The position numbers and the translations under genes were made by a program. Shown here piece by piece: positions 1 to 64,000 of a DNA stretch of 64,000 nucleotides. Under the pieces are notes generated by a model that searched no databases, was not told where the DNA came from, and saw only the letters and a list, made by a program, of their open reading frames with translations. The stretch's first letter is position 1. Each line of letters opens with the position of its first letter. Origin of the DNA: Affinundibacterium flavidum (lineage in GTDB: Bacteria; Pseudomonadota; Gammaproteobacteria; Burkholderiales; Burkholderiaceae_D); NCBI RefSeq assembly GCF_014284175.1, contig NZ_JACOGA010000003.1, positions 186,001 through 250,000 of the forward strand, written 5' to 3'.

Positions 1-380
1 CTTCCTTTTTTTATGTCTACGGAAAATCAATTTTTCATCTTAGCGTTCAGAATTCTTGCATTGAGGCCTTCCTGTTGATCGCCTGTTGTTCGCATGTTGT
101 TCGCATGTTGTTCGCCTATTGTTCGCCAATCACCTGCTTATCGTTCGCTCACCATTTTCTTAGTGAAACTCGACATAATTTTCAATTTGCAAGACTTACC
201 TCCCACTCCCCAAAAAGATTCTTGTCACGATTCTCGATAAAAATTGATTTACCTCAATCGATGTGGATTATCGGCAACAAATTTCCGCACGCATCGTAAT
301 TTGTCCTACACTAAAAAACAGTTAATGTTCTTCAGTTCTTCAATTCTTCTTTCTGACATTTGTTATGGACAGGAATAGCT
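1..380. other. Non-coding stretch before the first gene
   Basis: Apart from the 11-bp tandem array at 74-128 there is no frame with credible protein character. The last 20 bases hold an AGGA ribosome binding site at about 371 for the first gene. The promoter of the PstS-like/porin pair should lie here, but I cannot place its hexamers convincingly. Confidence 0.5.
74..128. repeat. 11-bp degenerate tandem array (5 units)
   Basis: Five consecutive 11-bp units of the form GTTGTTCGCAT, with single-base variants (GTTGATCGCCT, GTTGTTCGCAT twice, GTTGTTCGCCT, ATTGTTCGCCA). It lies in the untranslated stretch before the first gene, about 250 bp upstream of its start. I see no gene in bases 1-380; the open frame here only exists because an 11-bp unit shifts frame without hitting a stop quickly. 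Confidence 0.8.
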
Positions 381-791
381 ATGAAACAGATGATACGTTC
401 TCTGGCAATGACCGCATGCTTATCGGTCATTACCATCCCAGCATTTGCCGAACTAGTCATAGTCATTAATCCACAAAATGACATCAAAAGCATGACAGCT
501 TCGCAAGTAGCTCAATATTTTCTCGGTGGCTCAGTGCAATTTACGCCGATAGAACAGGCCAACGGTTCCCCAATACGATTAGAGTTTTACAAAAAGGTTT
601 TAGAAAAAGAGCCTCCTCAAGTACAGGCGATTTGGGCACGCATCGTGTTCACTGGAAAAGGCAAGCCACCAAGAGAGCTTAAAACTAGTGACGAGATCAA
701 AAAAGCCATTCGCGAGAATGTGAATGCCATCGGGTATATCGAAAAAACAGCCGTCGATGACAGCGTTAAAGTCATCGCCTCAATTCCTTGA
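381..791 (+). CDS. Small PstS-like periplasmic phosphate-binding-type protein
   Basis: A 136-residue exported protein. Residues 1-23 form a signal peptide ending in a PAFA-type cleavage site, followed by a mature domain starting ELVIVINP. The mature part resembles the truncated PstS-like family (a single lobe of a phosphate-binding fold, with a conserved GYIE segment near the end). I chose the ATG at 381 because an AGGA box sits just upstream and the signal peptide then starts MKQMIRS; an in-frame start at 360 adds only seven residues. The porin gene begins 38 bp downstream, so the two are probably co-transcribed. The protein is far shorter than a true PstS (about 320-350 residues) and no pst permease is nearby, so phosphate transport is not demonstrated; an accessory role for the porin is inference. 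Confidence 0.75.
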   Translation: MKQMIRSLAMTACLSVITIPAFAELVIVINPQNDIKSMTASQVAQYFLGGSVQFTPIEQANGSPIRLEFYKKVLEKEPPQVQAIWARIVFTGKGKPPRELKTSDEIKKAIRENVNAIGYIEKTAVDDSVKVIASIP

Positions 792-829
792 ACCTGATCA
801 TGCGCTTCCACTTTTTTGGAGATTGAATA

Positions 830-1999
830 ATGAAAAAATCACTATTGGCAATCGCGCTCAGTCTGCTTACTCCCACTGTCGTATTGGCGACAGATCTCAG
901 CGATGATGGGTCTTTAAAATTAACCGGCTTTTACAACATCACAGCCGCAAAAGTATTGAGTGGTTCTGCACTCGGAAGCAGCACTCCATGGACTTACCAA
1001 CAGTGGCAATGTCCGTGCGCGATGCAAGCTTGGGAATACGCCGGTGTATATGAAAAGAATAAGGGCTTTCAATTCGATAAAGAATCACTGTTGGGCATAC
1101 AAATAAAAAAGGACTTTAGCCCGACCTTCTCGGCCACGACGCAAATTATCAGCCGCTCGAATAATCCCAATGCGGGTTCACGTCCTACCGTCGACTGGTT
1201 GTATGCAACTTGGACCCCCAAGCAAGATTCAGCCTGGACATTTCAAGCAGGGAAAATGCGCATTCCTTTGTACTACTACAGTGACTATCTCTACATAGGA
1301 TATGCCTACCCTTGGGTGCGCCCTGCGCCAGATGTGTATGGCTGGCCTATCTATGCGTATAACGGTGCCAATGTCAGCTATCGTGCCCAATTGGGTCAAT
1401 CAGAGTGGGCGACCACGATTTCTGCATGGACCGGCGGCTATACACAAAAAAATGACGCGTATGACACCTTGATTTATTACACCACGCCGACTCACGAGTC
1501 CTGGAAAAAAATCATGGGGATGTCGGTAGCAGCGAATAATGGCATCGTCGATGTACGCGCAATGTATATGCGCTACAAGGACACGCTATGGCAAGACAAC
1601 CCAGGCGGTGGCAATGTCTATCTGGTGAATGACCAATCGACGCAGATTATGGGTCTGTCAGCTAATATGGATTACAAAAATTGGTTGATTAAAGCGGAGA
1701 TCGATCGCTACCAGCAGGTTGACGCATCCAAGGGGCTTAACAATGTTTACAAGTACGCGCTAGTCGGTGTTGGCTATCAGTTGGGGGCGTGGACGCCCAT
1801 GTACACATTTTCTAAGTACACGACCATCAATGAGCCAACTGAAGGAAGAAAAACCCAATACTTATCGTTACGCTGGGATTTTCTCAAAGACACCGCCTTG
1901 AAAATTCAGTATGACATTTCCAAAGATAAGTCACATTATTCTTACCCCTTCTTTGGCGATTCGAAGTTATTGTCTGTCTCTTTGCAAGGGATTTTCTAG
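830..1999 (+). CDS. Outer-membrane porin-like beta-barrel protein
   Basis: A 389-residue protein with a cleavable signal peptide (about residues 1-20, ending VVLA) and a mature chain rich in alternating aromatic/polar strands. It ends in phenylalanine (LQGIF), the C-terminal signature recognised by the BAM machinery of outer-membrane proteins. A GGAG ribosome binding site precedes the ATG. It forms a pair with the PstS-like gene upstream. An odd detail is a CPC cysteine pair near residues 63-65 of the precursor, unusual in porins. The substrate is unknown; porin of the Burkholderiales type is the general class, and I cannot assign a subfamily. Confidence 0.8.
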   Translation: MKKSLLAIALSLLTPTVVLATDLSDDGSLKLTGFYNITAAKVLSGSALGSSTPWTYQQWQCPCAMQAWEYAGVYEKNKGFQFDKESLLGIQIKKDFSPTFSATTQIISRSNNPNAGSRPTVDWLYATWTPKQDSAWTFQAGKMRIPLYYYSDYLYIGYAYPWVRPAPDVYGWPIYAYNGANVSYRAQLGQSEWATTISAWTGGYTQKNDAYDTLIYYTTPTHESWKKIMGMSVAANNGIVDVRAMYMRYKDTLWQDNPGGGNVYLVNDQSTQIMGLSANMDYKNWLIKAEIDRYQQVDASKGLNNVYKYALVGVGYQLGAWTPMYTFSKYTTINEPTEGRKTQYLSLRWDFLKDTALKIQYDISKDKSHYSYPFFGDSKLLSVSLQGIF

Positions 2000-2001
2000 A
2001 C

Positions 2002-2706
2002 CTAAAATTTGCCAGCGAGACTTTTGACACTCGCGTCCTTCATGTCATAGGTATTTCTGGCAAAAGCCAACTCGGCGAGAGCATCTGCTTCGTGATTTTT
2101 GGCGCGAGGTATCCACACTATTCGAACTTTAGGTAACTTCCGCAGTAGTGTCTCCGCTTGATGTCGATAATCTACCAAGCTTTGTGCAGACTTGGTCGCG
2201 GGAGCATCAAGATCATCAATTACAACTCGGCTGTCGCCATAGATCATTGCTTCGGTACAGTCTTGCTCGTGCATTAAGGCTAACAATGCGAGCAAGGCCT
2301 CGTATTCCGCAGTACTGCTATTTCCAAAACCGATAGTCCGACTTATTTCCCAGCGTCGACCATCCGGCGCCAACAACACAGCACCAATAGAGCAGACGCC
2401 AGGGTTAGGTTTTGCTGATCCATCAAACCAGCCACACCAACCGGATCGCGCGATTTGTTTTGCCTCAACTTGTGCACGGTGTTTTTGCTGCGAGCTTAAC
2501 TTATTCTGTTGCTTCATTTCGTTCAAACGCAGGGCTTGCTTGCTGCGCATCTCTAGCAACATGGTTAAGCTCCCTTCACCCGCGCAAGCCATTAGTACCC
2601 TCTCTAATGCTACAACCAAACTGATGCCTTCACGTTGAGCCAATCGGCGTGCAGCAACGCGTTCACGATGCACAGAAGCGATGTGCATTAATTCAAAATC
2701 TGGCAT
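2002..2706 (-). CDS. RNase HI-like protein with N-terminal extension
   Basis: A 234-residue protein whose residues about 88-225 form a ribonuclease H fold. All four acidic catalytic positions are visible: D95 in FDGSAKPNPG, E134 in STAEYEAL, D158 in YGDSR and D208 in NHEADAL, with H205 next to the last one. The first 85 residues are a charged helical extension not found in the compact 150-residue enzyme. The activity expected is cleavage of RNA in RNA-DNA hybrids. The gene is convergent with the porin gene (two bases apart), without an obvious terminator between. It may be a second RNase HI rather than the housekeeping rnhA, so I give no symbol. Confidence 0.85.
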   Translation of the reverse strand: MPDFELMHIASVHRERVAARRLAQREGISLVVALERVLMACAGEGSLTMLLEMRSKQALRLNEMKQQNKLSSQQKHRAQVEAKQIARSGWCGWFDGSAKPNPGVCSIGAVLLAPDGRRWEISRTIGFGNSSTAEYEALLALLALMHEQDCTEAMIYGDSRVVIDDLDAPATKSAQSLVDYRHQAETLLRKLPKVRIVWIPRAKNHEADALAELAFARNTYDMKDASVKSLAGKF

Positions 2707-2802
2707 GGCTATTGATCAATATGTGCGATGAAGAAGAATATTGTAGACTATGTAAAATCAGGAGCTAATTGATTTAACCACATCATAGAAAAGGAATTAA
2801 AC

Positions 2803-3339
2803 ATGTCACTGAATAAGCATGTGCAACTGATGGCGCAATACAATCAATGGATGAACCAAAAACTCTATGATGTCGCTGCAGGAATGAAAGAATCGGATCT
2901 AAAAAGCGATCGCGGTGCATTTTTTGGATCGATTTTTGCGACTTTGAATCATATTGCAGTGGCAGACACTATATGGCTGAAGCGCCTGAACAGCATCATT
3001 TCTTCACAATGGAATCTAGCCAGCATAGAGAATTTAGCGCCAGTCAACTCACTGGAAATGCAGCTATTTGATCAGCTAACTGAGCTACGTTGTTATCGCG
3101 AACAACTCGATCAACTACTATTGGGAATTAGCAATCATATTGGTGAATACGAATTATTGCTTCCGGTCCAATACCGCGATATCAAAGGAAACCTGCATAC
3201 AAAGCAATGTTTTAATTTACTGATGCATGTGTTTAATCATCAAACCCATCATCGCGGACAAATCACCACCATGTTAAGCCAAGCAAACATCGACATTGGC
3301 GTCACTGATTTGAATGCACTGATTCCCGAATTAGCCTAA
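2803..3339 (+). CDS. DinB/YfiT-fold metal-binding protein
   Basis: A 178-residue four-helix-bundle protein of the DinB family. The expected metal triad can be read as H50 (LNHIAVAD) and H146/H150 in NHQTHHRGQ. Family members are putative metal-dependent thiol transferases or damage-inducible proteins; most, including this one, have no known substrate. An AAGGAA box lies just upstream of the ATG. It is transcribed alone, divergently from the RNase HI-like gene with about 95 bp between starts. Confidence 0.85.
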   Translation: MSLNKHVQLMAQYNQWMNQKLYDVAAGMKESDLKSDRGAFFGSIFATLNHIAVADTIWLKRLNSIISSQWNLASIENLAPVNSLEMQLFDQLTELRCYREQLDQLLLGISNHIGEYELLLPVQYRDIKGNLHTKQCFNLLMHVFNHQTHHRGQITTMLSQANIDIGVTDLNALIPELA

Positions 3340-3374
3340 AACATTGGCATAAGCTGATATTAGCGATATTACAA

Positions 3375-3406
3375 ATCAAAGGATCAAAAGATAAAAGGAT
3401 TGGAGG
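3375..3406. repeat. 8-bp degenerate tandem array (4 units)
   Basis: Four adjacent octamers (ATCAAAGG, ATCAAAAG, ATAAAAGG, ATTGGAGG) lie between the convergent DinB-like and small exported protein genes. A short hairpin follows (GGAGCGA at 3421-3427 pairing with TCGCTCC at 3435-3441), which may end transcription of either gene although no T-run accompanies it. Confidence 0.6.
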
Positions 3407-3469
3407 ATTAAGTGTTATAGGGAGCGACAGGATCTCGCTCCTCTCTACCGACAAGATATTGGCAGAATC

Positions 3470-4048
3470 TTAGTTAACGCCAGGACGTCCACCGCCCATG
3501 CCACCTTTTCCGCTACGATGCGCTCCTCCGCTATTTTTTTCACCTCCATGCTGAGCCTCCTTTGGCTTATCTGCAACGCGCATTAACTGCTCGTTCATTA
3601 ACACAGCCAATGCATCACGTTGAACGTCACTCAATGCGTCATACATCGTCATCCAGCATTCACGCAACTCTTGATTTTCACGTGCAGATAGTGTGTCGTC
3701 TTGATCCATCAATTGTGCCAAATCCCTTAGCTCAGGCGCTTTCGTCTGCAATCGTTTTTTAATACTAAGTTGGATTTCATGACGCCTATCTTCCCGTACG
3801 CGTAACATCGCTTTGGTACGAGCTTCCATTTGTAGCCATAGCCCCTGCTGATTCGATGTGAAATTTGCGTTATTTTTAAATTCACCCAAAATAGGTAATA
3901 CGTCTTGAGCGCGAAATTCCCATATATCGATAGCCTGTGCGTTGACTCCTATGAGCATTCCTGCCATCAGAAGTCCCCACAAAGAAGCCATAGTCATTTT
4001 TTTTGTGCTCGGCAGCGATTGCAAACGTGGCAGTAATTTTCCAAACAT
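3470..4048 (-). CDS. Small exported protein with Gly-rich tail, function unknown
   Basis: I do not recognise this 192-residue protein with certainty. Residues about 18-39 are hydrophobic and end VNAQA, a likely signal peptide. The middle (about 60-160) is strongly helical and charged, and resembles in character the Spy/CpxP or heavy-metal-resistance type of periplasmic helical proteins. The last 25 residues are a Gly/Lys/His-rich low-complexity tail (GGEKNSGGAHRSGKGG). The start at 4048 is supported by a GGAG box 6 bases upstream; an internal ATG would give a shorter signal peptide. It is monocistronic. Confidence 0.65.
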   Translation of the reverse strand: MFGKLLPRLQSLPSTKKMTMASLWGLLMAGMLIGVNAQAIDIWEFRAQDVLPILGEFKNNANFTSNQQGLWLQMEARTKAMLRVREDRRHEIQLSIKKRLQTKAPELRDLAQLMDQDDTLSARENQELRECWMTMYDALSDVQRDALAVLMNEQLMRVADKPKEAQHGGEKNSGGAHRSGKGGMGGGRPGVN

Positions 4049-4565
4049 AAGGCACTCCAGTAGATAAGTCTTCGCGATAATATCGGAAGTGCTGAATTAA
4101 ATGATTGCGAAGTATTGCCCCTTACTCCGTTCGATACAATTTGAAACATCGCAGGATGCCTACGATTGCAGCAGCAACGCACAACATAAACAACATCTCT
4201 CAGATGAAAACGGTCCTTTTTTTTGTACAAATAATCTCCAACAATAATTTTTAGCTGACTACAATTACTTACAAAATAAATGACTCGATCAGCGCATTCC
4301 TTCTATTTATCAACTGAGCAGATTTGAAAGTTCACCATTCAAATAAGTACAGGTAGATCGGCTTAGTCCATACGGCCGCGCAAAAAAAGCTTTTATTATT
4401 AGCAATTAATATAAAATAAAGCCCTAATCAATCGTGCAGAAAATCAGACTTAAGTCGAAAATCCGTATTTCTATATAGTCAAACTGCATATAAGCAAATA
4501 AATACTAAGTAGTTGGTTATAAAGTGGCTCGCACTTATCATGCATGCTACTTTGTATGAGGCTCT
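4049..4565. other. AT-rich intergenic region, no gene seen
   Basis: This 517-bp region separates the divergent small exported protein and TauE/SafE genes. I find no frame with protein character and no strong hairpin. It is visibly richer in A and T than the flanking genes. A TATAAA at about 4518 is a possible -10 box for the TauE/SafE gene, without a convincing -35 partner. Confidence 0.4.
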
Positions 4566-5339
4566 ATGACACTTACCTACATCATCTCTGGATTTGCAGT
4601 TGGCACCCTGGTTGGATTAACTGGTGTCGGTGGCGGCTCGTTGATGACGCCTTTGTTAACTCTGTTATTTGGTGTATCCCCGGCTGTTGCAGTAGGTACT
4701 GATTTGGCATTTGCCTCGATCACGAAAGCAACGGGAACTTTCACACACAGATTGCGTGGTACAGTTGAATGGAATGTCGTCCGCCTGCTGTGTTACGGCG
4801 CTTTGCCAGCAGCTCTGCTCGCCACCCTCGCGCTTAAAAATTTCGGCGGATTAAGCAAAGAACTCGGTCAAATTATTCGTTACTCCATCGCCACATCCGT
4901 TTTTTTGACGGTGATCGCGATTCTGTATCGCAGTAAATTAATGGCCTGGATTAATGCCCATCCTGAACGTCAATTGCATGGAAAGAAGTTAGCAGTCGCC
5001 ACCGTGATCGCGGGTGCGGTATTGGGCATCTTGGTGACCATTTCTTCTATCGGCGCAGGTGCCATTGGAGCGACGATTTTAGTTTTGTTGTATCCAAAAA
5101 TGCCAGCCGCTCATGTGGCAGGAACTGATATTGCCTATGCCGTGCCACTGACAGCTATCGCTGCGATTGGGCATTGGTGGTTGGGTTCTATCAATTGGGA
5201 ATTATTGGGCTCTTTATTGCTGGGTTCAGTTCCAGGCATCACGCTTGGTTCACTCGCTGCCAAAGCAGTACCCGAAAAATTATTACGCGGCATTTTGGCC
5301 ACGACCTTAACACTGGTGGCTTGCAAATTGGTTCTGTAA
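4566..5339 (+). CDS. TauE/SafE family anion (sulfite/sulfonate) permease
   Basis: A 257-residue integral membrane protein, almost wholly hydrophobic with about eight membrane segments. The glycine-rich N-terminal motif GLTGVGGGSLMTPLL and its second-half counterpart SSIGAGAIGATIL are the duplicated signature of the TauE/SafE family. Members move sulfite, sulfoacetate or other organic anions across the inner membrane. Its position directly before cysI suggests a role in sulfur anion import or sulfite export in this operon, which is inference. The 114-bp gap to cysI leaves room for a separate promoter. Confidence 0.85.
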   Translation: MTLTYIISGFAVGTLVGLTGVGGGSLMTPLLTLLFGVSPAVAVGTDLAFASITKATGTFTHRLRGTVEWNVVRLLCYGALPAALLATLALKNFGGLSKELGQIIRYSIATSVFLTVIAILYRSKLMAWINAHPERQLHGKKLAVATVIAGAVLGILVTISSIGAGAIGATILVLLYPKMPAAHVAGTDIAYAVPLTAIAAIGHWWLGSINWELLGSLLLGSVPGITLGSLAAKAVPEKLLRGILATTLTLVACKLVL

Positions 5340-5453
5340 GATTTTTTTGCTAACCAGCAGGCACTCTAACAAGCACTCTTTCAATAACCTCAACTCGTTG
5401 AATATGTCGACACCAGATAGTCTGGCACGACGTCTTAAATAGGAAGTTCGCAG

Positions 5454-7160
5454 ATGTATCGTTACGACCAACATGATCATTTAATCGTTCAAGAGCGCGT
5501 TGCTCAATTTCGCGATCAGGTAAGCCGTCGCATTGCTAATGAGCTGACGGAAGATGAATTCCGTATTTTGCGTTTACAAAACGGCTTATACATGCAACGT
5601 CATGCCTACATGTTACGTGTAGCGGTTCCGTATGGCTTGGTGTCGTCCGCACAAATGCGCAAATTTGCTTTTATCGCGCGCAAATATGACCGTGGCTATG
5701 GTCATTTCACTACGCGTCAAAACATCCAATATAACTGGATTAATCTAGAAGACACACCAGACATTCTGGCGGAATTAGCGAGCGTAGAAATGCACGCGAT
5801 TCAAACGTCCGGTAATTGCATGCGCAATATCACGTCAGATGAATTTGCAGGTGTCGCTGCAGATGAAATTATCGATCCACGCCCTTATGCTGAAATCTTG
5901 CGTCAATGGACAACTTTCCACCCTGAATTTGCCTACTTGCCACGCAAATTTAAGATCGCCATCAATGGTGCTAAAGAAGATCGCGCTGCAATCGCTGTGC
6001 ACGATATCGGTTTAACAGTTGTTCACAACGAAGCAGGAGAAGTTGGCTTTAAAGTGATGGTAGGAGGCGGCATGGGTCGCACGCCAATTTTAGGTAGCGT
6101 GATTCGTGAATTCCTACCATGGCAGCACGTAATGACCTATCTAGAAGCAATTTTGCGTATCTACAACCAATTTGGTCGCCGTGACAATATTTACAAAGCG
6201 CGTATCAAAATTCTGGTGAAGGCAATTGGTGCTGAAGAATTTGCTCGTCAGGTTGAAGAAGAATGGCAAGACCTCAAAGATGGTCCTGCCACCCTGACTG
6301 AAGCAGAGTTACAACGTGTTGCAGCTTATTTCACTGCACCCGCGTATGCCGATTTGCCTGTAATTGATAGCAATTTTGTGCAATTACAACAAGAAAATAA
6401 GGCATTTTCTAATTGGGTGAAGCGGAATGTAAAACCGCACAAACAAGCGGGTTACAATGCAGTAGTGTTGTCACTTAAGAAACCTGGTGTACCGCCTGGT
6501 GATGCCAATGCGGATCAGATGGATTTCGTTGCTGACCTAGCAGATCGCTATAGTTTTGGTGAGATTCGAGTAACGCATGAGCAAAACTTGGTGTTGGCAG
6601 ATGTGGAACAAAGTCAGTTATTCGACCTATGGAAAGAAGCCAAAGCACACGGTTTAGCCACACCAAATGTCGGTTTGCTGACGGATATGATTTGCTGCCC
6701 TGGCGGTGACTTCTGTGCATTGGCAAATGCCAAATCGATCCCAATCGCACTCGACATTACCGACCGTTTCAACGATCTCGATTATTTGCACGATATTGGT
6801 GAGTTGGAATTGAATATGTCTGGCTGTATTAATGCTTGCGGTCACCACCACGTTGGCAACATTGGCATCTTGGGCGTCGATAAAGATGGCAGTGAATGGT
6901 ATCAAGTGTCCATCGGCGGTGCGCAGGGCAATCAGTCCGCCATAGGCAAAATTATCGGCCCGTCCTTTTCTGCCGGACAAATGCCAGAAGTAGTAGAACG
7001 TATTGTGCAAGTGTATTTGCGCGAACGTGTTAACGGTGAACGCTTTATCGATACCGCGCAGCGTTTAGGGATTACACCATTCAAAGAATATGTTTATGCA
7101 ACACCAATAAAAACGATCGAGCATCACGGAGAGGATGCCGGCTCTGCAGTAGTGTACTAG
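5454..7160 (+). CDS. cysI: Sulfite (nitrite/sulfite) reductase hemoprotein
   Basis: A 568-residue siroheme and [4Fe-4S] enzyme reducing sulfite to sulfide. The four cluster cysteines are visible: C415-x5-C421 in CCPGGDFC and C458-x3-C462 in SGCINACGHHH. Two ferredoxin-like half domains and the two siroheme half domains follow the usual order. No flavoprotein subunit (cysJ) accompanies it, so electrons probably come from ferredoxin or another partner, as in many betaproteobacteria. It heads the block cysI-DUF934-cysH-cysD-cysN-cobA with short spacers, so sulfate activation, reduction and siroheme supply appear to be co-expressed. An AGGAAG box lies upstream of the ATG. Confidence 0.92.
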   Translation: MYRYDQHDHLIVQERVAQFRDQVSRRIANELTEDEFRILRLQNGLYMQRHAYMLRVAVPYGLVSSAQMRKFAFIARKYDRGYGHFTTRQNIQYNWINLEDTPDILAELASVEMHAIQTSGNCMRNITSDEFAGVAADEIIDPRPYAEILRQWTTFHPEFAYLPRKFKIAINGAKEDRAAIAVHDIGLTVVHNEAGEVGFKVMVGGGMGRTPILGSVIREFLPWQHVMTYLEAILRIYNQFGRRDNIYKARIKILVKAIGAEEFARQVEEEWQDLKDGPATLTEAELQRVAAYFTAPAYADLPVIDSNFVQLQQENKAFSNWVKRNVKPHKQAGYNAVVLSLKKPGVPPGDANADQMDFVADLADRYSFGEIRVTHEQNLVLADVEQSQLFDLWKEAKAHGLATPNVGLLTDMICCPGGDFCALANAKSIPIALDITDRFNDLDYLHDIGELELNMSGCINACGHHHVGNIGILGVDKDGSEWYQVSIGGAQGNQSAIGKIIGPSFSAGQMPEVVERIVQVYLRERVNGERFIDTAQRLGITPFKEYVYATPIKTIEHHGEDAGSAVVY

Positions 7161-7172
7161 GGGGAGAAATAT

Positions 7173-7700
7173 ATGACTAAAATTATTAAAGATAGAGCGA
7201 TAGTCAATGACGATTGGGAAATTTTACAATTATCTGAAGACGATACGGCGGATTCCATTGCAGTACCTGAAGGAAAGGTAATCGTACCACTCAAAGTCTG
7301 GCAATTTCAACGCGATCAATTAATTCAACGCGCCAAAGAGCGGCATGATATCGGCGTATGGTTTAGTAGCAATGAACAAGCGAAAGAGTTGCAACAGGAT
7401 TTGCAATTATTCAATTTGTTAGCAGTGGATTTTCCTAAATTTGCGGATGGTCGCGGCTACTCTATCGCCTACAATTTGCGGACGCGTTTTAACTACACAG
7501 GCGAACTCCGTGCCATTGGTGATGTGCTGCGCGACCAATTATTTTATATGCAACGTGTAGGCTTTAATTCCTTTGCTGTACGCGCCGATAAGAACATCAA
7601 CGATGCGATCAAAGGATTGACCGACTTCAGTGAAAAATATCAAACTTCAGTCGATGAAAAAAACCCTTTGTTCCGACGTGTGGCTAGAGCAGGCAATTAA
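7173..7700 (+). CDS. DUF934 protein, sulfite-reductase partner
   Basis: A 175-residue soluble protein of the DUF934 family, which is typically found next to cysI in proteobacteria lacking cysJ. The conserved core is the RGYSIAYNLRTR region (about residues 90-104). It starts 12 bp after cysI behind a strong GGGGGAGA ribosome binding site. The function is not established; a role in electron delivery to or maturation of the sulfite reductase is inference from the fixed neighbourhood. Confidence 0.85.
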   Translation: MTKIIKDRAIVNDDWEILQLSEDDTADSIAVPEGKVIVPLKVWQFQRDQLIQRAKERHDIGVWFSSNEQAKELQQDLQLFNLLAVDFPKFADGRGYSIAYNLRTRFNYTGELRAIGDVLRDQLFYMQRVGFNSFAVRADKNINDAIKGLTDFSEKYQTSVDEKNPLFRRVARAGN

Positions 7701-7716
7701 TTTCTATAAAATTTCT

Positions 7717-8436
7717 ATGAATGATACGAGTAATTTTGCGATACGCTTAGCCGACACCGTCGCCATTTTAGAGAGAATCGCTAACGAGTTTGCACCAGCG
7801 GTATTTGCTTCCAGCCTTGCTGCTGAAGACATGGTGCTGACGGACTTAATTTTGCGTAACAAACTGGACATCAAGATTTTCTCACTCGAAACCGGCCGCT
7901 TGCACAAAGAAACCTTGGCTATGTTGGAGCGTATTCAAGAGACTTATGGTGTTGAAATACAGTTATTCAAACCAAAAATCGCCGCGGTTGAAGACTATGT
8001 CAGACAGCATGGTGTGAATGCATTCTACGACAGTGTAGAGATGCGTAAAGAGTGCTGCAGAATTCGTAAAGTAGAGCCCTTGAACCGTGCGCTGTCAGGC
8101 AACAAAGCGTGGATCACAGGACAACGCCGTGCCCAGTCAGCGACCCGCGCTGAATTAGCAGTACAAGAAGATGATGTCGCGCATGCTATGCAAAAATTCA
8201 ATCCCTTAACGGATTGGTCAGAAGAGGACGTTTGGCACTATATTCGCAGCAATAATGTGCCTTACAATGCACTGCATGACAAAGCTTATCCATCTATCGG
8301 TTGCGAACCCTGCACGCGTGCGATACAGCCAGGCGAAGATGTACGCGCCGGACGCTGGTGGTGGGAAAATCCAGAGTCGAAAGAATGTGGCTTGCATGTA
8401 GTGGATGGAAAATTGGTCCGCATCAAATCAATTTAA
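7717..8436 (+). CDS. cysH: Assimilatory adenylyl-sulfate (APS/PAPS) reductase
   Basis: A 239-residue thiol-dependent reductase that converts activated sulfate to sulfite. C113-C114 (KECCRIRK) and C196-x2-C199 (GCEPCTR) form the four-cysteine set that binds a [4Fe-4S] cluster in APS-using enzymes, and the C-terminal catalytic cysteine sits in KECGLH. E. coli PAPS reductase lacks the cluster cysteines, so this enzyme should use APS directly; absence of an APS kinase (cysC) in the operon agrees. I chose the ATG at 7717, 16 bases after the DUF934 stop; an upstream in-frame start at 7630 would overlap DUF934 by 70 bases and adds a segment unlike the family. Confidence 0.92.
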   Translation: MNDTSNFAIRLADTVAILERIANEFAPAVFASSLAAEDMVLTDLILRNKLDIKIFSLETGRLHKETLAMLERIQETYGVEIQLFKPKIAAVEDYVRQHGVNAFYDSVEMRKECCRIRKVEPLNRALSGNKAWITGQRRAQSATRAELAVQEDDVAHAMQKFNPLTDWSEEDVWHYIRSNNVPYNALHDKAYPSIGCEPCTRAIQPGEDVRAGRWWWENPESKECGLHVVDGKLVRIKSI

Positions 8437-8495
8437 TCAATTGAAATTGAAATTGAAAATCAAAACCGAATTAAATCGAATAAAAAAGGCTTAGC

Positions 8496-9431
8496 ATGAA
8501 CACCGTAGTTGAAAATCACTTCATTGATGCCGCGAGCAATCGCCATCTCGATTGGCTGGAATCCGAAGCCATCCACATCATGCGTGAAGTGGCGGCTGAA
8601 TGTACTAACCCTGCCCTGTTGTTCTCCGGTGGTAAAGATTCAGTGGTGTTGTTACGTATCGCAGAAAAAGCTTTTCGTCCTGGCAAATTCCCTTTCCCAT
8701 TGGTACATGTGGATACCGGTCATAATTTTCCAGAAGTGATTACCTTCCGCGACAAACGCGTCGCCGAATTAGGCGAACGTCTGATCGTCGGTTCGGTTGA
8801 AGACTCTATCAATCGCGGCACCGTACGTTTGCGTAATCCTAAGACCGATTCACGCAACGCGGCGCAAGCAGTGACTTTATTAGAAACGATTGCTGAACAT
8901 AAATTTGATGCCTGCATCGGTGGCGCGCGTAGGGATGAAGAAAAAGCCCGCGCTAAAGAACGTATCTTTTCTTTCCGTGATGAATTCGGTCAATGGAATC
9001 CAAAAGCACAGCGCCCTGAACTCTGGGATTTATATAACACCCGTGTTCATCCTGGTGAAAACATGCGCGTGTTCCCGATTTCCAACTGGACTGAACTCGA
9101 CGTCTGGCAATACATCGCTCGTGAAAAACTAGAATTACCACCGATTTATTTTGCGCACGAACGCGAAGTCATTCCTCGCAATGGTTTGCTAGTTCCAGTG
9201 TCAGAGTTAACACCACCGCGTGCTGGTGAAACGGTAGAAAAACAAATCGTGCGCTTTCGTACTGTCGGTGATATTTCCTGTACCTGCCCAGTATCGTCAG
9301 ATGCCGCAACAGTAGAAGCAATTATTGAAGAAACCGCAGTCACCCAAATTACAGAACGCGGCGCAACACGCATGGATGATCAGACTTCAGAGTCGTCCAT
9401 GGAAAAACGTAAAAAAGAAGGATATTTCTAA
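8496..9431 (+). CDS. cysD: Sulfate adenylyltransferase small subunit
   Basis: A 311-residue ATP-PPi lyase of the PP-loop family, with the pyrophosphatase loop SGGKDSVVLL at about residues 44-53. It makes adenylyl sulfate from ATP and sulfate together with CysN, whose GTPase drives the reaction. The C-terminal SSMEKRKKEGYF segment is typical of CysD. An AAGG box precedes the ATG. Its TAA stop overlaps the cysN ATG by one base, consistent with translational coupling and equal subunit synthesis. Confidence 0.95.
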   Translation: MNTVVENHFIDAASNRHLDWLESEAIHIMREVAAECTNPALLFSGGKDSVVLLRIAEKAFRPGKFPFPLVHVDTGHNFPEVITFRDKRVAELGERLIVGSVEDSINRGTVRLRNPKTDSRNAAQAVTLLETIAEHKFDACIGGARRDEEKARAKERIFSFRDEFGQWNPKAQRPELWDLYNTRVHPGENMRVFPISNWTELDVWQYIAREKLELPPIYFAHEREVIPRNGLLVPVSELTPPRAGETVEKQIVRFRTVGDISCTCPVSSDAATVEAIIEETAVTQITERGATRMDDQTSESSMEKRKKEGYF

Positions 9432-10756
9432 TGAGCACCCAGGTACAACAGTCCGCCACTTCTATCGATATTGCGCGTGAACGCGGCTTACTGCGTTTCA
9501 TCACGGCAGGTTCAGTGGATGATGGCAAGAGTACGCTCATCGGTCGTTTACTGTTCGACAGCAAAGGTATTTTTGCTGATCAATTGAACGCCATTTCTAA
9601 AGCCAAACACAAACGCACAGTCGGCGACACGATAGATTTGTCTTTGTTGACGGATGGCTTGGAAGCGGAACGCGAACAAGGCATCACGATCGACGTCGCT
9701 TACCGTTATTTCGCAACACCTAAACGCAAATTCATCATCGCCGATACGCCAGGTCATGAGCAATACACACGCAACATGGTCACTGGCGCCTCGACTGCTG
9801 ATGCTGTCATCATTTTGATTGACGTCTCCAAAGTGAAGCTCGGTGACGATGGTAGTGTTGAGCTACTCACGCAAACCAAACGTCATTCTACGATTGCACA
9901 TTTACTGCAAATCGAACATGTGATCGTTGCCGTGAACAAGATGGATTTGGTGAATTACGATCAAACCGTCTATGACCGCATCGTTGGTGCTTACCAAGAG
10001 TTCGCTGCACAATTAGGTTTACGCGACGTACATCCAATTCCTTTGTCGGCATTAGCTGGCGATAACGTCGTCACCAATAGCGATAATCTGGCCTGGTACC
10101 AAGGCCCTACTTTAATCGAGTTGCTGGAATCCTTAAGCGTCTACGATGAGTGCCATGACGAGCCTTTCCGCTTCCCCGTGCAATTGGTGGCGCGCCACAA
10201 TGGTCACGAGGCAAACGACTTCCGTGGCTATATGGGACGTATCGAAGCGGGCAAAGTTAGCGTCGGCGATAGCATCGTGGTGCAGCCTTCTGGACAGACT
10301 GCGACGGTCAAAGATATCCAGACTTTGGATGGTTCTTTGCAAACTGCGGTGGTGGGTCAATCCGTTACTATTTTGCTCAATGAATACGTGGATATCTCAC
10401 GCGGCGATATGTTGGCAGGTGCGGATCGGCCTGCGACAGTATTGAAAACTTTGAGTGCCGATTTGTGCTGGTTATCAGAAGATGCCTTAGACGTTCGTCG
10501 TAAATATTGGCTGAAACATACGACACGTCAGGTCGCAGCCCGTGTTGCGTCGGTCGACACTTTGTTGGATATCAATACCCAAGAACGCCGCGCAACTGAT
10601 ACACTTAAATTGAACGACATCGCTCGCGTCAATATCAATGTACAGCAAGCACTGGCAGCCGATGCTTACGACATCACCCGTGCTACAGGGGCATTCATTT
10701 TGATCGACGAAGTCACCCATCAAACTGTCGCAGCGGGAATGATACGTCTTGGCTAA
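9431..10756 (+). CDS. cysN: Sulfate adenylyltransferase large (GTPase) subunit
   Basis: A 441-residue EF-Tu-like GTPase. G1 is GSVDDGKSTL near residue 27, G3 is DTPGHEQY, and the guanine-specificity motif is NKMD. Two beta-barrel domains follow. At 441 residues it lacks the C-terminal APS-kinase (CysC) domain that is fused in some species, which fits the APS-type CysH of this operon. It overlaps cysD by one base and the cobA TTG start by eight. Confidence 0.95.
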   Translation: MSTQVQQSATSIDIARERGLLRFITAGSVDDGKSTLIGRLLFDSKGIFADQLNAISKAKHKRTVGDTIDLSLLTDGLEAEREQGITIDVAYRYFATPKRKFIIADTPGHEQYTRNMVTGASTADAVIILIDVSKVKLGDDGSVELLTQTKRHSTIAHLLQIEHVIVAVNKMDLVNYDQTVYDRIVGAYQEFAAQLGLRDVHPIPLSALAGDNVVTNSDNLAWYQGPTLIELLESLSVYDECHDEPFRFPVQLVARHNGHEANDFRGYMGRIEAGKVSVGDSIVVQPSGQTATVKDIQTLDGSLQTAVVGQSVTILLNEYVDISRGDMLAGADRPATVLKTLSADLCWLSEDALDVRRKYWLKHTTRQVAARVASVDTLLDINTQERRATDTLKLNDIARVNINVQQALAADAYDITRATGAFILIDEVTHQTVAAGMIRLG

Positions 10757-11504
10757 TCTATCTGAATCAACTACATCCCCAGTTAAAAATAAAACCGGTA
10801 TCGTCTACTTAGTCGGTGCTGGGCCGGGTGCAGTTGATTTAATTACCGTGCGTGGTGCAAAACTCTTAGCGCAAGCGGATATTGTTTTGCACGACGCATT
10901 GGTCACTGCCGAGATGCTGGCACTCTGCCCTCAAGCGATTCAAGTCTCGGTTGGCAAGCGCAGCGGCCAACGCTCAGCCGCGCAAGAACACATCAATCAA
11001 CAGTTAGTCGAAGCCGCGCAACGACATGCCATCGTAGTCCGCCTGAAAGGTGGCGACCCTATGTTATTTGGCCGTGCTGATGAGGAAATGACAGCACTGG
11101 AGCAAGCTGGAATACGTTTCGAAATCGTGCCCGGCATTACGACTGCTATGGCCGCTGCAGCCAGCGTACAACTACCACTCACTAAACGCGGAGTGGCACG
11201 CAGTGTTGCCCTCTTCACCTCCAGTACCGCGCCCGGTGAATCCGCCGAAACCCGCATTCCTGATTGCGACACCTTGGTTCAATACATGGGTGGCAAAGAA
11301 GCGATACTGACCGCACAGCGCATGCTGGCAAAAGGCTTTTCCGCCAATCTTCCGATTGTGATTGTGCAAAGCTGTAGTCGCCAGGAAGAGCAGCATTTGC
11401 ACCTGACGCTGGCAGAACTCGCACATGGCTTGCCGGATTGCGAAGGCCCGGTACTCGTCATGATGGGCGAAGCGATGCGATCACGACAAACTCAAAAAGC
11501 ATAG
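10749..11504 (+). CDS. cobA: Uroporphyrinogen-III C-methyltransferase
   Basis: A 251-residue SAM-dependent methyltransferase making precorrin-2, the branch-point precursor of siroheme and cobalamin. Characteristic motifs are YLVGAGPGAVDLIT near the N-terminus and LKGGDPMLFGRADEE in the middle. It is the monofunctional form; the dehydrogenase/chelatase half of CysG is absent. The start is a TTG inside the last codons of cysN, because no ATG or GTG lies between it and the first conserved residues. Being last in the cys operon, it most likely serves siroheme supply for CysI. Confidence 0.9.
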   Translation: MANLSESTTSPVKNKTGIVYLVGAGPGAVDLITVRGAKLLAQADIVLHDALVTAEMLALCPQAIQVSVGKRSGQRSAAQEHINQQLVEAAQRHAIVVRLKGGDPMLFGRADEEMTALEQAGIRFEIVPGITTAMAAAASVQLPLTKRGVARSVALFTSSTAPGESAETRIPDCDTLVQYMGGKEAILTAQRMLAKGFSANLPIVIVQSCSRQEEQHLHLTLAELAHGLPDCEGPVLVMMGEAMRSRQTQKA

Positions 11505-11525
11505 TAAATCGCTATACCTGCACAA

Positions 11526-11547
11526 AAACTTGCGCTAAAACAAGTTT
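11526..11547 (+). terminator. Weak hairpin after cobA
   Basis: AAACTTG pairs with CAAGTTT around an 8-base loop, 21 bases after the cobA stop. The stem is short and AT-rich with no long T-run, so it may be only a weak terminator or processing site. Confidence 0.35.
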
Positions 11548-11585
11548 ATCCGGCCTCAATCCTTTTAAAATCTCGGCTCACTAGG

Positions 11586-11625
11586 ATATTCGCTGATATT
11601 CGCAAATATTCGCTAATTTTCGCTA
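11586..11625. repeat. 10-bp degenerate tandem array (4 units) upstream of hemerythrin gene
   Basis: Four adjacent decamers ATATTCGCTG, ATATTCGCAA, ATATTCGCTA and ATTTTCGCTA end 37 bp before the hemerythrin start. The unit length is one helical turn, so a protein could bind one face, but a slippage origin is equally possible. Confidence 0.75.
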
Positions 11626-11662
11626 TCAATTGGCATTTTAATTGATGGCCGTAAGGCTGTGC

Positions 11663-12097
11663 ATGAGCTATTTTGAATGGAATGACAACTTAAGTGTGCA
11701 CGATGCACTGATAGACCAAGATCACCAAGCCTTAATTGGTATGGTGAATGAATTGCATGATGCGGCTGAATCGGAACAGGACTATCAGAGTCTATCGAAA
11801 ATTTTGACGCGTTTAGCGACCTACACCCAAGAACATTTTCAGCGTGAAGAAGATCTCATGCAGGCGAGCGCCTATCCAGCTTATAGGGCACATAAAGAGC
11901 AGCATAGAAAATTATTAGAGCGCGTAAGCGACCTCAAGCATGAACTGGAAAATGCGCGCACTCTGGTCGCATTGGAGACTGCTGAATTGCTGCGATTTTG
12001 GCTGACATCACACATTTTATTGAGTGACAAACAATTCGCCGACACCTTGCATCAACACCATACAGAAGCGACATTTGAAAAATCGTCGCTAAGATAA
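11663..12097 (+). CDS. Bacteriohemerythrin
   Basis: A 144-residue non-heme di-iron oxygen-binding protein. The full ligand set is present: H21, H58, E62, H77, H81, H117 and D122, within the familiar DxDHxxL, HFxxEE, HKxxH and HIxxxD contexts. Such proteins store or sense oxygen, or deliver it to enzymes. I chose ATG at 11663 (starting MSYFEWND, the family N-terminus); TTG at 11642 and ATG at 11645 add six or seven residues without homology. It stands alone, convergent with the chelatase-like gene. Confidence 0.9.
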   Translation: MSYFEWNDNLSVHDALIDQDHQALIGMVNELHDAAESEQDYQSLSKILTRLATYTQEHFQREEDLMQASAYPAYRAHKEQHRKLLERVSDLKHELENARTLVALETAELLRFWLTSHILLSDKQFADTLHQHHTEATFEKSSLR

Positions 12098-12107
12098 GAA
12101 AACAAAC

Positions 12108-12479
12108 CTACTCTATCGAACGTAGGCAATAATCTCGCAATGCGCTTAAAACACCTTGGTCTTCACCTGCAGCAAGCACCTGCTTAATTTGTATCTGAGG
12201 ATAGCGGCTACGCAATTCATCGACCATCAAAGGCAAGTCCCGCAGAACATGCCCCCCCTGCCCTAAAAATATCGGCGTGATCGTCAAGTTGTCATAGCCC
12301 ACCGAAACGAGATTCTCTACTGCTTCTGGCAGCTGTGGCTGCATTAATTCCAAAAAAGCCAGCTCCACCTTAACGTCAGGTAAACTTTGCTGCGTTAATT
12401 GTTGCAGACGTTGAAAAGGCTGTGCCCAACTAGCAGCACGAGCGCCGTGGGCAAACAAGATTAAGGCTTTTTTGGACAT
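12108..12479 (-). CDS. Short CbiX/SirB-like sirohydrochlorin chelatase
   Basis: A 123-residue single-domain chelatase of the CbiX-short/SirB type. The N-terminal metal-binding histidine is in LILFAHGARA (H10), and a second is in GQGGHVLRDLP. Small CbiX proteins insert cobalt, nickel or iron into sirohydrochlorin; with cobA and cysI nearby, making siroheme is the simplest role here (inference). I chose the ATG at 12479, since the upstream alternative at 12497 adds only MNLNLI from a 6-bp AAATTC repeat. It is convergent with the hemerythrin gene (10 bp). Confidence 0.8.
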   Translation of the reverse strand: MSKKALILFAHGARAASWAQPFQRLQQLTQQSLPDVKVELAFLELMQPQLPEAVENLVSVGYDNLTITPIFLGQGGHVLRDLPLMVDELRSRYPQIQIKQVLAAGEDQGVLSALRDYCLRSIE

Positions 12480-12540
12480 AATCAAATTCAAATTCAAATC
12501 GAAAATCTACGCTGAGAAACTATCAGAAATTGCGTTGCAC

Positions 12541-13671
12541 CTAATGTCGCTCAACATAACGCAAACCTACATACGCCAATAAGGAGAAAATCAGACTAGG
12601 AAATAATGCCGTCACTAATGCTGGCCAAGTATTAATTTGCCCCAAATAAGCGAACAAACTATTCACCAGATAGAACACCATCCCCAGCATGATTCCACTA
12701 AAAATACGCAAGCTGATTCCGCCATCTCGCGCATGCAAATAGGCAAATGGTAGCGCTAATGCCATCATCACCAAAATAGAAATTGGGTACGTCAATTTTT
12801 TCCAAAAAGCGATATCGTAACGCTCGGTCGATTGCTTATTTTCTGCCAAATGCTTGGTGTATGAAGCTAACTCTAGAGCGGACATACGATCAACTTCCGT
12901 GAACAGCACCGATAAAATATCTGGCGTAATTTCTGACATCAAATCCTTCGTAGCCAATTTGTGCGTATCTGACTCTATCATGGTCTCAGTTGCCAGATTC
13001 TTGGGAAAACTGGTTTCCACTACCTCATGCAATTGCCACACATGTGAACGCACGTATACCGCTTGCTTCGCATTGATCTCACGCAGTAACTGAAAATTAG
13101 TATCGAACTCGTAGATTTTGACGCCGAGTAAAGTTCGCTCAGGCGATACTTCCCTGACATTCAAAAAACGCGTGCCAATCACTGCGCCGTCCGCATCATT
13201 ACTACGGATTAAATCCTTAGTCCACAAGCCACTACGGAAGCCCTGAGTCAATGGTGACGAGGCGGCTTGCATGCTGATTTGCTTAGATAATTTTGTCGCC
13301 ATAGGAGCAATCACTTCACCCAATAAATAGGTCAACAAAATAAAAATAATAGCGATGTTTCCCAACATTTTAGCAACCGTCCAGGACGACATACTAGCGG
13401 CGCGCATAATCGTAAACTCAGAATTACTGGCAAATTGTGCCAACACATAAATTGTGCCGATCAACACAGCAATCGGTAAAAAATCGTAGGCATTGCCTGG
13501 GATATTCAAGAGCACAGTCAACAAAGCGTGCTTCAACAGATAACCATTTTTGTTGATCGCTGCGAGCTCTTTCATCAGATCGAAAAAAGACGTCAATACC
13601 AACAACGCGAACAACACAAACAACACAGCGCGAATAATCTCGCTACCAAAATAACGTTGCAGCACTTTCAT
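12541..13671 (-). CDS. lptG: LPS export ABC transporter permease LptG
   Basis: A 376-residue inner-membrane permease of the LptB2FG complex, which extracts lipopolysaccharide and feeds it to the LptC-A-D bridge. It shows the family pattern: three N-terminal membrane segments, a large periplasmic beta-jellyroll (about 130-270) and three C-terminal segments. Its ATG overlaps the lptF stop codon by one base, so the pair is translationally coupled. LptB and LptC are not in the window. Confidence 0.93.
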   Translation of the reverse strand: MKVLQRYFGSEIIRAVLFVLFALLVLTSFFDLMKELAAINKNGYLLKHALLTVLLNIPGNAYDFLPIAVLIGTIYVLAQFASNSEFTIMRAASMSSWTVAKMLGNIAIIFILLTYLLGEVIAPMATKLSKQISMQAASSPLTQGFRSGLWTKDLIRSNDADGAVIGTRFLNVREVSPERTLLGVKIYEFDTNFQLLREINAKQAVYVRSHVWQLHEVVETSFPKNLATETMIESDTHKLATKDLMSEITPDILSVLFTEVDRMSALELASYTKHLAENKQSTERYDIAFWKKLTYPISILVMMALALPFAYLHARDGGISLRIFSGIMLGMVFYLVNSLFAYLGQINTWPALVTALFPSLIFSLLAYVGLRYVERH

Positions 13672-14831
13672 CAGTTACCCACCATCTGTTGATGATCAAC
13701 ACATTGCTGATTCTTTTTTCGATACAGGTGACATTTGATACGTCCCCATACACTGCTCGGATGCCAGGTACTATTCACCTTGAGACGCCACATGAAAAAG
13801 AGCGCTATAAGTATGGCGACCACGACATGCATAGGCCAGGATGCACGCCAAAAACTGACTTTACCCTGTACCACAGCGAGCTGTAACATGTTCAAAATAT
13901 TTAAATTTACCGCCACTAAAATCAAAGCGACTATCATATTCGCCGAACGCCCCACACGCGGATTGACATAACCCAAAGGAATGGCCAACAACATGAGCAG
14001 CAATCCCATAAATGGCAGTGACACTCGCCACAGTAATTCACCATCGCGAGTAGGATTGGGTTCATCTATTAAGGTACGCAAAGGCAAAGCTTTGGCAGAT
14101 TTATTATTTGCATCGAGATTGCTTTGTGCTGAGAGTAAGACGGCATATTTCTCAAACTGCATCATTTGAAAATCACCTTCCGTCGGCAAACCGTCGTAAC
14201 GACGACCTTGGCTCATAACCAAAAAGCGATCGCCATGCGCGTCGATTTCAACTTTACCTTCCTTGGCGATAATGACGCTAGAGCGTCCATCATTCATCAT
14301 GCTGGTAAAAATATTCTGAACCTTACTTAAGTCGCCTGAAACCTCTTCGACAAAAGACACACGACCACCACCACGCGATTCTTGAAATTTTCCTGGTGCG
14401 ACCTTAGCGATATCTTCGCGCTTCTCATAGCGATTTCTGACTTCTTGCATTTGCTCATTCGCCCATGGCGACACCACCAGACTTAGTGTTCCCACTAAGA
14501 TGGTCAAAGGCAATGCCACACTTAAAATCGGCGCAATCCAACGCGTCAAACTTAAGCCGGACGCAAACCAGACCACCATTTCGGAATCTTGATAAGCACG
14601 AGTAACCACCAACAACACTGAAATGAAGCCAGTCAAAATCAACAAAATCGGAAAATAATCGAGTGAATAGAAACCGATTAATATCAAAACATCACTAGAA
14701 GCAATTTTGCCACCGGCAGCATCACGCAAAATCCGGATCAGCATGAACGTCACCGTAATGGTGAACAAGGTCGTAAACACAGCGCTGGCAGCACTAAATA
14801 ATTCTCGTCTGAGCGCACGTTGAAAAATCAT
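13671..14831 (-). CDS. lptF: LPS export ABC transporter permease LptF
   Basis: A 386-residue partner of LptG with the same 3 + jellyroll + 3 membrane layout. It begins MIFQRALRRELF, the typical LptF start with a basic amphipathic coupling helix. It is the first gene of the lptFG pair and is divergent from pepA across 116 bp, an arrangement conserved in many proteobacteria. The C-terminal 25 residues are a basic, histidine-containing tail after the last membrane segment. Confidence 0.93.
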   Translation of the reverse strand: MIFQRALRRELFSAASAVFTTLFTITVTFMLIRILRDAAGGKIASSDVLILIGFYSLDYFPILLILTGFISVLLVVTRAYQDSEMVVWFASGLSLTRWIAPILSVALPLTILVGTLSLVVSPWANEQMQEVRNRYEKREDIAKVAPGKFQESRGGGRVSFVEEVSGDLSKVQNIFTSMMNDGRSSVIIAKEGKVEIDAHGDRFLVMSQGRRYDGLPTEGDFQMMQFEKYAVLLSAQSNLDANNKSAKALPLRTLIDEPNPTRDGELLWRVSLPFMGLLLMLLAIPLGYVNPRVGRSANMIVALILVAVNLNILNMLQLAVVQGKVSFWRASWPMHVVVAILIALFFMWRLKVNSTWHPSSVWGRIKCHLYRKKNQQCVDHQQMVGN

Positions 14832-14877
14832 AATTAAGTTGGTCTTATTAGTAGTTATGGAGACTATGCAAGGGGGT

Positions 14878-14883
14878 TATAAT
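14878..14883 (+). promoter_or_regulatory. Probable pepA -10 box
   Basis: A perfect TATAAT sits 65 bp upstream of the pepA GTG start in the lptF-pepA divergent spacer. The hexamer 17 bp before it (TTATGG at 14855-14860) matches the -35 consensus only partly. Confidence 0.5.
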
Positions 14884-14947
14884 AGTCGTTTTACGTATTT
14901 AAGCGAAATTCAAAAGATCATCGCTGATCGACAATAAGGAGCAAGAC

Positions 14948-16459
14948 GTGGACTTTAGCATAAAAACACTAGCAGCCAAAAGCACAGCAGCAGACAATGC
15001 CAGCACCATCAAGACCGCCTGTATCGTCGTCGGCGTATTTGAAAACAAGAAATTATCAACCGCCGCTACGCAATTAAATAAAAAAGGCGCGATTGATGCT
15101 GCTCTGAAATCCGGTGACATTTCTGGCAAGATCGGCTCTTCTTTATTATTACGCAACATTGCCGATGTCAGTGCTGAGCGCGTATTGTTAGTCGGTTTGG
15201 GTGATGATCCAGCCAAAGTATCCGAAAAAGCCTATAGCAGCGCAGTACAAAGCGCAGCGCGTGGCTTAAATAATCTGGGCGGCACCGATGTCAGCGTCGT
15301 CTTGCCTGCAGTTGATGGACGTGATTTAGCGTGGGCGATCCGTCAAACAGTGATCGCGTTCAAAGAAGCAATATTCCGCACGGATGCGCACAAGAGCAAA
15401 AAAGACACCATTGCGGCAAATATCAAGAAAGTCGCAATCTATGTCGCTGCGACAGATGCTGCAGCCGCTAAGCTAGCTTTGGCACAAAGTATCGCTCTCG
15501 TGAACGGTATGGAATTGACCAAGGAATTGGGCAATATGCCAGCGAATTTCTGCACCCCAACGCATCTGGCAAATACCGCGAAAAAAATCGCAACCGAATT
15601 CAAAATGGGCGTAGAAGTCTTAGAACGCAAGCAAATTCAAGCTTTGAAGATGAATAGCTTCTTATCCGTTTCTGCTGGGACTGATGAACCACCAAAATTT
15701 ATCGTCTTAAAGCACATGGGTGGCAAGGCGAAAGATGCACCAGTCGTATTGGTTGGTAAAGGCATTACCTTTGACTCCGGCGGTATCTCTTTGAAGCCAG
15801 GCGCAGGCATGGATGAGATGAAATACGACATGGGCGGCGCAGGCTCGGTGCTTGGCACCATGCGCGCCATCGGTGAAATGAAATTAAAACTGAATGTGAT
15901 CGCGGTGATTCCAACCTGTGAAAATATGCCCTCTGGCAGCGCCACACGTCCTGGAGATATCGTCACATCGATGTCTGGTCAAACCATAGAAGTTTTAAAT
16001 ACCGATGCTGAAGGTCGTTTGATTTTATGTGATGCATTGACCTATGTAGAACGTTTCAAACCAGCCGCAGTGATCGACGTTGCGACTTTAACTGGCGCGA
16101 TTATCACTTCCCTCGGTCACCACACCACCGGTCTATTCACCCGTCATGATGACACGCATGACAAACTTGCCGAAGAATTACTCGTCGCTGGCAAACAAGC
16201 GAATGACGTGGCATGGCGCTTACCGATAGGCGAACTGTATAACGAGCAACTCAAATCGAATTTTGCAGATATCGCAAATATCGGTGGCCCTGCGGCTGGT
16301 TCGATCACGGCCGCTTGCTTCTTGGAGCGTTTCACCAAGAAATACACTTGGGCCCATCTGGATATCGCTGGTGTATCTTGGAAATCCGGCGCAGCAAAAG
16401 GTTCGACTGGTCGTCCAGTACCAATGCTGACGACGTTCTTGATGAACCGCGCGGGCTAA
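14948..16459 (+). CDS. pepA: Cytosol (leucyl) aminopeptidase
   Basis: A 503-residue M17 metallopeptidase that removes N-terminal residues from peptides, usually as a hexamer with two metal ions. The signature NTDAEGRL is at about residue 350, and the catalytic-domain motif [15 protein letters not shown] precedes it. The start is a GTG behind an AAGGAG box (14936-14941), giving MDFSIKTL. PepA of E. coli also binds DNA; no evidence bears on that here. A strong terminator follows at 16477-16516. Confidence 0.95.
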
Positions 16460-16476
16460 GCTGCCAGGTTTTATTC

Positions 16477-16516
16477 AACGCGCTCTTTGCTTGCACTGAG
16501 CGCGTTTTTATTTTTT
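16477..16516 (+). terminator. Rho-independent terminator of pepA
   Basis: A perfect 9-bp stem, AACGCGCTC with GAGCGCGTT around a 12-base loop, is followed by TTTATTTTTT. Confidence 0.9.
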
Positions 16517-16570
16517 GGCGTATTTTTTAACGTATTTATTATCGTTTAGCGCTTTTGCATGAGACCGAAT

Positions 16571-17335
16571 ATGAAACTAGTCACCTGGAACGTCAACTCC
16601 CTGAAAGTCCGTCTCCCCCAAGTCTTGCAATGGCTGGAGATAAATCCTATCGATATTCTCTGCATACAAGAAACCAAACTGACCGACGATAAATTTCCAC
16701 AGGCAGAAATCGAAGCTGCTGGCTATCATGTGGTGTTCACAGGTCAAAAAACCTACAACGGCGTAGCAATCATCTCGCGTCATCCGATTGCTGATGTGCA
16801 AAAAAATAATCCTCTGTTTGAAGATGAACAGCAACGCATCATCGCCGCGACGATAGCTGACATGCGTATCATTTGCGCCTATGTCCCTAACGGACAAGCG
16901 CTAGACTCAGAAAAATATCCGTATAAATTAAGCTGGCTGGCCGCTTTGCACGACTGGGTCAAGAGTGAAATGGCACAACACCCGCAGCTCGCCTTGTTAG
17001 GCGATTACAACATCGCGCCAGATGACCGTGACGTACATGATCCAGCTGCTTGGGAAGGCATGAATCTGGTGTCGCCACCAGAACGCGCGGCGTTTCAAGC
17101 TTTAATTGATCTGGGTCTCAGCGATAGCTTCCGCCAATTTGAACAGCCAGAAAAAACTTTCAGCTGGTGGGATTATCGTCAGCTCGGTTTCCGTTTAAAT
17201 AAAGGCGTGCGGATTGATCATGTATTGCTCTCTAAACCTTTGGCTGAGCGCTGTACCTCCTGCGTGGTAGATCGAGTGCCGCGTAAATGGGAACAACCTT
17301 CAGATCATGCGCCGGTCATCGCTACTTTGGCCTGA
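16571..17335 (+). CDS. xthA: Exodeoxyribonuclease III (AP endonuclease)
   Basis: A 254-residue exonuclease III of the EEP fold, acting in base-excision repair. It shows the N-terminal TWNVNSLKVRL, the metal ligand in CIQETKL, the GDYNIAPDDRDVHDP motif and the final catalytic SDHAPV. I start at 16571 because the family begins MKLVTWN; an in-frame ATG at 16559 adds four residues. A 10-bp perfect hairpin (17362-17371 with 17381-17390) follows the stop. Confidence 0.93.
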   Translation: MKLVTWNVNSLKVRLPQVLQWLEINPIDILCIQETKLTDDKFPQAEIEAAGYHVVFTGQKTYNGVAIISRHPIADVQKNNPLFEDEQQRIIAATIADMRIICAYVPNGQALDSEKYPYKLSWLAALHDWVKSEMAQHPQLALLGDYNIAPDDRDVHDPAAWEGMNLVSPPERAAFQALIDLGLSDSFRQFEQPEKTFSWWDYRQLGFRLNKGVRIDHVLLSKPLAERCTSCVVDRVPRKWEQPSDHAPVIATLA

Positions 17336-17361
17336 CTCAACATAACCTGTTCCCAACAATA

Positions 17362-17390
17362 AGCGACAGTGCGAGATAAACACTGTCGCT
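17362..17390 (+). terminator. Hairpin after xthA
   Basis: AGCGACAGTG and CACTGTCGCT form a perfect 10-bp stem with a 9-base loop, 27 bases after the xthA stop. No T-run follows, so termination is uncertain; it could also be an mRNA 3'-end stabiliser. Confidence 0.5.
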
Positions 17391-17596
17391 GACCGACTGG
17401 CACAAAGCATAATCAAGCCAAAATTCGCCTCACGCCACGCATAGTCCAAGCTCATCGGCTCCTTGCAACAAGAAGCGTTTGCGCACTTCAACATAGATAA
17501 ATGCCCAAATTATTCTACTGTTAACACACTCGATTCTATTTGCGCAAGTTGATCCGAAAATCAATGCTCATTTAGGAAGAAATCACTTCAAAAAAG

Positions 17597-17617
17597 TTTC
17601 AATCAGTCTGATTGAAA
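17597..17617. promoter_or_regulatory. 10-bp-arm palindrome, operator candidate
   Basis: TTTCAATCAG and CTGATTGAAA are exact reverse complements flanking a single T. A dyad of this size with a one-base centre resembles a dimeric regulator's operator, but no regulator gene is adjacent and neither neighbouring gene starts close by. Confidence 0.45.
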
Positions 17618-17958
17618 ATAGCAGCAATCACTTCCAGAAATCTTCAATAAACATTGAACTCAGTTTCTTTATAGCTGTGCGGCGTTGTTTATTTACTTCA
17701 TATAAATTATTTGAATGCACGTCAAATTAATGTCATTTCCTATTTTTTTCAATAATCTCTAGAATTATTTGCATTACTAAAACACCTCTTCAGAGGGGTA
17801 TTTATAAGCAAAGATAGTGCTGATAATTGGAAATAGCTTACGCAGAAATGAGTTCCCGCTTACTTATTGATACGTAAACAAATCTAATGTGGACAGTATT
17901 ATTTCTTGGTGAACTAAGTCTATTGAACAGTGATGATAGATTTAGCTTTCTCCTGCAT

Positions 17959-18006
17959 AGCTCTTACTTATGCATTAATTATGCATTAAGTAAGAGCTTT
18001 TTTTTA
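17959..18006 (+). terminator. Strong terminator with no gene directly upstream
   Basis: AGCTCTTACTTA pairs with TAAGTAAGAGCT over 12 bp, with an AT-rich loop and eight T residues after it. The nearest upstream coding sequence (xthA) ends 620 bp earlier, so this may terminate a small RNA. A TATTAT at 17897-17902 could be the -10 of a roughly 100-nt transcript, but I find no good -35 box. Confidence 0.7.
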
Positions 18007-18238
18007 ATCAAGTTTAATGAACGTTAGCTCCTATATCTTTTGTATAGGGGACTTAAAAAAAGTCAATTGACACCTCACCGCGGCGCAACTTAATCTCAAT
18101 CATGCATTGAATCATTGACGATCATTAGCCATCTCAGGTTCTTCTTTAATTCAGTAAAAAATTTTGCGTATTACTTTATAAGATCCAATTCATTTGGACA
18201 TTTTTTTAGAAAATCACTGAAACTAAATGGGGAAGACA

Positions 18239-19501
18239 ATGAAATTTGAAACATATAAGAAACTAGGTGTAGCTGCTATCCTGCTCTTAGGCGTGACGAA
18301 CATAAGCCATGCACAAACGCGGAAATATACAATTCCTGTTGTATTTCATGTACTCGGTTCGGGTACAGCCAGCACTGAAGCAACTCCAGCGCGCATCACG
18401 GGTGCACTCAGAACGGCAAATTTGGCTTTTCAGGGGCAGTATCCTTCGTTAGGAATTGATCCCGCGACCATAATCGCCAACAGGGGTGGCCTTGATATCG
18501 AATTTAAGTTAGCACAACGACGCCCAGATGGAACATCAACCACTGGCATTGACTATATTCCGAATGCACCCGCTGCCTATGTCACCAATGGCGCAACCGA
18601 TGCCAATTTACCCAAAATTACAGCAGCCTATAATTGGGATGTTTCGCGTTATTTGAATATCTATATTGTTGACAGATTAGAGACAAATGCCGATTACGGC
18701 GGACTTGCATGGCAACCAACTTATGCGACGAACTTGAATGCAGTGTTGTTACCGTCGTGGGCAATTGGTGCAAAACAGAATGATCCGAATATCAGCTCAC
18801 GAGTACCTACGCCTGGACAACAAATGAACTTGGCACACGAAATAGGGCATGCAATGAACTTGTATCATACCTTTGTGCCTAATGGTTCAGATCTTTGTGG
18901 TACAGATGGTGTTGCAGACACGCCCCCAGATGATGGCAAAGGATTTATTTTCGCCACCCCCACCTCCATCTATTACGCGCCAAACTCTTGCAATGGTGGA
19001 CAAAAAAAGCCTGTCAATATAGAAAATGTCATGGGAGCACCAAATGACACGACTATGTTTACGAAAGGTCAATTGGCCATTGTCGAACAAACTCTCAATT
19101 CAGCAGTTTGGAGCCGTAACAGTCTTTGGTCCAATAATTCCTTGGTCTGTACAGGCTTAGCCACTGGCACTTGCGCAACATCATCAAGTGGGTATACCGC
19201 ATTGCAAAGTGGTGTGGCCGTGACTGTCAATGTTGATACCGGGAAAACCCAAATGTTTCAAATTTCAGTACCATCAGGAAAAACTAGCTTAACAGTGACA
19301 CTGAAAAATGGTACGGGCGATGGTGATATTTATGGCAAAGCTCAAACCATACCAACGCGCAGTGTGTACGACAGGGCTTCCTTTGCCGATGGAAACAATG
19401 AGGCATTTGTTGTCAATACACCTGCCGCCGGAACTTACTACATTATGGTAGAGGGCTATTCGAAAGTAACTGGTGCCGTGCTAACTGCAACTATCAAGTA
19501 A
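18239..19501 (+). CDS. Secreted M43-like zinc metalloprotease with C-terminal PPC domain
   Basis: A 420-residue exported protein. Residues 1-25 form a signal peptide ending SHAQ. The catalytic domain carries H200-E201-x2-H204-x5-H210 (AHEIGHAMNLYHTF), the metzincin zinc site of the M43 cytophagalysin/pappalysin type, followed by the NVMG stretch at the Met-turn. The usual glycine in HExxHxxGxxH is asparagine here. Residues about 320-420 form a bacterial pre-peptidase C-terminal (PPC) beta-sandwich (GTGDGDIYGKA, AGTYYIMVEGYS), common on secreted proteases and often removed on maturation. The start at 18239 has a GGGGAAG box; a start at 18227 is less likely. Confidence 0.85.
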   Translation: MKFETYKKLGVAAILLLGVTNISHAQTRKYTIPVVFHVLGSGTASTEATPARITGALRTANLAFQGQYPSLGIDPATIIANRGGLDIEFKLAQRRPDGTSTTGIDYIPNAPAAYVTNGATDANLPKITAAYNWDVSRYLNIYIVDRLETNADYGGLAWQPTYATNLNAVLLPSWAIGAKQNDPNISSRVPTPGQQMNLAHEIGHAMNLYHTFVPNGSDLCGTDGVADTPPDDGKGFIFATPTSIYYAPNSCNGGQKKPVNIENVMGAPNDTTMFTKGQLAIVEQTLNSAVWSRNSLWSNNSLVCTGLATGTCATSSSGYTALQSGVAVTVNVDTGKTQMFQISVPSGKTSLTVTLKNGTGDGDIYGKAQTIPTRSVYDRASFADGNNEAFVVNTPAAGTYYIMVEGYSKVTGAVLTATIK

Positions 19502-19513
19502 TCTGATAAACGA

Positions 19514-19550
19514 GAGTCGTGCAAATGATTATTACTGCACGACTCACTTT
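19514..19550 (+). terminator. Terminator hairpin after the metalloprotease gene
   Basis: GAGTCGTGCA (19514-19523) and TGCACGACTC (19536-19545) form a perfect 10-bp stem with a 12-base loop, followed by ACTTT. It lies 13 bases after the stop. Confidence 0.75.
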
Positions 19551-20104
19551 GTGAATAAAACTGCGACATAAAAAACTTGATTTATCAAATTGAAAAATAT
19601 TTAATCAAACATAGTGTTTGAAAATATGTTGCTTTGTGTCGACACTAATACCCAACTAATTTAGTTGCAAAAGATGCCAATCTTAGCAATGTAGCCTAAG
19701 TCGCAATTATAGGTTTTTCCTCATACTCTAGACCGACACGATCTATTCTCCCAAGCGCTTTCCCCGAACTGCCCAATAAACTTAGCGTTCAATCTGCTAA
19801 CAGCCAAGGTCATGACTTAAGGCCATCAAGCCTTTACCAATTTAAGATTGGTATCATCGATACGCATCTACATTAATTTCAGTTTAAATGATTCATTTGC
19901 ATTATATTTAGATGCGGAAACCCAAATAAATTTCCGCAAGGCAAGTTTATCTGCTACATTGATATTTGACGAAAGTGGGAATCAAGCACAAAATTTGGCA
20001 GACTCATTTATAGTTAAATGAATTTTAGCCAGCTTGGCTGGAAATCCTCAGCCGGCTTATATGCGGTGAAATACGTTTTCTCAAAAACGGAGTGACTTTG
20101 TGTC
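19551..20104. other. Gene-free leader region with a row of small hairpins
   Basis: No protein frame is credible. Before the HDOD gene lie, in order: AAGGC/GCCTT around 19820; TACCAAT (19835-19841) with ATTGGTA (19847-19853); GTATC/GATAC immediately after; GCGGAAA (19914-19920) with TTTCCGC (19931-19937); and CCAGC/GCTGG at 20029-20041. They could be parts of a structured 5' leader or separate binding sites. I compared it with the c-di-GMP GEMM fold and do not see that motif. Confidence 0.45.
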
Positions 20105-20983
20105 ATGAATAAAACTGAAGCCCTAGATCTGCTGGTAGAGCAAGCCTTACGCGATGATCTGATATTTTCCGCCAGCGTTGCCACCTCCTTGCGCGTACAA
20201 GAAGCGATTGATGTCGCTGACTGCAGCTTGGACACCGCCGCAAAAATCATTATGAATGAGCCGCTGTTGGCCGCAAAAGTTGTAGCAGTCGCGAATAGCG
20301 CTGCCTACAATCGCGGATCAAATAGCGTAACGAATGTCAGATCTGCCATCGCCCGCTTAGGATTCAACACTTTGCGCGCGCTCGTGGCATCCCTCGTCAT
20401 GCGTCAAATAGCGGGTGCCAGCAAGCATCCGGTGATACGCGCCAAAATCAATCAATTGTGGGAGCATTCCGCGCAAGTTGCGGCAATCGCACAAGTATTG
20501 GCAAGACGCGTTACTAAGTTAAATCCTGACACCGCTATGTTTGCGGGTATCGTGCATGAAGTCGGCGGATTTTACTTACTTTCACGCGCAGAAGAATTTC
20601 CTTGCTTACTAGAGCCGGACGATCTTTCTGGTGCTAGTGATGACCAGAATTTTGATGAACTCGAGACAGTCTCTACTGATTCACAAGAGGCGATTATAGG
20701 TCGGGCGGTACTTAAAAATCTGCATCTGCCTAGCGAAGTGAACGACGCTTTAGAAGCGCTCTGGTATGGACTACGTGCGATGCCGCCAGAAACTTTGGGC
20801 GACACGCTACTCTTGTCGAATGAATTAGCTCGCACCTTGTCACCACTCGATACGCGCACAGACTCTGAAACAAATCGCTGCGAATCAGAAATCGATTTTG
20901 TGGTGGGCGAAGGAACTTTGCTGAGCATCTTAGAAGAGTCTGAAGATGAAGTGATTACGTTATCTGCTGCTCTAATTATCTAA
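20105..20983 (+). CDS. HDOD domain protein
   Basis: A 292-residue single-domain-type signalling protein. Residues about 15-215 match the HDOD fold (a degenerate HD-domain), including the ANSAAYNRG and VRSAIARLGFNTLRAL helices typical of the family. HDOD proteins lack the metal-binding HD pair and act as protein-interaction modules in signalling, chemotaxis and stress responses. The C-terminal 75 residues are acidic and have no domain I recognise. It is monocistronic and shares a bidirectional terminator with prpE. Confidence 0.85.
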   Translation: MNKTEALDLLVEQALRDDLIFSASVATSLRVQEAIDVADCSLDTAAKIIMNEPLLAAKVVAVANSAAYNRGSNSVTNVRSAIARLGFNTLRALVASLVMRQIAGASKHPVIRAKINQLWEHSAQVAAIAQVLARRVTKLNPDTAMFAGIVHEVGGFYLLSRAEEFPCLLEPDDLSGASDDQNFDELETVSTDSQEAIIGRAVLKNLHLPSEVNDALEALWYGLRAMPPETLGDTLLLSNELARTLSPLDTRTDSETNRCESEIDFVVGEGTLLSILEESEDEVITLSAALII

Positions 20984-21015
20984 ACTAGTAACTCTCAAAC
21001 ATTTTTTCAAATATC

Positions 21016-21057
21016 AAAAAAGGGCATCAGAGTTATTCCGACGCCCTCAGCTTTTTT
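21016..21057. terminator. Bidirectional terminator between HDOD gene and prpE
   Basis: An A-run at 21016-21021, an AGGGC/GCCCT stem (21021-21025 with 21043-21047, extended through one mismatch) and a T-run at 21052-21057 serve two convergent genes. Confidence 0.75.
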
Positions 21058-21070
21058 GCGCTCTCAAAAA

Positions 21071-22960
21071 TTAAGGCAGCAATGCATTCTTGATTTGCTG
21101 CAATGACATAGGATCTTCTATCGTCGTCAGATCACCCGCATCACGACCTTCACAAACCGCTTGTATCGAACGACGCAAGAGTTTACCGGAACGCGTCTTC
21201 GGTAACATCGCCACAAAATACACACGCGATGGTCGCGCCACGGCACCTAATTGCTGATCAACGACAGCCATCACTTCTGCTTCTAAAGTCTTCGCTAATT
21301 CTGCAGTTGCCGCGCGCTCGGGATTTTTGATAATCGCAAAAGCAACTGCAACTTGCCCTTTCAATTTATCCTCAATCCCGACTACAGCGACTTCAGAAAT
21401 CTGCGGGTGACTGGAAATACTTTCTTCAATTTCACGTGTGCCGAGGCGGTGTCCTGCCACATTAATGACATCATCGGTACGACCAAGGATGAAGTAATAG
21501 CCATCCGCATCACGGATGCCCCAATCAAAAGTTGAATACAATTGTTCTTGCGCGAAGTTAGACCAATAAGTTTGTACAAAACGCGCATCGTCACCGTAAA
21601 TGGTTTGCATGCAACCTGGTGGCAATGGTCCTTTAATCGCCACCACGCCTTTTTCATTTGCTCCGCAAACCGCTCCTGTGGCTTCGTTAATAATGGTCAC
21701 GTTGTAGCCGTACATCGCGATGCCTGGGCTACCGAGACGCGTGTCTTTGTTTTCAACCCCACGTGCGACCGACAAGACAGGCCAACCTGTTTCAGTCTGC
21801 CAGTAGTTATCAATAATCGACACACCAAGCTCGGTCGCGATCCAATTTGAAGTCGTTTCATCGAGCGGTTCACCAGCCAAGTACAAAGCTTTGAGTGAAG
21901 ACAAATCATATTTCTTCATTAACTCGACCGGGTGTTTTTTGAGGACACGTACAGCAGTTGGTGCAGAAAACATGCGCGACACTTTGTATTTTTCAACGAT
22001 GCTCCACCACACGCCAGCATCAGGGCGTATTGGTGTGCCTTCATACATAATTGTCGCCATACCGACAATCAATGGACCGTATACGATGTAAGAATGACCA
22101 ACCACCCAACCAATATCCGAAGTCGCGAAATAGGTTTCACCGGCGTTACCGCAAAAAATATTTTTCATCGATGAAGCCAGCGCCACCGCATAACCACCTA
22201 CGTCACGCTGCACGCCCTTTGGTTTGCCTGTGGTACCCGAAGTGTAGAGCACGTACGACATCTCATTCGATTCCAGCCAAGTCACGGGCACTTGCGCGTC
22301 CATGTGTTGCTCACGCAATGCTGCGTAATCTTCATCGCGACCAGCAACAATATTCATCGCATCGAGACCACGATTCACTAACAAGACTTTTGCAGGTCTA
22401 TGCTCGGCTAACTGAATTGCTTCATCCAGCAAAGGTTTATAAGGCACTGCCTTACCGCCACGCATCCCGGCGTCGGCAGACACCACCAATACGGGTTTAG
22501 CATCGTCAATACGCGTTGCTAAACTCTTAGAGGCGAAGCCACCGAACACCACGGAATGCACAGCACCGATGCGCGCACAAGCCAACATGGCAAATGCGGC
22601 TTCGGCAATCATGGGCATATAGATGAGAACTCTATCGCCCTTCTTGACTCCGAGATCTAACATCATTGCTGCCATGCGTTGTACTTCGACATGCAGTTCA
22701 GCAAAGCTGTAAGTTTTCTCGGAATTGGTTTCAGTCGAAATGGCGATCAATGCCGCCTTATCCGACTGTGTTTCCAACCAACGATCAATCGCGTTATAAC
22801 AAAGATTGGTCTCGCCACCGACGAACCATTTGACGAATGGTAGTTTGCTGTGATCGAGTACTTGGGTGTAGGGTTTGTGCCAGCTGATGAGTTGAGCTTG
22901 TTTGTCCCAGAAGCTGGCGGGATCTTGAATTGAGGCTTGATAAAAATCTTGGTAGTTCAT
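21071..22960 (-). CDS. prpE: Propionyl-CoA synthetase
   Basis: A 629-residue acyl-adenylate-forming enzyme that activates propionate to propionyl-CoA. The ATP-binding loop YTSGTTGKPKG is at about residue 240, and the C-terminal motif KTRSGKLLRR carries the catalytic lysine, which in this family is also the acetylation site controlling activity. The N-terminal FWxxxAxxLxWxxP-type segment (SFWDKQAQLISWHKP) is that of PrpE/Acs. It is the last gene of the prp cluster, separated from prpF by a 760-bp gene-free region holding palindromic elements, so it may have its own promoter. Confidence 0.93.
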   Translation of the reverse strand: MNYQDFYQASIQDPASFWDKQAQLISWHKPYTQVLDHSKLPFVKWFVGGETNLCYNAIDRWLETQSDKAALIAISTETNSEKTYSFAELHVEVQRMAAMMLDLGVKKGDRVLIYMPMIAEAAFAMLACARIGAVHSVVFGGFASKSLATRIDDAKPVLVVSADAGMRGGKAVPYKPLLDEAIQLAEHRPAKVLLVNRGLDAMNIVAGRDEDYAALREQHMDAQVPVTWLESNEMSYVLYTSGTTGKPKGVQRDVGGYAVALASSMKNIFCGNAGETYFATSDIGWVVGHSYIVYGPLIVGMATIMYEGTPIRPDAGVWWSIVEKYKVSRMFSAPTAVRVLKKHPVELMKKYDLSSLKALYLAGEPLDETTSNWIATELGVSIIDNYWQTETGWPVLSVARGVENKDTRLGSPGIAMYGYNVTIINEATGAVCGANEKGVVAIKGPLPPGCMQTIYGDDARFVQTYWSNFAQEQLYSTFDWGIRDADGYYFILGRTDDVINVAGHRLGTREIEESISSHPQISEVAVVGIEDKLKGQVAVAFAIIKNPERAATAELAKTLEAEVMAVVDQQLGAVARPSRVYFVAMLPKTRSGKLLRRSIQAVCEGRDAGDLTTIEDPMSLQQIKNALLP

Positions 22961-23226
22961 TTTATCTCCAGTTTTTATAGCGTTTTTACGTTGAATTCTG
23001 TGTGGCGTTTTATTGATTGTTGTTCTTTTTACGTAATCGCCATTTGTACTACATCAAAGCTTGTCTCTGTCCTGCTTACGTTCTATAACTTTTCTCGCTT
23101 AATTTACTTCCTCTGGCCGGGTGTGGCCCGGCGGCCAAGCACCTTTTTTGCTTCGCCAAAAAAGGTCCTCCAAAAAAGGCGACCGTAGACTCGCCCCTAC
23201 GGGGTGCTTACGCTTCGCTCCAGCAT

Positions 23227-23320
23227 AATTTGTGGATCACAAAAAATGGGAAAGTGTCGAAACTCGCCTGCGGCTCAAACAACGCCACTTTCTTTGTCCA
23301 TTTTCTGTGAAACACAAATT
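23227..23320. repeat. 94-bp palindromic element, copy 1
   Basis: A long imperfect hairpin. Outer stem AATTTGTG/CACAAATT, then TCACA/TGTGA, AAAATGG/CCATTTT and GAAAGTG/CACTTTC, with an apical part holding ACTCGCCTGCGGCTC. It is the inverted relative of the copy at 23478-23571. Confidence 0.85.
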
Positions 23321-23477
23321 ACATCGTCTCAAACGGGGGTAGGTCAAAATCAAAATCAACAACAAAATCAAAAACAACTACCTACCACGGCTATTGGGAA
23401 AATGAGTATCTGTCGGCACTGATTGTTTTGATGTTGCTTTTGAATTTGCTTTTGACTTTCATCCACTTCTGACACTG

Positions 23478-23571
23478 CCAATTGTGCAGGACAGAAAATG
23501 GATAAAGAAAGTGGCGTTGTTTGAGCGAAGCGAGTTTCGACACTTTCCCATTTTTTGTCCTGCACAATTGG
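23478..23571. repeat. 94-bp palindromic element, copy 2 (inverted)
   Basis: Same length and layout as copy 1 but opposite orientation. The outer stem is a perfect 16 bp (CCAATTGTGCAGGACA with TGTCCTGCACAATTGG), then AAAATGG/CCATTTT and GAAAGTG/CACTTTC. Core bases 23491-23558 match the reverse complement of 23239-23308 except for a few positions and the apical GAGCGAAGCGAG variant. Outer stems differ between copies but pairing is kept in both. Confidence 0.85.
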
Positions 23572-23720
23572 GAACCCGAAGGGCAGTGGCAGCGTGGTCG
23601 CCTTCTTTTGCTTACTTTTCTTGGCGAAGCAAGAAAAGTGATTCGTTGGACTATAGTCCAACCTATCGGGCCACTCCCGACCTACAAACCGTTGATAATC
23701 AACAAAGGTGAATAAAAACC

Positions 23721-24905
23721 TCAAAAACAATCTCCAGGCACTCTCACAAACCCCTCCATCAAAACCCTAGCACTACGACTCATACTAGCCTTAGTAACAT
23801 TCCACTCACCATCCACCAACTGAGCCTCAGCCCCAACCCGTAACGTCCCAGAAGGATGCCCAAATCGCACCGCAGAGCGTGCGCCACCGCCGGCAGCAAC
23901 ATTCACTAAAGTACCTGGAATCGCCGCCGCGGTACCAATCGCAACAGCAGCAGTTCCCATCATCGCGTGATGAAGTTTGCCCATAGACATAGCACGTACA
24001 CACAAATCAATTTCATTCGCATGAACCTGTTTTCCGCTTGAGGAAACATAATCCAAAGGTTTGGCGACAAAGGCGACTTTCGGCGTATGTTGACGCTTTG
24101 CAGCCTCATCGATATGTTTGATCAACCCCATACGCACAGCACCATAAGCACGAATAGCTTCGAACTTCGCTAAGGCTGTGGCATCGCTATTAATTGCGTC
24201 TTGTAATTCTTTACCGGTGTAACCTATCTCTTCGGCATTGACGAAAATAGTCGGAATGCCGGCATTGATCATGGTCGCTTTTAAAGTACCTATGCCTGGC
24301 ACTTCTAAATCATCCACAAGATTCCCGGTCGGGAACATAGAGCCACCTGCGCCATCTTCTTCCGCCGCCGGATCCATGAATTCGAGTTGCACTTCAGCGG
24401 CAGGAAAGGTCACTCCATCGAGTTCAAAATCACCGGTCTCTTGTACCTCGCCATTGGTCATCGGCACGTGAGCGATAATGGTTTTAGCGATATTCGCTTG
24501 CCAGATACGTACAACAGCAATGCCGTTTTGCGGCACATTTTCAACCAAGCCCATGCTGATTGCGCAAGAACCGACCGCTGCGGATAAATTACCGCAGTTA
24601 CCGCTCCAGTCAACGAAGGCTTTATCGATGGCGACTTGGCCAAATAGATAATCAACGTCGTGATCAGGCTTGCTGCTTTTGGCGAGTAATACCGTTTTCG
24701 ATGTACTCGAGGTTGCGCCGCCCATACCGTCAATTTGTTTGCCATATGGATCGGGGCTGCCGATCACGCGCAATAACAATGCATCGCGTGCTACGCCCGC
24801 TTGCTGCGCTGCTTCAGGCAAATCCTGCACGCGGAAGAACACGCCTTTGCTGGTGCCGCCACGCATGTAGACTGCGGGGATTTTTATTTGGGGTTGATGG
24901 GACAT
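23721..24905 (-). CDS. prpF: 2-methylaconitate cis-trans isomerase PrpF
   Basis: A 394-residue protein of the PrpF (diaminopimelate-epimerase-like fold) family, which isomerises the trans-2-methylaconitate made by AcnD. The start MSHQPQIKIPAVYMRGGTSKG carries the conserved RGGTSKG motif; the WSGNCGNLSAAVG segment holds the conserved cysteine region. Always paired with acnD, it follows acnD here with a spacer containing repeat copy A. The operon order prpB-prpC-acnD-prpF is the common betaproteobacterial form of the pathway. Confidence 0.93.
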   Translation of the reverse strand: MSHQPQIKIPAVYMRGGTSKGVFFRVQDLPEAAQQAGVARDALLLRVIGSPDPYGKQIDGMGGATSSTSKTVLLAKSSKPDHDVDYLFGQVAIDKAFVDWSGNCGNLSAAVGSCAISMGLVENVPQNGIAVVRIWQANIAKTIIAHVPMTNGEVQETGDFELDGVTFPAAEVQLEFMDPAAEEDGAGGSMFPTGNLVDDLEVPGIGTLKATMINAGIPTIFVNAEEIGYTGKELQDAINSDATALAKFEAIRAYGAVRMGLIKHIDEAAKRQHTPKVAFVAKPLDYVSSSGKQVHANEIDLCVRAMSMGKLHHAMMGTAAVAIGTAAAIPGTLVNVAAGGGARSAVRFGHPSGTLRVGAEAQLVDGEWNVTKASMSRSARVLMEGFVRVPGDCF

Positions 24906-24970
24906 TAGTTTTCTTTCTTATCTAAATCTGTATAAACCACGTACAACGGTTCTACGTTACTGGCTTTTCA

Positions 24971-25094
24971 CTCCTTCCCCCTATCAATTGTATGGGGAAG
25001 GTTGGGATGGGGATGGGTTTCGCGTGACGAAATTCGATACACGTCCACCTGCAAAACCCATCCCCACCCTAGCCCTCCCCTTGAAGGGGAGGGA
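24971..25094. repeat. prp-spacer inverted-repeat element, copy A
   Basis: Two halves are mutually inverted (TGGGGATGGGTTT against AAACCCATCCCCA) around a 32-base centre. Each half also folds on itself (TTCCCC/GGGGAA on the left, CTCCCCTTGAAGGGGAG on the right). It lies between acnD and prpF and is related to copies B and C. Confidence 0.85.
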
Positions 25095-25134
25095 ATTACC
25101 TATCTAATCTGAGGCTGCTCGGATTACCAAATGC

Positions 25135-27729
25135 TCATGCTGACTTCGTCGACTCCAAAAAATCCTGCGCAAAACGTTGCAACACCCCACCAGCTTCATA
25201 AATCGACACTTCTTCCGCCGTATCCAAACGACAAGTCACAGGCACTTCTACGCGCTCACCATTCTTACGATGAACAACCAAAGTCAAAGTCGTGCGCGGC
25301 GTACGGTCACCAATTACGTCATAAGTTTCTGTGCCATCTAAGCCCAAAGTCAGGCGATTCACACCTGCTTTAAATTCCAATGGCAACACGCCCATACCGA
25401 TCAGATTCGTGCGGTGGATGCGTTCAAAACCTTCTGCCACAATCACTTCCACACCCGCCAAGCGCACGCCCTTCGCTGCCCAATCACGTGAAGAACCTTG
25501 ACCATAATCTGCACCCGCAATAATGATCAGCGGTTGCTTGCGTTCCATGTAGGTTTCTATCGCTTCCCACATGCGTGTCACTTTGCCTTCGGGTTCTATC
25601 CGTGCCAGCGAACCCGCTTTGATCTTGCCATCGGCATCGCGCACCATTTCGTTTTTCAGCGTTGGATTCGCGAAGGTGGCGCGTTGTGCAGTTAAATGAT
25701 CGCCGCGATGTGTTGCGTAGGAATTGAAATCTTCTTCCGGCAAACCCATCTTCGCCAAATAAGCACCAGCCGCGCTGTCTAGCATAATCGCGTTGGATGG
25801 CGATAAGTGATCGGTCGTGATGTTATCGCCTAAGACCGCCAAAGCGCGCATGCCTTTCATCGTACGCTCGCCGGCTAAAGCACCTTCCCAATACGGCGGG
25901 CGACGGATGTAAGTGGATGGCGCACGCCAGTCATACAATGGCGGCACGCTGGCCGCTTGCTCAGTCGAGATCGCGAACATAGGCTCATACACATTGCGGA
26001 ACATCTCAGGCTTCACGCTGGACTTCACAATCGCATCAATCTCTTCATCTGTCGGCCAGATATCTTTCAAACGGATTTCTTTGCCATCGACTACCGTCAA
26101 CACATCTTTCTCGATGTCGAAACGTATCGTGCCAGCAATCGCGTAGGCCACTACCAACGGTGGCGAAGCGAGGAAGGCTTGTTTTGCATAAGGATGAATA
26201 CGGCCATCAAAATTACGATTGCCAGATAAAACCGCAGTCGCATACAAATCGCGGTCAATAATTTCTTGTTGAATCACTGGATCAAGCGCACCGGACATGC
26301 CGTTACAGGATGTACAGGCATAGGCCACCACGCCAAAACCCAAGGCTTCGAGATCAGACATCAAGCCTGCTTCTTCCAGATACAAAGTCACTGCTTTAGA
26401 GCCAGGCGCTAAGGAGGATTTCACCCAAGGTTTACGCGTTAAACCGAGACGATTGGCGTTGCGTGCTAACAGGCCAGCGGCAATCACATTACGTGGGTTT
26501 GAAGTATTGGTACAGCTGGTAATCGCAGCGATGATAACCACGCCATCTGGCATTTGGCCTGGCACGTCGTCCCATGCAGCAGCGATGCCTTTTGCAGACA
26601 AATCTGCTGTTGCGACACGTGCATGTGGATTCGATGGACCCGCCATATTGCGCACTACCGATGACAAATCAAATTGCAGTAAGCGTTCATATTCGGCTGT
26701 TACTAAGGCGTCGGACCACAGGCCAGCAACTTTGGCGTAGCTTTCTACCAAAGCGACTTGTGCATCTTCACGACCAGTTAATTTCAAGTAGTCGATCGTT
26801 TGCTGATCGATACTAAACATCGCCGCTGTCGCGCCATACTCAGGTGCCATATTTGAAATCGTGGCACGATCGCCGAGCGTCAATGCTGCTGCGCCGCTGC
26901 CATAGAATTCAAGATAAGCACCCACCACTTTTGATTTGCGCAAAAATTCTGTGAGTGCTAATACGATGTCAGTTGCAGTAATGCCAGGTTGTGGTTTACC
27001 GCTCAGTTCGACACCGATAATGTCGGGCAAACGCATCCACGATGCGCGACCCAGCATGACGTTTTCTGCTTCCAGACCACCGACACCAATTGCGATCACG
27101 CCAAGCGCATCAACGTGCGGCGTATGACTATCGGTACCGACTAAAGTATCAGGGAAAGCTACGCCATTTTGTGATTGAATTACGGGCGACATACGTTCCA
27201 GATTAATCTGATGCATGATGCCGTTACCCGGCGGGATCACTTCCATATTCTTAAATGCGAGCTTGGTCCAGTTAATGAAGTGGAAGCGATCTTCATTACG
27301 TCGATCTTCAATCGCACGATTTTTTTCAAAGGCTTGCGGATCAAAACCACCGCATTCAACCGAGAGAGAATGATCGACGATTAATTGCACTGGCACCACA
27401 GGATTCACTTGCGCTGGATCACCGCCCTGATCCGCAATCGCATCACGCAAACCTGCCAAATCGACCAGTGCGGTTTGACCGAGAATATCGTGACACACCA
27501 CGCGTGCTGGGAACCACGGAAAATCCAAATCACGCTTGCGTTCTATGAACTGCTTTAAGGAATCCGTCAAAGTCGCAGGGTCGCAACGACGTACCAGATT
27601 TTCAGCGAGGACGCGTGACGTGTAAGGTAGTTTGGCGTAGGCACCGGCTTCGATGGCGTCTACGGCTTCACGTGCATCGAAGTAATCGAGCTGCGTGCCG
27701 GGTAGGTTTTTGCGGAATTGTGTGTTCAT
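25135..27729 (-). CDS. acnD: 2-methylcitrate dehydratase, Fe/S-dependent (AcnD)
   Basis: An 864-residue aconitase-family enzyme converting 2-methylcitrate to 2-methylaconitate. The cluster cysteines lie in ITSCTNTSNP and ACTSCNGMSG (about residues 405-480), and the swivel-domain motif AGADYGQGSSRDWAAKG is near residue 760. It is shorter than AcnA (about 890), and its pairing with prpF identifies it as AcnD rather than a general aconitase. It replaces PrpD in this operon. Confidence 0.93.
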   Translation of the reverse strand: MNTQFRKNLPGTQLDYFDAREAVDAIEAGAYAKLPYTSRVLAENLVRRCDPATLTDSLKQFIERKRDLDFPWFPARVVCHDILGQTALVDLAGLRDAIADQGGDPAQVNPVVPVQLIVDHSLSVECGGFDPQAFEKNRAIEDRRNEDRFHFINWTKLAFKNMEVIPPGNGIMHQINLERMSPVIQSQNGVAFPDTLVGTDSHTPHVDALGVIAIGVGGLEAENVMLGRASWMRLPDIIGVELSGKPQPGITATDIVLALTEFLRKSKVVGAYLEFYGSGAAALTLGDRATISNMAPEYGATAAMFSIDQQTIDYLKLTGREDAQVALVESYAKVAGLWSDALVTAEYERLLQFDLSSVVRNMAGPSNPHARVATADLSAKGIAAAWDDVPGQMPDGVVIIAAITSCTNTSNPRNVIAAGLLARNANRLGLTRKPWVKSSLAPGSKAVTLYLEEAGLMSDLEALGFGVVAYACTSCNGMSGALDPVIQQEIIDRDLYATAVLSGNRNFDGRIHPYAKQAFLASPPLVVAYAIAGTIRFDIEKDVLTVVDGKEIRLKDIWPTDEEIDAIVKSSVKPEMFRNVYEPMFAISTEQAASVPPLYDWRAPSTYIRRPPYWEGALAGERTMKGMRALAVLGDNITTDHLSPSNAIMLDSAAGAYLAKMGLPEEDFNSYATHRGDHLTAQRATFANPTLKNEMVRDADGKIKAGSLARIEPEGKVTRMWEAIETYMERKQPLIIIAGADYGQGSSRDWAAKGVRLAGVEVIVAEGFERIHRTNLIGMGVLPLEFKAGVNRLTLGLDGTETYDVIGDRTPRTTLTLVVHRKNGERVEVPVTCRLDTAEEVSIYEAGGVLQRFAQDFLESTKSA

Positions 27730-27798
27730 AGTTTTTCCAATTATTTTTTTAAACCCTTCAACACCGAAACGCTGAGCAATGTAGGAGTTATTTTGTCA

Positions 27799-27898
27799 CT
27801 CCTCCCCCTTCAAAGAGGAGGTTGGGAGGGGGATGGGTTTTCATCTCGCACAACAGAAACCCATCCCCACCCCAACCCTCCCCTTGAAGGGGAGGGAG
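27799..27898. repeat. prp-spacer inverted-repeat element, copy B
   Basis: Same architecture as copy A: CTCCTCCCCCTTCAAAGAGGAGG, GGGGATGGGTTT, a 16-base centre, then AAACCCATCCCC and CTCCCCTTGAAGGGGAG. It lies between prpC and acnD. Just outside it, AAACCCTTCAAC...AACGCTGAGC (27751-27777) and GCCTCAGCGTTGAGGGGTTT (27944-27963) form a second, outer inverted pair. Confidence 0.85.
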
Positions 27899-27977
27899 AC
27901 TTCATCAAGACTCGCTCATCATTAACCTCTGCGCTCCTCTGCGCCTCAGCGTTGAGGGGTTTTAAAGCCATCCAAAT

Positions 27978-29132
27978 TTACTTACGATCTCTTAGCGGCA
28001 CGAATGCCAAATCCTCAGGTCCCACATAATTCGCACTTGGACGAATAATCTTGTTATCAATACGCTGTTCGATGATATGCGCCGACCAACCTGAAGTACG
28101 AGCGATCACGAACAAAGGTGTGAACATTGCGGTTGGTACGCTCATCACGTGATAAGAAACCGCAGAGAACCAATCCAGATTTGGGAACATTTTTTTGATG
28201 TCCCACATCACAGTTTCTAAGCGCTCAGCGATGTCATACATTTTGGTGGAGCCAGCTTCGACTGACAAAGTGCGGGCGACTTCTTTGATGACTTTATTGC
28301 GTGGATCAGACACCGTGTACACAGGATGGCCGAAACCAATCACGACTTCTTTGTTTTCTACACGACGTTTGATATCGGCTTCTGCTTCGTCAGGATTGTC
28401 GTAACGCTTTTGAATTTCAAATGCGACTTCGTTTGCACCACCATGCTTAGGGCCGCGCAAGGCACCAATCGCGCCAGTGATGGCGGAATGAATATCGGAA
28501 CCGGTACCCGCGATCACGCGGCTGGTAAAAGTTGATGCATTGAACTCATGTTCTGCGTACAGAATCAAAGAAGTGTGCATTGCGCGCACCCAAGAAGCTT
28601 TTGGTTTTTCGCCGTGCAAAAGATGCAGGAAATGACCGCCGATAGAATCATCATCAGTTTCCACATCGATGCGTTTGCCGTTGTGGCTGAAGTGGTACCA
28701 ATACAAAAGCATAGAACCGAACGATGCCATCAAACGATCAGCGATATCGCGTGCGCCTGGGGTGTTGTGATCGTCTTTTTCTGGTAGCGTGCAACCTAAC
28801 ACCGATGAGCCTGTACGCATGACATCCATAGGGTGTGAGGATGCTGGCAAGGCTTCCAAAGCTAATTTCAAATTCGCTGGTAAGCCGCGTAAGGATTTTA
28901 ATTTTGCTTTGTAAGCGGATAATTCAGCTGCCGTTGGCAATTTACCGTGCACCAGCAAATGGGCGATTTCTTCGAATTCGCAATTGTCTGCCACGTCTAG
29001 AATATCGTAGCCACGATAGTGCAAATCGTTACCGGTTTTGCCTACGCTGCACAATGCGGTGTTACCAGCAGCGACGCCGGATAAGGCTACGGATTTTTTT
29101 GGTTTAAATGTTGGGGTTTCTTGTGTGGTCAT
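27978..29132 (-). CDS. prpC: 2-methylcitrate synthase
   Basis: A 384-residue citrate-synthase-fold enzyme condensing propionyl-CoA with oxaloacetate. Catalytic histidine contexts are GPKHGGANE and [13 protein letters not shown]. Its length (about 50 residues shorter than GltA, lacking its N-terminal beta domain) and position between prpB and acnD identify it as PrpC. The AGAAATAAA-type leader before the ATG is weak as a ribosome binding site. Confidence 0.94.
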
Positions 29133-29188
29133 TTTATTTCTCCGAAAGTATGTATGTCTTTATTTCGCTATCGTTTTCTAGTCTGTCG

Positions 29189-29290
29189 CTCCTCCCCCTT
29201 CAAGGGGGAGGTCGGGAGGGGGATGGGTTTTAGTTGATCCTGACATTGAAACCCATCCCCACCCCAACCCTCCCCTTGAAGAGGAGGGAG
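29189..29290. repeat. prp-spacer inverted-repeat element, copy C
   Basis: Third copy, between prpB and prpC: CTCCTCCCCCTTCAAGGGGGAGG, GGGGATGGGTTT, an 18-base centre, AAACCCATCCCC and CTCCCCTTGAAGAGGAG. Copies B and C are closest to each other. Confidence 0.85.
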
Positions 29291-29349
29291 TTAACGCATC
29301 ACTACACGTCAGACGATAGAAATGTACTTTTTAAATTAATTCAAACCAG

Positions 29350-30240
29350 TTACTTCGCCTTTTGCTGCGCAAACAAAGCATCCAATTTCTGTTCGAAATC
29401 GTGATAGTTAATGCGCTCGTAGAGTTCCATGCGCGTCTGCATCGTATCAACCACATTCTTTTGCGTACCATCACGACGAATCGCGCTGTAGACGTTTTCC
29501 GCAGCCTTATTCATCGCACGGAAAGCGCTCAATGGATACAGTACCAAACCTACGTCAGCGGAAGCTAATTCTTCTACCGTGTACAAAGGTGTAGAACCGA
29601 ATTCGGTGATATTCGCGAGGATAGGTACTTTGACTGCATTGGCGAATTGTTTGTACATTGCCAGCTCAGTGATCGCTTCTGGGAAAATCATATCGGCGCC
29701 TGCTTCTACACAAGCTAATGCGCGATCAATCGCTGCTTCTAAACCTTCAACAGCTAAAGCATCAGTACGCGCCATGATGACGAAATTCTCATCGGTACGC
29801 GCATCGACGGCGGCTTTCACGCGATCGACCATTTCTTGCTTGCTGACGATTTCTTTACCCGGACGATGACCACAACGTTTCGCGCCAACCTGATCTTCAA
29901 TATGCATCGCTGCCGCGCCAAACTTGATCATGGATTTCACCGTACGTGCCACATTAAAAGCAGATGAACCAAAACCGGTATCCACATCGACCAGCAAAGG
30001 CAAATCGCAGACATCGGTAATACGACGTACATCGGTCAACACGTCATCGAGGTTAGAGATACCTAGATCAGGTAAACCCAAAGAGCCAGCGGCAACACCG
30101 CCACCCGACAAATAAATCGCTTTGAAACCGGCACGTTTCGCTAACAAAGCGTGATTTGCATTAATCGCACCAACCACTTGTAGCGGAGATTCTTCTTGCA
30201 TCGCCTTGCGGAAGGCTGCACCTGCGGAATATTGGGACAT
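29350..30240 (-). CDS. prpB: Methylisocitrate lyase
   Basis: A 296-residue PEP-mutase/isocitrate-lyase superfamily enzyme cleaving 2-methylisocitrate to pyruvate and succinate. The catalytic cysteine is C123 in [11 protein letters not shown], with the Mg-binding LVDVDTGFG segment upstream. It is the first gene of prpBC-acnD-prpF and is preceded by a textbook sigma-54 promoter (30275-30289). Confidence 0.95.
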
Positions 30241-30274
30241 AGTTTTTTCCTTTTATTGGGATGCAGTCCTTATT

Positions 30275-30289
30275 GCAAAGCGCGTGCCA
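30275..30289 (-). promoter_or_regulatory. Sigma-54 (-24/-12) promoter of the prpB operon
   Basis: Read on the minus strand this is TGGCAC-N5-TTGC, an exact match to the -24/-12 consensus with correct spacing. It is about 35-50 bp upstream of the prpB start and matches the sigma-54-dependent activator PrpR encoded divergently. Confidence 0.88.
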
Positions 30290-30363
30290 GTCTGCACTAG
30301 CCAAAATTCAGGAATCGCTTAAGCATTAAAAATCAAATACTTAAATTCAAATTCTTGCGAATA

Positions 30364-30384
30364 AGCCCGACTGAAAAAGTCGGC
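30364..30384. other. Small hairpin in the prpB-prpR spacer
   Basis: AGCCCGACT and AGTCGGCT pair with one bulged base. It lies between the sigma-54 promoter and the TGAAACA array. Role unknown. Confidence 0.4.
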
Positions 30385-30408
30385 TATGTTGCAGAAACGC
30401 GTTGCACA

Positions 30409-30485
30409 TGAAACAAATTTGAAACATAATTGAAACAACATATGAAACACACCTTAAAACCCATGTTGAAACACGCCTTGAAAAG
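30409..30485. promoter_or_regulatory. Phased TGAAACA array, probable PrpR upstream activating sites
   Basis: Exact TGAAACA heptamers start at 30409, 30420, 30431, 30443 and 30467. A weak relative near 30455 and TGAAAAG at 30479 complete a series with 11-12 bp steps. All lie on the same DNA face and strand, 120-195 bp upstream of the -24 box, the normal distance for a sigma-54 activator. Assigning them to PrpR is inference; a simple degenerate tandem repeat is the alternative. Confidence 0.6.
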
Positions 30486-30559
30486 TAGTCGTAGACAAAC
30501 ACTCTCACCAAAACAAATTAGGTGCACCAGTAGTATTCGACAATATTAAAGAAGACAAC

Positions 30560-32197
30560 ATGAGCCGACGCCCGCCTATCCCTCGCGATCCGCAAGACAA
30601 GCCTGTCATTTGGACTGTCTCCATTTCACGCTTGTTCGATTTATTCCGCGACATCATGGTGGAATATGACGCCAGTGCAGACATTGAGCCGATTCACCTA
30701 GGATTTGAAGAGGCGGCGCAAACCTTGCGCGAACGCCTCCAAACCGAACGCTGCGACGCGGTGATTGCGGCGGGATCGAATGGTGCATATCTCAAGAATC
30801 GACTACCTATCCCCGTGGTCATCGCAAAAGCGAGTGGCTTCGATGTCATGCAAGCTTTAGCAAGAGCGCGCAAGGTTTCGCGTCAGATCGCCATCGTTAC
30901 CTACCAGGAAACCATGCCAGAATTGGCGGATTTCAAGGCAACTTTCGGTTTTCAAGTAGAACAAAGAACTTACGTCACGGAAGAAGATGCCAAGAGCCAG
31001 ATAGGCGAACTTAAAGCCATGGGTGTGCAAGCGATTGTTGGTGCGGGCTTGATTACAGATCTGGCTGAAGAAGCTGGCTTAACGGGTATTTTCATGTATT
31101 CGGCGGGGTCTATCCGTCAGGCTTTCGATGATGCTATCGAAATCTCCCGACTCACGCGACTAGAGGCGTCAAAAGGACGTCAACAACCGATAGGAGAGTT
31201 GCGGGCACGGCATAGCATTAATGATCTCCGTGGAGATTCCAACATAATGCAGGAGGTAAGACGATCCATCATGCTGTATGCACGCTCGCCAGCGACGGTA
31301 TTATTGCAAGGCGAAACGGGCACCGGCAAAGAGCTTGCAGCACAAGCAATACACAAGGAAAGTGCACGGGCAAGACAAGCTTTTGTCGCCGTCAATTGTG
31401 GTGCGATTGCTGAATCATTATTGGAGTCAGAATTATTTGGCTATGAGGAAGGTGCATTTACCGGATCGCGTCGTGGCGGCCATGCAGGCTTGTTTGAAGC
31501 TGCGCATCGGGGCACTTTGTTTTTGGATGAAATTGGCGAAATGCCCCTGAATTTGCAGACACGTCTATTGAGAGTGTTAGAAGAGCGCGAAATCGTGCGC
31601 GTGGGTGGCGTACGGCCAATTCCAGTTGATGTACGCATTATCAGCGCGACACACTGCGATCTCGAGCAACGAGTTCACGAGGGTCGTTTTCGCGCCGATT
31701 TGTTTTATCGACTGGCGGTACTACGTTTGCATTTACCCTCTCTACGAGAACACCCCACAGACTTGGTAGCGCTTGCACAATGGTGCTTAAAGCAAGCCTG
31801 CGCATCAATTGGCAATCGACCACATCCGAATTTACATGCGGAAGTTGCGCGCTGTGAGAGTCTGCTACAGACTTATCATTGGCCTGGCAACGTACGCGAA
31901 TTACGCAATTTGATGGAGAGAGTTGCATTGCATCTATCAGCAACGCCATTGCAAGCGATCACCCCCAATTTTCTGATGAAATTATTACCAGAAATAACTA
32001 ACGCAAACTTATCTGATACACCACACTTAGCAAGCTCAATCACGTCTATCGCTTCAGAAGATGAAAATTCTATCGACAAATTGATGAGAAAATTCAACAA
32101 TAACCGAGACGCGGTTGCCAAGCACTTGGGCATTAGTCGCACGACCTTATGGCGTCGCTTACGATCTGGTGAAAAGCTGTCAGAAAAGACACAATAA
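30560..32197 (+). CDS. prpR: Propionate-responsive sigma-54 activator PrpR
   Basis: A 545-residue bacterial enhancer-binding protein. Residues about 20-195 are the PrpR N-terminal ligand domain (2-methylcitrate sensor in Salmonella). Residues 215-450 are the AAA+ domain with Walker A GETGTGKE, the sigma-54 contact loop reading GAFTGS (the family-wide form is GAFTGA), Walker [11 protein letters not shown] and the arginine-finger region. A Fis-type helix-turn-helix ends the protein ([22 protein letters not shown]). It is divergent from prpB across 319 bp that hold the sigma-54 promoter and the TGAAACA array. Confidence 0.94.
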
Positions 32198-32310
32198 GTA
32201 ACAGATATTAGCGACCATTTGCGGTATAACAAAATCTATTTTTTTAGAGAAAAGAGACGTAAGATAGAATGTCGAAGTTCTTAGCGATCAAACTGAATTA
32301 ATCTCAATTA

Positions 32311-32350
32311 AGCCCAAGTTCTTCCCAATAAGCCCAAATAAGCCCAACAT
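32311..32350. repeat. 10-bp degenerate tandem array (4 units) before the receiver gene
   Basis: Units AGCCCAAGTT, CTTCCCAATA, AGCCCAAATA and AGCCCAACAT run head to tail, ending 114 bp before the receiver protein start. Confidence 0.6.
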
Positions 32351-32464
32351 CATCAATCATAGTTAGCTTCAAGTAATCAGGGTTCTGCTTAGCTAGCAGC
32401 AATGGCACTGATAACAGAGATAACACCGACAGCAGCGACAACGAATTACGATCAGGATATTTTC

Positions 32465-32842
32465 ATGACCAGCGAACTACCACCAAAAAAATTATTAATT
32501 GTTGACGACAGCAAAGTGTCACGCATGATTATTCGCGCCAGAGTGCTAGCGATCTATCCTCACTGGGAAATTCTGGAAGCCAGTAATGGACCCGAAGGCA
32601 TAGCTAGTGCGAAAGAACACTTACCGAATTTTTGTACGATGGATATTAATATGCCCGGCATGCTGGGTACAGAAGCTGCAGAGATCATATTGCAAGAGAT
32701 ACCTCAAGTTCGTGTGGTCATTTTTTCTGCCAATATCCAAGAAAGTTTTCAAGACCGAGCCTCGGCCATGGGCGCAATTTTTGTCGCTAAACCCATTACT
32801 GAGAAATCTATCGCAGAAGCACTAAATTACTTTATGGGGTAA
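32465..32842 (+). CDS. CheY-like stand-alone receiver protein
   Basis: A 125-residue single-domain response regulator. The acidic pair is in LLIVDDSKVSR, the phospho-acceptor aspartate in CTMDINMPG, the switch residue in IFSAN and the conserved lysine in AKPI. I prefer the ATG at 32465, after a CAGGA box; an in-frame start at 32402 adds 21 residues of no family resemblance. It lacks an output domain, so it must act by binding another protein. It is the first gene of a three-gene operon with a CheC-like protein and a diguanylate cyclase. Confidence 0.88.
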   Translation: MTSELPPKKLLIVDDSKVSRMIIRARVLAIYPHWEILEASNGPEGIASAKEHLPNFCTMDINMPGMLGTEAAEIILQEIPQVRVVIFSANIQESFQDRASAMGAIFVAKPITEKSIAEALNYFMG

Positions 32843-32844
32843 CT

Positions 32845-33459
32845 GTGGAAAGTTTGAGCGAACTCCATCTGGATGCATTGGCAGAAGTCTTTAATGTTGG
32901 CGCAGGTCGTGCTGCCGCTAGCTTGAGCGAGATCGTGGGCGATGAAGTGAAGCTATCGGTGCCTTCGATAGAAATCAAAAGAACGGACGAAATCGATGCC
33001 AGCCTCATGTCCCTCAGCAGTATGAAATTTGGGGTCGTCAGTCAACACTTCTCGGGTCCCTTTGACGCGCAGGCTTTGTTACTCTTTACCGAGAGTCACG
33101 CCTTAGAGATTGTGCGCGATATGATGGGCTCACAAATGAGCATCGAAGAGTTGGCTGAGTTTGAACAAGAAGCCATGTGCGAACTGGGTAATATCATCTT
33201 GAATGCCTGTTTATCGGCGATGGCAGATATGTTACATATCGTATTAGACAGCTCTTTGCCTGAATATAGAATTGCGTCCACTGACGATATTTTCAAAAGT
33301 TTAAAAAGTTCGCAAGATCAACCGTATATACTGGTATTGCACATCGACCTATCGATAGAAAAGCGGCACTCGGAAGGACATTTGATTTTTTTATTGAGCT
33401 CAATGTCACTTAGAAGTTTGGTGCAGCAGTTAGAGCAGTTTTTAGGAAAAATAGAATGA
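32845..33459 (+). CDS. CheC-like (CheC/CheX/FliY) phosphatase-type protein
   Basis: A 204-residue protein with the two CheC active-site helices of the form E-x2-N: AEVFNVGAGRAA near residue 14 and CELGNIILNAC near residue 115. CheC family members dephosphorylate CheY-P. The start is GTG two bases after the receiver stop, and its own stop overlaps the next ATG by four bases, so the three genes are coupled. Acting on the upstream receiver is a strong inference from context. Confidence 0.85.
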   Translation: MESLSELHLDALAEVFNVGAGRAAASLSEIVGDEVKLSVPSIEIKRTDEIDASLMSLSSMKFGVVSQHFSGPFDAQALLLFTESHALEIVRDMMGSQMSIEELAEFEQEAMCELGNIILNACLSAMADMLHIVLDSSLPEYRIASTDDIFKSLKSSQDQPYILVLHIDLSIEKRHSEGHLIFLLSSMSLRSLVQQLEQFLGKIE

Positions 33460-34445
33460 GTTCGTTAGAGATTTATCAAAATCAAATTTTGGACAGCATC
33501 AACATGGGTCTGGTGATCGTCGATGCTGACGAAAAGATTTTGTTGTGGAACGCCTGGATGGAAAAACATTCTGGCATCAGCGCTGAGAAAGCAATGAATC
33601 AAAAAATAGAAGAGGCGTTTGTGTCAGTTCCAAGCGCTGCTTTTATGACCGCACTGCGCAATAACATTACCTATGGCCTGCCATCGGTATTATCAAATGC
33701 ATTGCATCGTTCGCCATTGGCGCTGTTTAGCGTGGATGAATATTTTGAAAATCAATTAGCGATTCATCAGTCGATTGCGATCACTTCACTCGCTCGCGAC
33801 GACAATCAGCGTTGCAGCCTAATTCAGATATCTGATTCCAGCACATCGATTCGCCGTGAAAAAATGTTGCGCTCACATTCAGAAGTCTTGAAAAAAGATG
33901 CGACCACCGATAGCTTGACGGGTCTATACAACCGACGCTTCTTTGATGAGCATTACAAAATTTCTTTGGGACAGGCGATTCGCCAGAAACATCCTTTGTC
34001 GATTTTTATGGTTGACATCGACTACTTCAAACAATACAACGATTATTATGGGCATCCGGCCGGCGACAAAATTTTGATTCAGGTCGCATCGACCCTGAAG
34101 TCTCAAATTTCACGTTCTTCCGATATGTTAGCACGTTATGGTGGAGAAGAATTCGTCATGATTTTGCCGAACATGACCGAGCAAAATGCGATGGCGTTTG
34201 CGGAGAAATTGATAGACGCGGTCAGCCAATTAGCACTGCCTCATCTCAAGTCAAAATCGGAAAAAATCATCACGATCAGTATTGGAGCTAGCACATACGA
34301 TCCCAACCAGCACCGCGAAGTGTCGGCCTTGATTGATGCGGCAGATACCGCCTTATACAAAGCGAAGCAACAAGGGCGCAATCAAGCTTGCTTACTTCCT
34401 TTAGACACCCTACTCACGCATAGGCTGCAGATTCATGCAGAATAA
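33456..34445 (+). CDS. PAS-GGDEF diguanylate cyclase
   Basis: A 329-residue c-di-GMP-forming enzyme. A PAS domain (about residues 8-120, MGLVIVDADEKILLWNAWME) precedes a GGDEF domain (about 150-320). The active site reads GGEEF at 229-233, and the inhibitory RxxD site (RSSD) is five residues before it, so both activity and product inhibition are expected. No membrane segment is present, so it is cytosolic. It is the third gene of the receiver-CheC-GGDEF operon (ATGA overlap). Confidence 0.92.
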   Translation: MSSLEIYQNQILDSINMGLVIVDADEKILLWNAWMEKHSGISAEKAMNQKIEEAFVSVPSAAFMTALRNNITYGLPSVLSNALHRSPLALFSVDEYFENQLAIHQSIAITSLARDDNQRCSLIQISDSSTSIRREKMLRSHSEVLKKDATTDSLTGLYNRRFFDEHYKISLGQAIRQKHPLSIFMVDIDYFKQYNDYYGHPAGDKILIQVASTLKSQISRSSDMLARYGGEEFVMILPNMTEQNAMAFAEKLIDAVSQLALPHLKSKSEKIITISIGASTYDPNQHREVSALIDAADTALYKAKQQGRNQACLLPLDTLLTHRLQIHAE

Positions 34446-34562
34446 GTTGACTGGCGCCATTGGTAGTTTTCATGACGCCAGATCTTAACTTGAGAATCTT
34501 GATTTGCGAATCCTGATTTGTGAACTTTAAGTCGCCAATGGTAATTAGCATCACGCAATAAT

Positions 34563-35348
34563 TTAATGGTAGCCGCGCAACACGACGGCTAGGCTACCAT
34601 TCTTATTGCCACGCGCAATTGCTTTGTCGATCTTAGCAATCACATCTTCGTAACGCCCTTTTGTACTAGCGAAATGCGTCGTATCGTAAAACAAGGGACG
34701 ATCAGTGACATCAAAATGACGTCCGGCCAATTCAGGATCGTTCGAATCTTGCACCACAGTTCGATTGACATACGCTTCAACATCCTTGGCATGCTCAAAA
34801 CCGCGCACTGGCCACACCATCAGATCGCTACGTTTCGCCATCAATTTCTTAAAACGTGCGACTGTCGATGATGAGTCTTCTTGCACCGTAAATATCACAT
34901 TACTGGCACGATCAAATTCCATACCGTGACTAAATCCGCGACCGGTGCTGACAACTTTTCCGCGCAAATCTTCTACCGATTTATAGACTGGTTTAGGTGA
35001 GCCATATGTCACGCCCCAAATTCGCTCCACCACCACCGGTTGAGAAAAATGATAAAGGCGCAAGCGTTCGGCCGATCGTGAGAAACCATAAATGATGCCG
35101 TCCCCATGCAAAGTCTCTAACTGAGCGCGCTTCCATGGCAAGATGACAGGCTCAAATTTGAGGCCAGTCTCGCGTTCAAAATAAGCCAGTATTTCCGTTA
35201 GTTTGGGGTCTAGAGCTTGTTGCTTGCCTTGCTGGTCTAAGTTTTCTTGCAAAAACAAACGCACGGTTTGTTTTTCCCCTGCCTGTGCTGAACTCAAAAA
35301 CAAACAAAAACATGTAAACAAAAACAATGTGAAGCGAACTATACGCAT
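34563..35348 (-). CDS. Orphan periplasmic solute-binding protein (SBP_bac_3 type) 1
   Basis: A 261-residue exported protein. Its signal peptide ends SSAQA. The mature chain has the two-lobe solute-binding pattern, including LPWKRAQ, IIYGFSRSAERLRLYHFSQPVV and VEDLRGKVVSTGRG. No permease or ATPase gene is adjacent, so transport is doubtful; it could feed a sensor or be used by a distant transporter. It shares the PW(K/R)R, ERLxxxHFSxPV and DLxGK motifs with the protein at 51831-52652, so the two are paralogues. It is convergent with the diguanylate cyclase gene. Confidence 0.8.
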   Translation of the reverse strand: MRIVRFTLFLFTCFCLFLSSAQAGEKQTVRLFLQENLDQQGKQQALDPKLTEILAYFERETGLKFEPVILPWKRAQLETLHGDGIIYGFSRSAERLRLYHFSQPVVVERIWGVTYGSPKPVYKSVEDLRGKVVSTGRGFSHGMEFDRASNVIFTVQEDSSSTVARFKKLMAKRSDLMVWPVRGFEHAKDVEAYVNRTVVQDSNDPELAGRHFDVTDRPLFYDTTHFASTKGRYEDVIAKIDKAIARGNKNGSLAVVLRGYH

Positions 35349-35629
35349 AAAAAACCTGATAAGTGACTTTGGGCGTCAGTATCGCAGTGGAACACATTTT
35401 GAGCAAGAAACACCGTCTTCAAGGACGCATATTTGACACCAAGATTTACACCCAAGAAAGTTTCAATGCCAATAAAGAAATTAAACTTCGACAAATTAGC
35501 GCCGAATGGTTTTTTTCAGACAACACTTAGCTTGTTGACCAAGATGTCTTCGTAGATACTGTCTATGAAGTTTATGCAATGACAAACTTGCTGAACTCAG
35601 TTGTTTAATCCACCAAAGGAGAGCTCTGA

Positions 35630-38587
35630 ATGGAATCCCCCCAAATTCCTCAGAACGAAACAATTCGGCTACAGGCACTCCGTGAATTCGATATTCTCGA
35701 CACGCTCCCAGAGGAACGATTCGACCGCTTGACCAGACTCGCGCAAAGCATTTTCAATACAGAGATAGCACTGGTGTCCTTGATCGACGCTGATCGCCAA
35801 TGGTTTAAGTCCAAACAAGGATTAGACGCTTGTGAAACTGATCGCGACATTTCATTTTGTGGCCATGCGATTTTAGAGCAAGATATTTTCCATATTCCGA
35901 ACGCTTCACTCGACTTGCGATTTGCCGATAATCCCTTGGTGACAGGCCCACCGAACATTCGCTTTTATGCTGGCGCACCCTTGCGCCCAGATGGAAAAAA
36001 TAGCGTTGGCACTTTATGTATTATTGATAGTCAGCCACGAACGCTGAGCATTAAAGAAAGGCGCACCTTGCGCGACTTGGCAGATTGCGTAGAACAAGAA
36101 ATCTTGCAATCGCAAATGAGTCAGCAGCATCAAGCCTTGTTGTCACTGACCAAAATCTCGTCTTTGGTCGATCCTAACTATCACATTTTGCTACGCAAAG
36201 CTTTAAAGATTGCGCAAGATTTTCTCGACATGCCAAATGCAATGATCAATCGCGTTCGAGACCAAGACTGCGAGATATTGATTCAATCAAGCGCTGAAAA
36301 TTCTGCGGAAGGAAATTTGCTAAAGCTCGAACAAACCCTATGTTCAATTACCTTGGCTAGAAACACTTTAATCCTGTTGCCAAATGTTCAGAAAACCGCA
36401 TATGCGAATCTGTCAAAAGATTTCCAGATAGTCGTCAACTCGTATATTGGGGCGCCAATAGAAGTGCATCAAAACATCTTCGGAAGCCTGGTATTTTCTT
36501 CGCCTGAGCCGCGATCACCGAATTACTTTAGTAAGGTAGAGATCGAATTTATTCAGCTTTTTTCTGACTGGGTGAATAGCAAAATACACGAATGGGAATT
36601 AGACCAATCCTTAAAATCGCAGCAGCAATTGGCTAAAGCCATTTCGCATGCGCAAGAAAAATTTATCCATGGTCAAGATCAAAACAAGGGTTTTAATGAT
36701 TTGCTGCGCGACATCCTTGAATTAAGCGTCTGCGAATTTGGTTTTATTGGCGAAATACTCCAAGACCAAGACGGACAAGAATACGTAAAAACTTTTGCTC
36801 TTGGTTCCTCACCGTCGTTCGCAACAGAGCAAACACAAGCCCACTTAGATCCTATTTTTGCCAAAGTGATTCCATACAATGTCATCACAATTGCGAACTC
36901 AGTTTCAGATCTACAGAAACTCAATCTGTCACTGCCGCACGCTTCCACCATACAAAATTTTTTAGGCATACCAATTTATTACAACGAGAAATTGGTAGCG
37001 CTAATAGGGTTGGCAAATCGCCCATTTGGCTTTCAAAGCGACTTCATTAAATTTCTAGACCCCATCCTATTGACGATAGGCCAATTGGTGCAAGCTGCCA
37101 GAGTCCAGGTGCAACACGCTGAAAGTGAACGTCGCTTAGCAGACATCATCAAAGGCACGAATATCGGCACCTGGGAATGGAATGTGCAGTCGGGAGATAT
37201 CAACGTCAATCAGCGCTGGGCTGAAATCCTCGGTTACAGCTTGGAAGAAATTATTCCCGTCAATATGAAAAACTGGCATCGTTTTGCGCATCCCGACGAT
37301 ACAAAAGCAGCCCATGCACTACTGCAAGAACACTTTAGTGGTGCGCTTGATTATTATGAAATTACAAGCCGTATGCGCCATAAAGATGGCCACTGGGTAT
37401 GGATCTTAGATCGCGGGTGCTTGATTAGCCGCACTAGCGACGGTCTGCCATTGCTGATGTCCGGCAGTCATGCTGACATCTCGCGCCAAAAAGAAGCCGA
37501 AGAGCAGCTTGCTCATGCTTACGATTTACTAGAGCAATCAAATGCAGTAGCAAGAATTGGCACTTGGGAAATCGACATCAGCAAATCGAGCATGGAGTGG
37601 AGCAATATCACCAAACAAATTTTCGATGTTGAAACCGACTTCGTGTGTGACCTGGCAGCGGCTATTCAATTCTATAAAGTAGGAAAAGACCGTGAATTAA
37701 TTTCTCAATTATTACAAAAAGCAATTGAAGATGGTCAAGCGTTTGACACTGAATTAGAAATCGTCACCAAGACCAACAAAGAACGCTGGGTGCGCGTTGT
37801 TGGCATCAGCCAATTGAATGGGGAAATCTGTGAGCGCGTGTATGGCACGCTACAGGATATCAGCGAGCGCAAGCGCATTGAAAAAATGAAGGATGAATTT
37901 ATCTCCACTGTCAGCCACGAATTGCGCACGCCATTAACCTCCATTTCAGGTGCATTAAGTTTGATGGTGAATGGTGTGATGGGTGACATCCCAGAAAAAA
38001 TAAAATCGATGTTGCATCTGGCGAATAAGAACGGTCAACGCCTCAGCCTGCTCATCAATGACTTGCTCGACATGGAGAAACTATCCGCTGGTCAATTGCA
38101 CTTTAAGATAGAAAGCCTGGCGCTGGCTGGCATCTTGCAAACTGCGGTAGAGAGTAACTCTGGCGCGACCATAGAGCGCATGATTTCTATGTCGATTGAC
38201 AATCCTCACGGAGATATTCACATCCTTGTCGATCAACAAAGACTCATGCAAGTGCTAACGAATTTGCTATCGAATGCGATTAAGTATTCCCCCAACCATG
38301 GGCACATACAACTGACTGTGAATCGGGACGATGGCAATGTTCGGATCACGATTAGCGATCAGGGACCTGGTATTCCGGCTGAATTTCAAACTCGCATATT
38401 TCAAAAATTTGCCCAAGCTGACTCATCAGATACGCGTCAACGTGGTGGTACTGGTTTGGGTCTGGCAATAAGTAAAGAATTAGTCGAGGCTATGCATGGC
38501 CAACTCAGTTTTAGCTCAACGATAGGACATGGCGCGCATTTCTATCTTGACTTGCCAATTGATACAAAGAATCAAATACGTAACTAA
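35630..38587 (+). CDS. GAF-GAF-GAF-PAS-PAS hybrid-sensor-type histidine kinase
   Basis: A 985-residue cytosolic histidine kinase without membrane segments. In order: GAF (about 20-165, with the GAPLRPDGKNSVGTLCIID end), a second GAF-like domain (180-325), a third (340-490), PAS-PAC (500-620), PAS-PAC (630-750), the dimerisation helix with the phospho-acceptor H763 in STVSHELRTPL, and a HATPase domain (to about 975) with NLLSNAIKYS, DQGPGIP and GGTGLGLAI. There is no receiver domain and no response regulator gene adjacent, so its partner is elsewhere. A GGAG box precedes the ATG. Confidence 0.9.
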   Translation: MESPQIPQNETIRLQALREFDILDTLPEERFDRLTRLAQSIFNTEIALVSLIDADRQWFKSKQGLDACETDRDISFCGHAILEQDIFHIPNASLDLRFADNPLVTGPPNIRFYAGAPLRPDGKNSVGTLCIIDSQPRTLSIKERRTLRDLADCVEQEILQSQMSQQHQALLSLTKISSLVDPNYHILLRKALKIAQDFLDMPNAMINRVRDQDCEILIQSSAENSAEGNLLKLEQTLCSITLARNTLILLPNVQKTAYANLSKDFQIVVNSYIGAPIEVHQNIFGSLVFSSPEPRSPNYFSKVEIEFIQLFSDWVNSKIHEWELDQSLKSQQQLAKAISHAQEKFIHGQDQNKGFNDLLRDILELSVCEFGFIGEILQDQDGQEYVKTFALGSSPSFATEQTQAHLDPIFAKVIPYNVITIANSVSDLQKLNLSLPHASTIQNFLGIPIYYNEKLVALIGLANRPFGFQSDFIKFLDPILLTIGQLVQAARVQVQHAESERRLADIIKGTNIGTWEWNVQSGDINVNQRWAEILGYSLEEIIPVNMKNWHRFAHPDDTKAAHALLQEHFSGALDYYEITSRMRHKDGHWVWILDRGCLISRTSDGLPLLMSGSHADISRQKEAEEQLAHAYDLLEQSNAVARIGTWEIDISKSSMEWSNITKQIFDVETDFVCDLAAAIQFYKVGKDRELISQLLQKAIEDGQAFDTELEIVTKTNKERWVRVVGISQLNGEICERVYGTLQDISERKRIEKMKDEFISTVSHELRTPLTSISGALSLMVNGVMGDIPEKIKSMLHLANKNGQRLSLLINDLLDMEKLSAGQLHFKIESLALAGILQTAVESNSGATIERMISMSIDNPHGDIHILVDQQRLMQVLTNLLSNAIKYSPNHGHIQLTVNRDDGNVRITISDQGPGIPAEFQTRIFQKFAQADSSDTRQRGGTGLGLAISKELVEAMHGQLSFSSTIGHGAHFYLDLPIDTKNQIRN

Positions 38588-38794
38588 GGCCTGTTGATAT
38601 ATATTTTAGGCAATGCAACTTTAGCCTGTCAGTACTGTCTCAAACTATCGTAAAACACTCTCCCAGCATTAAGAAAATACGTAAGAAAATAAATAAGCAA
38701 ACTGTCAGCAATAAGGCGCTTAGACCACAACAGTCAAACAATAATCAAATACCAAGCTTTTCCATATTTCCGATAAAAATAGAGAGACAATCAG

Positions 38795-40099
38795 ATGCGC
38801 AAACTAAATCCTTTTCTTGTGTTACTCACCGGCTGTGTCATAGCAACGCCTGCTCTTGCGGCAACGACGGTCGTCAATTGCGGCAAATTACTCGACGTCA
38901 AAAATGGGGTATGGCGCGACAAAGTCAGCGTCACTATCGAAGACAAAAAGATTCTCTCTGTAGCACCATGGAAAGCGGATGTTAAAGCCATCGACCTTAG
39001 TCAATATTCTTGTTTGCCGGGTCTGATCGACATGCATGTGCATTTATCTCACGACCCCAAACCACAAGTCGAACAATTGCGTGAGCGCCTGACTGCCGAT
39101 CCAATTGACTACGCGTATGCGTCAATTAAATTGGCAGAACGCACCCTAATGTCAGGCTTTACGACCGTGCGCGACCTCGGTGCTGCAGATGGATTAAACG
39201 TATCAATGAAACGCGCCATCGAAGCTGGTAGTATCGTCGGACCTCGCATGTTCACCGCGGGTAAATCCATCGCCACCACAGGCGGGCATGCCGACCCCAG
39301 CAATGGCCTGTCAATGGCGATGCGGATGGCGATTGGCAAACCCGGTCCAGAGCAAGGTGTCATCAATGGAGTTGAAAGTGCACGCGAAGCCGTTCGCAGT
39401 CGTTATCAGGAAGGTGCGGATCTGATCAAAATCACGGCGACCGCTGGTGTATTGAGTCAGGCTAGTAGCGGCGAGAATACCCAGTTCAGCGATGAAGAAC
39501 TAAATGCCATTATCAAGACCGCGAAGGACTATGGCTTTCGCGTAGCGGCACATGCACATGGCAACGAGGGCATCAAACGCGCTTTACGGGCGGGTATCGA
39601 TTCCATTGAACACGGCACTTACATGGATGATGAAGCTATTGCACTCTTTAAAAAGAATGGCGCCTGGTATGTTCCCACTATTTCGGCTGGAAAATTTGTC
39701 GCCGAAAAAGCGACGATTCCTAACTATTTCTCACCTTTGGTGCAGCCCAAAGCGGCAGCGATTGGCCCCTTAATACAATCAACTTTTGCACGTGCGTATA
39801 AAGCTGGAGTAAAAATCGCATTCGGCACCGATGCAGGCGTTTTTCCGAATGGTGACAACGCGAAAGAATTTCGCTACATGGTAGAAGCTGGCATGCCCGA
39901 ATTAGCCGCGATACGCAGCGCCACACTAAGCGCAGCTGATTTGCTGAATCAGAGTCAACGCCTAGGTTCAATCGAAAACAATTTCGCTGCCGACATCATC
40001 GCAGTCAAAGGCGATCCGTTAAAAGACATTACACAACTAGAAAAAGTTGAGTTTGTAATGAAGGATGGTGTGGTTTATAAGACGCCTGTACAAAAATAA
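38795..40099 (+). CDS. Exported metal-dependent amidohydrolase
   Basis: A 434-residue amidohydrolase-superfamily protein with an N-terminal signal peptide ending PALAA. The metal ligands H81 and H83 are in DMHVHLS. Further conserved positions are the lysine in DLIKITATAG, the histidines in AAHAHG and EHGTYMDDEA, and the aspartate in FGTDAGVFP. It resembles exported imidazolonepropionase-like / Xaa-Pro dipeptidase-like members; the substrate cannot be read from sequence. It is monocistronic, with a 207-bp leader. Confidence 0.87.
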   Translation: MRKLNPFLVLLTGCVIATPALAATTVVNCGKLLDVKNGVWRDKVSVTIEDKKILSVAPWKADVKAIDLSQYSCLPGLIDMHVHLSHDPKPQVEQLRERLTADPIDYAYASIKLAERTLMSGFTTVRDLGAADGLNVSMKRAIEAGSIVGPRMFTAGKSIATTGGHADPSNGLSMAMRMAIGKPGPEQGVINGVESAREAVRSRYQEGADLIKITATAGVLSQASSGENTQFSDEELNAIIKTAKDYGFRVAAHAHGNEGIKRALRAGIDSIEHGTYMDDEAIALFKKNGAWYVPTISAGKFVAEKATIPNYFSPLVQPKAAAIGPLIQSTFARAYKAGVKIAFGTDAGVFPNGDNAKEFRYMVEAGMPELAAIRSATLSAADLLNQSQRLGSIENNFAADIIAVKGDPLKDITQLEKVEFVMKDGVVYKTPVQK

Positions 40100-40278
40100 A
40101 TCGTCCCCAAGCTGAGTGGTTTGCAAAGATAAAGCGGCGTTCTGATAATATTAAGTCATTATTTAGAACGCCCTAGAAATGTCACAACAACGCCTGTGTC
40201 TGTTTTATGTGAATTCTAAGGCCTTATTTTGCTGACTTTTGTTAACTTTAGCTGACCACTCTCCGGATTGATTTCCCC

Positions 40279-40986
40279 ATGTTGCCGCTCCCCATACCTA
40301 GCACGCCACTCCCTGCCGTTCCCGCCATCGCCCCCAAGCTTCCGTATGAGCCATTAGAACACGGCAAGAATTACTGGATCGTCGACAACGTATTACCCAA
40401 TGCGGCGGAGATTAGCGAACGCTGTTTTAGTCGTGACAAATGGGAATATGGCTCACCTTATCAACCAGAAAGCTGGCCCGGCATGCGTTTTCACGGTGCC
40501 TTAAATCCCACTGAACTAGAGCACATAGAAACACTAGTCAAACAACTCATAGGTAAATCCAAATTATGGATGGAGCAGCCTGCAGGCGGATTGCGCCTTG
40601 ATTGCAATGTTGCGCAATTGGTTGGTGCAACTGAGAGTACGCCACATCCGCATACCGATAGCCGTCATCTATGCCGTTATGCTTGCGTAATTTATTTAAG
40701 CCCCAATCCTCCACCAGACACAGGCACTAGCTTTTGTCGTCTGCGTTATCCCAATGGAGCAATTGGTGGCAACATCGTCTTAGCGCCGCATAAGAATTTA
40801 GTCGATGCCTTGCGCGTCAAAGCCTTGCCAATTCAAGCCTGGTATGAAGACTTACGAGTGCAAAATGTCTTCAATCGTATGATTCTTTACAAGGCCAATT
40901 TAGTGCATTGCGCGACTGGTTATTTTGGAAAAGAATTGCGCGACAAACGCTTAACCACGGTCTTCTTTTGGATGACTGAGGATTAA
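40279..40986 (+). CDS. DUF6445-type protein, possible 2-oxoglutarate/iron oxygenase fold
   Basis: A 235-residue soluble protein. It carries H125-x-D127 in PHPHTDSR, a downstream H210 in KANLVHCATGYFG and R224 in DKRLTTVFFW. That is the His-x-Asp...His...Arg spacing of Fe(II)/2-oxoglutarate oxygenases, and I recall this type as DUF6445. The N-terminal 30 residues are proline-rich. No substrate is known. It ends at a bidirectional terminator shared with the giant repeat protein gene. Confidence 0.7.
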   Translation: MLPLPIPSTPLPAVPAIAPKLPYEPLEHGKNYWIVDNVLPNAAEISERCFSRDKWEYGSPYQPESWPGMRFHGALNPTELEHIETLVKQLIGKSKLWMEQPAGGLRLDCNVAQLVGATESTPHPHTDSRHLCRYACVIYLSPNPPPDTGTSFCRLRYPNGAIGGNIVLAPHKNLVDALRVKALPIQAWYEDLRVQNVFNRMILYKANLVHCATGYFGKELRDKRLTTVFFWMTED

Positions 40987-41006
40987 TTTTTTTGATCTAT
41001 GATATT

Positions 41007-41045
41007 AAAAAAATCGGCATCAGTTTGACTGTTGCCGATTTTTTT
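41007..41045. terminator. Bidirectional terminator
   Basis: A-run, AATCGGCA (41012-41019), a 13-base loop, TGCCGATT (41033-41040), T-run. It separates the convergent oxygenase-fold and giant repeat protein genes. Confidence 0.9.
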
Positions 41046-41057
41046 CGTTGAGGCATT

Positions 41058-44000
41058 TTATAAAGAGAAGGCTAAATCCAAAGAATTTCCAGCCAAATCT
41101 GAGACACCTACTAAGGTCACGATATCGCCGAGTGCGACCGTGGTTCCGGTACCTAAAGTCACAGTAAGTTGAGTACCATCCGGACTCCAGACTGCTGTTG
41201 CACCCGTTCCCAAAATATGCGCATTACTCAGCAATACCTCATTGATCGTAATTGCTGTATTGGTGGCTTCGTTAATCACGAACAAAAATGTATCGCCGAC
41301 ATTAATTGAACTCGAACCATCCACATCTGTGTACACGGGCAATGCCGATGACGCTGGCATCGTAGTATCTAGATTTGTGAGCAAACTCCCGCCAGCCAAT
41401 CCTATATTGCCTGCACTATCTTGTATGCGCGCCGACAAATTTTTGACGCCATCTGCTCCCCATCCTGCAGTCCCTGTAATCGTCAGGCTGGCACTCCCGG
41501 CCAAAATATCAGCATTATTAAGTACACGAAACACTGGCGAAGAAAAGGCCGCGCCCCCCAACAAAATTTCTAGTCTATCGCCAACCACTGCATTGGTACC
41601 GCTCAGGTTCACCACCGCTACCACCCCTGACGTCTTCTCTGCGAGATTAATTCCGAATGCTGCCGCCGCGACACCCACGGCACTAGATGGAGCATTTGGC
41701 AAAGTCGCATCGAGTACGACTGTTACGTTGCCGCCTGCCAAACCAGTATTACCGGCGACGTCGGTCATGATCATGCTCAAGACTTTACTACCATCAGCTC
41801 CCCAACCGTCGTTGCTACCGATATTGAAAGTAAAATTACCCGCAGTGACTTCGCCCGCAGTAATGGTATGCATCACCGGCACAGAAAACGACGAGCCATC
41901 AATCAGTAAAGACGCAATATCACCTGCGGCCGCATTCGTTCCGCTCAGATTTACAAACACCGAGACGCCCGCATTTTTTTCATTCAAATTAATACCGTTG
42001 ATAGCGGCCGCCACGGTCATCGCTAAATTGGGTACATTGGGTGGTGTGGTATCGAGCATAAGCACATTAGTTGATGCACCACCTGCGCCAATGTTTCCAG
42101 CGCTGTCAATAAAACGCACACCGATAGATTTTGCCCCGTCCGCCCCCCAACCATCATTGGCGCCGATCGTTAACGACACTAAATTCGCGGCAATCTCGGT
42201 ACCACTTAAGGAATGAATAATCGGTGTTGCCCATGCAACGCCACCGATTAACAATTCAACCAGCTCACCTGCGACTAAAGTTGTTCCAGTGAGGTTCACG
42301 TCCACCACAACACCGGCATTTTTCTCTGCAGCGGTAATGCCACCACCAGAATTTGCCGCGACACTCACCGGATTAGTTGGCGCTGTAGGGCCGACCGTAT
42401 CCAAGGTCACCGTTAAACTACCTCCATCGCTACCATTGTTCCCTGCATTATCAATACCACGGAAAGAAATAATCTTACTGCCATCGACACCCCAATTGAC
42501 ACTACCCGGTATCGTCATAGTGAGCAATCCACTTCCAACTTCGAGCGCACTCAATACTTTCGTTACCGGCGTTGAAAATGGCAGATGATTTAACAATAGC
42601 TCTATGCTGTCACCGAACACGACACCAGTTCCAGTCAAATCCAAATTCACGCTAACTCCAGCAGATTTTTCGGCCAAGCTGATGCCGTTCGTGGCAACAC
42701 CAATTACCACGGGGTTGGATGGAATTGTGGGTCCCACGGTATCAAGCAGCACGGTCACACTTCCACCCGGTGCACCCACATTTCCCAAGGTATCGGTGAT
42801 CATGGCAGTCAATACCTTACTACCATCGGCTCCCCAAGCCGCGACACCTGGAATAATAATCGTCGCCGCATTTGCCCCAACCTCTGCGTTGGTAATGACA
42901 TGGGTTACCGGTGTCGCAAATGGTGCGCCATCAAGAAGTAGTTGAATCGTATCGCCAGCCACAGCGCCAGTTGCACTCAGGCTCGCCAGTACGGACACCC
43001 CCGCAGATTTTTCAGTAGCACTAATGCCATTCGCCGCCGTGGCCACCACTAAGGGCGTCGATGGAGGATTGGGTGCCCCTGTATCCAAAGTGACAGTCAG
43101 GGTGCCAGTGTTAGATCCCACATTTCCGGCGATATCAATAAAACGTGCGGTCAGAATTTTCGCGCCATCCGCGCCCCAACCGTCAGCACTGCCTATGGTC
43201 AGTGTCACACTCTTGGCAAGAATTTCTGCGGGAGTCAGTATGAAATTCACAGGATTAGCGAATGGCAGACCGCCAATCAAGACTTCAACCAAATCACCTG
43301 CGACAACTGTCGTCCCATTCAGATTAACAATCACATTTACCCCAGCATTTTTCTCGCTTAAGGTAATGCCCCCCCCGCTGTTCACCGCTACATTCAAGGT
43401 GGTGACAGGTCCAGCTGGCGCAGTGGTATCCAAATTAACGCTACTCGCAACACCAGCGACACCAATGTTGCCTGCACCATCAATAAAGCGCGCTGCGATC
43501 GATTTGGTGCCATCCGCACCCCAACCGGCGGCCGTTGGAATCGTCAATACCACCGAACCGGCAGCCAGTTCTAAAGCCGTCAGGGTTTTTATTACAGGTG
43601 TTGGAAAAGCAGCTCCACCTAATACAATTTCGACGCGATCACCAACACCAGCGCCTCCGCCTGTCAAATCAACCGTGACCGCGACACCCGCTGTTTTTTC
43701 AGCCGCACTAATACCATTGAGTGCTGCGGCAATGACCAATGGATTCGTCGCGGGAACTGGTGCGGTCGTATCAAGCAATACACTCACGTCACCACCGGGC
43801 AAGGAAGTATTTCCACCCGCATCGGCAATCGTCGCGCTCAAAATCTTATTACCATCCGCACCCCACACCGCGGTTCCTGGAATCGTAACAATCGCAGACT
43901 TCGCGGTAATTTGCGCAGCAGTGATCTTTTGCGTCACCGGTGTGGAAAATGAAACACCATCGATTAAGAGTGTGATCGTGTCGCCCACAATCGAGGTCGT

Positions 44001-47000
44001 ACCGGTAAGATCGACGACGACATTGACGCCCGCCAAGCGCTCCGCATTGCTGATCGCGTTTGCCGCGGCTGCAACTACTAAAGGTGTGGGCACAGGATTT
44101 GGTGGCAAGGCATCGAGTGTGACGGTAGTCAACCCAGAAGCTGTTCCTACATTGCCAGCACTATCAATAAAACGCGCGGTTAAACCTTTACTGCCGTCTC
44201 CTCCCCAACCATCATTGGGGCCTATGGTAACGGTAGCAGTTTTGGCGAGAATGTCTGCCGCGGTCAATACATGTTTGGCTGGAACAGTAAATGCATTACC
44301 AGCGATCAAAATTTCGACGGTTTCGCCTTCGACCGCTTTCACTCCGGTCAGATTGATGATCACATCGACCCCTGCATTTAATTCTGCCGTGGTAATTCCC
44401 CCTGCTGAGTTCACTGGCACGACCAGAGCATTGGTGGGGCCTGCTGGTGCGACTGTGTCTAAGTTAACCGGGACTTTCCCAGCCCCAACACCGACATTGC
44501 CGGCGACATCAATGAATCTTGCGGCCAGAGCCTTCACGCCATCAATTCCCCATCCGGCGGCAGCCCCTATCGTTAAGCTAACCTGTCCGTTAAGAATGTC
44601 CGTGTTAGTTAATACCTGACTCACATTAGGTGAGAATAATTTCCCGTCTATCAGCAGTTCTACGCTATCTCCGGCTACCAGGCCAGCACCACTCAAGCTA
44701 ACAACAACAGTTACGCCCGCGTTTTTTTCCGCGGCATTAAGTCCATTCAGGGCGGCTGGAATACTTAACGCGGCGGATGGACTACCCGGTGCGATGGTAT
44801 CGAGGGAAACGATCAGATCGCCTGCGGCGATACTTGTATTTCCCGCCTTATCGACCAAACTCGCGGACAATAAATGATTGCCATCGCTAATCCAATCAGC
44901 ATTTCCTGGAATTCTGACGGTGGCTGTTTTAGCTGATGCCTGCGCCGCAGTAATCGTAAAAATATTCGGCGTCGCAAATGCGACACCATCGATCAAGATT
45001 TGAATTTGATCTCCGCTTACCGCTCCGGTACCAGCGAGATCTACCACCACATCAACGCCCGCATTTTTTTCTGTAGCATTAATTCCATTCTGGGCGACAC
45101 TCACCTTCAATATATTGATGATCGGATTGATGCCTGTAGTATCTAAGCTGACGCTAACTAAGCCCGTCGCCGTACCAGTATTTCCAGCGATATCAATGAA
45201 GCGCGCAGTCAAATTCTTGGTGCCATCTGCTCCCCAACTATTAGTCCCCGCGATCGTCAAGCTCACACTCTTGGCTGCCAACTCCGCTGTCGTGATGACA
45301 TGGCGTATGGGCGTGGAAAACGGGCTATTACCGATCAAAATTTCGACACTATCTCCAGCAATAACCGCCGCGCCGACAAGGCTCACAATCACGTCAACAC
45401 CCGCATTGAGTTCCGCTAGCGATATACCACCGCCATCATTTGCTGGCACAGTCAAACTACTTGATGGACCTGCTGGAGCAACCGTATCCAAAACAACGTT
45501 CGCATTTCCACCAGCAAGGCCGACATTGCCAGCGGCATCAACAAACCTTGCGGAGATAGCCTTGAGGCCATCAGTCCCCCATCCGGCCGCAGCGCCTATC
45601 GTCACATTCATTTGTCCGTTGACAATATCAGTGCTGCTCACTATCTGACTGACACTGGGCGAAAATGATTTTCCCCCTATCAGCAATTCCACGCTGTCTC
45701 CTGCTACTACACCGGCGCCACTCAGGCTCACGACAACAGTAACGCCCGCGTTTTTTTCTGCATTGTTCACTCCATTAAGAGCGGCTGGAATATTTAGTGC
45801 GGCGGATGGACTATTCGGTGCGAGGGTGTCGAGAGAAACGATCAAATCACCACCAGCGATGCTCGCATTGCCGGCTTTATCGAACAAACTTGCTGACAAT
45901 AAATGATTGCCATCGCTAATCCAATTGGCATTTCCTGGAATTTTGACGGTCGCTGTTTTTGCTGATGCCTGCGCCGCGGTAATCGTAAAAATATTCGGCG
46001 TCGCAAACGCGACACCATCAATGAAAATTTGAATCTGATCCCCGCTTACCGCGCCGGTACCAGTGAGATCTACGACCACATCAACGCCCGCATTTTTTTC
46101 TGCGGCACTGATACCATTTTGTGCTGCACTCACCTTCAATATGCCTGTAATCGGATTGACGCCTGTGGTATCTACGGTGACGCTGCTTAAGCCCGTTGCG
46201 GTGCCAATATTTCCGGCGATATCAATGAAGCGTGCGGTCAGATTTTTGGTACCATCTCCCCCCCAGCTATTGCTTCCCGCAATCGTCAAGATCAGGCTCT
46301 TAGTTGCCAATTCTTCTGTCGTAATGACATGGCGTACAGGTGTAGTAAATGGACTATTACCGATTAAAATTTCGACACTGTCTCCTGCAGTGACAGCCGC
46401 GCCGACTAGGCTCACAATCACGTCAACACCCGCATTGAGTTCCGCTTGCGATATGCCACCGCCACTATTCGCTGGTACATTCAAACTGCCTGATGGACCC
46501 GCAGGCGCCGTGGTATCTAGGGTCACGCTCAGGGTGCCACCAATCGCACCCACATTTCCAGCAACATCACTCACTCTAAATGAGATATTTTTGCTGCCAT
46601 CCGCACCCCAGTTCGCATTGGCGGGGATGAGTAAATTAACTAGACCATTCGCAATATCGCTACTGCTCAGTGTTTGCACGATAGGCGTAGAAAAACCAAT
46701 GCCATTGATCAGCAATTCGACTTTATCGGCAACCGTCGCATTAGTCCCCGCCAAATTCAATTCAACCGCTACGCCAGCATTCTTTTCTATGCTGCTGATT
46801 CCATTGATCGCGGCTGGCATCACCACAGGATTGGTGGCGGCTTTTGGTGCGGTAGTATCCACTTGAACAATCAAAGCACCGCCGGCGCTACTCACATTGC
46901 CCGCGGCATCATTGATCACCACGGTCAATACATGACTTCCATCGGCTAACCAATCTGCATTCGCAGGTACTTTAATAATGGCGGATTTCGCTAAGGCTTG

Positions 47001-49784
47001 AGCAGCAGTAATCGTCTGCTTGATCGGTGTCGAGAATGCCTGTCCATCAATAAATAAATTCAGGGTGTCGCCACTGAATGTGCCCGTACCATTCAAGTCG
47101 ACGACGACATCAAAGCCGCTCGTTTTTTCTTGTAAATTAATACCATTTTGGGCAGCTGTCACAGTCAGCACCGCAGCGGTTGGATTCGGCGCAACGCCGT
47201 CTAAGGTGACGGTTTTAGAACCACCTGGCAAGCCCACATTTCCCGCAAAATCGATCAACCTGACGGTCAAAACTTTGGCACCATCTGCGCCCCAACCATC
47301 ATTGGGGCCGACATTTAGAGACACACTTTGGGCCAATAAATCAGCATTGGTCAAAATACGAGTGACAGGCGTCGCAAAACCTTGCCCGCCAATCAGCAAC
47401 TCCGCACGGTCGCCGATTTGCGCGTTGGTACCAGCGAGGCTAAGCTTAACTTCAACGCCTGCATTCTTTTCGACGATAGAAATACCGCCATCCGCATTCG
47501 CCGGAACGACCAAAGGAGTCGACGGTGCTGCCAATGCGATAGTATCAATCACAACCGGCAAGGACGCGCCCAGTGCGCCAACATTTCCGGCAAGATCGGT
47601 AACACGTGCACTCAATTGCTTTATGCCATCTGCACCCCATGCCGCGTTTCCAGGAATAGTCAGTGAGACGAGTTCATTGGCAATATCATCGGCGTTTAAG
47701 ACATAAGTGATAGGGCTGGAAAACGCAGCCCCGTTCAATAAGATTTCTACTTTATCTTTAGCCTGTGCTTGGGTGCCGGACAAATTAAATTTCACCACAA
47801 CGCCATCTGCTTTTTCGACAGTATTAATACCATTTAAGCTTGCTGGCACTAGCAAATCTTTGGTCGATGCGAGTGGCGCGGTCGTATCGAGTATGACATT
47901 CAATGCGGGACTGGCAATGCTAGTATTACCTGCAATATCTGTAAAGCTGACAGCGATTACCTTACTACCATCGGCTCCCCACGCGCTGCTAGCGGGGATG
48001 GTGACTATCGCTTGTTTGGCACTAATTTGTGCTGCGGTGAGTACCTGACTAGCTAAGAGCACAGGCGTTTGTGTTCCGCTTAAAATGCTCACCGTGTCAC
48101 CAGCGACTGCACCCGAACCGAGCAAACTCACGACCACCGCCACACCTGCCGTTTTTTCTGCACTACTAATCCCATCTTTCGCAGCGTCAATCGTGAAGCT
48201 AGTGGTTTCGGATTTAGGTGCAAGACTGTCCAGCAACACCGTTAGGTTTCCGCCGCTTTTACTAACGTTGCCCGTTTTATCTGACATCCGAACCGAAATA
48301 CTGCGATTGCCATCGGCTAGCGACCATGCAGTATCAAAAGCAGAAATGGAGAGCGTTACCGTATTCGCCAGTACTTCCTCTGCGCTTAATACATGCAGTG
48401 TGCTTGAACCAAATACCTTATCGTCGATAAATAGCTCAACAGCATCGCCCGCTTTCGCATTGGTGCCGGTAAGATCAACCACCACACTGATGGGGTTGGC
48501 ACGCTCAGGCAAACTAATGCCAGCAGTCGCTACAGGGATTTTTATCGCATTGCCTGGTGGATTCGGTGCGATGGTATCGAGCTTAACATTGACCGCGCCA
48601 CCGATACCGCCAATATTGCCTGCCACATCAATCACTCTGGCTGCCAACACCTTATCTCCGTCTACTCCCCAATTTGCTGTGCCAGGAATGACCAGTTCCA
48701 CTGTGCCACGTTCGAGATCTGCCTCAGTCAAAGTCGCCAAAACCTTGTTACTGAAACTGACATCATTGAGTAGGATTTCTATCCTGTCACCGACAACCGC
48801 GTTGGTATCGGTAATATCGACCGACACGGTGACACCCGCAGATTTCTCTAGCAAATTAATACTATCAAGCGCTGCCGTTACACTTAATGGATAACTCGGT
48901 GCCTTTGGTGCAACAATATTAAGATCAACGCGCAAATCGCCGCCCGGAGCGCTGGTGTTGCCACTACTGTCTTTAACAATCGCTTGCAATAATTTAATCC
49001 CATCCGCGCCCCAATTCATAGTTTTTGGAATCAACAAACTCACTTTTTTGGCTGTAATATCCGCCGCGCTGAGTTGCTTAGTAATCGCCGTAGGAAAAGA
49101 GCTGCCGTCTATCAACAACTCCACCACATTATTTGCCACCGCGTTTGTGCCAAGTAAATTGACGACGACATCAACACCCGCGGCGGCTTCCGCCGCACTG
49201 ATGCCGTCCGCAGCCGCAGTCACGATCAAGGCATTCACCGGTGCGCCGAGTCCAATACCCGTGGCACCTGAGCCCAAGGCCTTATTCGCAATCGCTATCG
49301 TATCGGGATTGGCATTCACTCCTTGCATCACCGTCTTTAAATAGGCCGGAGACAAATCCGCTTTTTGTGTGAATTGTTGATCAACTGCAAATTGCGAGAC
49401 AGCCAAGCGGTTAACGATATATGCCTTACCGGGGGTACCGTCCACGGTGCTTAGTCCGGCATTGATCATGTCCATCACCAAATTACCGCGACTACGCCCA
49501 TCTATCATCTGCTGCTTCCAGTAATTCAAGCCTTCCAAATCCGGCGATTTACCAAAAACATTGACGTAAATGAGCGTCACAAAAGATTCAAAAGGTAGGT
49601 TAGTTGGATAAATCTCTTTCACAATATCCAAGCTAAAAACAGTCTCTAAGACGCTATCGAAAGTCTTACCACCATTGAGCTGCAATAACCAATATTCAAG
49701 ACCACTTTTCTCCGGCGGGCGGATAAATGCAGCCAAGTACATCTTTATTAACTCATTTTGATAACCGACACTAGCCATAGTCAC
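41058..49784 (-). CDS. Giant DUF4214 / Ig-like repeat surface protein
   Basis: A 2908-residue protein. Residues about 5-140 are DUF4214-like (KMYLAAFIRPPEKSGLEYW, VNVFGKSPDLEGLNYW), a module often found at the ends of large secreted or S-layer-associated proteins. From residue 184 there are 23 tandem Ig-like repeats of 113-116 residues, each with GI..AEK.AGV, GD.VE.LI.G..F.TP, WGADG.K.L and DIAGN.G, and closing LDTTAP. The last 95 residues are a different cadherin/Ig-like domain (YTDVDGSSSINVGD) ending LDLAFSL. There is no signal peptide, so if exported it probably uses a C-terminal type I signal; no secretion genes are adjacent. Repeats 6, 9, 12, 15, 18 and 21 share a GGGI or GGI insertion, showing a three-repeat period of 343 residues. 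Confidence 0.9.
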   Translation of the reverse strand: MTMASVGYQNELIKMYLAAFIRPPEKSGLEYWLLQLNGGKTFDSVLETVFSLDIVKEIYPTNLPFESFVTLIYVNVFGKSPDLEGLNYWKQQMIDGRSRGNLVMDMINAGLSTVDGTPGKAYIVNRLAVSQFAVDQQFTQKADLSPAYLKTVMQGVNANPDTIAIANKALGSGATGIGLGAPVNALIVTAAADGISAAEAAAGVDVVVNLLGTNAVANNVVELLIDGSSFPTAITKQLSAADITAKKVSLLIPKTMNWGADGIKLLQAIVKDSSGNTSAPGGDLRVDLNIVAPKAPSYPLSVTAALDSINLLEKSAGVTVSVDITDTNAVVGDRIEILLNDVSFSNKVLATLTEADLERGTVELVIPGTANWGVDGDKVLAARVIDVAGNIGGIGGAVNVKLDTIAPNPPGNAIKIPVATAGISLPERANPISVVVDLTGTNAKAGDAVELFIDDKVFGSSTLHVLSAEEVLANTVTLSISAFDTAWSLADGNRSISVRMSDKTGNVSKSGGNLTVLLDSLAPKSETTSFTIDAAKDGISSAEKTAGVAVVVSLLGSGAVAGDTVSILSGTQTPVLLASQVLTAAQISAKQAIVTIPASSAWGADGSKVIAVSFTDIAGNTSIASPALNVILDTTAPLASTKDLLVPASLNGINTVEKADGVVVKFNLSGTQAQAKDKVEILLNGAAFSSPITYVLNADDIANELVSLTIPGNAAWGADGIKQLSARVTDLAGNVGALGASLPVVIDTIALAAPSTPLVVPANADGGISIVEKNAGVEVKLSLAGTNAQIGDRAELLIGGQGFATPVTRILTNADLLAQSVSLNVGPNDGWGADGAKVLTVRLIDFAGNVGLPGGSKTVTLDGVAPNPTAAVLTVTAAQNGINLQEKTSGFDVVVDLNGTGTFSGDTLNLFIDGQAFSTPIKQTITAAQALAKSAIIKVPANADWLADGSHVLTVVINDAAGNVSSAGGALIVQVDTTAPKAATNPVVMPAAINGISSIEKNAGVAVELNLAGTNATVADKVELLINGIGFSTPIVQTLSSSDIANGLVNLLIPANANWGADGSKNISFRVSDVAGNVGAIGGTLSVTLDTTAPAGPSGSLNVPANSGGGISQAELNAGVDVIVSLVGAAVTAGDSVEILIGNSPFTTPVRHVITTEELATKSLILTIAGSNSWGGDGTKNLTARFIDIAGNIGTATGLSSVTVDTTGVNPITGILKVSAAQNGISAAEKNAGVDVVVDLTGTGAVSGDQIQIFIDGVAFATPNIFTITAAQASAKTATVKIPGNANWISDGNHLLSASLFDKAGNASIAGGDLIVSLDTLAPNSPSAALNIPAALNGVNNAEKNAGVTVVVSLSGAGVVAGDSVELLIGGKSFSPSVSQIVSSTDIVNGQMNVTIGAAAGWGTDGLKAISARFVDAAGNVGLAGGNANVVLDTVAPAGPSSSLTVPANDGGGISLAELNAGVDVIVSLVGAAVIAGDSVEILIGNSPFSTPIRHVITTAELAAKSVSLTIAGTNSWGADGTKNLTARFIDIAGNTGTATGLVSVSLDTTGINPIINILKVSVAQNGINATEKNAGVDVVVDLAGTGAVSGDQIQILIDGVAFATPNIFTITAAQASAKTATVRIPGNADWISDGNHLLSASLVDKAGNTSIAAGDLIVSLDTIAPGSPSAALSIPAALNGLNAAEKNAGVTVVVSLSGAGLVAGDSVELLIDGKLFSPNVSQVLTNTDILNGQVSLTIGAAAGWGIDGVKALAARFIDVAGNVGVGAGKVPVNLDTVAPAGPTNALVVPVNSAGGITTAELNAGVDVIINLTGVKAVEGETVEILIAGNAFTVPAKHVLTAADILAKTATVTIGPNDGWGGDGSKGLTARFIDSAGNVGTASGLTTVTLDALPPNPVPTPLVVAAAANAISNAERLAGVNVVVDLTGTTSIVGDTITLLIDGVSFSTPVTQKITAAQITAKSAIVTIPGTAVWGADGNKILSATIADAGGNTSLPGGDVSVLLDTTAPVPATNPLVIAAALNGISAAEKTAGVAVTVDLTGGGAGVGDRVEIVLGGAAFPTPVIKTLTALELAAGSVVLTIPTAAGWGADGTKSIAARFIDGAGNIGVAGVASSVNLDTTAPAGPVTTLNVAVNSGGGITLSEKNAGVNVIVNLNGTTVVAGDLVEVLIGGLPFANPVNFILTPAEILAKSVTLTIGSADGWGADGAKILTARFIDIAGNVGSNTGTLTVTLDTGAPNPPSTPLVVATAANGISATEKSAGVSVLASLSATGAVAGDTIQLLLDGAPFATPVTHVITNAEVGANAATIIIPGVAAWGADGSKVLTAMITDTLGNVGAPGGSVTVLLDTVGPTIPSNPVVIGVATNGISLAEKSAGVSVNLDLTGTGVVFGDSIELLLNHLPFSTPVTKVLSALEVGSGLLTMTIPGSVNWGVDGSKIISFRGIDNAGNNGSDGGSLTVTLDTVGPTAPTNPVSVAANSGGGITAAEKNAGVVVDVNLTGTTLVAGELVELLIGGVAWATPIIHSLSGTEIAANLVSLTIGANDGWGADGAKSIGVRFIDSAGNIGAGGASTNVLMLDTTPPNVPNLAMTVAAAINGINLNEKNAGVSVFVNLSGTNAAAGDIASLLIDGSSFSVPVMHTITAGEVTAGNFTFNIGSNDGWGADGSKVLSMIMTDVAGNTGLAGGNVTVVLDATLPNAPSSAVGVAAAAFGINLAEKTSGVVAVVNLSGTNAVVGDRLEILLGGAAFSSPVFRVLNNADILAGSASLTITGTAGWGADGVKNLSARIQDSAGNIGLAGGSLLTNLDTTMPASSALPVYTDVDGSSSINVGDTFLFVINEATNTAITINEVLLSNAHILGTGATAVWSPDGTQLTVTLGTGTTVALGDIVTLVGVSDLAGNSLDLAFSL
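44423..46481 (-). repeat. Two near-identical 1029-bp tandem blocks inside the giant gene
   Basis: Repeats 9-11 (residues 1102-1444) and 12-14 (residues 1445-1787) are the most alike three-repeat blocks: repeats 10 and 13 differ at only about a dozen of 114 residues. DNA similarity is also plain at an offset of 1029 bp, for example about 44921 against 45950. This marks the most recent expansion of the array. Confidence 0.85.
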
Positions 49785-50279
49785 TTTCGATGAAAAATAC
49801 AGGTGATACCAAATCTTGCGGGATGGATCAAAGCGGTAAATATTAATTAAGACTGTTAAAAATGAGGCTCAAAGTGACGTTCACACTGCTGCTCAGATTG
49901 ACAAATCTCAGGCTACTTCTTCAGTCTCTGCCAAGATATGCAGAGTCGCCGATATCGTGTTATCGGCAGCAATTCGATCTTACTTTACAGAAATATCACC
50001 GCCCATGAAAACTTGATGCTCTGCTTCTCGTTGCTAGGGGCTACTTCAGCCTTGATTCAGCCTCGATTCAGCCTCGATTCAGCATAGAAATAGTCTTATC
50101 CACTACGACATCATGCAAAACTTCCTTGGGATTCAATTTGTCTAACAAACCCATGAAGACCTGTCTAATTGGCAGATCAGTCGACTATGTTTTTGAATAC
50201 ACTAACAGCTATATGGTAGAGCCAAATCTCAAATTTAGCTCATCACCACCAATCAAATTGCTTTAGTAAAAATACCGCT
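49785..50279. other. Divergent spacer, no gene seen
   Basis: This 495-bp region separates the giant repeat gene from the RCC1 lipoprotein gene. It contains a perfect 7-bp hairpin (GCCGATA 49948-49954 with TATCGGC 49961-49967) and the 11-bp tandem array at 50045-50088. Promoters for both genes should be here, but I cannot place them. Confidence 0.5.
50045..50088. repeat. 11-bp degenerate tandem array (4 units)
   Basis: TTCAGCCTTGA, TTCAGCCTCGA twice, then TTCAGCATAGA, head to tail. It lies 191 bp upstream of the RCC1 lipoprotein start. Confidence 0.8.
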
Positions 50280-51701
50280 ATGACTATACGCCTCTCAATT
50301 CCAAAACCTTCTAGTCTCAAGTTATCCATGGCCATTTGCTTAAGCCTAATTCTGACAGCCTGTGGCGGTGGAAAAGACAGCACGGCCACCACGACTAGCA
50401 CAGCGCCAGCTCTGGTTTCGATCAGTCTTAGTCCTGCCAATTCGACCATAGCGCTGGGCCTTACACAGCAATTTGCAGCGACAGGTAATTATGCCGATGG
50501 AAGTAGTGCTGTTATCACAAAAGATGTGGTGTGGAGTTCACCCGGTACAGTCGCCAGCATAGTACAAACTACAGGGCTAGCGACCAGTAAGACGATAGGC
50601 ACAGAAACCATCACCGCAACCTCAGGCAAAATCAGCGGCAACACCAAATTGATCGTGCAAGGCCCCTATGTTGGGGTATCCGCCGGAGGCAGTCATTCCT
50701 TGGTGTTAAAAGCAAACGGCACGGTGAACAGCAGTGGTCTAAATCGCACAGGTCAATTGGGTAACGGCACTGCGAATGATCAGTCAAGCATGGCAGCAAT
50801 GGGTAGCGTCAACACCTGGACACAAATTGCATCGGGCGAATTTCATACCGTCGCACTACGTAGTGACGCCTCTCTGTGGGCATGGGGTTTCAATCAAAAC
50901 GGACAATTAGGTGATGCCAGTTTCGTCGATAAACTCAATCCGACTAAGATAGGCAGTGCAAGCTGGATCGCTATTGCAGCCGGAAAATCGCACACGGTCG
51001 GAGTTAAAAAAGACGGCACCCTGTGGGCATGGGGACGCAATTTTTATGCACAATTAGGTGATGGTACGGTCATCGATAGAGTAGAACCGGTACAAATCGG
51101 CACTGCAAAAAATTGGACCAGTGTTGCCGCTGGTGCCAGCCACACCATCGCACGCCGCTCCGATGGCACGATCTGGGGCTGGGGTAACAATACCAATGGA
51201 CAAGTTGGTACTGGCCCTAGTGCCACGGTTACCACCCCAACCCAAATTGGCACCGCCACTTGGGTTTCAATCGCGGCTGGTCAAAATCATAGCCTGGCGA
51301 TTCGTGCCGACGGCGCGCTATTTTCTTGGGGAGCAAGCGATCAAGGCCAACTCGGTAACGGCGCACTATCAGATCGTCTCAACCCTAGTCAAGTCGGCAC
51401 ACTCAGCAATTGGGCGTCAGTAGCAGCAGGAAGCAAACATAGTCTGGCCCTCAAGAGCGATGGCAGCCTGTGGGCTTGGGGTGCGAACGAAGACGGGCAA
51501 CTTGGTATTGGCAACAATCTGACACAATTATTACCAATGCCAGTTGGTGATGCAAAGAATTGGAAATTTATCTCCGCTGGCATCGCCCACACGCTTGCCG
51601 TTCGGGCCGACGGTAGTTTATGGGTTTGGGGTAGAAATAATGAAGGTCAATTAGGAGATGGCAAACGCCTGAGCATCAATATTCCTAGCGCATTACCTTA
51701 G
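50280..51701 (+). CDS. RCC1-repeat lipoprotein with N-terminal Big2 domain
   Basis: A 473-residue lipoprotein. The signal sequence ends in the lipobox LTAC followed by GGG, giving a lipid anchor on the cysteine. Residues about 40-125 are a bacterial Ig-like (Big2) domain (ISLSPANSTIALGLTQQF). The rest is about seven RCC1 blades, each with GxxHTxALxxDGSLWAWGxNxxGQLG, expected to close a seven-bladed propeller. Such surface proteins are usually of unknown function; ligand binding or adhesion is plausible. No strong ribosome binding site is seen before the ATG. Confidence 0.87.
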   Translation: MTIRLSIPKPSSLKLSMAICLSLILTACGGGKDSTATTTSTAPALVSISLSPANSTIALGLTQQFAATGNYADGSSAVITKDVVWSSPGTVASIVQTTGLATSKTIGTETITATSGKISGNTKLIVQGPYVGVSAGGSHSLVLKANGTVNSSGLNRTGQLGNGTANDQSSMAAMGSVNTWTQIASGEFHTVALRSDASLWAWGFNQNGQLGDASFVDKLNPTKIGSASWIAIAAGKSHTVGVKKDGTLWAWGRNFYAQLGDGTVIDRVEPVQIGTAKNWTSVAAGASHTIARRSDGTIWGWGNNTNGQVGTGPSATVTTPTQIGTATWVSIAAGQNHSLAIRADGALFSWGASDQGQLGNGALSDRLNPSQVGTLSNWASVAAGSKHSLALKSDGSLWAWGANEDGQLGIGNNLTQLLPMPVGDAKNWKFISAGIAHTLAVRADGSLWVWGRNNEGQLGDGKRLSINIPSALP

Positions 51702-51830
51702 AAATTGCATCATTTCGATGAGAAATAAGCAAAATTTACCTTGTTCCATCTAGGAGATTATCCACCTGATTCAGCGTCAGGCGTAGGGAATTACGCTAGA
51801 ATAGGTTATAAAAATAAATCTACTAGTTCC

Positions 51831-52652
51831 TTGGAAAACGGCATTTTGTTCACTTCACTTCAATCACTGCTTATCTGCACCGTGGTCAGCTTTATCTTGC
51901 CGATACAGCAAGCCAGTGCCAAGCATATTCCCTCCGCAAAAACCACGCCCCCGGTAGTGGCAGTGTTAATGCCTGAACAAAAAGGCGACCGGGATCAGAT
52001 CCTTCCGCTAACCAAAAATGTTTTACAACTTTTCAATTACATAGAAAGCTCGGCGAATGTCAAAATTGATATTCGCCGCTATCCATGGCGTCGCGTATTA
52101 CACAATGGTGAGAATGGCGAGGGACTCATTTTTGGCATCTATAAGACTCCTGAGCGATTAAAGATTTTCCATTTTTCTGAGCCCGTGTATTCCGACAAAG
52201 TCTGGCTAGTGAAACGCTGTGAAGACAACTTCAACTTTAACTCTATGAGTGACCTCAAAGGCAAGACCATAGGCATAGTGCAAGGTTCTAGTGCGGGAGA
52301 TGAATTTGATAAACAAGTCAATGTCCTTTTCAAGGCCGAATACAATACCAGCAGCCTCGCGGGTCGGTTTTCCAAGCTATACCAAAAACGTATGGATGCT
52401 TTTTTACTTTACGAACCGCGCACTAATCTCAAAGAAGTACAAAAAGAATTAAATCAGTTATACGCTGCCGAATTCGACGAATACAAGAAAAAGAAAACCG
52501 ATCTGTTTTGCATCCTTCCCCGTCCAATTTCCATTATCGATGCGCACTTTGCTACCGGCTTAAATTACGATAAAGACATTTTAGAAAAAATCGATAAAGT
52601 GCTCATTCAAGCAAGAAAAAATGGCGAACTGGAACGTATCTTTGCCAAATAA
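51831..52652 (+). CDS. Orphan periplasmic solute-binding protein (SBP_bac_3 type) 2
   Basis: About 273 residues if translated from the TTG at 51831. The frame is open from a TTG at 51741, and no ATG lies before the mature part, so the start is uncertain. I prefer 51831 because a signal peptide follows at once (FTSLQSLLICTVV, ending QQASA). The mature part shows RRYPWRR, LIFGIYKTPERLKIFHFSEPV and DLKGKTIGIVQGSSAG. It shares these motifs with the protein at 34563-35348. No transporter genes accompany it. The C-terminal LIQARKNGELERIFAK is a usual SBP end. Confidence 0.75.
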   Translation: MENGILFTSLQSLLICTVVSFILPIQQASAKHIPSAKTTPPVVAVLMPEQKGDRDQILPLTKNVLQLFNYIESSANVKIDIRRYPWRRVLHNGENGEGLIFGIYKTPERLKIFHFSEPVYSDKVWLVKRCEDNFNFNSMSDLKGKTIGIVQGSSAGDEFDKQVNVLFKAEYNTSSLAGRFSKLYQKRMDAFLLYEPRTNLKEVQKELNQLYAAEFDEYKKKKTDLFCILPRPISIIDAHFATGLNYDKDILEKIDKVLIQARKNGELERIFAK

Positions 52653-52993
52653 ATTCATGGCTGACAGCTCAGCTATCATAGCGCGATATTGAGCCTAAGT
52701 TCTTAAGCCAATTTCATCACACTGAATCGATGTAATGGCTCAGGCTTGATTGAAGCAGCCACTATCTTGCAAACCTGACAGGCGCTGTAAATCGAGGCAT
52801 AAGCGACGCATATTAGGTTTAGAGGATGGCATTATCTACAGACTATTTCAAATATCCCATCCTATTCACAGTACGTACTTTTGGTGTCCACCTATGCAGC
52901 GAGGACGCTTGAATTTAAGCGCCCTTGGCCTCCCTACTGAACTCAATTAAGTACTGAGTTCAGTTCAGCATTTAACTCTATACCTGAACCTGC
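52653..52993. other. Intergenic region with a terminator-like dyad
   Basis: No credible gene lies between the convergent solute-binding and ABC-permease genes; a 66-codon frame at 52750 has a TTG start and no family features. ACTGAACTCA (52936-52945) and TGAGTTCAGT (52955-52964) form a perfect 10-bp stem with a 9-base loop. It lacks a T-run, and may be the joint terminator or an operator. Confidence 0.5.
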
Positions 52994-54229
52994 TTATCCA
53001 TCGCTGCGTAATGCAGCGATAGGATCTAGACGTGACGCTTGCTTAGCCGGAAATACACCGAATGCCAATCCGACTGCAATACACATAGCCACCGCGATCA
53101 ACAAACTAAGCGGAGACCAGGCAACCGACCAACCCGCTAAGCTTGCAATGCTATACGCCGTAATTGCACCTAACAGAAGTCCCATTAATGCCCCTGTAAC
53201 AGCAATCACCAAAGCTTCCGCCAAGAACTGCTCAACCACGTCTCTGCGACGTGCGCCCAAAGCCCGTTTCAAACCAATTTCGCGTCGACGCTCCAATACG
53301 TTAGCCAGCATAATATTCATGATGCCTATACCACCCACCAGCAAAGACACAGCTGCGATTGAACTCATGACTATCGTAAAGATTCTTTGCGTTTGTTGAT
53401 TCTGCCGATACAAGCCCATAGGCACGATCAAATTCGTATCGTCTGCGTTTGCATGACGTTGTTCAATTAAAGTTTGCAATACACGCGCCGCCGCATCTGG
53501 CGCGACCTTCTCATCAAGCCGCAAACTGATACCGTCGACCTCATCTTCAATTTGTTTGAACAGAAAACGCGCACGGCCACTTTCCCAAGAGACGAATAAA
53601 CGTTCATCATCCAGCCCAAGTTTTACACCTTCAAAATCAGATTTTCCGGCAGACCGATCAGCCAGCACACCAACGACTTCCAACCAGGTATGGTTGAGCT
53701 TAATGCGTTCACCGATAGGATTAAAATCGCCGAACAAGCTCTTTGCCAAACGTGCACCCAACACACACACAGGTGCCAAACTAGCGCCATCTTCGGGAAC
53801 TAACCAGCGTCCAAGATTGACTTGCAAACCGCCATGTTCAGCGTAGGCATGCGATACTGCAAAGGCACGGCCAGCCACAATATTGGTACCGTACACCAAC
53901 TGATCCACTTTGATTTCTTTTTTGAGAGCCACTGATTGCGCACCAGGCACTACCGACATTGCTGCGGCAGCATCGGCTGCAGATAAACCAAGAGAGCGGA
54001 CACGTACGTCTTTTAATTTTTCGGCTGCGATATTTTTTGATTCCAGCAAAATATTATTCAAACCTAATTCAGCCACCAAACGTAAAGCTTCACGCTTGCT
54101 ACCCTCACCAACAGCGAGCATAGCAACTATTGCCGCCACCCCAAATATCATACCAAGCAAGGTCAAACCAGTGCGCAACTTGCGACGTTGTAATTCAACG
54201 ATTGCCTCAAGAATCAAAGCGCGGTTCAT
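52994..54229 (-). CDS. MacB/FtsX-type ABC exporter permease
   Basis: A 411-residue permease with one N-terminal membrane segment (about 18-42), a MacB-type periplasmic core domain (about 43-280) and three C-terminal membrane segments (FtsX domain, with the EIGLKRALGARRRDV coupling motif). The ATPase is a separate gene (57442-58113), unlike MacB where both are fused. Its ATG overlaps the upstream adaptor stop by four bases (ATGA). Last gene of the four-gene export operon. Confidence 0.9.
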   Translation of the reverse strand: MNRALILEAIVELQRRKLRTGLTLLGMIFGVAAIVAMLAVGEGSKREALRLVAELGLNNILLESKNIAAEKLKDVRVRSLGLSAADAAAAMSVVPGAQSVALKKEIKVDQLVYGTNIVAGRAFAVSHAYAEHGGLQVNLGRWLVPEDGASLAPVCVLGARLAKSLFGDFNPIGERIKLNHTWLEVVGVLADRSAGKSDFEGVKLGLDDERLFVSWESGRARFLFKQIEDEVDGISLRLDEKVAPDAAARVLQTLIEQRHANADDTNLIVPMGLYRQNQQTQRIFTIVMSSIAAVSLLVGGIGIMNIMLANVLERRREIGLKRALGARRRDVVEQFLAEALVIAVTGALMGLLLGAITAYSIASLAGWSVAWSPLSLLIAVAMCIAVGLAFGVFPAKQASRLDPIAALRSDG

Positions 54230-55440
54230 GACTTCACCTCTTTTTTCTCGGGAACCAAGACCAATTTGGCGCCAGCACTAATACCAGATTTAATCTCACT
54301 ACGAATCTGTCCGCGCAATCCCAGCTCCACTTTTTGTTTCAACAATTGAGAACTTTCCTTCAGATAAACAAAGTAGTCTGCGCCCTCTTGCACCAAAGCG
54401 ATATTCGGAACAGTAAGCACCTTATTTGCCGCCAATAAAGTCACTCGTCCAGTGATGGCCTGACCAGGCTTTAATCCATAGCGACGCACCAGATCCTGCC
54501 CAATATGCGCCTCAAAATCAGAATATTTAACAGGGGATTCACGCGACTTGGTGCTAGCTGTTTTACCGACTTTACTAACTTTAAGATCAAGTTCTGTGCC
54601 AGTACCTGACAAACGAACTTTAATCGCCTGCCCTTCTTTTAAACCAAAAGCTGCACCTTCTGCGATACTAAATTTTGCGACTTGTTGTTCGAGATCTGGC
54701 AGTGAACCAAACTCTTCTCCAGCCCATAATTTAGTTCCTATCTGTGGAACCGAGTCATCCCATCGCGTCTTTAGAAAGAACACTCCCTGATGCGGCGCTC
54801 TCAATTCCAGTGAAGATAAACTCTTACGCTGCTGTTCTATGGTCAGCGCCACACTCTCCTTTTGCGAATTAATGACCGCCTGATCAGCATTATTACGTGC
54901 ACCTATTTGATTGTTTTTCCATTTCAAATAATCTTGTTTATGATGCAGAAAACCAATGTCCACCAAAGTATCAAGAATTTTATTTTGAGCAAAAATTTTT
55001 AAGTCAGCATTCGCATAACGCTGACTCAAATTCAGATCGGCAGTTACTTTGGCACTATCAGAACTGAGTTCAGCACGCCCTAACTCTGTATTCGCCCGCA
55101 CCCCAAGTTCCATCAATTCTTTGCGTAACATATCCGTCTCAGCCTGGGATAAGGTCACTCTGGCCTGCGTTGCATCAAATTGCGCGATCACCTGACCTTT
55201 TTCGACCATACTGCCGTTGGCCACCATAGAAACTAAATTACGTTGATCCCAACCGGTACCAGGCACATTCAACTGTGTACTGGCGGCAGCTTTAATTTCT
55301 CCATCTGCAACAAGTTCTTCTTGCCAGCTACGTGCTTGTAGCACTTCAACCGGCACACTATCGTTAGCCTGCTCACCACGACAAGCACTTAAACCAGTCA
55401 GCAAACTAAGGGCAAGCAATCGCCATTTAATTTTTCCCAT
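54226..55440 (-). CDS. HlyD/RND-type periplasmic adaptor lipoprotein
   Basis: A 404-residue membrane-fusion protein. From the ATG at 55440 it begins with a lipoprotein signal whose lipobox is LSAC (cysteine 20), so it is lipid-anchored. Beta-barrel, lipoyl and alpha-hairpin regions follow (MVEKGQVIAQFDATQAR; a long coiled coil at about 100-220; a C-terminal APSR-type barrel). An upstream in-frame ATG at 55473 would put eleven extra residues before the signal. It overlaps the double-adaptor gene by 14 bases and the permease gene by four. Confidence 0.87.
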   Translation of the reverse strand: MGKIKWRLLALSLLTGLSACRGEQANDSVPVEVLQARSWQEELVADGEIKAAASTQLNVPGTGWDQRNLVSMVANGSMVEKGQVIAQFDATQARVTLSQAETDMLRKELMELGVRANTELGRAELSSDSAKVTADLNLSQRYANADLKIFAQNKILDTLVDIGFLHHKQDYLKWKNNQIGARNNADQAVINSQKESVALTIEQQRKSLSSLELRAPHQGVFFLKTRWDDSVPQIGTKLWAGEEFGSLPDLEQQVAKFSIAEGAAFGLKEGQAIKVRLSGTGTELDLKVSKVGKTASTKSRESPVKYSDFEAHIGQDLVRRYGLKPGQAITGRVTLLAANKVLTVPNIALVQEGADYFVYLKESSQLLKQKVELGLRGQIRSEIKSGISAGAKLVLVPEKKEVKS

Positions 55441-57445
55441 TTTTTGCTCCCAATTGTGTGACAGATTGTGCACGGGTATTGTCGGTATTGTTTTTGTCCT
55501 TTACTAGCACTTTGCTGTCACCTAATTTAACTTGCACTGCAGTACCGGGTTTCAGATTTTTCGGTAAGGCATCAAATTCTAATTCTATGTCGCGCACGAT
55601 AATCGGTTGATTCTTCGATTTACCATGAAATACCGGGCCGTATCCACTCAGTTTGGCCGCCACTTGGGTATTTGCACCCGGCACAGTGACTAATAATTGC
55701 TGCCCTAATTTAAGTAAAGACACTTGAGCTTCAGGAACTTTAGCCGCTACAAATATTTTTTCCGGGTCAGCTAAATTGGCCACCGCAGAACCCATAAAAA
55801 CGCGACTACCGACCGCAAATTTTTCATCATCGAAACCTGCATTATGTACAACCGTACCGGAGCGTGGTGCAATCACTGTTAACCCATTCAAGCCTTTCTC
55901 CAGCACAGAAATGGTTTGCTGCAATTGCGCAATTTCAGATTTCAAACCGCGTAGTTCAGCAGTTCTGGCGCGCTGTTGGGCTTCGCGCTGACGTTCTGAT
56001 AATTGGGCCAATTGGTTAAATAGCTCGCGTTCAATCACTAATTTGTCATACTCAATACGCTTGACCAACTCGCGCGGTAAAGCGGCTTTGCGCTGCGCTT
56101 TTTCGGCATTACTTTTTGCCTCGTTCACTGACAGATCCGCTGCTTTCGCTGCTTCTGCATGATCGAGTACGATCTTTTCCAGATTACGTTGCTTCTCTTT
56201 GAGTGAACTACGATGCGTATCAAGTCTGGTTTTAGCTTCATTCGCTTCGAATATCGCTACTGGTTCACCCGCTTTGACATGGCTACCTTCCGGCGCCAGC
56301 ATAACCAAATTATAGGTCCACACTTGATGAATACTGGGTGGAGCGATTTGTGCCGATTGACGCGATAACACTTCACCTTCAAATGTTAATTCTTGTGCAG
56401 TGACTTGCGCGTTCTTCTTACTTAGATTTAAGCCAGCTTTATACTCAGATTTGGCATCATTATTTACCGCTATCTTTTGCGTTTTTATCGTCTCGACCGC
56501 CACACTCATGCCCTGCTGCAGATCATAGGGTAAATTTTCTGGCAAACTGATTTCAACCTTGAAGTAACGGCCATTTCCCCAGATTGCACGTGGTTCTGGA
56601 GCACTGGCAATACGCTCAATGACTCCTCTCGCACCAGAAAGTGGTATCGCGTCAAATCGCAACTGCAGGACTTGTCCCTGTTCCAAAAATGGTCGATCCG
56701 CTTCCAATACCCAAGCGATTGCTTTTAGCTTCCCTTCGCCCATAATTTGACCCGCCGACGAACCAATTTGTGCGTGTCCGCCTTCATCTAAGCGTTTGCC
56801 GTTCCAAATATCATAACCATGAACCACTATCCCATCGCGTGCAGCTCTTACCTCGCTTTGTGACTGTTGGAGTTTGGCAAATGCGATTTGAATTTGCAGA
56901 CGTTTAACTGCCAGATCGGCGTCTTCTAATTTGCGTTTGACCGCTGACTTCGCGTTTTCTTGTGCCTTTTGCTTGACCGTTAAATCTCGAATAGCACGCT
57001 CTAGCTCACCCTGATATTTATCAAAATCCAGTGCAGAAATCTGTGCTTTTGGCAAAGCGGCATCAATCTTCGCCTTTGCCAATGCAGCTTGAGCGGTAAT
57101 CAAGGCTCTATCCGCTTCTACCGTCTTGACGTCCAGATCTGCCGCTTCGCGCAAACCACGTTCGCGAGTTTGCACCAGTTCTAATTCCAGCCGTTCTAAT
57201 TCTGAATTACCTTGTGAGTCGACCCTTAGAATGACATCTCCCGCTTTAACCTTGCTGCCCTCGGGAACAAAATAACGTAAAGTAACAGGCGAGATATTCG
57301 ATGATGGAACGATAATAGGAACCGAATCCACGGCCTGCAGTTCGCCAGTAAATAAAACCGGACGCTGATAAGCAGGTGCAGGTAATTTGTCAGCATACGC
57401 AACTGCACAAATCGATAATGTCAGTCCAAACACTAGGCGCCTCAT
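55427..57445 (-). CDS. Double (tandem) HlyD-type adaptor protein
   Basis: A 672-residue exported protein, about twice the usual adaptor length. After a signal peptide (to about residue 18, VAYA) come two adaptor modules. Module 1 (about 25-330) has a lipoyl half (GSKVKAGDVILRVD), coiled coil (65-195), second half (ARDGIVVHGY) and a barrel. Module 2 (about 345-665) repeats the order with GSHVKAGEPVAIFEAN, a coiled coil (400-520), APRSGTVVHNAG and a barrel. The two GS-VKAG lipoyl motifs are about 310 residues apart. No membrane segment or lipobox is seen, so it is probably soluble in the periplasm. It is the second gene of the ABC export operon. Confidence 0.85.
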   Translation of the reverse strand: MRRLVFGLTLSICAVAYADKLPAPAYQRPVLFTGELQAVDSVPIIVPSSNISPVTLRYFVPEGSKVKAGDVILRVDSQGNSELERLELELVQTRERGLREAADLDVKTVEADRALITAQAALAKAKIDAALPKAQISALDFDKYQGELERAIRDLTVKQKAQENAKSAVKRKLEDADLAVKRLQIQIAFAKLQQSQSEVRAARDGIVVHGYDIWNGKRLDEGGHAQIGSSAGQIMGEGKLKAIAWVLEADRPFLEQGQVLQLRFDAIPLSGARGVIERIASAPEPRAIWGNGRYFKVEISLPENLPYDLQQGMSVAVETIKTQKIAVNNDAKSEYKAGLNLSKKNAQVTAQELTFEGEVLSRQSAQIAPPSIHQVWTYNLVMLAPEGSHVKAGEPVAIFEANEAKTRLDTHRSSLKEKQRNLEKIVLDHAEAAKAADLSVNEAKSNAEKAQRKAALPRELVKRIEYDKLVIERELFNQLAQLSERQREAQQRARTAELRGLKSEIAQLQQTISVLEKGLNGLTVIAPRSGTVVHNAGFDDEKFAVGSRVFMGSAVANLADPEKIFVAAKVPEAQVSLLKLGQQLLVTVPGANTQVAAKLSGYGPVFHGKSKNQPIIVRDIELEFDALPKNLKPGTAVQVKLGDSKVLVKDKNNTDNTRAQSVTQLGAKNGKN

Positions 57446-58113
57446 GCATGCACCTCATCGACTTTGCCATCCTTCAAATAAATAGTACGTTGTGCCTTTG
57501 CTGCGATATGCGGATCATGGGTAACAAGCACCATGGTTTGCCCATTGGCGTGCAATTCTGCGAGTAATTCCAGTACATCATTCGCACTTTTAGAATCCAA
57601 ATTACCGGTTGGCTCGTCCGCAAGCAGCAATGCTGGTTGATTCAACAAAGCGCGCGCAATCGCTGCTCGTTGCAACTGTCCACCTGACAATTCACCCGGC
57701 AAATGACTGATACGTTGACCTAATCCCATACGTTCTAACAGATGTCGGGCACGAGTTTCTGCCTCAGGGTCAGCTTGCTCGGCGTAACGCTGCGGCAATA
57801 AAACATTTTCCAACACCGACAAGCGCGGCAATAAATGAAACGATTGAAACACAAACCCTATACGACGATTGCGTAAATCCGAGGAGGCATCATCATCCAT
57901 ACTGCCAATCTCATCTTGCTCTAAGTGGTAAGTGCCACTATCTGGTTTATCAAGTGCCCCCAGCACATTCAACAACGTGGATTTACCAGACCCAGACGGC
58001 CCCATAATCGCGACAAATTCACCACGAGCAATCGATAAGTCCACGCCATCTAAGGCACGAATATCGTTTCCCCCTTGCTGATAAGTCTTACGAATATTCT
58101 TTAATGCAATCAT
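57442..58113 (-). CDS. MacB/LolD-type ABC transporter ATPase
   Basis: A 223-residue ATP-binding protein. Walker A is GPSGSGKST, the signature is LSGGQLQRAAIARAL and Walker B is LLLADEPTGNLDS. The family pairs with FtsX-type permeases for export or extraction of lipids, peptides or macrolides. First gene of the operon ATPase / double adaptor / adaptor lipoprotein / permease, with four-base overlaps. No TolC-type outer-membrane gene is in the window. Confidence 0.92.
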   Translation of the reverse strand: MIALKNIRKTYQQGGNDIRALDGVDLSIARGEFVAIMGPSGSGKSTLLNVLGALDKPDSGTYHLEQDEIGSMDDDASSDLRNRRIGFVFQSFHLLPRLSVLENVLLPQRYAEQADPEAETRARHLLERMGLGQRISHLPGELSGGQLQRAAIARALLNQPALLLADEPTGNLDSKSANDVLELLAELHANGQTMVLVTHDPHIAAKAQRTIYLKDGKVDEVHA

Positions 58114-58276
58114 CGATTTTTCCTAAATAGCCATATCATGGTAGAACCATAGAAATTGGCAGGAAGTATCTTTGCATTTGTGACAATTGTCAACAAAGCA
58201 GATTTATATCAATAAAGAAATTCTTAAAATTATTAGATCGACAATTTGGTATAGAAAAATCGTATAGCGTTCAGAC

Positions 58277-58310
58277 AAAAAAAGCCCGCAACGTGTTGCG
58301 GGCTCTTTGC
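58277..58310 (-). terminator. Terminator of narK
   Basis: AGCCCGCAA (58283-58291) and TTGCGGGCT (58296-58304) form a 9-bp stem with a 4-base loop. The A-run on its left is the T-run for the minus-strand narK transcript. Confidence 0.9.
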
Positions 58311-58344
58311 AGATTGAAAAATAGAGACTGATTCTGACAGTAAA

Positions 58345-59727
58345 TCAGCAAGGCATTTCAGCATTTTTACGTGAATAGAACCACCAGGTAATGACCATGC
58401 AGCTAAGGTAAAACACGATGAAAGTGTACAGCGCCATATCCGGTGCACCAGTAATTTTGATAGAAGTACCAAAGCCTTGTGGAATGAAAAAACCACCGTA
58501 GGCACCAATCGCACCAGAGAAGCCCAACACTGCCGCAGATTCTTTAGCCGCATCCAAACGTGCTTGTTTGATTGCTGCTTCGCCTTTGCCAGCGGCTGCA
58601 CGTTCTCTGTCGGTTTGGAAAATAATCGGAATCATGCAGAACGTAGAACCGTTGCCCAAACCAGTCAGAATAAACATGCCGATAAAGGAGAACAAGAACA
58701 CGCTGAATTGGTTCGCATGTAAGGCAGGCAGAATACCAAAAGCAATCGTCGCGGCCATCGCGGCAAATACCCAGAAGGTCAAACGTGCGCCACCTAATTT
58801 ATCTGACAAGATGCCACCAACAGGACGAGCCAACGCGCCTGCTAAAGGCCCCAAGAAAGCGAATTTAGCGACATCAATTTCGGGGAACTGCGCTTTAATC
58901 AACATGGCAAAAGCGGCAGAAAAACCAATGAATGAACCAAAGGTGCCAATGTACAACCAACACATTAACCAATTGTGTTTGCGTTTAAAGATAATCGCTT
59001 GATCAGAAAATGAAGCTTTTGCGGAAGCGATATCGTTCATACCGAACCAGGCAGAAATCGTCGCTACCACAATAAATGGTACCCAGATAAATCCTGCGTT
59101 CGCGAGCCAAAACATTTTGTCGGTATTGGTTTTGACATTGTGATACAAGAAACCGTCGCCAGAAACTGCAGCACCAAACACCGCAGACGAAATGACCAAG
59201 GGCGCGACGAACTGCACCACGGATACACCGAGATTACCTATCCCTGCATTCATCCCTGTGGCATAACCTTTACGCGATTTTGGAAAGAAGAAACTAATAT
59301 TCGCCATACTGGAACTGAAATTGCCGCCCCCCAAACCACACAGCAGCGCAAGAATTAACAGTGTGGAATAACTAGTTGTTGGATCTTGCAAGGCAAAGCC
59401 CATACCGATTGCTGGTATCAGCAAACTCGCAGTCGAAATCGCTGTAAAACGACGACCGCCAAACACCGGCACGAGGAAGGAATAAAAAATCCGCAAAGTC
59501 GCACCAGAAAGCGCAGGCAATGCGGTTAAGAAAAACAACTGATCTTTGGTGAATTTAAAACCTGCCTTATCCAAATTGGCTGCTACTACGCTCCATAACA
59601 TCCAAACAGAAAATGCCAACATCAGACAGGGAATAGAAATCCACAGATTGCGGTTGGCGATATTGCTGCCCTCTTTCTTCCAAAACCCGCCGTCTTCGGG
59701 TTCCCAACGACTTAAGACGTGACTCAT
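58345..59727 (-). CDS. narK: NarK-type nitrate/nitrite MFS transporter
   Basis: A 460-residue 12-segment transporter. The two nitrate signatures are visible: GMNAGIGNLGVS in segment 5 and IGAYGGFFIPQGFG in segment 11. A charged insert precedes the last pair of segments (DRERAAAGKGEAAIKQARL), as in NarK1-type proteins. Located directly after the NarX-NarL and Crp/Fnr genes but behind its own strong terminator-separated leader, so it likely has its own nitrate- or anaerobic-controlled promoter. No nitrate reductase gene is in the window. Confidence 0.92.
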   Translation of the reverse strand: MSHVLSRWEPEDGGFWKKEGSNIANRNLWISIPCLMLAFSVWMLWSVVAANLDKAGFKFTKDQLFFLTALPALSGATLRIFYSFLVPVFGGRRFTAISTASLLIPAIGMGFALQDPTTSYSTLLILALLCGLGGGNFSSSMANISFFFPKSRKGYATGMNAGIGNLGVSVVQFVAPLVISSAVFGAAVSGDGFLYHNVKTNTDKMFWLANAGFIWVPFIVVATISAWFGMNDIASAKASFSDQAIIFKRKHNWLMCWLYIGTFGSFIGFSAAFAMLIKAQFPEIDVAKFAFLGPLAGALARPVGGILSDKLGGARLTFWVFAAMAATIAFGILPALHANQFSVFLFSFIGMFILTGLGNGSTFCMIPIIFQTDRERAAAGKGEAAIKQARLDAAKESAAVLGFSGAIGAYGGFFIPQGFGTSIKITGAPDMALYTFIVFYLSCMVITWWFYSRKNAEMPC

Positions 59728-59752
59728 TTTGTACCCCCTCTTTAATGAATTA

Positions 59753-59804
59753 CTTATTTACCTAATTTACTGAGCTAACTTACTTAGCCAACGTATTTAG
59801 CCAA
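59753..59804. repeat. 13-bp degenerate tandem array (4 units) upstream of narK
   Basis: Units CTTATTTACCTAA, TTTACTGAGCTAA, CTTACTTAGCCAA and CGTATTTAGCCAA. It ends 25 bp from the narK start, in the leader where regulatory sites are expected. Confidence 0.65.
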
Positions 59805-59836
59805 CTTACAACGCGCCGCACTCCGATGACACCACC

Positions 59837-59880
59837 AAAAAAAACGCGCAGTCCTTAGTGATTACTTTAAGGACTGCGCG
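59837..59880 (-). terminator. Terminator of the Crp/Fnr gene
   Basis: CGCGCAGTCCTTA (59845-59857) and TAAGGACTGCGCG (59868-59880) form a perfect 13-bp stem with a 10-base loop. An eight-A run on the left gives the T-run on the minus strand. Confidence 0.92.
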
Positions 59881-59935
59881 ATAAATTAGGAATTCTTCGT
59901 ATGGGCTTAAAGCCCTACGCAAAGGAGGGAGAAAC

Positions 59936-60724
59936 TCAGCCAAAAGAACTAGTACGTTCAGGCGCCTGCTCAGATGTTAGCTCTGATGTAGATTTGCGGT
60001 TTGCAGCACGGGTTGAATTTTTATTCGACGTATTCTCTTGCGCCGCATTGGTGCTAGCGTAAGCTTTTAGCGCGGTCAGGCAATTAATATGTATGCGCGA
60101 CGCGCTGACACGGATTAAATCCAACTCGCTAAGATGATGCAACATGCGCGAGAAAGTTTCTGGCGTGAGATTTAATAAAGAGGCGACGACATTTTTTTTC
60201 AATTCGAGCCGGATGTCATTGCTGTCCTGGGTCTCCGCCACTTGTACTAGATAATCAACGACTCTTTGCATTGCGTTGTGTGAAGATTGACGTTCTACAC
60301 TGCGGATAAATCCAAGCAAACGATGCGACAAACCCGTCATCATCTGTCGTGCTATCGTTGGCGACTGATCGAGCAGTTTGAACAATGCGTTCTTAGGCAA
60401 ACGCAATAACAGCGAGGGTTCTAACGACTCTGCGTAGAATGGATAGGGTTCTTCCAAAAACAACATTGCTTCACCGAAGCATTGACCGGGGCGAATCAAT
60501 TCCACGATTTTGTCACTACCGTTAGAAGAGGGAATCGCCAGTTTGATCAAGCCGTACACTAAGATAAAACAGGCGTCGGCAGTATCGCCTTTTTGGAATA
60601 GACTGAGACCTTTATCCAATTCCAGTTTCACCACTTCCTTTTTTAAGCTCTCTAACTCAAACGGTGAAATGTGACGAAACAAAGCTTGATTGGATAATAG
60701 TCCGTCAAGATTGATCTTACTCAT
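59936..60724 (-). CDS. Crp/Fnr-family regulator (Dnr/Nnr-like)
   Basis: A 262-residue regulator: cyclic-nucleotide-type sensor barrel (about 10-125), dimer helix (130-160) and winged helix (165-235, recognition helix in LTPETFSRMLHHL). It lacks the N-terminal cysteine set of Fnr, so it does not bind an Fe-S cluster that way; the Dnr/Nnr group of NO- or nitrogen-oxide-responsive regulators is the likeliest class, with the nitrate genes around it in agreement. The C-terminal 30 residues are a Ser/Thr/Asn-rich tail beyond the family's usual end. A GC-rich hairpin covers its ribosome binding site. Confidence 0.87.
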   Translation of the reverse strand: MSKINLDGLLSNQALFRHISPFELESLKKEVVKLELDKGLSLFQKGDTADACFILVYGLIKLAIPSSNGSDKIVELIRPGQCFGEAMLFLEEPYPFYAESLEPSLLLRLPKNALFKLLDQSPTIARQMMTGLSHRLLGFIRSVERQSSHNAMQRVVDYLVQVAETQDSNDIRLELKKNVVASLLNLTPETFSRMLHHLSELDLIRVSASRIHINCLTALKAYASTNAAQENTSNKNSTRAANRKSTSELTSEQAPERTSSFG

Positions 60725-60729
60725 TGCAA

Positions 60730-60756
60730 GCCCCCATCTTATTAATGTATGGGGGC
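60730..60756 (-). promoter_or_regulatory. Hairpin covering the Crp/Fnr gene ribosome binding site
   Basis: ATGGGGGC (60749-60756) and GCCCCCAT (60730-60737) pair over 8 bp with an 11-base AT-rich loop. On the minus strand the GGGGG stretch that would serve as Shine-Dalgarno is within the stem, six bases before the ATG. It could limit translation, or be a dyad operator. Confidence 0.55.
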
Positions 60757-60865
60757 AAGTGTAATTGGGCTATTCAACAGCGCCTATACGCCATTAGGAC
60801 TAGATCGTCATCGCAAAAGACTAAGACCCGTTACGATTTAAAACGCTCAGGAAATAATCGAAACA

Positions 60866-61510
60866 CTATTTGTCCATGCCGTGCTCCACCGCGTACACGG
60901 CAATTTGCACGCGACTGGTGAGATTAAGTTTTTTGAGTATGTTCTGCACATGAATTTTGACGGTGCTTTCTGCGACATCAAGATTGCGCGCAATTTCTTT
61001 ATTACTTTCGCCCCGTGCTAAACACACCATGGTTTCACGTTCGCGCGGTGTGAGTTTTTCACGCTCTGGCGTGCTTGAAACATTATTCCCTGAACGAAAT
61101 TGCATGACCAATTTGGCGGTCATAGATTCCGCGATGACCGGTTCGCCAGCAGCTGCACGCTTAATCGATTGCGTCAGGTAATCGGCTTCGATATTTTTTA
61201 ACAAATAGCCGCGCGCACCATTTTTTAATGCCGTCGTCAGGTCTTCTGCTTCTTCTGATACGGTCAACATCAAAACTGCTGTATCGGGTAAGTCTTCGAC
61301 GATCAATTGCATCGCCTCTAACCCCGACAAACCAGGCATATTTAAATCCATCAAGACCACGTCGGGTTTCAACTGCTTAGCGCGTTTTACACCTTCCAAT
61401 CCATCAGCCGCTTCACCGACAATTTCAAATTCTGGATTGCGTTGCAGTAGCAAACGTATGCCGCTGCGAAATAAACTGTGATCATCTACCAATAAAATTC
61501 TTATGCTCAT
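60866..61510 (-). CDS. narL: NarL-type nitrate response regulator
   Basis: A 214-residue NarL/FixJ response regulator. Receiver: D9-D10 in LLVDDHSLF, phospho-acceptor D55 in VLMDLNMPG. C-terminal LuxR-type helix-turn-helix: LTPRERETMVCLARGESNKEIA then VKIHVQNILKKL. It lies directly downstream of the NarX-type kinase gene (101-bp spacer holding a 13-bp tandem array) and is therefore its partner. Confidence 0.93.
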   Translation of the reverse strand: MSIRILLVDDHSLFRSGIRLLLQRNPEFEIVGEAADGLEGVKRAKQLKPDVVLMDLNMPGLSGLEAMQLIVEDLPDTAVLMLTVSEEAEDLTTALKNGARGYLLKNIEADYLTQSIKRAAAGEPVIAESMTAKLVMQFRSGNNVSSTPEREKLTPRERETMVCLARGESNKEIARNLDVAESTVKIHVQNILKKLNLTSRVQIAVYAVEHGMDK

Positions 61511-61532
61511 GTCTCTTACTTCACTTTCTTTT

Positions 61533-61584
61533 GATTTTTTCGGCTGACTTTTTTGTGTGATTTTTTCGTGTGATTTTTTCGTAT
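61533..61584. repeat. 13-bp degenerate tandem array (4 units) upstream of narL
   Basis: GATTTTTTCGGCT, GACTTTTTTGTGT, GATTTTTTCGTGT, GATTTTTTCGTAT, with a further partial unit. It fills the narX-narL spacer and ends 22 bp from the narL start; on the coding strand it is an A-rich leader. Confidence 0.8.
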
Positions 61585-61611
61585 GTTTTTTACTTGATGA
61601 GAAAAATCGAA

Positions 61612-63537
61612 TTATGCCACTAGACGTTCTTCGCGCTTCAAATGTAGCGCAATCGTGGTGCCATGAGCGAGATCACTTTGGATCGAGAACTGGGCGGCTA
61701 AGCGCTCGGCCCGCTCTTGCATAATCCGCAAACCCACGTGATCTTCGCCCTTTTGTTTGACCGTGTCCATATCAAATCCCAAGCCATCATCATGCACAGT
61801 CATCGCGAAATCACGATCATTGATGACTATCACATTAACTTCACTCGCTTGTGCATGTTTTCGTACATTTGATAAAGCTTCCTGCAAAATGAACAGCACT
61901 TGCAATTGCTGCTCAGAAGGTAATTGAGCACCATTACCCTCGAACTCTATCGTGCCATGGACGCCAGTCTGGCGCTGGAACTTCGCCACGACATTGCGCA
62001 TTTCTGATTCTAAATTACTGTCTTGCAAGCGGGTGCGGAAATTCAATAACAACTCACGCACATCTTCATAACTCTCTTGGATACCCGCGCGCAATAGCGG
62101 TGCGATGTCATGAATCTCTTGCACGTCGTTGCGTTTCAAAGAGTCTTCCAACATCTGCACTTGCAGATTGAGGAAGTTCAGACCTTGGGCAATGCTGTCA
62201 TGCAAACCTTGCGCCAATAAGTTGCGTTCTTGTGAAACGGCGAATTCTTTTTCTTTGGAAATCAAGCGTTGATTTTCTATCGAAGAGCCGAGGTTTTTTC
62301 CGAGAATTTCTAAGAGTCGACGCTCCTCCCCCGACACGATACGCTCTTGTGAAAAATGCAGAGAGAAACTGCCGATTACCTGATCCCGAGTTTGAATCTG
62401 AAACACCGCAAGCGAGACGTAACCTTCTTCCTGACAACGATAACGTTTTTGCTGGTCTAGCAAACGGAAATCACGCACTAAAATAATTCCTTTTTCTGTA
62501 GCGGCGCCACACAGGCAATCATCTTTTTTGATGCAATGTTCTTCCTCTATCATTTTTTCAGAAATACCTTCATGCACCGTGATATGCACATTATCTTTTT
62601 GACTGTCGAGGATGCGCACGGTACCGCCATCGGCTTGCATGCGTTGCATAATTCTATGCAAGAAACCGCGACATAATTCCTCGATCGCATGAGGCCCAGA
62701 CAAAAATGCCGCGATCTCATACAGGGTACTAATTTCATGATTCTGCGATTGTAATTTGGCAGTCTTTTCAACGACCCTGACTTCTAATGTTCTATGCACG
62801 CTTTGCACGTGATCCGCCATTTGATTGAAAGCTTGCGCCAGCACACCAAATTCATCTTCTGTCTCTATCGGCAAGCGCACGCTTAAATCATCTTTACTCA
62901 TACGTGCGATCCCTGCCTGCATACGCGTTACAGGGCCGACTATCCACAAATACAAGAGATACAGCAAAGCCACGCTGGCGGCCAAAGACATGAATATCAA
63001 GGAAGTTTGACATAGTCGTAGCCACGTCGTTTTTTCGGCAAGTTCGACCTCCACCAAGGACACCAGTTGATTGATCGTTTTAACGAATTCTGGCAAATCT
63101 AGCGCGTAATTTTGCAAAGCAATTTGCTTTAACTGCGGATCGGTTTCACCTGCAACTTTTTTGGCATTGACTTGGATATGTTGCAGCCAGGTTTGCTGCA
63201 CATTTTTCATCTGTTCACGAATCGCTGCAGTTTGCGGCAAGAACAGCGGTCGTTTCGCATCACCGGTTTGCAGATCAAGTAAGGTGCGATTAAATTCTTG
63301 CAGCTCTTGCTCCACACTAGTACCAGGCTGTGCATGTTCTAACACCATTGCCAGTCTATAGGAGCGCATACGCAGGCTGCCTGCTTCATTAATCGCTGCA
63401 CCGCCCCCTTCCAGTTGCCAAGACAAAAGCAAGGTATAACCAATGGCGGCCAAAGTCAGGGCGAGCCCCAGCACCGTCGTCATTAGGATACGAAAAGTAA
63501 GTCGTTTGCCGATAGGTAATTGATTGTCGGAGTCCAT
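61612..63537 (-). CDS. narX: NarX-type nitrate sensor histidine kinase
   Basis: A 641-residue membrane kinase. Segment 1 (about 15-40) leads into a periplasmic domain with the NarX P-box (NEAGSLRMRSYRLAM, about residues 50-64), the nitrate/nitrite contact site. Segment 2 is at about 180-205, then HAMP, a GAF-type domain containing CIKKDDCLCG, a HisKA_3 helix with GLHDSIAQGLNFL and a HATPase domain (HDDGLGFD). The ATG at 63537 is chosen; a TTG start at 63567 would add ten residues. The cysteine group in the GAF domain is a usual NarX feature. It precedes narL. Confidence 0.92.
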   Translation of the reverse strand: MDSDNQLPIGKRLTFRILMTTVLGLALTLAAIGYTLLLSWQLEGGGAAINEAGSLRMRSYRLAMVLEHAQPGTSVEQELQEFNRTLLDLQTGDAKRPLFLPQTAAIREQMKNVQQTWLQHIQVNAKKVAGETDPQLKQIALQNYALDLPEFVKTINQLVSLVEVELAEKTTWLRLCQTSLIFMSLAASVALLYLLYLWIVGPVTRMQAGIARMSKDDLSVRLPIETEDEFGVLAQAFNQMADHVQSVHRTLEVRVVEKTAKLQSQNHEISTLYEIAAFLSGPHAIEELCRGFLHRIMQRMQADGGTVRILDSQKDNVHITVHEGISEKMIEEEHCIKKDDCLCGAATEKGIILVRDFRLLDQQKRYRCQEEGYVSLAVFQIQTRDQVIGSFSLHFSQERIVSGEERRLLEILGKNLGSSIENQRLISKEKEFAVSQERNLLAQGLHDSIAQGLNFLNLQVQMLEDSLKRNDVQEIHDIAPLLRAGIQESYEDVRELLLNFRTRLQDSNLESEMRNVVAKFQRQTGVHGTIEFEGNGAQLPSEQQLQVLFILQEALSNVRKHAQASEVNVIVINDRDFAMTVHDDGLGFDMDTVKQKGEDHVGLRIMQERAERLAAQFSIQSDLAHGTTIALHLKREERLVA

Positions 63538-63592
63538 GTGGATTACTTTACCAAGGTTGAAACTCAATAGGGGCTCGCTGCAAATGCATCAG

Positions 63593-64000
63593 CTATAGTG
63601 TAGTCGCTAATTCTGCCGCATGGGGAACTCCAAGCGGGCAGACCATAGGCAAAAAACTGTCGGTTCTGTCTGAGTATGCCAGCAAAGCACCATTCGTCAT
63701 ATCAAAATACCAGCCATGCAAGGCAATATCACCACTGAGTTCGCGCTCAGCAACCCAGGGAAAGCTACGCAAATTATTCAAAGACAAAATGATCGCCCCT
63801 AACTCACAGGCGTGATTCTGTACTTCTGTCGCACAATGACCTAGTTGGTTGAGCACCTGCTGCTTAACAGGCTCCACAATACGCATCCAACGTCCGATAA
63901 AATCAATTTCACGACTAGGTTGATAACCTTGCATCAGCGCACGGATACCACCGCATTTTTCATGCCCCATCACGATAATCCGCTTTACATTTAGTGCCTC
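63593..64000 (-). CDS. Beta-carbonic anhydrase, 5' part cut by window edge
   Basis: The last 136 codons of a beta-type carbonic anhydrase (the enzyme interconverting CO2 and bicarbonate). The frame is open to the window end, reading EALNVKRIIVMGHEKCGG, so the true start is outside. HEKCGG holds the second half of the zinc site (His-x2-Cys); the first cysteine and the Asp-Arg pair must lie in the missing part. The C-terminal GWYFDMTNGALLAYSDRTDSF is the family's end strand region. It is close to the NarX gene, on the same strand, 55 bp before its start. Confidence 0.85.
   Translation of the reverse strand, partial: EALNVKRIIVMGHEKCGGIRALMQGYQPSREIDFIGRWMRIVEPVKQQVLNQLGHCATEVQNHACELGAIILSLNNLRSFPWVAERELSGDIALHGWYFDMTNGALLAYSDRTDSFLPMVCPLGVPHAAELATTL

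Follow-up and report, generated by a model that had tools for sequence, protein, structure and literature searches.

The window, a stretch of 64,000 nucleotides from Affinundibacterium flavidum, contains at positions 52994-58113 a set of four genes for an ABC transporter and its HlyD-like adaptors. All four genes lie on the minus strand, and neighboring genes overlap by 4, 14, and 4 bases. The open reading frames are located as in the original prediction, which described four overlapping genes for an ATPase, a 672-residue protein, a lipid-anchored adaptor, and a permease. From upstream to downstream, the features are:

58165..58193, minus strand: promoter-like match (TTGACA, 17, GATACT) upstream of the ATPase gene; consensus match only
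57442..58113, minus strand: ATPase gene, first of the operon; 223 aa, MacB/LolD type
55427..57445, minus strand: double adaptor gene; 672 aa
54226..55440, minus strand: lipoprotein adaptor gene; 404 aa, counted from the ATG
52994..54229, minus strand: MacB-type permease gene; 411 aa

Promoter-like consensus matches in this upstream region number 5, fewer than expected by chance (shuffled mean 8.9). For the lipoprotein adaptor (LP), the ATG is a more likely start than the listed GTG at 55473, since most orthologues start near the ATG.

Both permease domains and the ATPase score above the Pfam cut-offs (ABC_tran, 3.8e-35, for the ATPase; MacB_PCD, 4.7e-30, and FtsX, 4.8e-23, for the permease), as is the case for MacB-type (mechanotransmission) ABC transporters. 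The top-scoring NCBIfam models for the ATPase are LolD, which gives the best E-value, and MacB, both under their cut-offs. More specifically, the MacB model, built for a fused protein, requires 966 bits and assigns 250.9 to the ATPase and 175.9 to the permease. The LolCDE models are missed as well (LolD, 250 versus 307.75; LolCE, 40.1 versus 362.45), as are those of the darobactin exporter components DarC (cut-off 450; 38.5 for the lipoprotein, 23.4 for the double adaptor) and DarD (cut-off 375; 227.8). The transporter, an ABC permease by Pfam, does not fall among the TriABC-type RND pumps. It also departs from MacAB-TolC, in which a single adaptor gene yields a homohexamer: here three modules are distributed over two genes, and over three genes in relatives.

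The double adaptor consists of a signal peptide, a first module (residues ~26-322), a linker, a second module (~346-645), and an unconserved tail; signal peptides and lipoboxes were judged by eye. Pfam identifies two HlyD_3 and two HlyD_D23 stretches. The AlphaFold2 inputs for this protein and for the lipoprotein were two-row alignments (the window and L004, which represents a second group of the genus), and the model of the double adaptor is weak overall (mean pLDDT 51.8, pTM 0.37). Its hairpin cores at ~91-180 and ~411-510 reach block mean pLDDT values of 79-93; the strand-helix-strands barrel behind each hairpin is modeled less confidently. Structural matches to MacA, EmrA, ZneB, and other adaptors fall separately on residues 30-320 and 349-642, with large rmsd values over the whole module (10-28 Å) because domain placement in the model is poor. 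Furthermore, hhalign profile comparison matches module 1 to module 2 across 275 columns (E 8e-21). The original prediction of two complete HlyD-like modules is thus right about their number by Pfam, the model, and hhalign, and domain prediction finds two modules rather than only one in the 672-residue protein. Measured against MacA, both modules are incomplete, with no space at either C-terminal end for a membrane-proximal domain.

The lipoprotein adaptor carries the lipobox LSAC with Cys20. This cysteine is invariant in all 18 aligned rows, better evidence than the lipobox pattern search, which missed 4 of 24 rows and selected the wrong cysteine in 2. Pfam detects one HlyD_3 stretch, scarcely above the cut-off (22.3 versus 22.2). 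LP is the module with a membrane-proximal domain, as its profile match extends into the MacA C-terminal domain; the matches include the MacA-MexA chimera 4dk1 (1.9e-14) and MacA 4dk0 (6.9e-14). Its structure model is unusable (pLDDT 35.6) and shows a long helical region at very low confidence. Together, Pfam, modeling, and hhalign agree with the predicted three adaptor modules per set. Judged by eye, 24 lipoproteins lack Asp at position +2. In E. coli, a lipoprotein without this Asp is sent to the outer membrane. The rule is uninformative here, because three other lipobox-bearing adaptors, all from one genome (L164, L165, and L166), likewise lack the Asp, and outer-membrane anchoring of LP through the +2 residue was dropped.

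The original prediction also called for a search of other genomes for the same four-gene order. Of 37 other fused loci, 36 keep gene order and strand, and the remaining one is truncated by a contig end; the double adaptor is free of internal stops in all 37 (last 25 residues of each match excluded). These loci cover all 22 other gene-bearing genomes of the genus, together with 15 of 25 genomes from the rest of the family. In six distant genomes (L199-L204), the operon has five genes, in the order ATPase, adaptor 1, adaptor 2, lipoprotein adaptor, and permease, and two named Pseudoalteromonas replicons contain the same operon with three separate adaptor genes. Adaptors 1 and 2 are also separate genes in L198, with an ATGA overlap between them and, by eye, an apparent signal peptide on adaptor 2. 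The counterpart of module 2 is a lipoprotein in its own right in several relatives. In some it possesses a membrane-proximal domain (full length in L199, L203, L208, and L209; partial in L200 and L202), so the system as a whole is not bound to one such domain per permease subunit. Across 300 genomes of the order, identity to even the nearest permeases from outside the family does not exceed 37%, and 14 of the 18 loci concerned have, by module profiles, a single adaptor directly upstream of the ATPase.

The flanks of the operon vary between loci. In most window-like loci narK lies upstream, while in the second group of the genus (L004) the operon is located between a gene for a FAD-binding protein, probably nadB, and nadC/nadA. 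A LytTR regulator is found nearby in L051 and L054, and L089 has upstream a DUF5694 protein, an ABC-2/M1-peptidase protein, and a MerR-TipAS regulator, the last just upstream on the same strand. Pfam was run on some flanking genes. The original prediction had noted no adjacent substrate gene and proposed a check for cargo genes in orthologous loci; no cargo gene recurs among the inspected flanking ORFs of at least 100 aa. Of the 8 loci from outside the family, 3 (L200, L201, and L204) have TonB-dependent receptors divergently beside the operon. As such proteins are common, this is only a lead.

To place the three modules, a tree of 75 rows was built from 30 control adaptors and 15 loci, 5 belonging to the genus, 2 to the rest of the family, and 8 to neither. 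The controls are ORFs of L144-L178 matched by the module profiles at E ≤0.01, other adaptors there being excluded; L046 was omitted from the alignments, as it shares a contig with L004. Module 1 (100/98), module 2 (99/98), and LP (100/100) each form one group, and the three together are set apart from the 30 other adaptors (100/100). Long branches meet in both trees, in the first also between module 2 and LP. According to the tree, the triplication of the adaptors predates the split between families. Given the split-gene operons of distant relatives and the three adaptor sets in the tree, the system appears to be an ancient MacB-type exporter with three adaptors, in which fusion is secondary here.

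The RLS motif at the adaptor tip, as defined in PMC3391258, docks on TolC. The strict form (R...L......S) occurs in 0, 4, and 5 of 15 rows for module 1, module 2, and LP, respectively, versus 24 of the 30 controls. If either S or T is accepted, the counts are 1, 4, and 7 of 15 and 25 of 30, against shuffled expectations of 2.1, 2.6, 3.6, and 7.6; the LP count is about twice its shuffled mean. Within the aligned tip region, modules 1 and 2 contain no RLS match, and LP has one in a single row (L094). In none of the three adaptor modules does the TolC-docking motif clearly exceed chance. Strong conservation at the tips of the long hairpins nevertheless suggests that a partner meets them there. 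As had been predicted, no outer-membrane channel gene adjoins the operon, and four channel queries found none in 46 loci. The same queries recover channels in L144, L148, L149, L150, L152, L154, L157, and L173, the last of which itself contains one of the four. A protein of L065 considered as a channel proved to be an adaptor; its matches in the 46 loci are adaptors too and were not counted. Channel-family (OEP) matches are present elsewhere in the genome. A TolC-like exit is not supported, with neither a neighboring channel gene nor a clear RLS motif.

We propose a MacB-type exporter whose periplasmic conduit would be formed by three co-inherited, specialised modules. Module 1 appears secreted, with no anchor seen, module 2 is fused behind it, and LP would supply the lipid anchor and the membrane-proximal domain. 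Two double adaptors and two lipoproteins could close a ring of six modules, most likely in the order 1-2-LP-1-2-LP, seated on a dimeric permease and two ATPases. Movements of the permease, powered by ATP, would push a periplasmic substrate, probably amphiphilic or peptide-like, through the ring and pass it to an outer-membrane exit encoded elsewhere, which would meet hairpin tips different from the TolC-binding type. The number of modules, the kept gene order, the three adaptor sets of the tree, and the lack of a clear RLS motif are observed, whereas ring composition, direction, substrate, and exit are inferred, the stoichiometry by analogy; to the assembly as a whole we give an even chance. 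The original prediction had offered either a ring of mixed subunits or a taller stack. The mixed ring gains indirect support from the split genes in the same order and from the sets in the tree. In an adaptor module, both ends lie at the same, membrane-side end, a geometry that suits side-by-side neighbors joined by a short, variable linker. Since each module also has its own hairpin, the taller stack is disfavored. MacB dimerizes and MacA forms a hexamer in a pump of 2:6:3 composition (PMC5985334 and PMC5595328).

A ring of six modules could also be built from three double adaptors alone, comparable to fused AcrA dimers, with LP as an accessory, either a membrane tether for the ring or a stimulator of the ATPase. 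Another pump works with fused dimeric adaptors (PMC4446572), and LP does have both the membrane-proximal domain and the anchor. However, LP groups with modules 1 and 2 in the tree and, in its very-low-confidence model, has a long helical region as they do. Relatives with three separate genes have no fixed dimer, and a permease dimer is better matched by two sets of three than by three of two. We regard this arrangement as quite unlikely. An ordinary MacAB-TolC drug pump with a recently duplicated adaptor gene is very improbable, as the triplication is older than the split between families and the nearest non-family permeases are distant and mostly of single-adaptor loci, even though permease and ATPase are MacB-like and the regulator upstream in L089 has a TipAS drug-recognition domain.

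Rather than spanning to an outer-membrane channel, the ring might be a device that works in the periplasm or close to the membrane, for instance one that extracts or moves lipids or lipoproteins, or a sensor. The tip regions of modules 1 and 2 without RLS, the lack of a channel gene across the 46 loci, and the LolD match of the ATPase, under the cut-off as it is, are consistent with such a device, but the conserved tips of the long hairpins point to a tip partner, and channel-family matches exist elsewhere in the genome. We consider it unlikely. The exporter with two sets of three modules can also be put in a stricter form, namely an obligate (1-2-LP)x2 adaptor ring that shares the twofold symmetry of the permease dimer and meets an outer-membrane partner through three specialised tips, by a contact unlike that of RLS with TolC; this is possible, and we put it forward tentatively.

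The adaptor ring of a tripartite pump is mostly pictured as a single protein repeated six times or as three pairs. Three different adaptors on a probably dimeric ABC permease would offer a natural way to split the ring into defined positions, which bears on which hairpin touches what and on whether ring order is fixed. If true, the gene fusion would fix the order of two ring neighbors, and the fused and unfused forms in separate lineages make ring order directly testable. The conserved tips without a clear TolC-docking motif, in turn, point to an exit partner yet to be found. With such a ring, and as far as the literature was searched, this would be the first ABC pump whose adaptor is a hetero-hexamer made of three kinds.

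Compared with known systems, LolCDE has a similar ATPase and is not known to have adaptors; its LolD and LolCE models remain under their cut-offs here. MacA-MacB-TolC and the split-gene VarACDEF of Vibrio likewise combine a MacB-type permease with a periplasmic core, a MacB/LolD-type ATPase, and one or more HlyD-type adaptors. In contrast to MacA-MacB-TolC, the present system splits ATPase and permease into two proteins, has three adaptor modules rather than a single one, and shows neither a clear RLS motif nor an adjoining channel gene. MacA has an N-terminal transmembrane helix (PMC5985334), whereas the anchor here is on the lipoprotein; VarACDEF combines one adaptor with two permeases (PMC5595328). 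No ABC system with three dedicated adaptors appeared among the matches listed in searches of open-licence PMC papers, which is weak evidence of absence. The predicted novelty of the assembly is only partly right, since fused adaptors and two-adaptor pumps are published (PMC4446572 and PMC4338810). TriABC-OpmH and other two-adaptor pumps similarly need more than one kind of adaptor per transporter (PMC4338810), but TriABC, an RND pump, uses two, while an ABC permease is accompanied by three here. In the fused dimeric adaptor DSY0927 of Desulfitobacterium, two adaptor modules also share one natural ABC-transporter polypeptide (PMC4446572 and PMC4338810). The N-terminal half of DSY0927 is described there without a coiled coil, whereas both halves of the present protein have long hairpins, and the present system includes a third adaptor.

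The minus-strand run from 58113 to 52994 comprises four genes, encoding an ATPase, a 672-residue double adaptor, a lipoprotein adaptor and a permease, with successive overlaps of 4, 14 and 4 bases (the 14 assumes that the lipoprotein adaptor starts at the ATG at 55440). The ATPase carries the Pfam domain ABC_tran and the permease carries MacB_PCD and FtsX; none of the operon proteins reached the curated cut-offs of the NCBIfam MacB, LolD, LolCE, DarC and DarD models. Two HlyD_3 and two HlyD_D23 stretches were found in the double adaptor (Pfam). Profile comparisons relate its module 1 to its module 2 (E 8e-21), and the lipoprotein adaptor to both module 2 (E 2e-22) and module 1 (E 2e-16).

AlphaFold2, given an alignment of two rows, yielded a double-adaptor model that is weak as a whole (pLDDT 51.8, pTM 0.37). 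It displays two hairpins with high-confidence cores, and barrel strands of lower confidence come after each of them. EmrA, MacA, BesA, Spr0693 and ZneB are among its best structural matches (Foldseek, VIA-align); most matches span residues 30-320 and some 349-642, with whole-module rmsd values of 10-28 Å. Unrelated long helical proteins also gave Z values of 9-12, so a match to the hairpin by itself is not diagnostic. The hairpin-free part, which in the model matches BesA over 91 residues at 2.2 Å (Z 12.4), is better evidence. The first barrel leads into a linker only (median of 28 residues from GMS to the next GE, using a crude pattern matched in 34 of 37 fused loci, where lengths of 3 and 7 are probably misassigned) and the second into an unconserved tail, so that neither module has room for a membrane-proximal domain. 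For the lipoprotein adaptor, the profile match to MacA extends as far as the C-terminal domain (1.9e-14 for 4dk1, a MacA-MexA chimera, and 6.9e-14 for MacA itself, 4dk0).

Within the genus, the double adaptor is present in 23 of 43 genomes (protein search, E < 1e-140, counted from the table). A named contig of Undibacterium pigrum, apparently a species of this genus, encodes a double adaptor 51% identical to that of the window. Using an 18-row profile at E 1e-15, matches were found in 48 of 392 genomes and 6 of 44 genera of the family, in 2/399 genomes of the order and in 1/369 of the class. At E 1e-9, the phylum survey matched 13 of 398 genomes. Two of these are the window's own and that of a family member, and eight belong to other members of the same class; the class survey had not matched these class members, and the two genome samples differ. 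The last three matched single-module adaptors weakly, in two cases next to ORFs of 1049 and 1067 residues. All four genes keep the same order and strand in 36 of 37 fused loci; in the remaining one (L055), the contig edge is reached before the ATPase. The fused gene is free of internal stops in all 37 (last 25 residues of each match excluded). Permeases of the fused loci are 69-91% identical to that of the window. Outside the family, no permease exceeded 37% identity among 300 sampled genomes of the order, and those on two three-adaptor Pseudoalteromonas replicons have 41%. According to the module profiles, a single adaptor gene lies directly upstream of the ATPase in 14 of 18 loci among the nearest of the order outside the family; in one of the 14 (L150), a further adaptor ORF follows the permease. 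The other four (L147, L156, L160 and L161) gave no match to these profiles, although L156 did show an adaptor ORF in a subsequent search.

The system is also present in eight genomes outside the family. The double adaptor is fused in one of them (L197); in L198, adaptor 1, the separate-gene counterpart of module 1, ends in a TGA that shares bases with the ATG of the adaptor 2 gene, and adaptor 2 has an apparent N-terminal signal peptide by eye. L199-L204 share the order ATPase, adaptor 1 (315-343 aa), adaptor 2 (337-390 aa), lipoprotein adaptor and permease, with a lipobox on adaptor 2 in all six by eye. The same five genes occur on pNC201 of Pseudoalteromonas sp. NC201 and on a P. piscicida 2515 plasmid. 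In L199, L203, L208 and L209, the alignment of adaptor 2 to the lipoprotein profile runs through to the end, and in L200 and L202 it covers part of the C-terminal domain. Because adaptor 2 in several relatives aligns over that domain, its absence from module 2 may be a secondary loss.

In a first tree of 63 rows, a branch separated modules 1 and 2 and the lipoprotein adaptor from 30 other adaptors (93/94); this tree came with a long-branch warning that included module 2 with the lipoprotein adaptor. After addition of the unfused relatives (75 rows), the same split reached 100/100, each kind formed one group of 15 (module 1, 100/98; module 2, 99/98; lipoprotein adaptor, 100/100), and the remaining long-branch warnings concern the control adaptors. 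On this tree, the triplication predates the split between these families. Fused L197 and unfused L198 are sisters in all three groups; therefore, there were either two fusions or a single fusion and a later split.

TolC-binding adaptors are described as carrying RxxxLxxxxxxS at the hairpin tip (PMC3391258). Searched anywhere in the sequence, this strict motif occurs in 24 of the 30 control adaptors, and in 0/15 rows of module 1, 4/15 of module 2 and 5/15 of the lipoprotein adaptor. Allowing S or T, the controls reach 25/30 against a shuffled mean of 7.6, module 1 1/15 against 2.1, module 2 4/15 against 2.6, and the lipoprotein adaptor 7/15 against 3.6, about twice the mean. The controls were picked by similarity to the modules, and any bias would be toward likeness with them. 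In the tip alignment, all three modules have a five-column gap at the Arg position (three columns in the lipoprotein adaptor of L094, the single such row with a match within the aligned tip region). The Ser is, by our own count, retained in 12 of the 15 module 1 rows. Within the family, the tips are strongly conserved, each module in its own way.

With four channel proteins of the window's own genome as queries, no outer-membrane channel ORF was found in any of 46 loci, most of which span 15-22 kb (one has 5 kb and one 4 kb); the same queries did match channels in control loci, and channel-family matches lie elsewhere in the own genome. The flanks of the operon vary between groups of loci, and the flanking genes scanned (ORFs of 100 aa or more) included no recurrent cargo gene. 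Of the eight loci from genomes outside the family, three (L200, L201 and L204) have a divergent TonB-dependent receptor gene next to the ATPase gene of the unfused operon. Other neighboring features are:
58345-63567, minus strand, upstream of the operon: NarK-type nitrate transporter, Crp/Fnr-type regulator, and response regulator with a PilJ-domain histidine kinase.
50280-51701, plus strand: lipoprotein-like protein; one Big_2 domain, seven RCC1 repeats.
41058-49784, minus strand: 2908-residue ORF, perhaps for a giant surface protein, with a DUF4214 stretch and a protein-wide Big_13 (bacterial Ig-like) signal in which no single stretch passes by itself.
10783-17809 of locus L089 in another genome, minus strand, same-strand upstream of the operon: MerR-TipAS regulator, DUF5694 protein, 1194-residue ABC-2/M1-peptidase fusion and ABC ATPase.

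For the ring, its module order and ratio, as for the substrate of the exporter, we proceed by inference. The MacB permease is described as a dimer (PMC5985334), and the permease of the operon would, by analogy, be expected to be one as well. That three kinds of adaptor module are co-inherited in the loci seen, together with a ring of sixfold symmetry, points to one ring with two copies each of module 1, module 2 and the lipoprotein adaptor. The fusion would set modules 1 and 2 side by side in this ring, while the lipoprotein adaptor would close and anchor each half ring and supply each permease subunit with a membrane-proximal domain. Among the literature matches listed, all open-licence papers, there was no three-adaptor ABC system; the precedents found are fused adaptors and two-adaptor systems.
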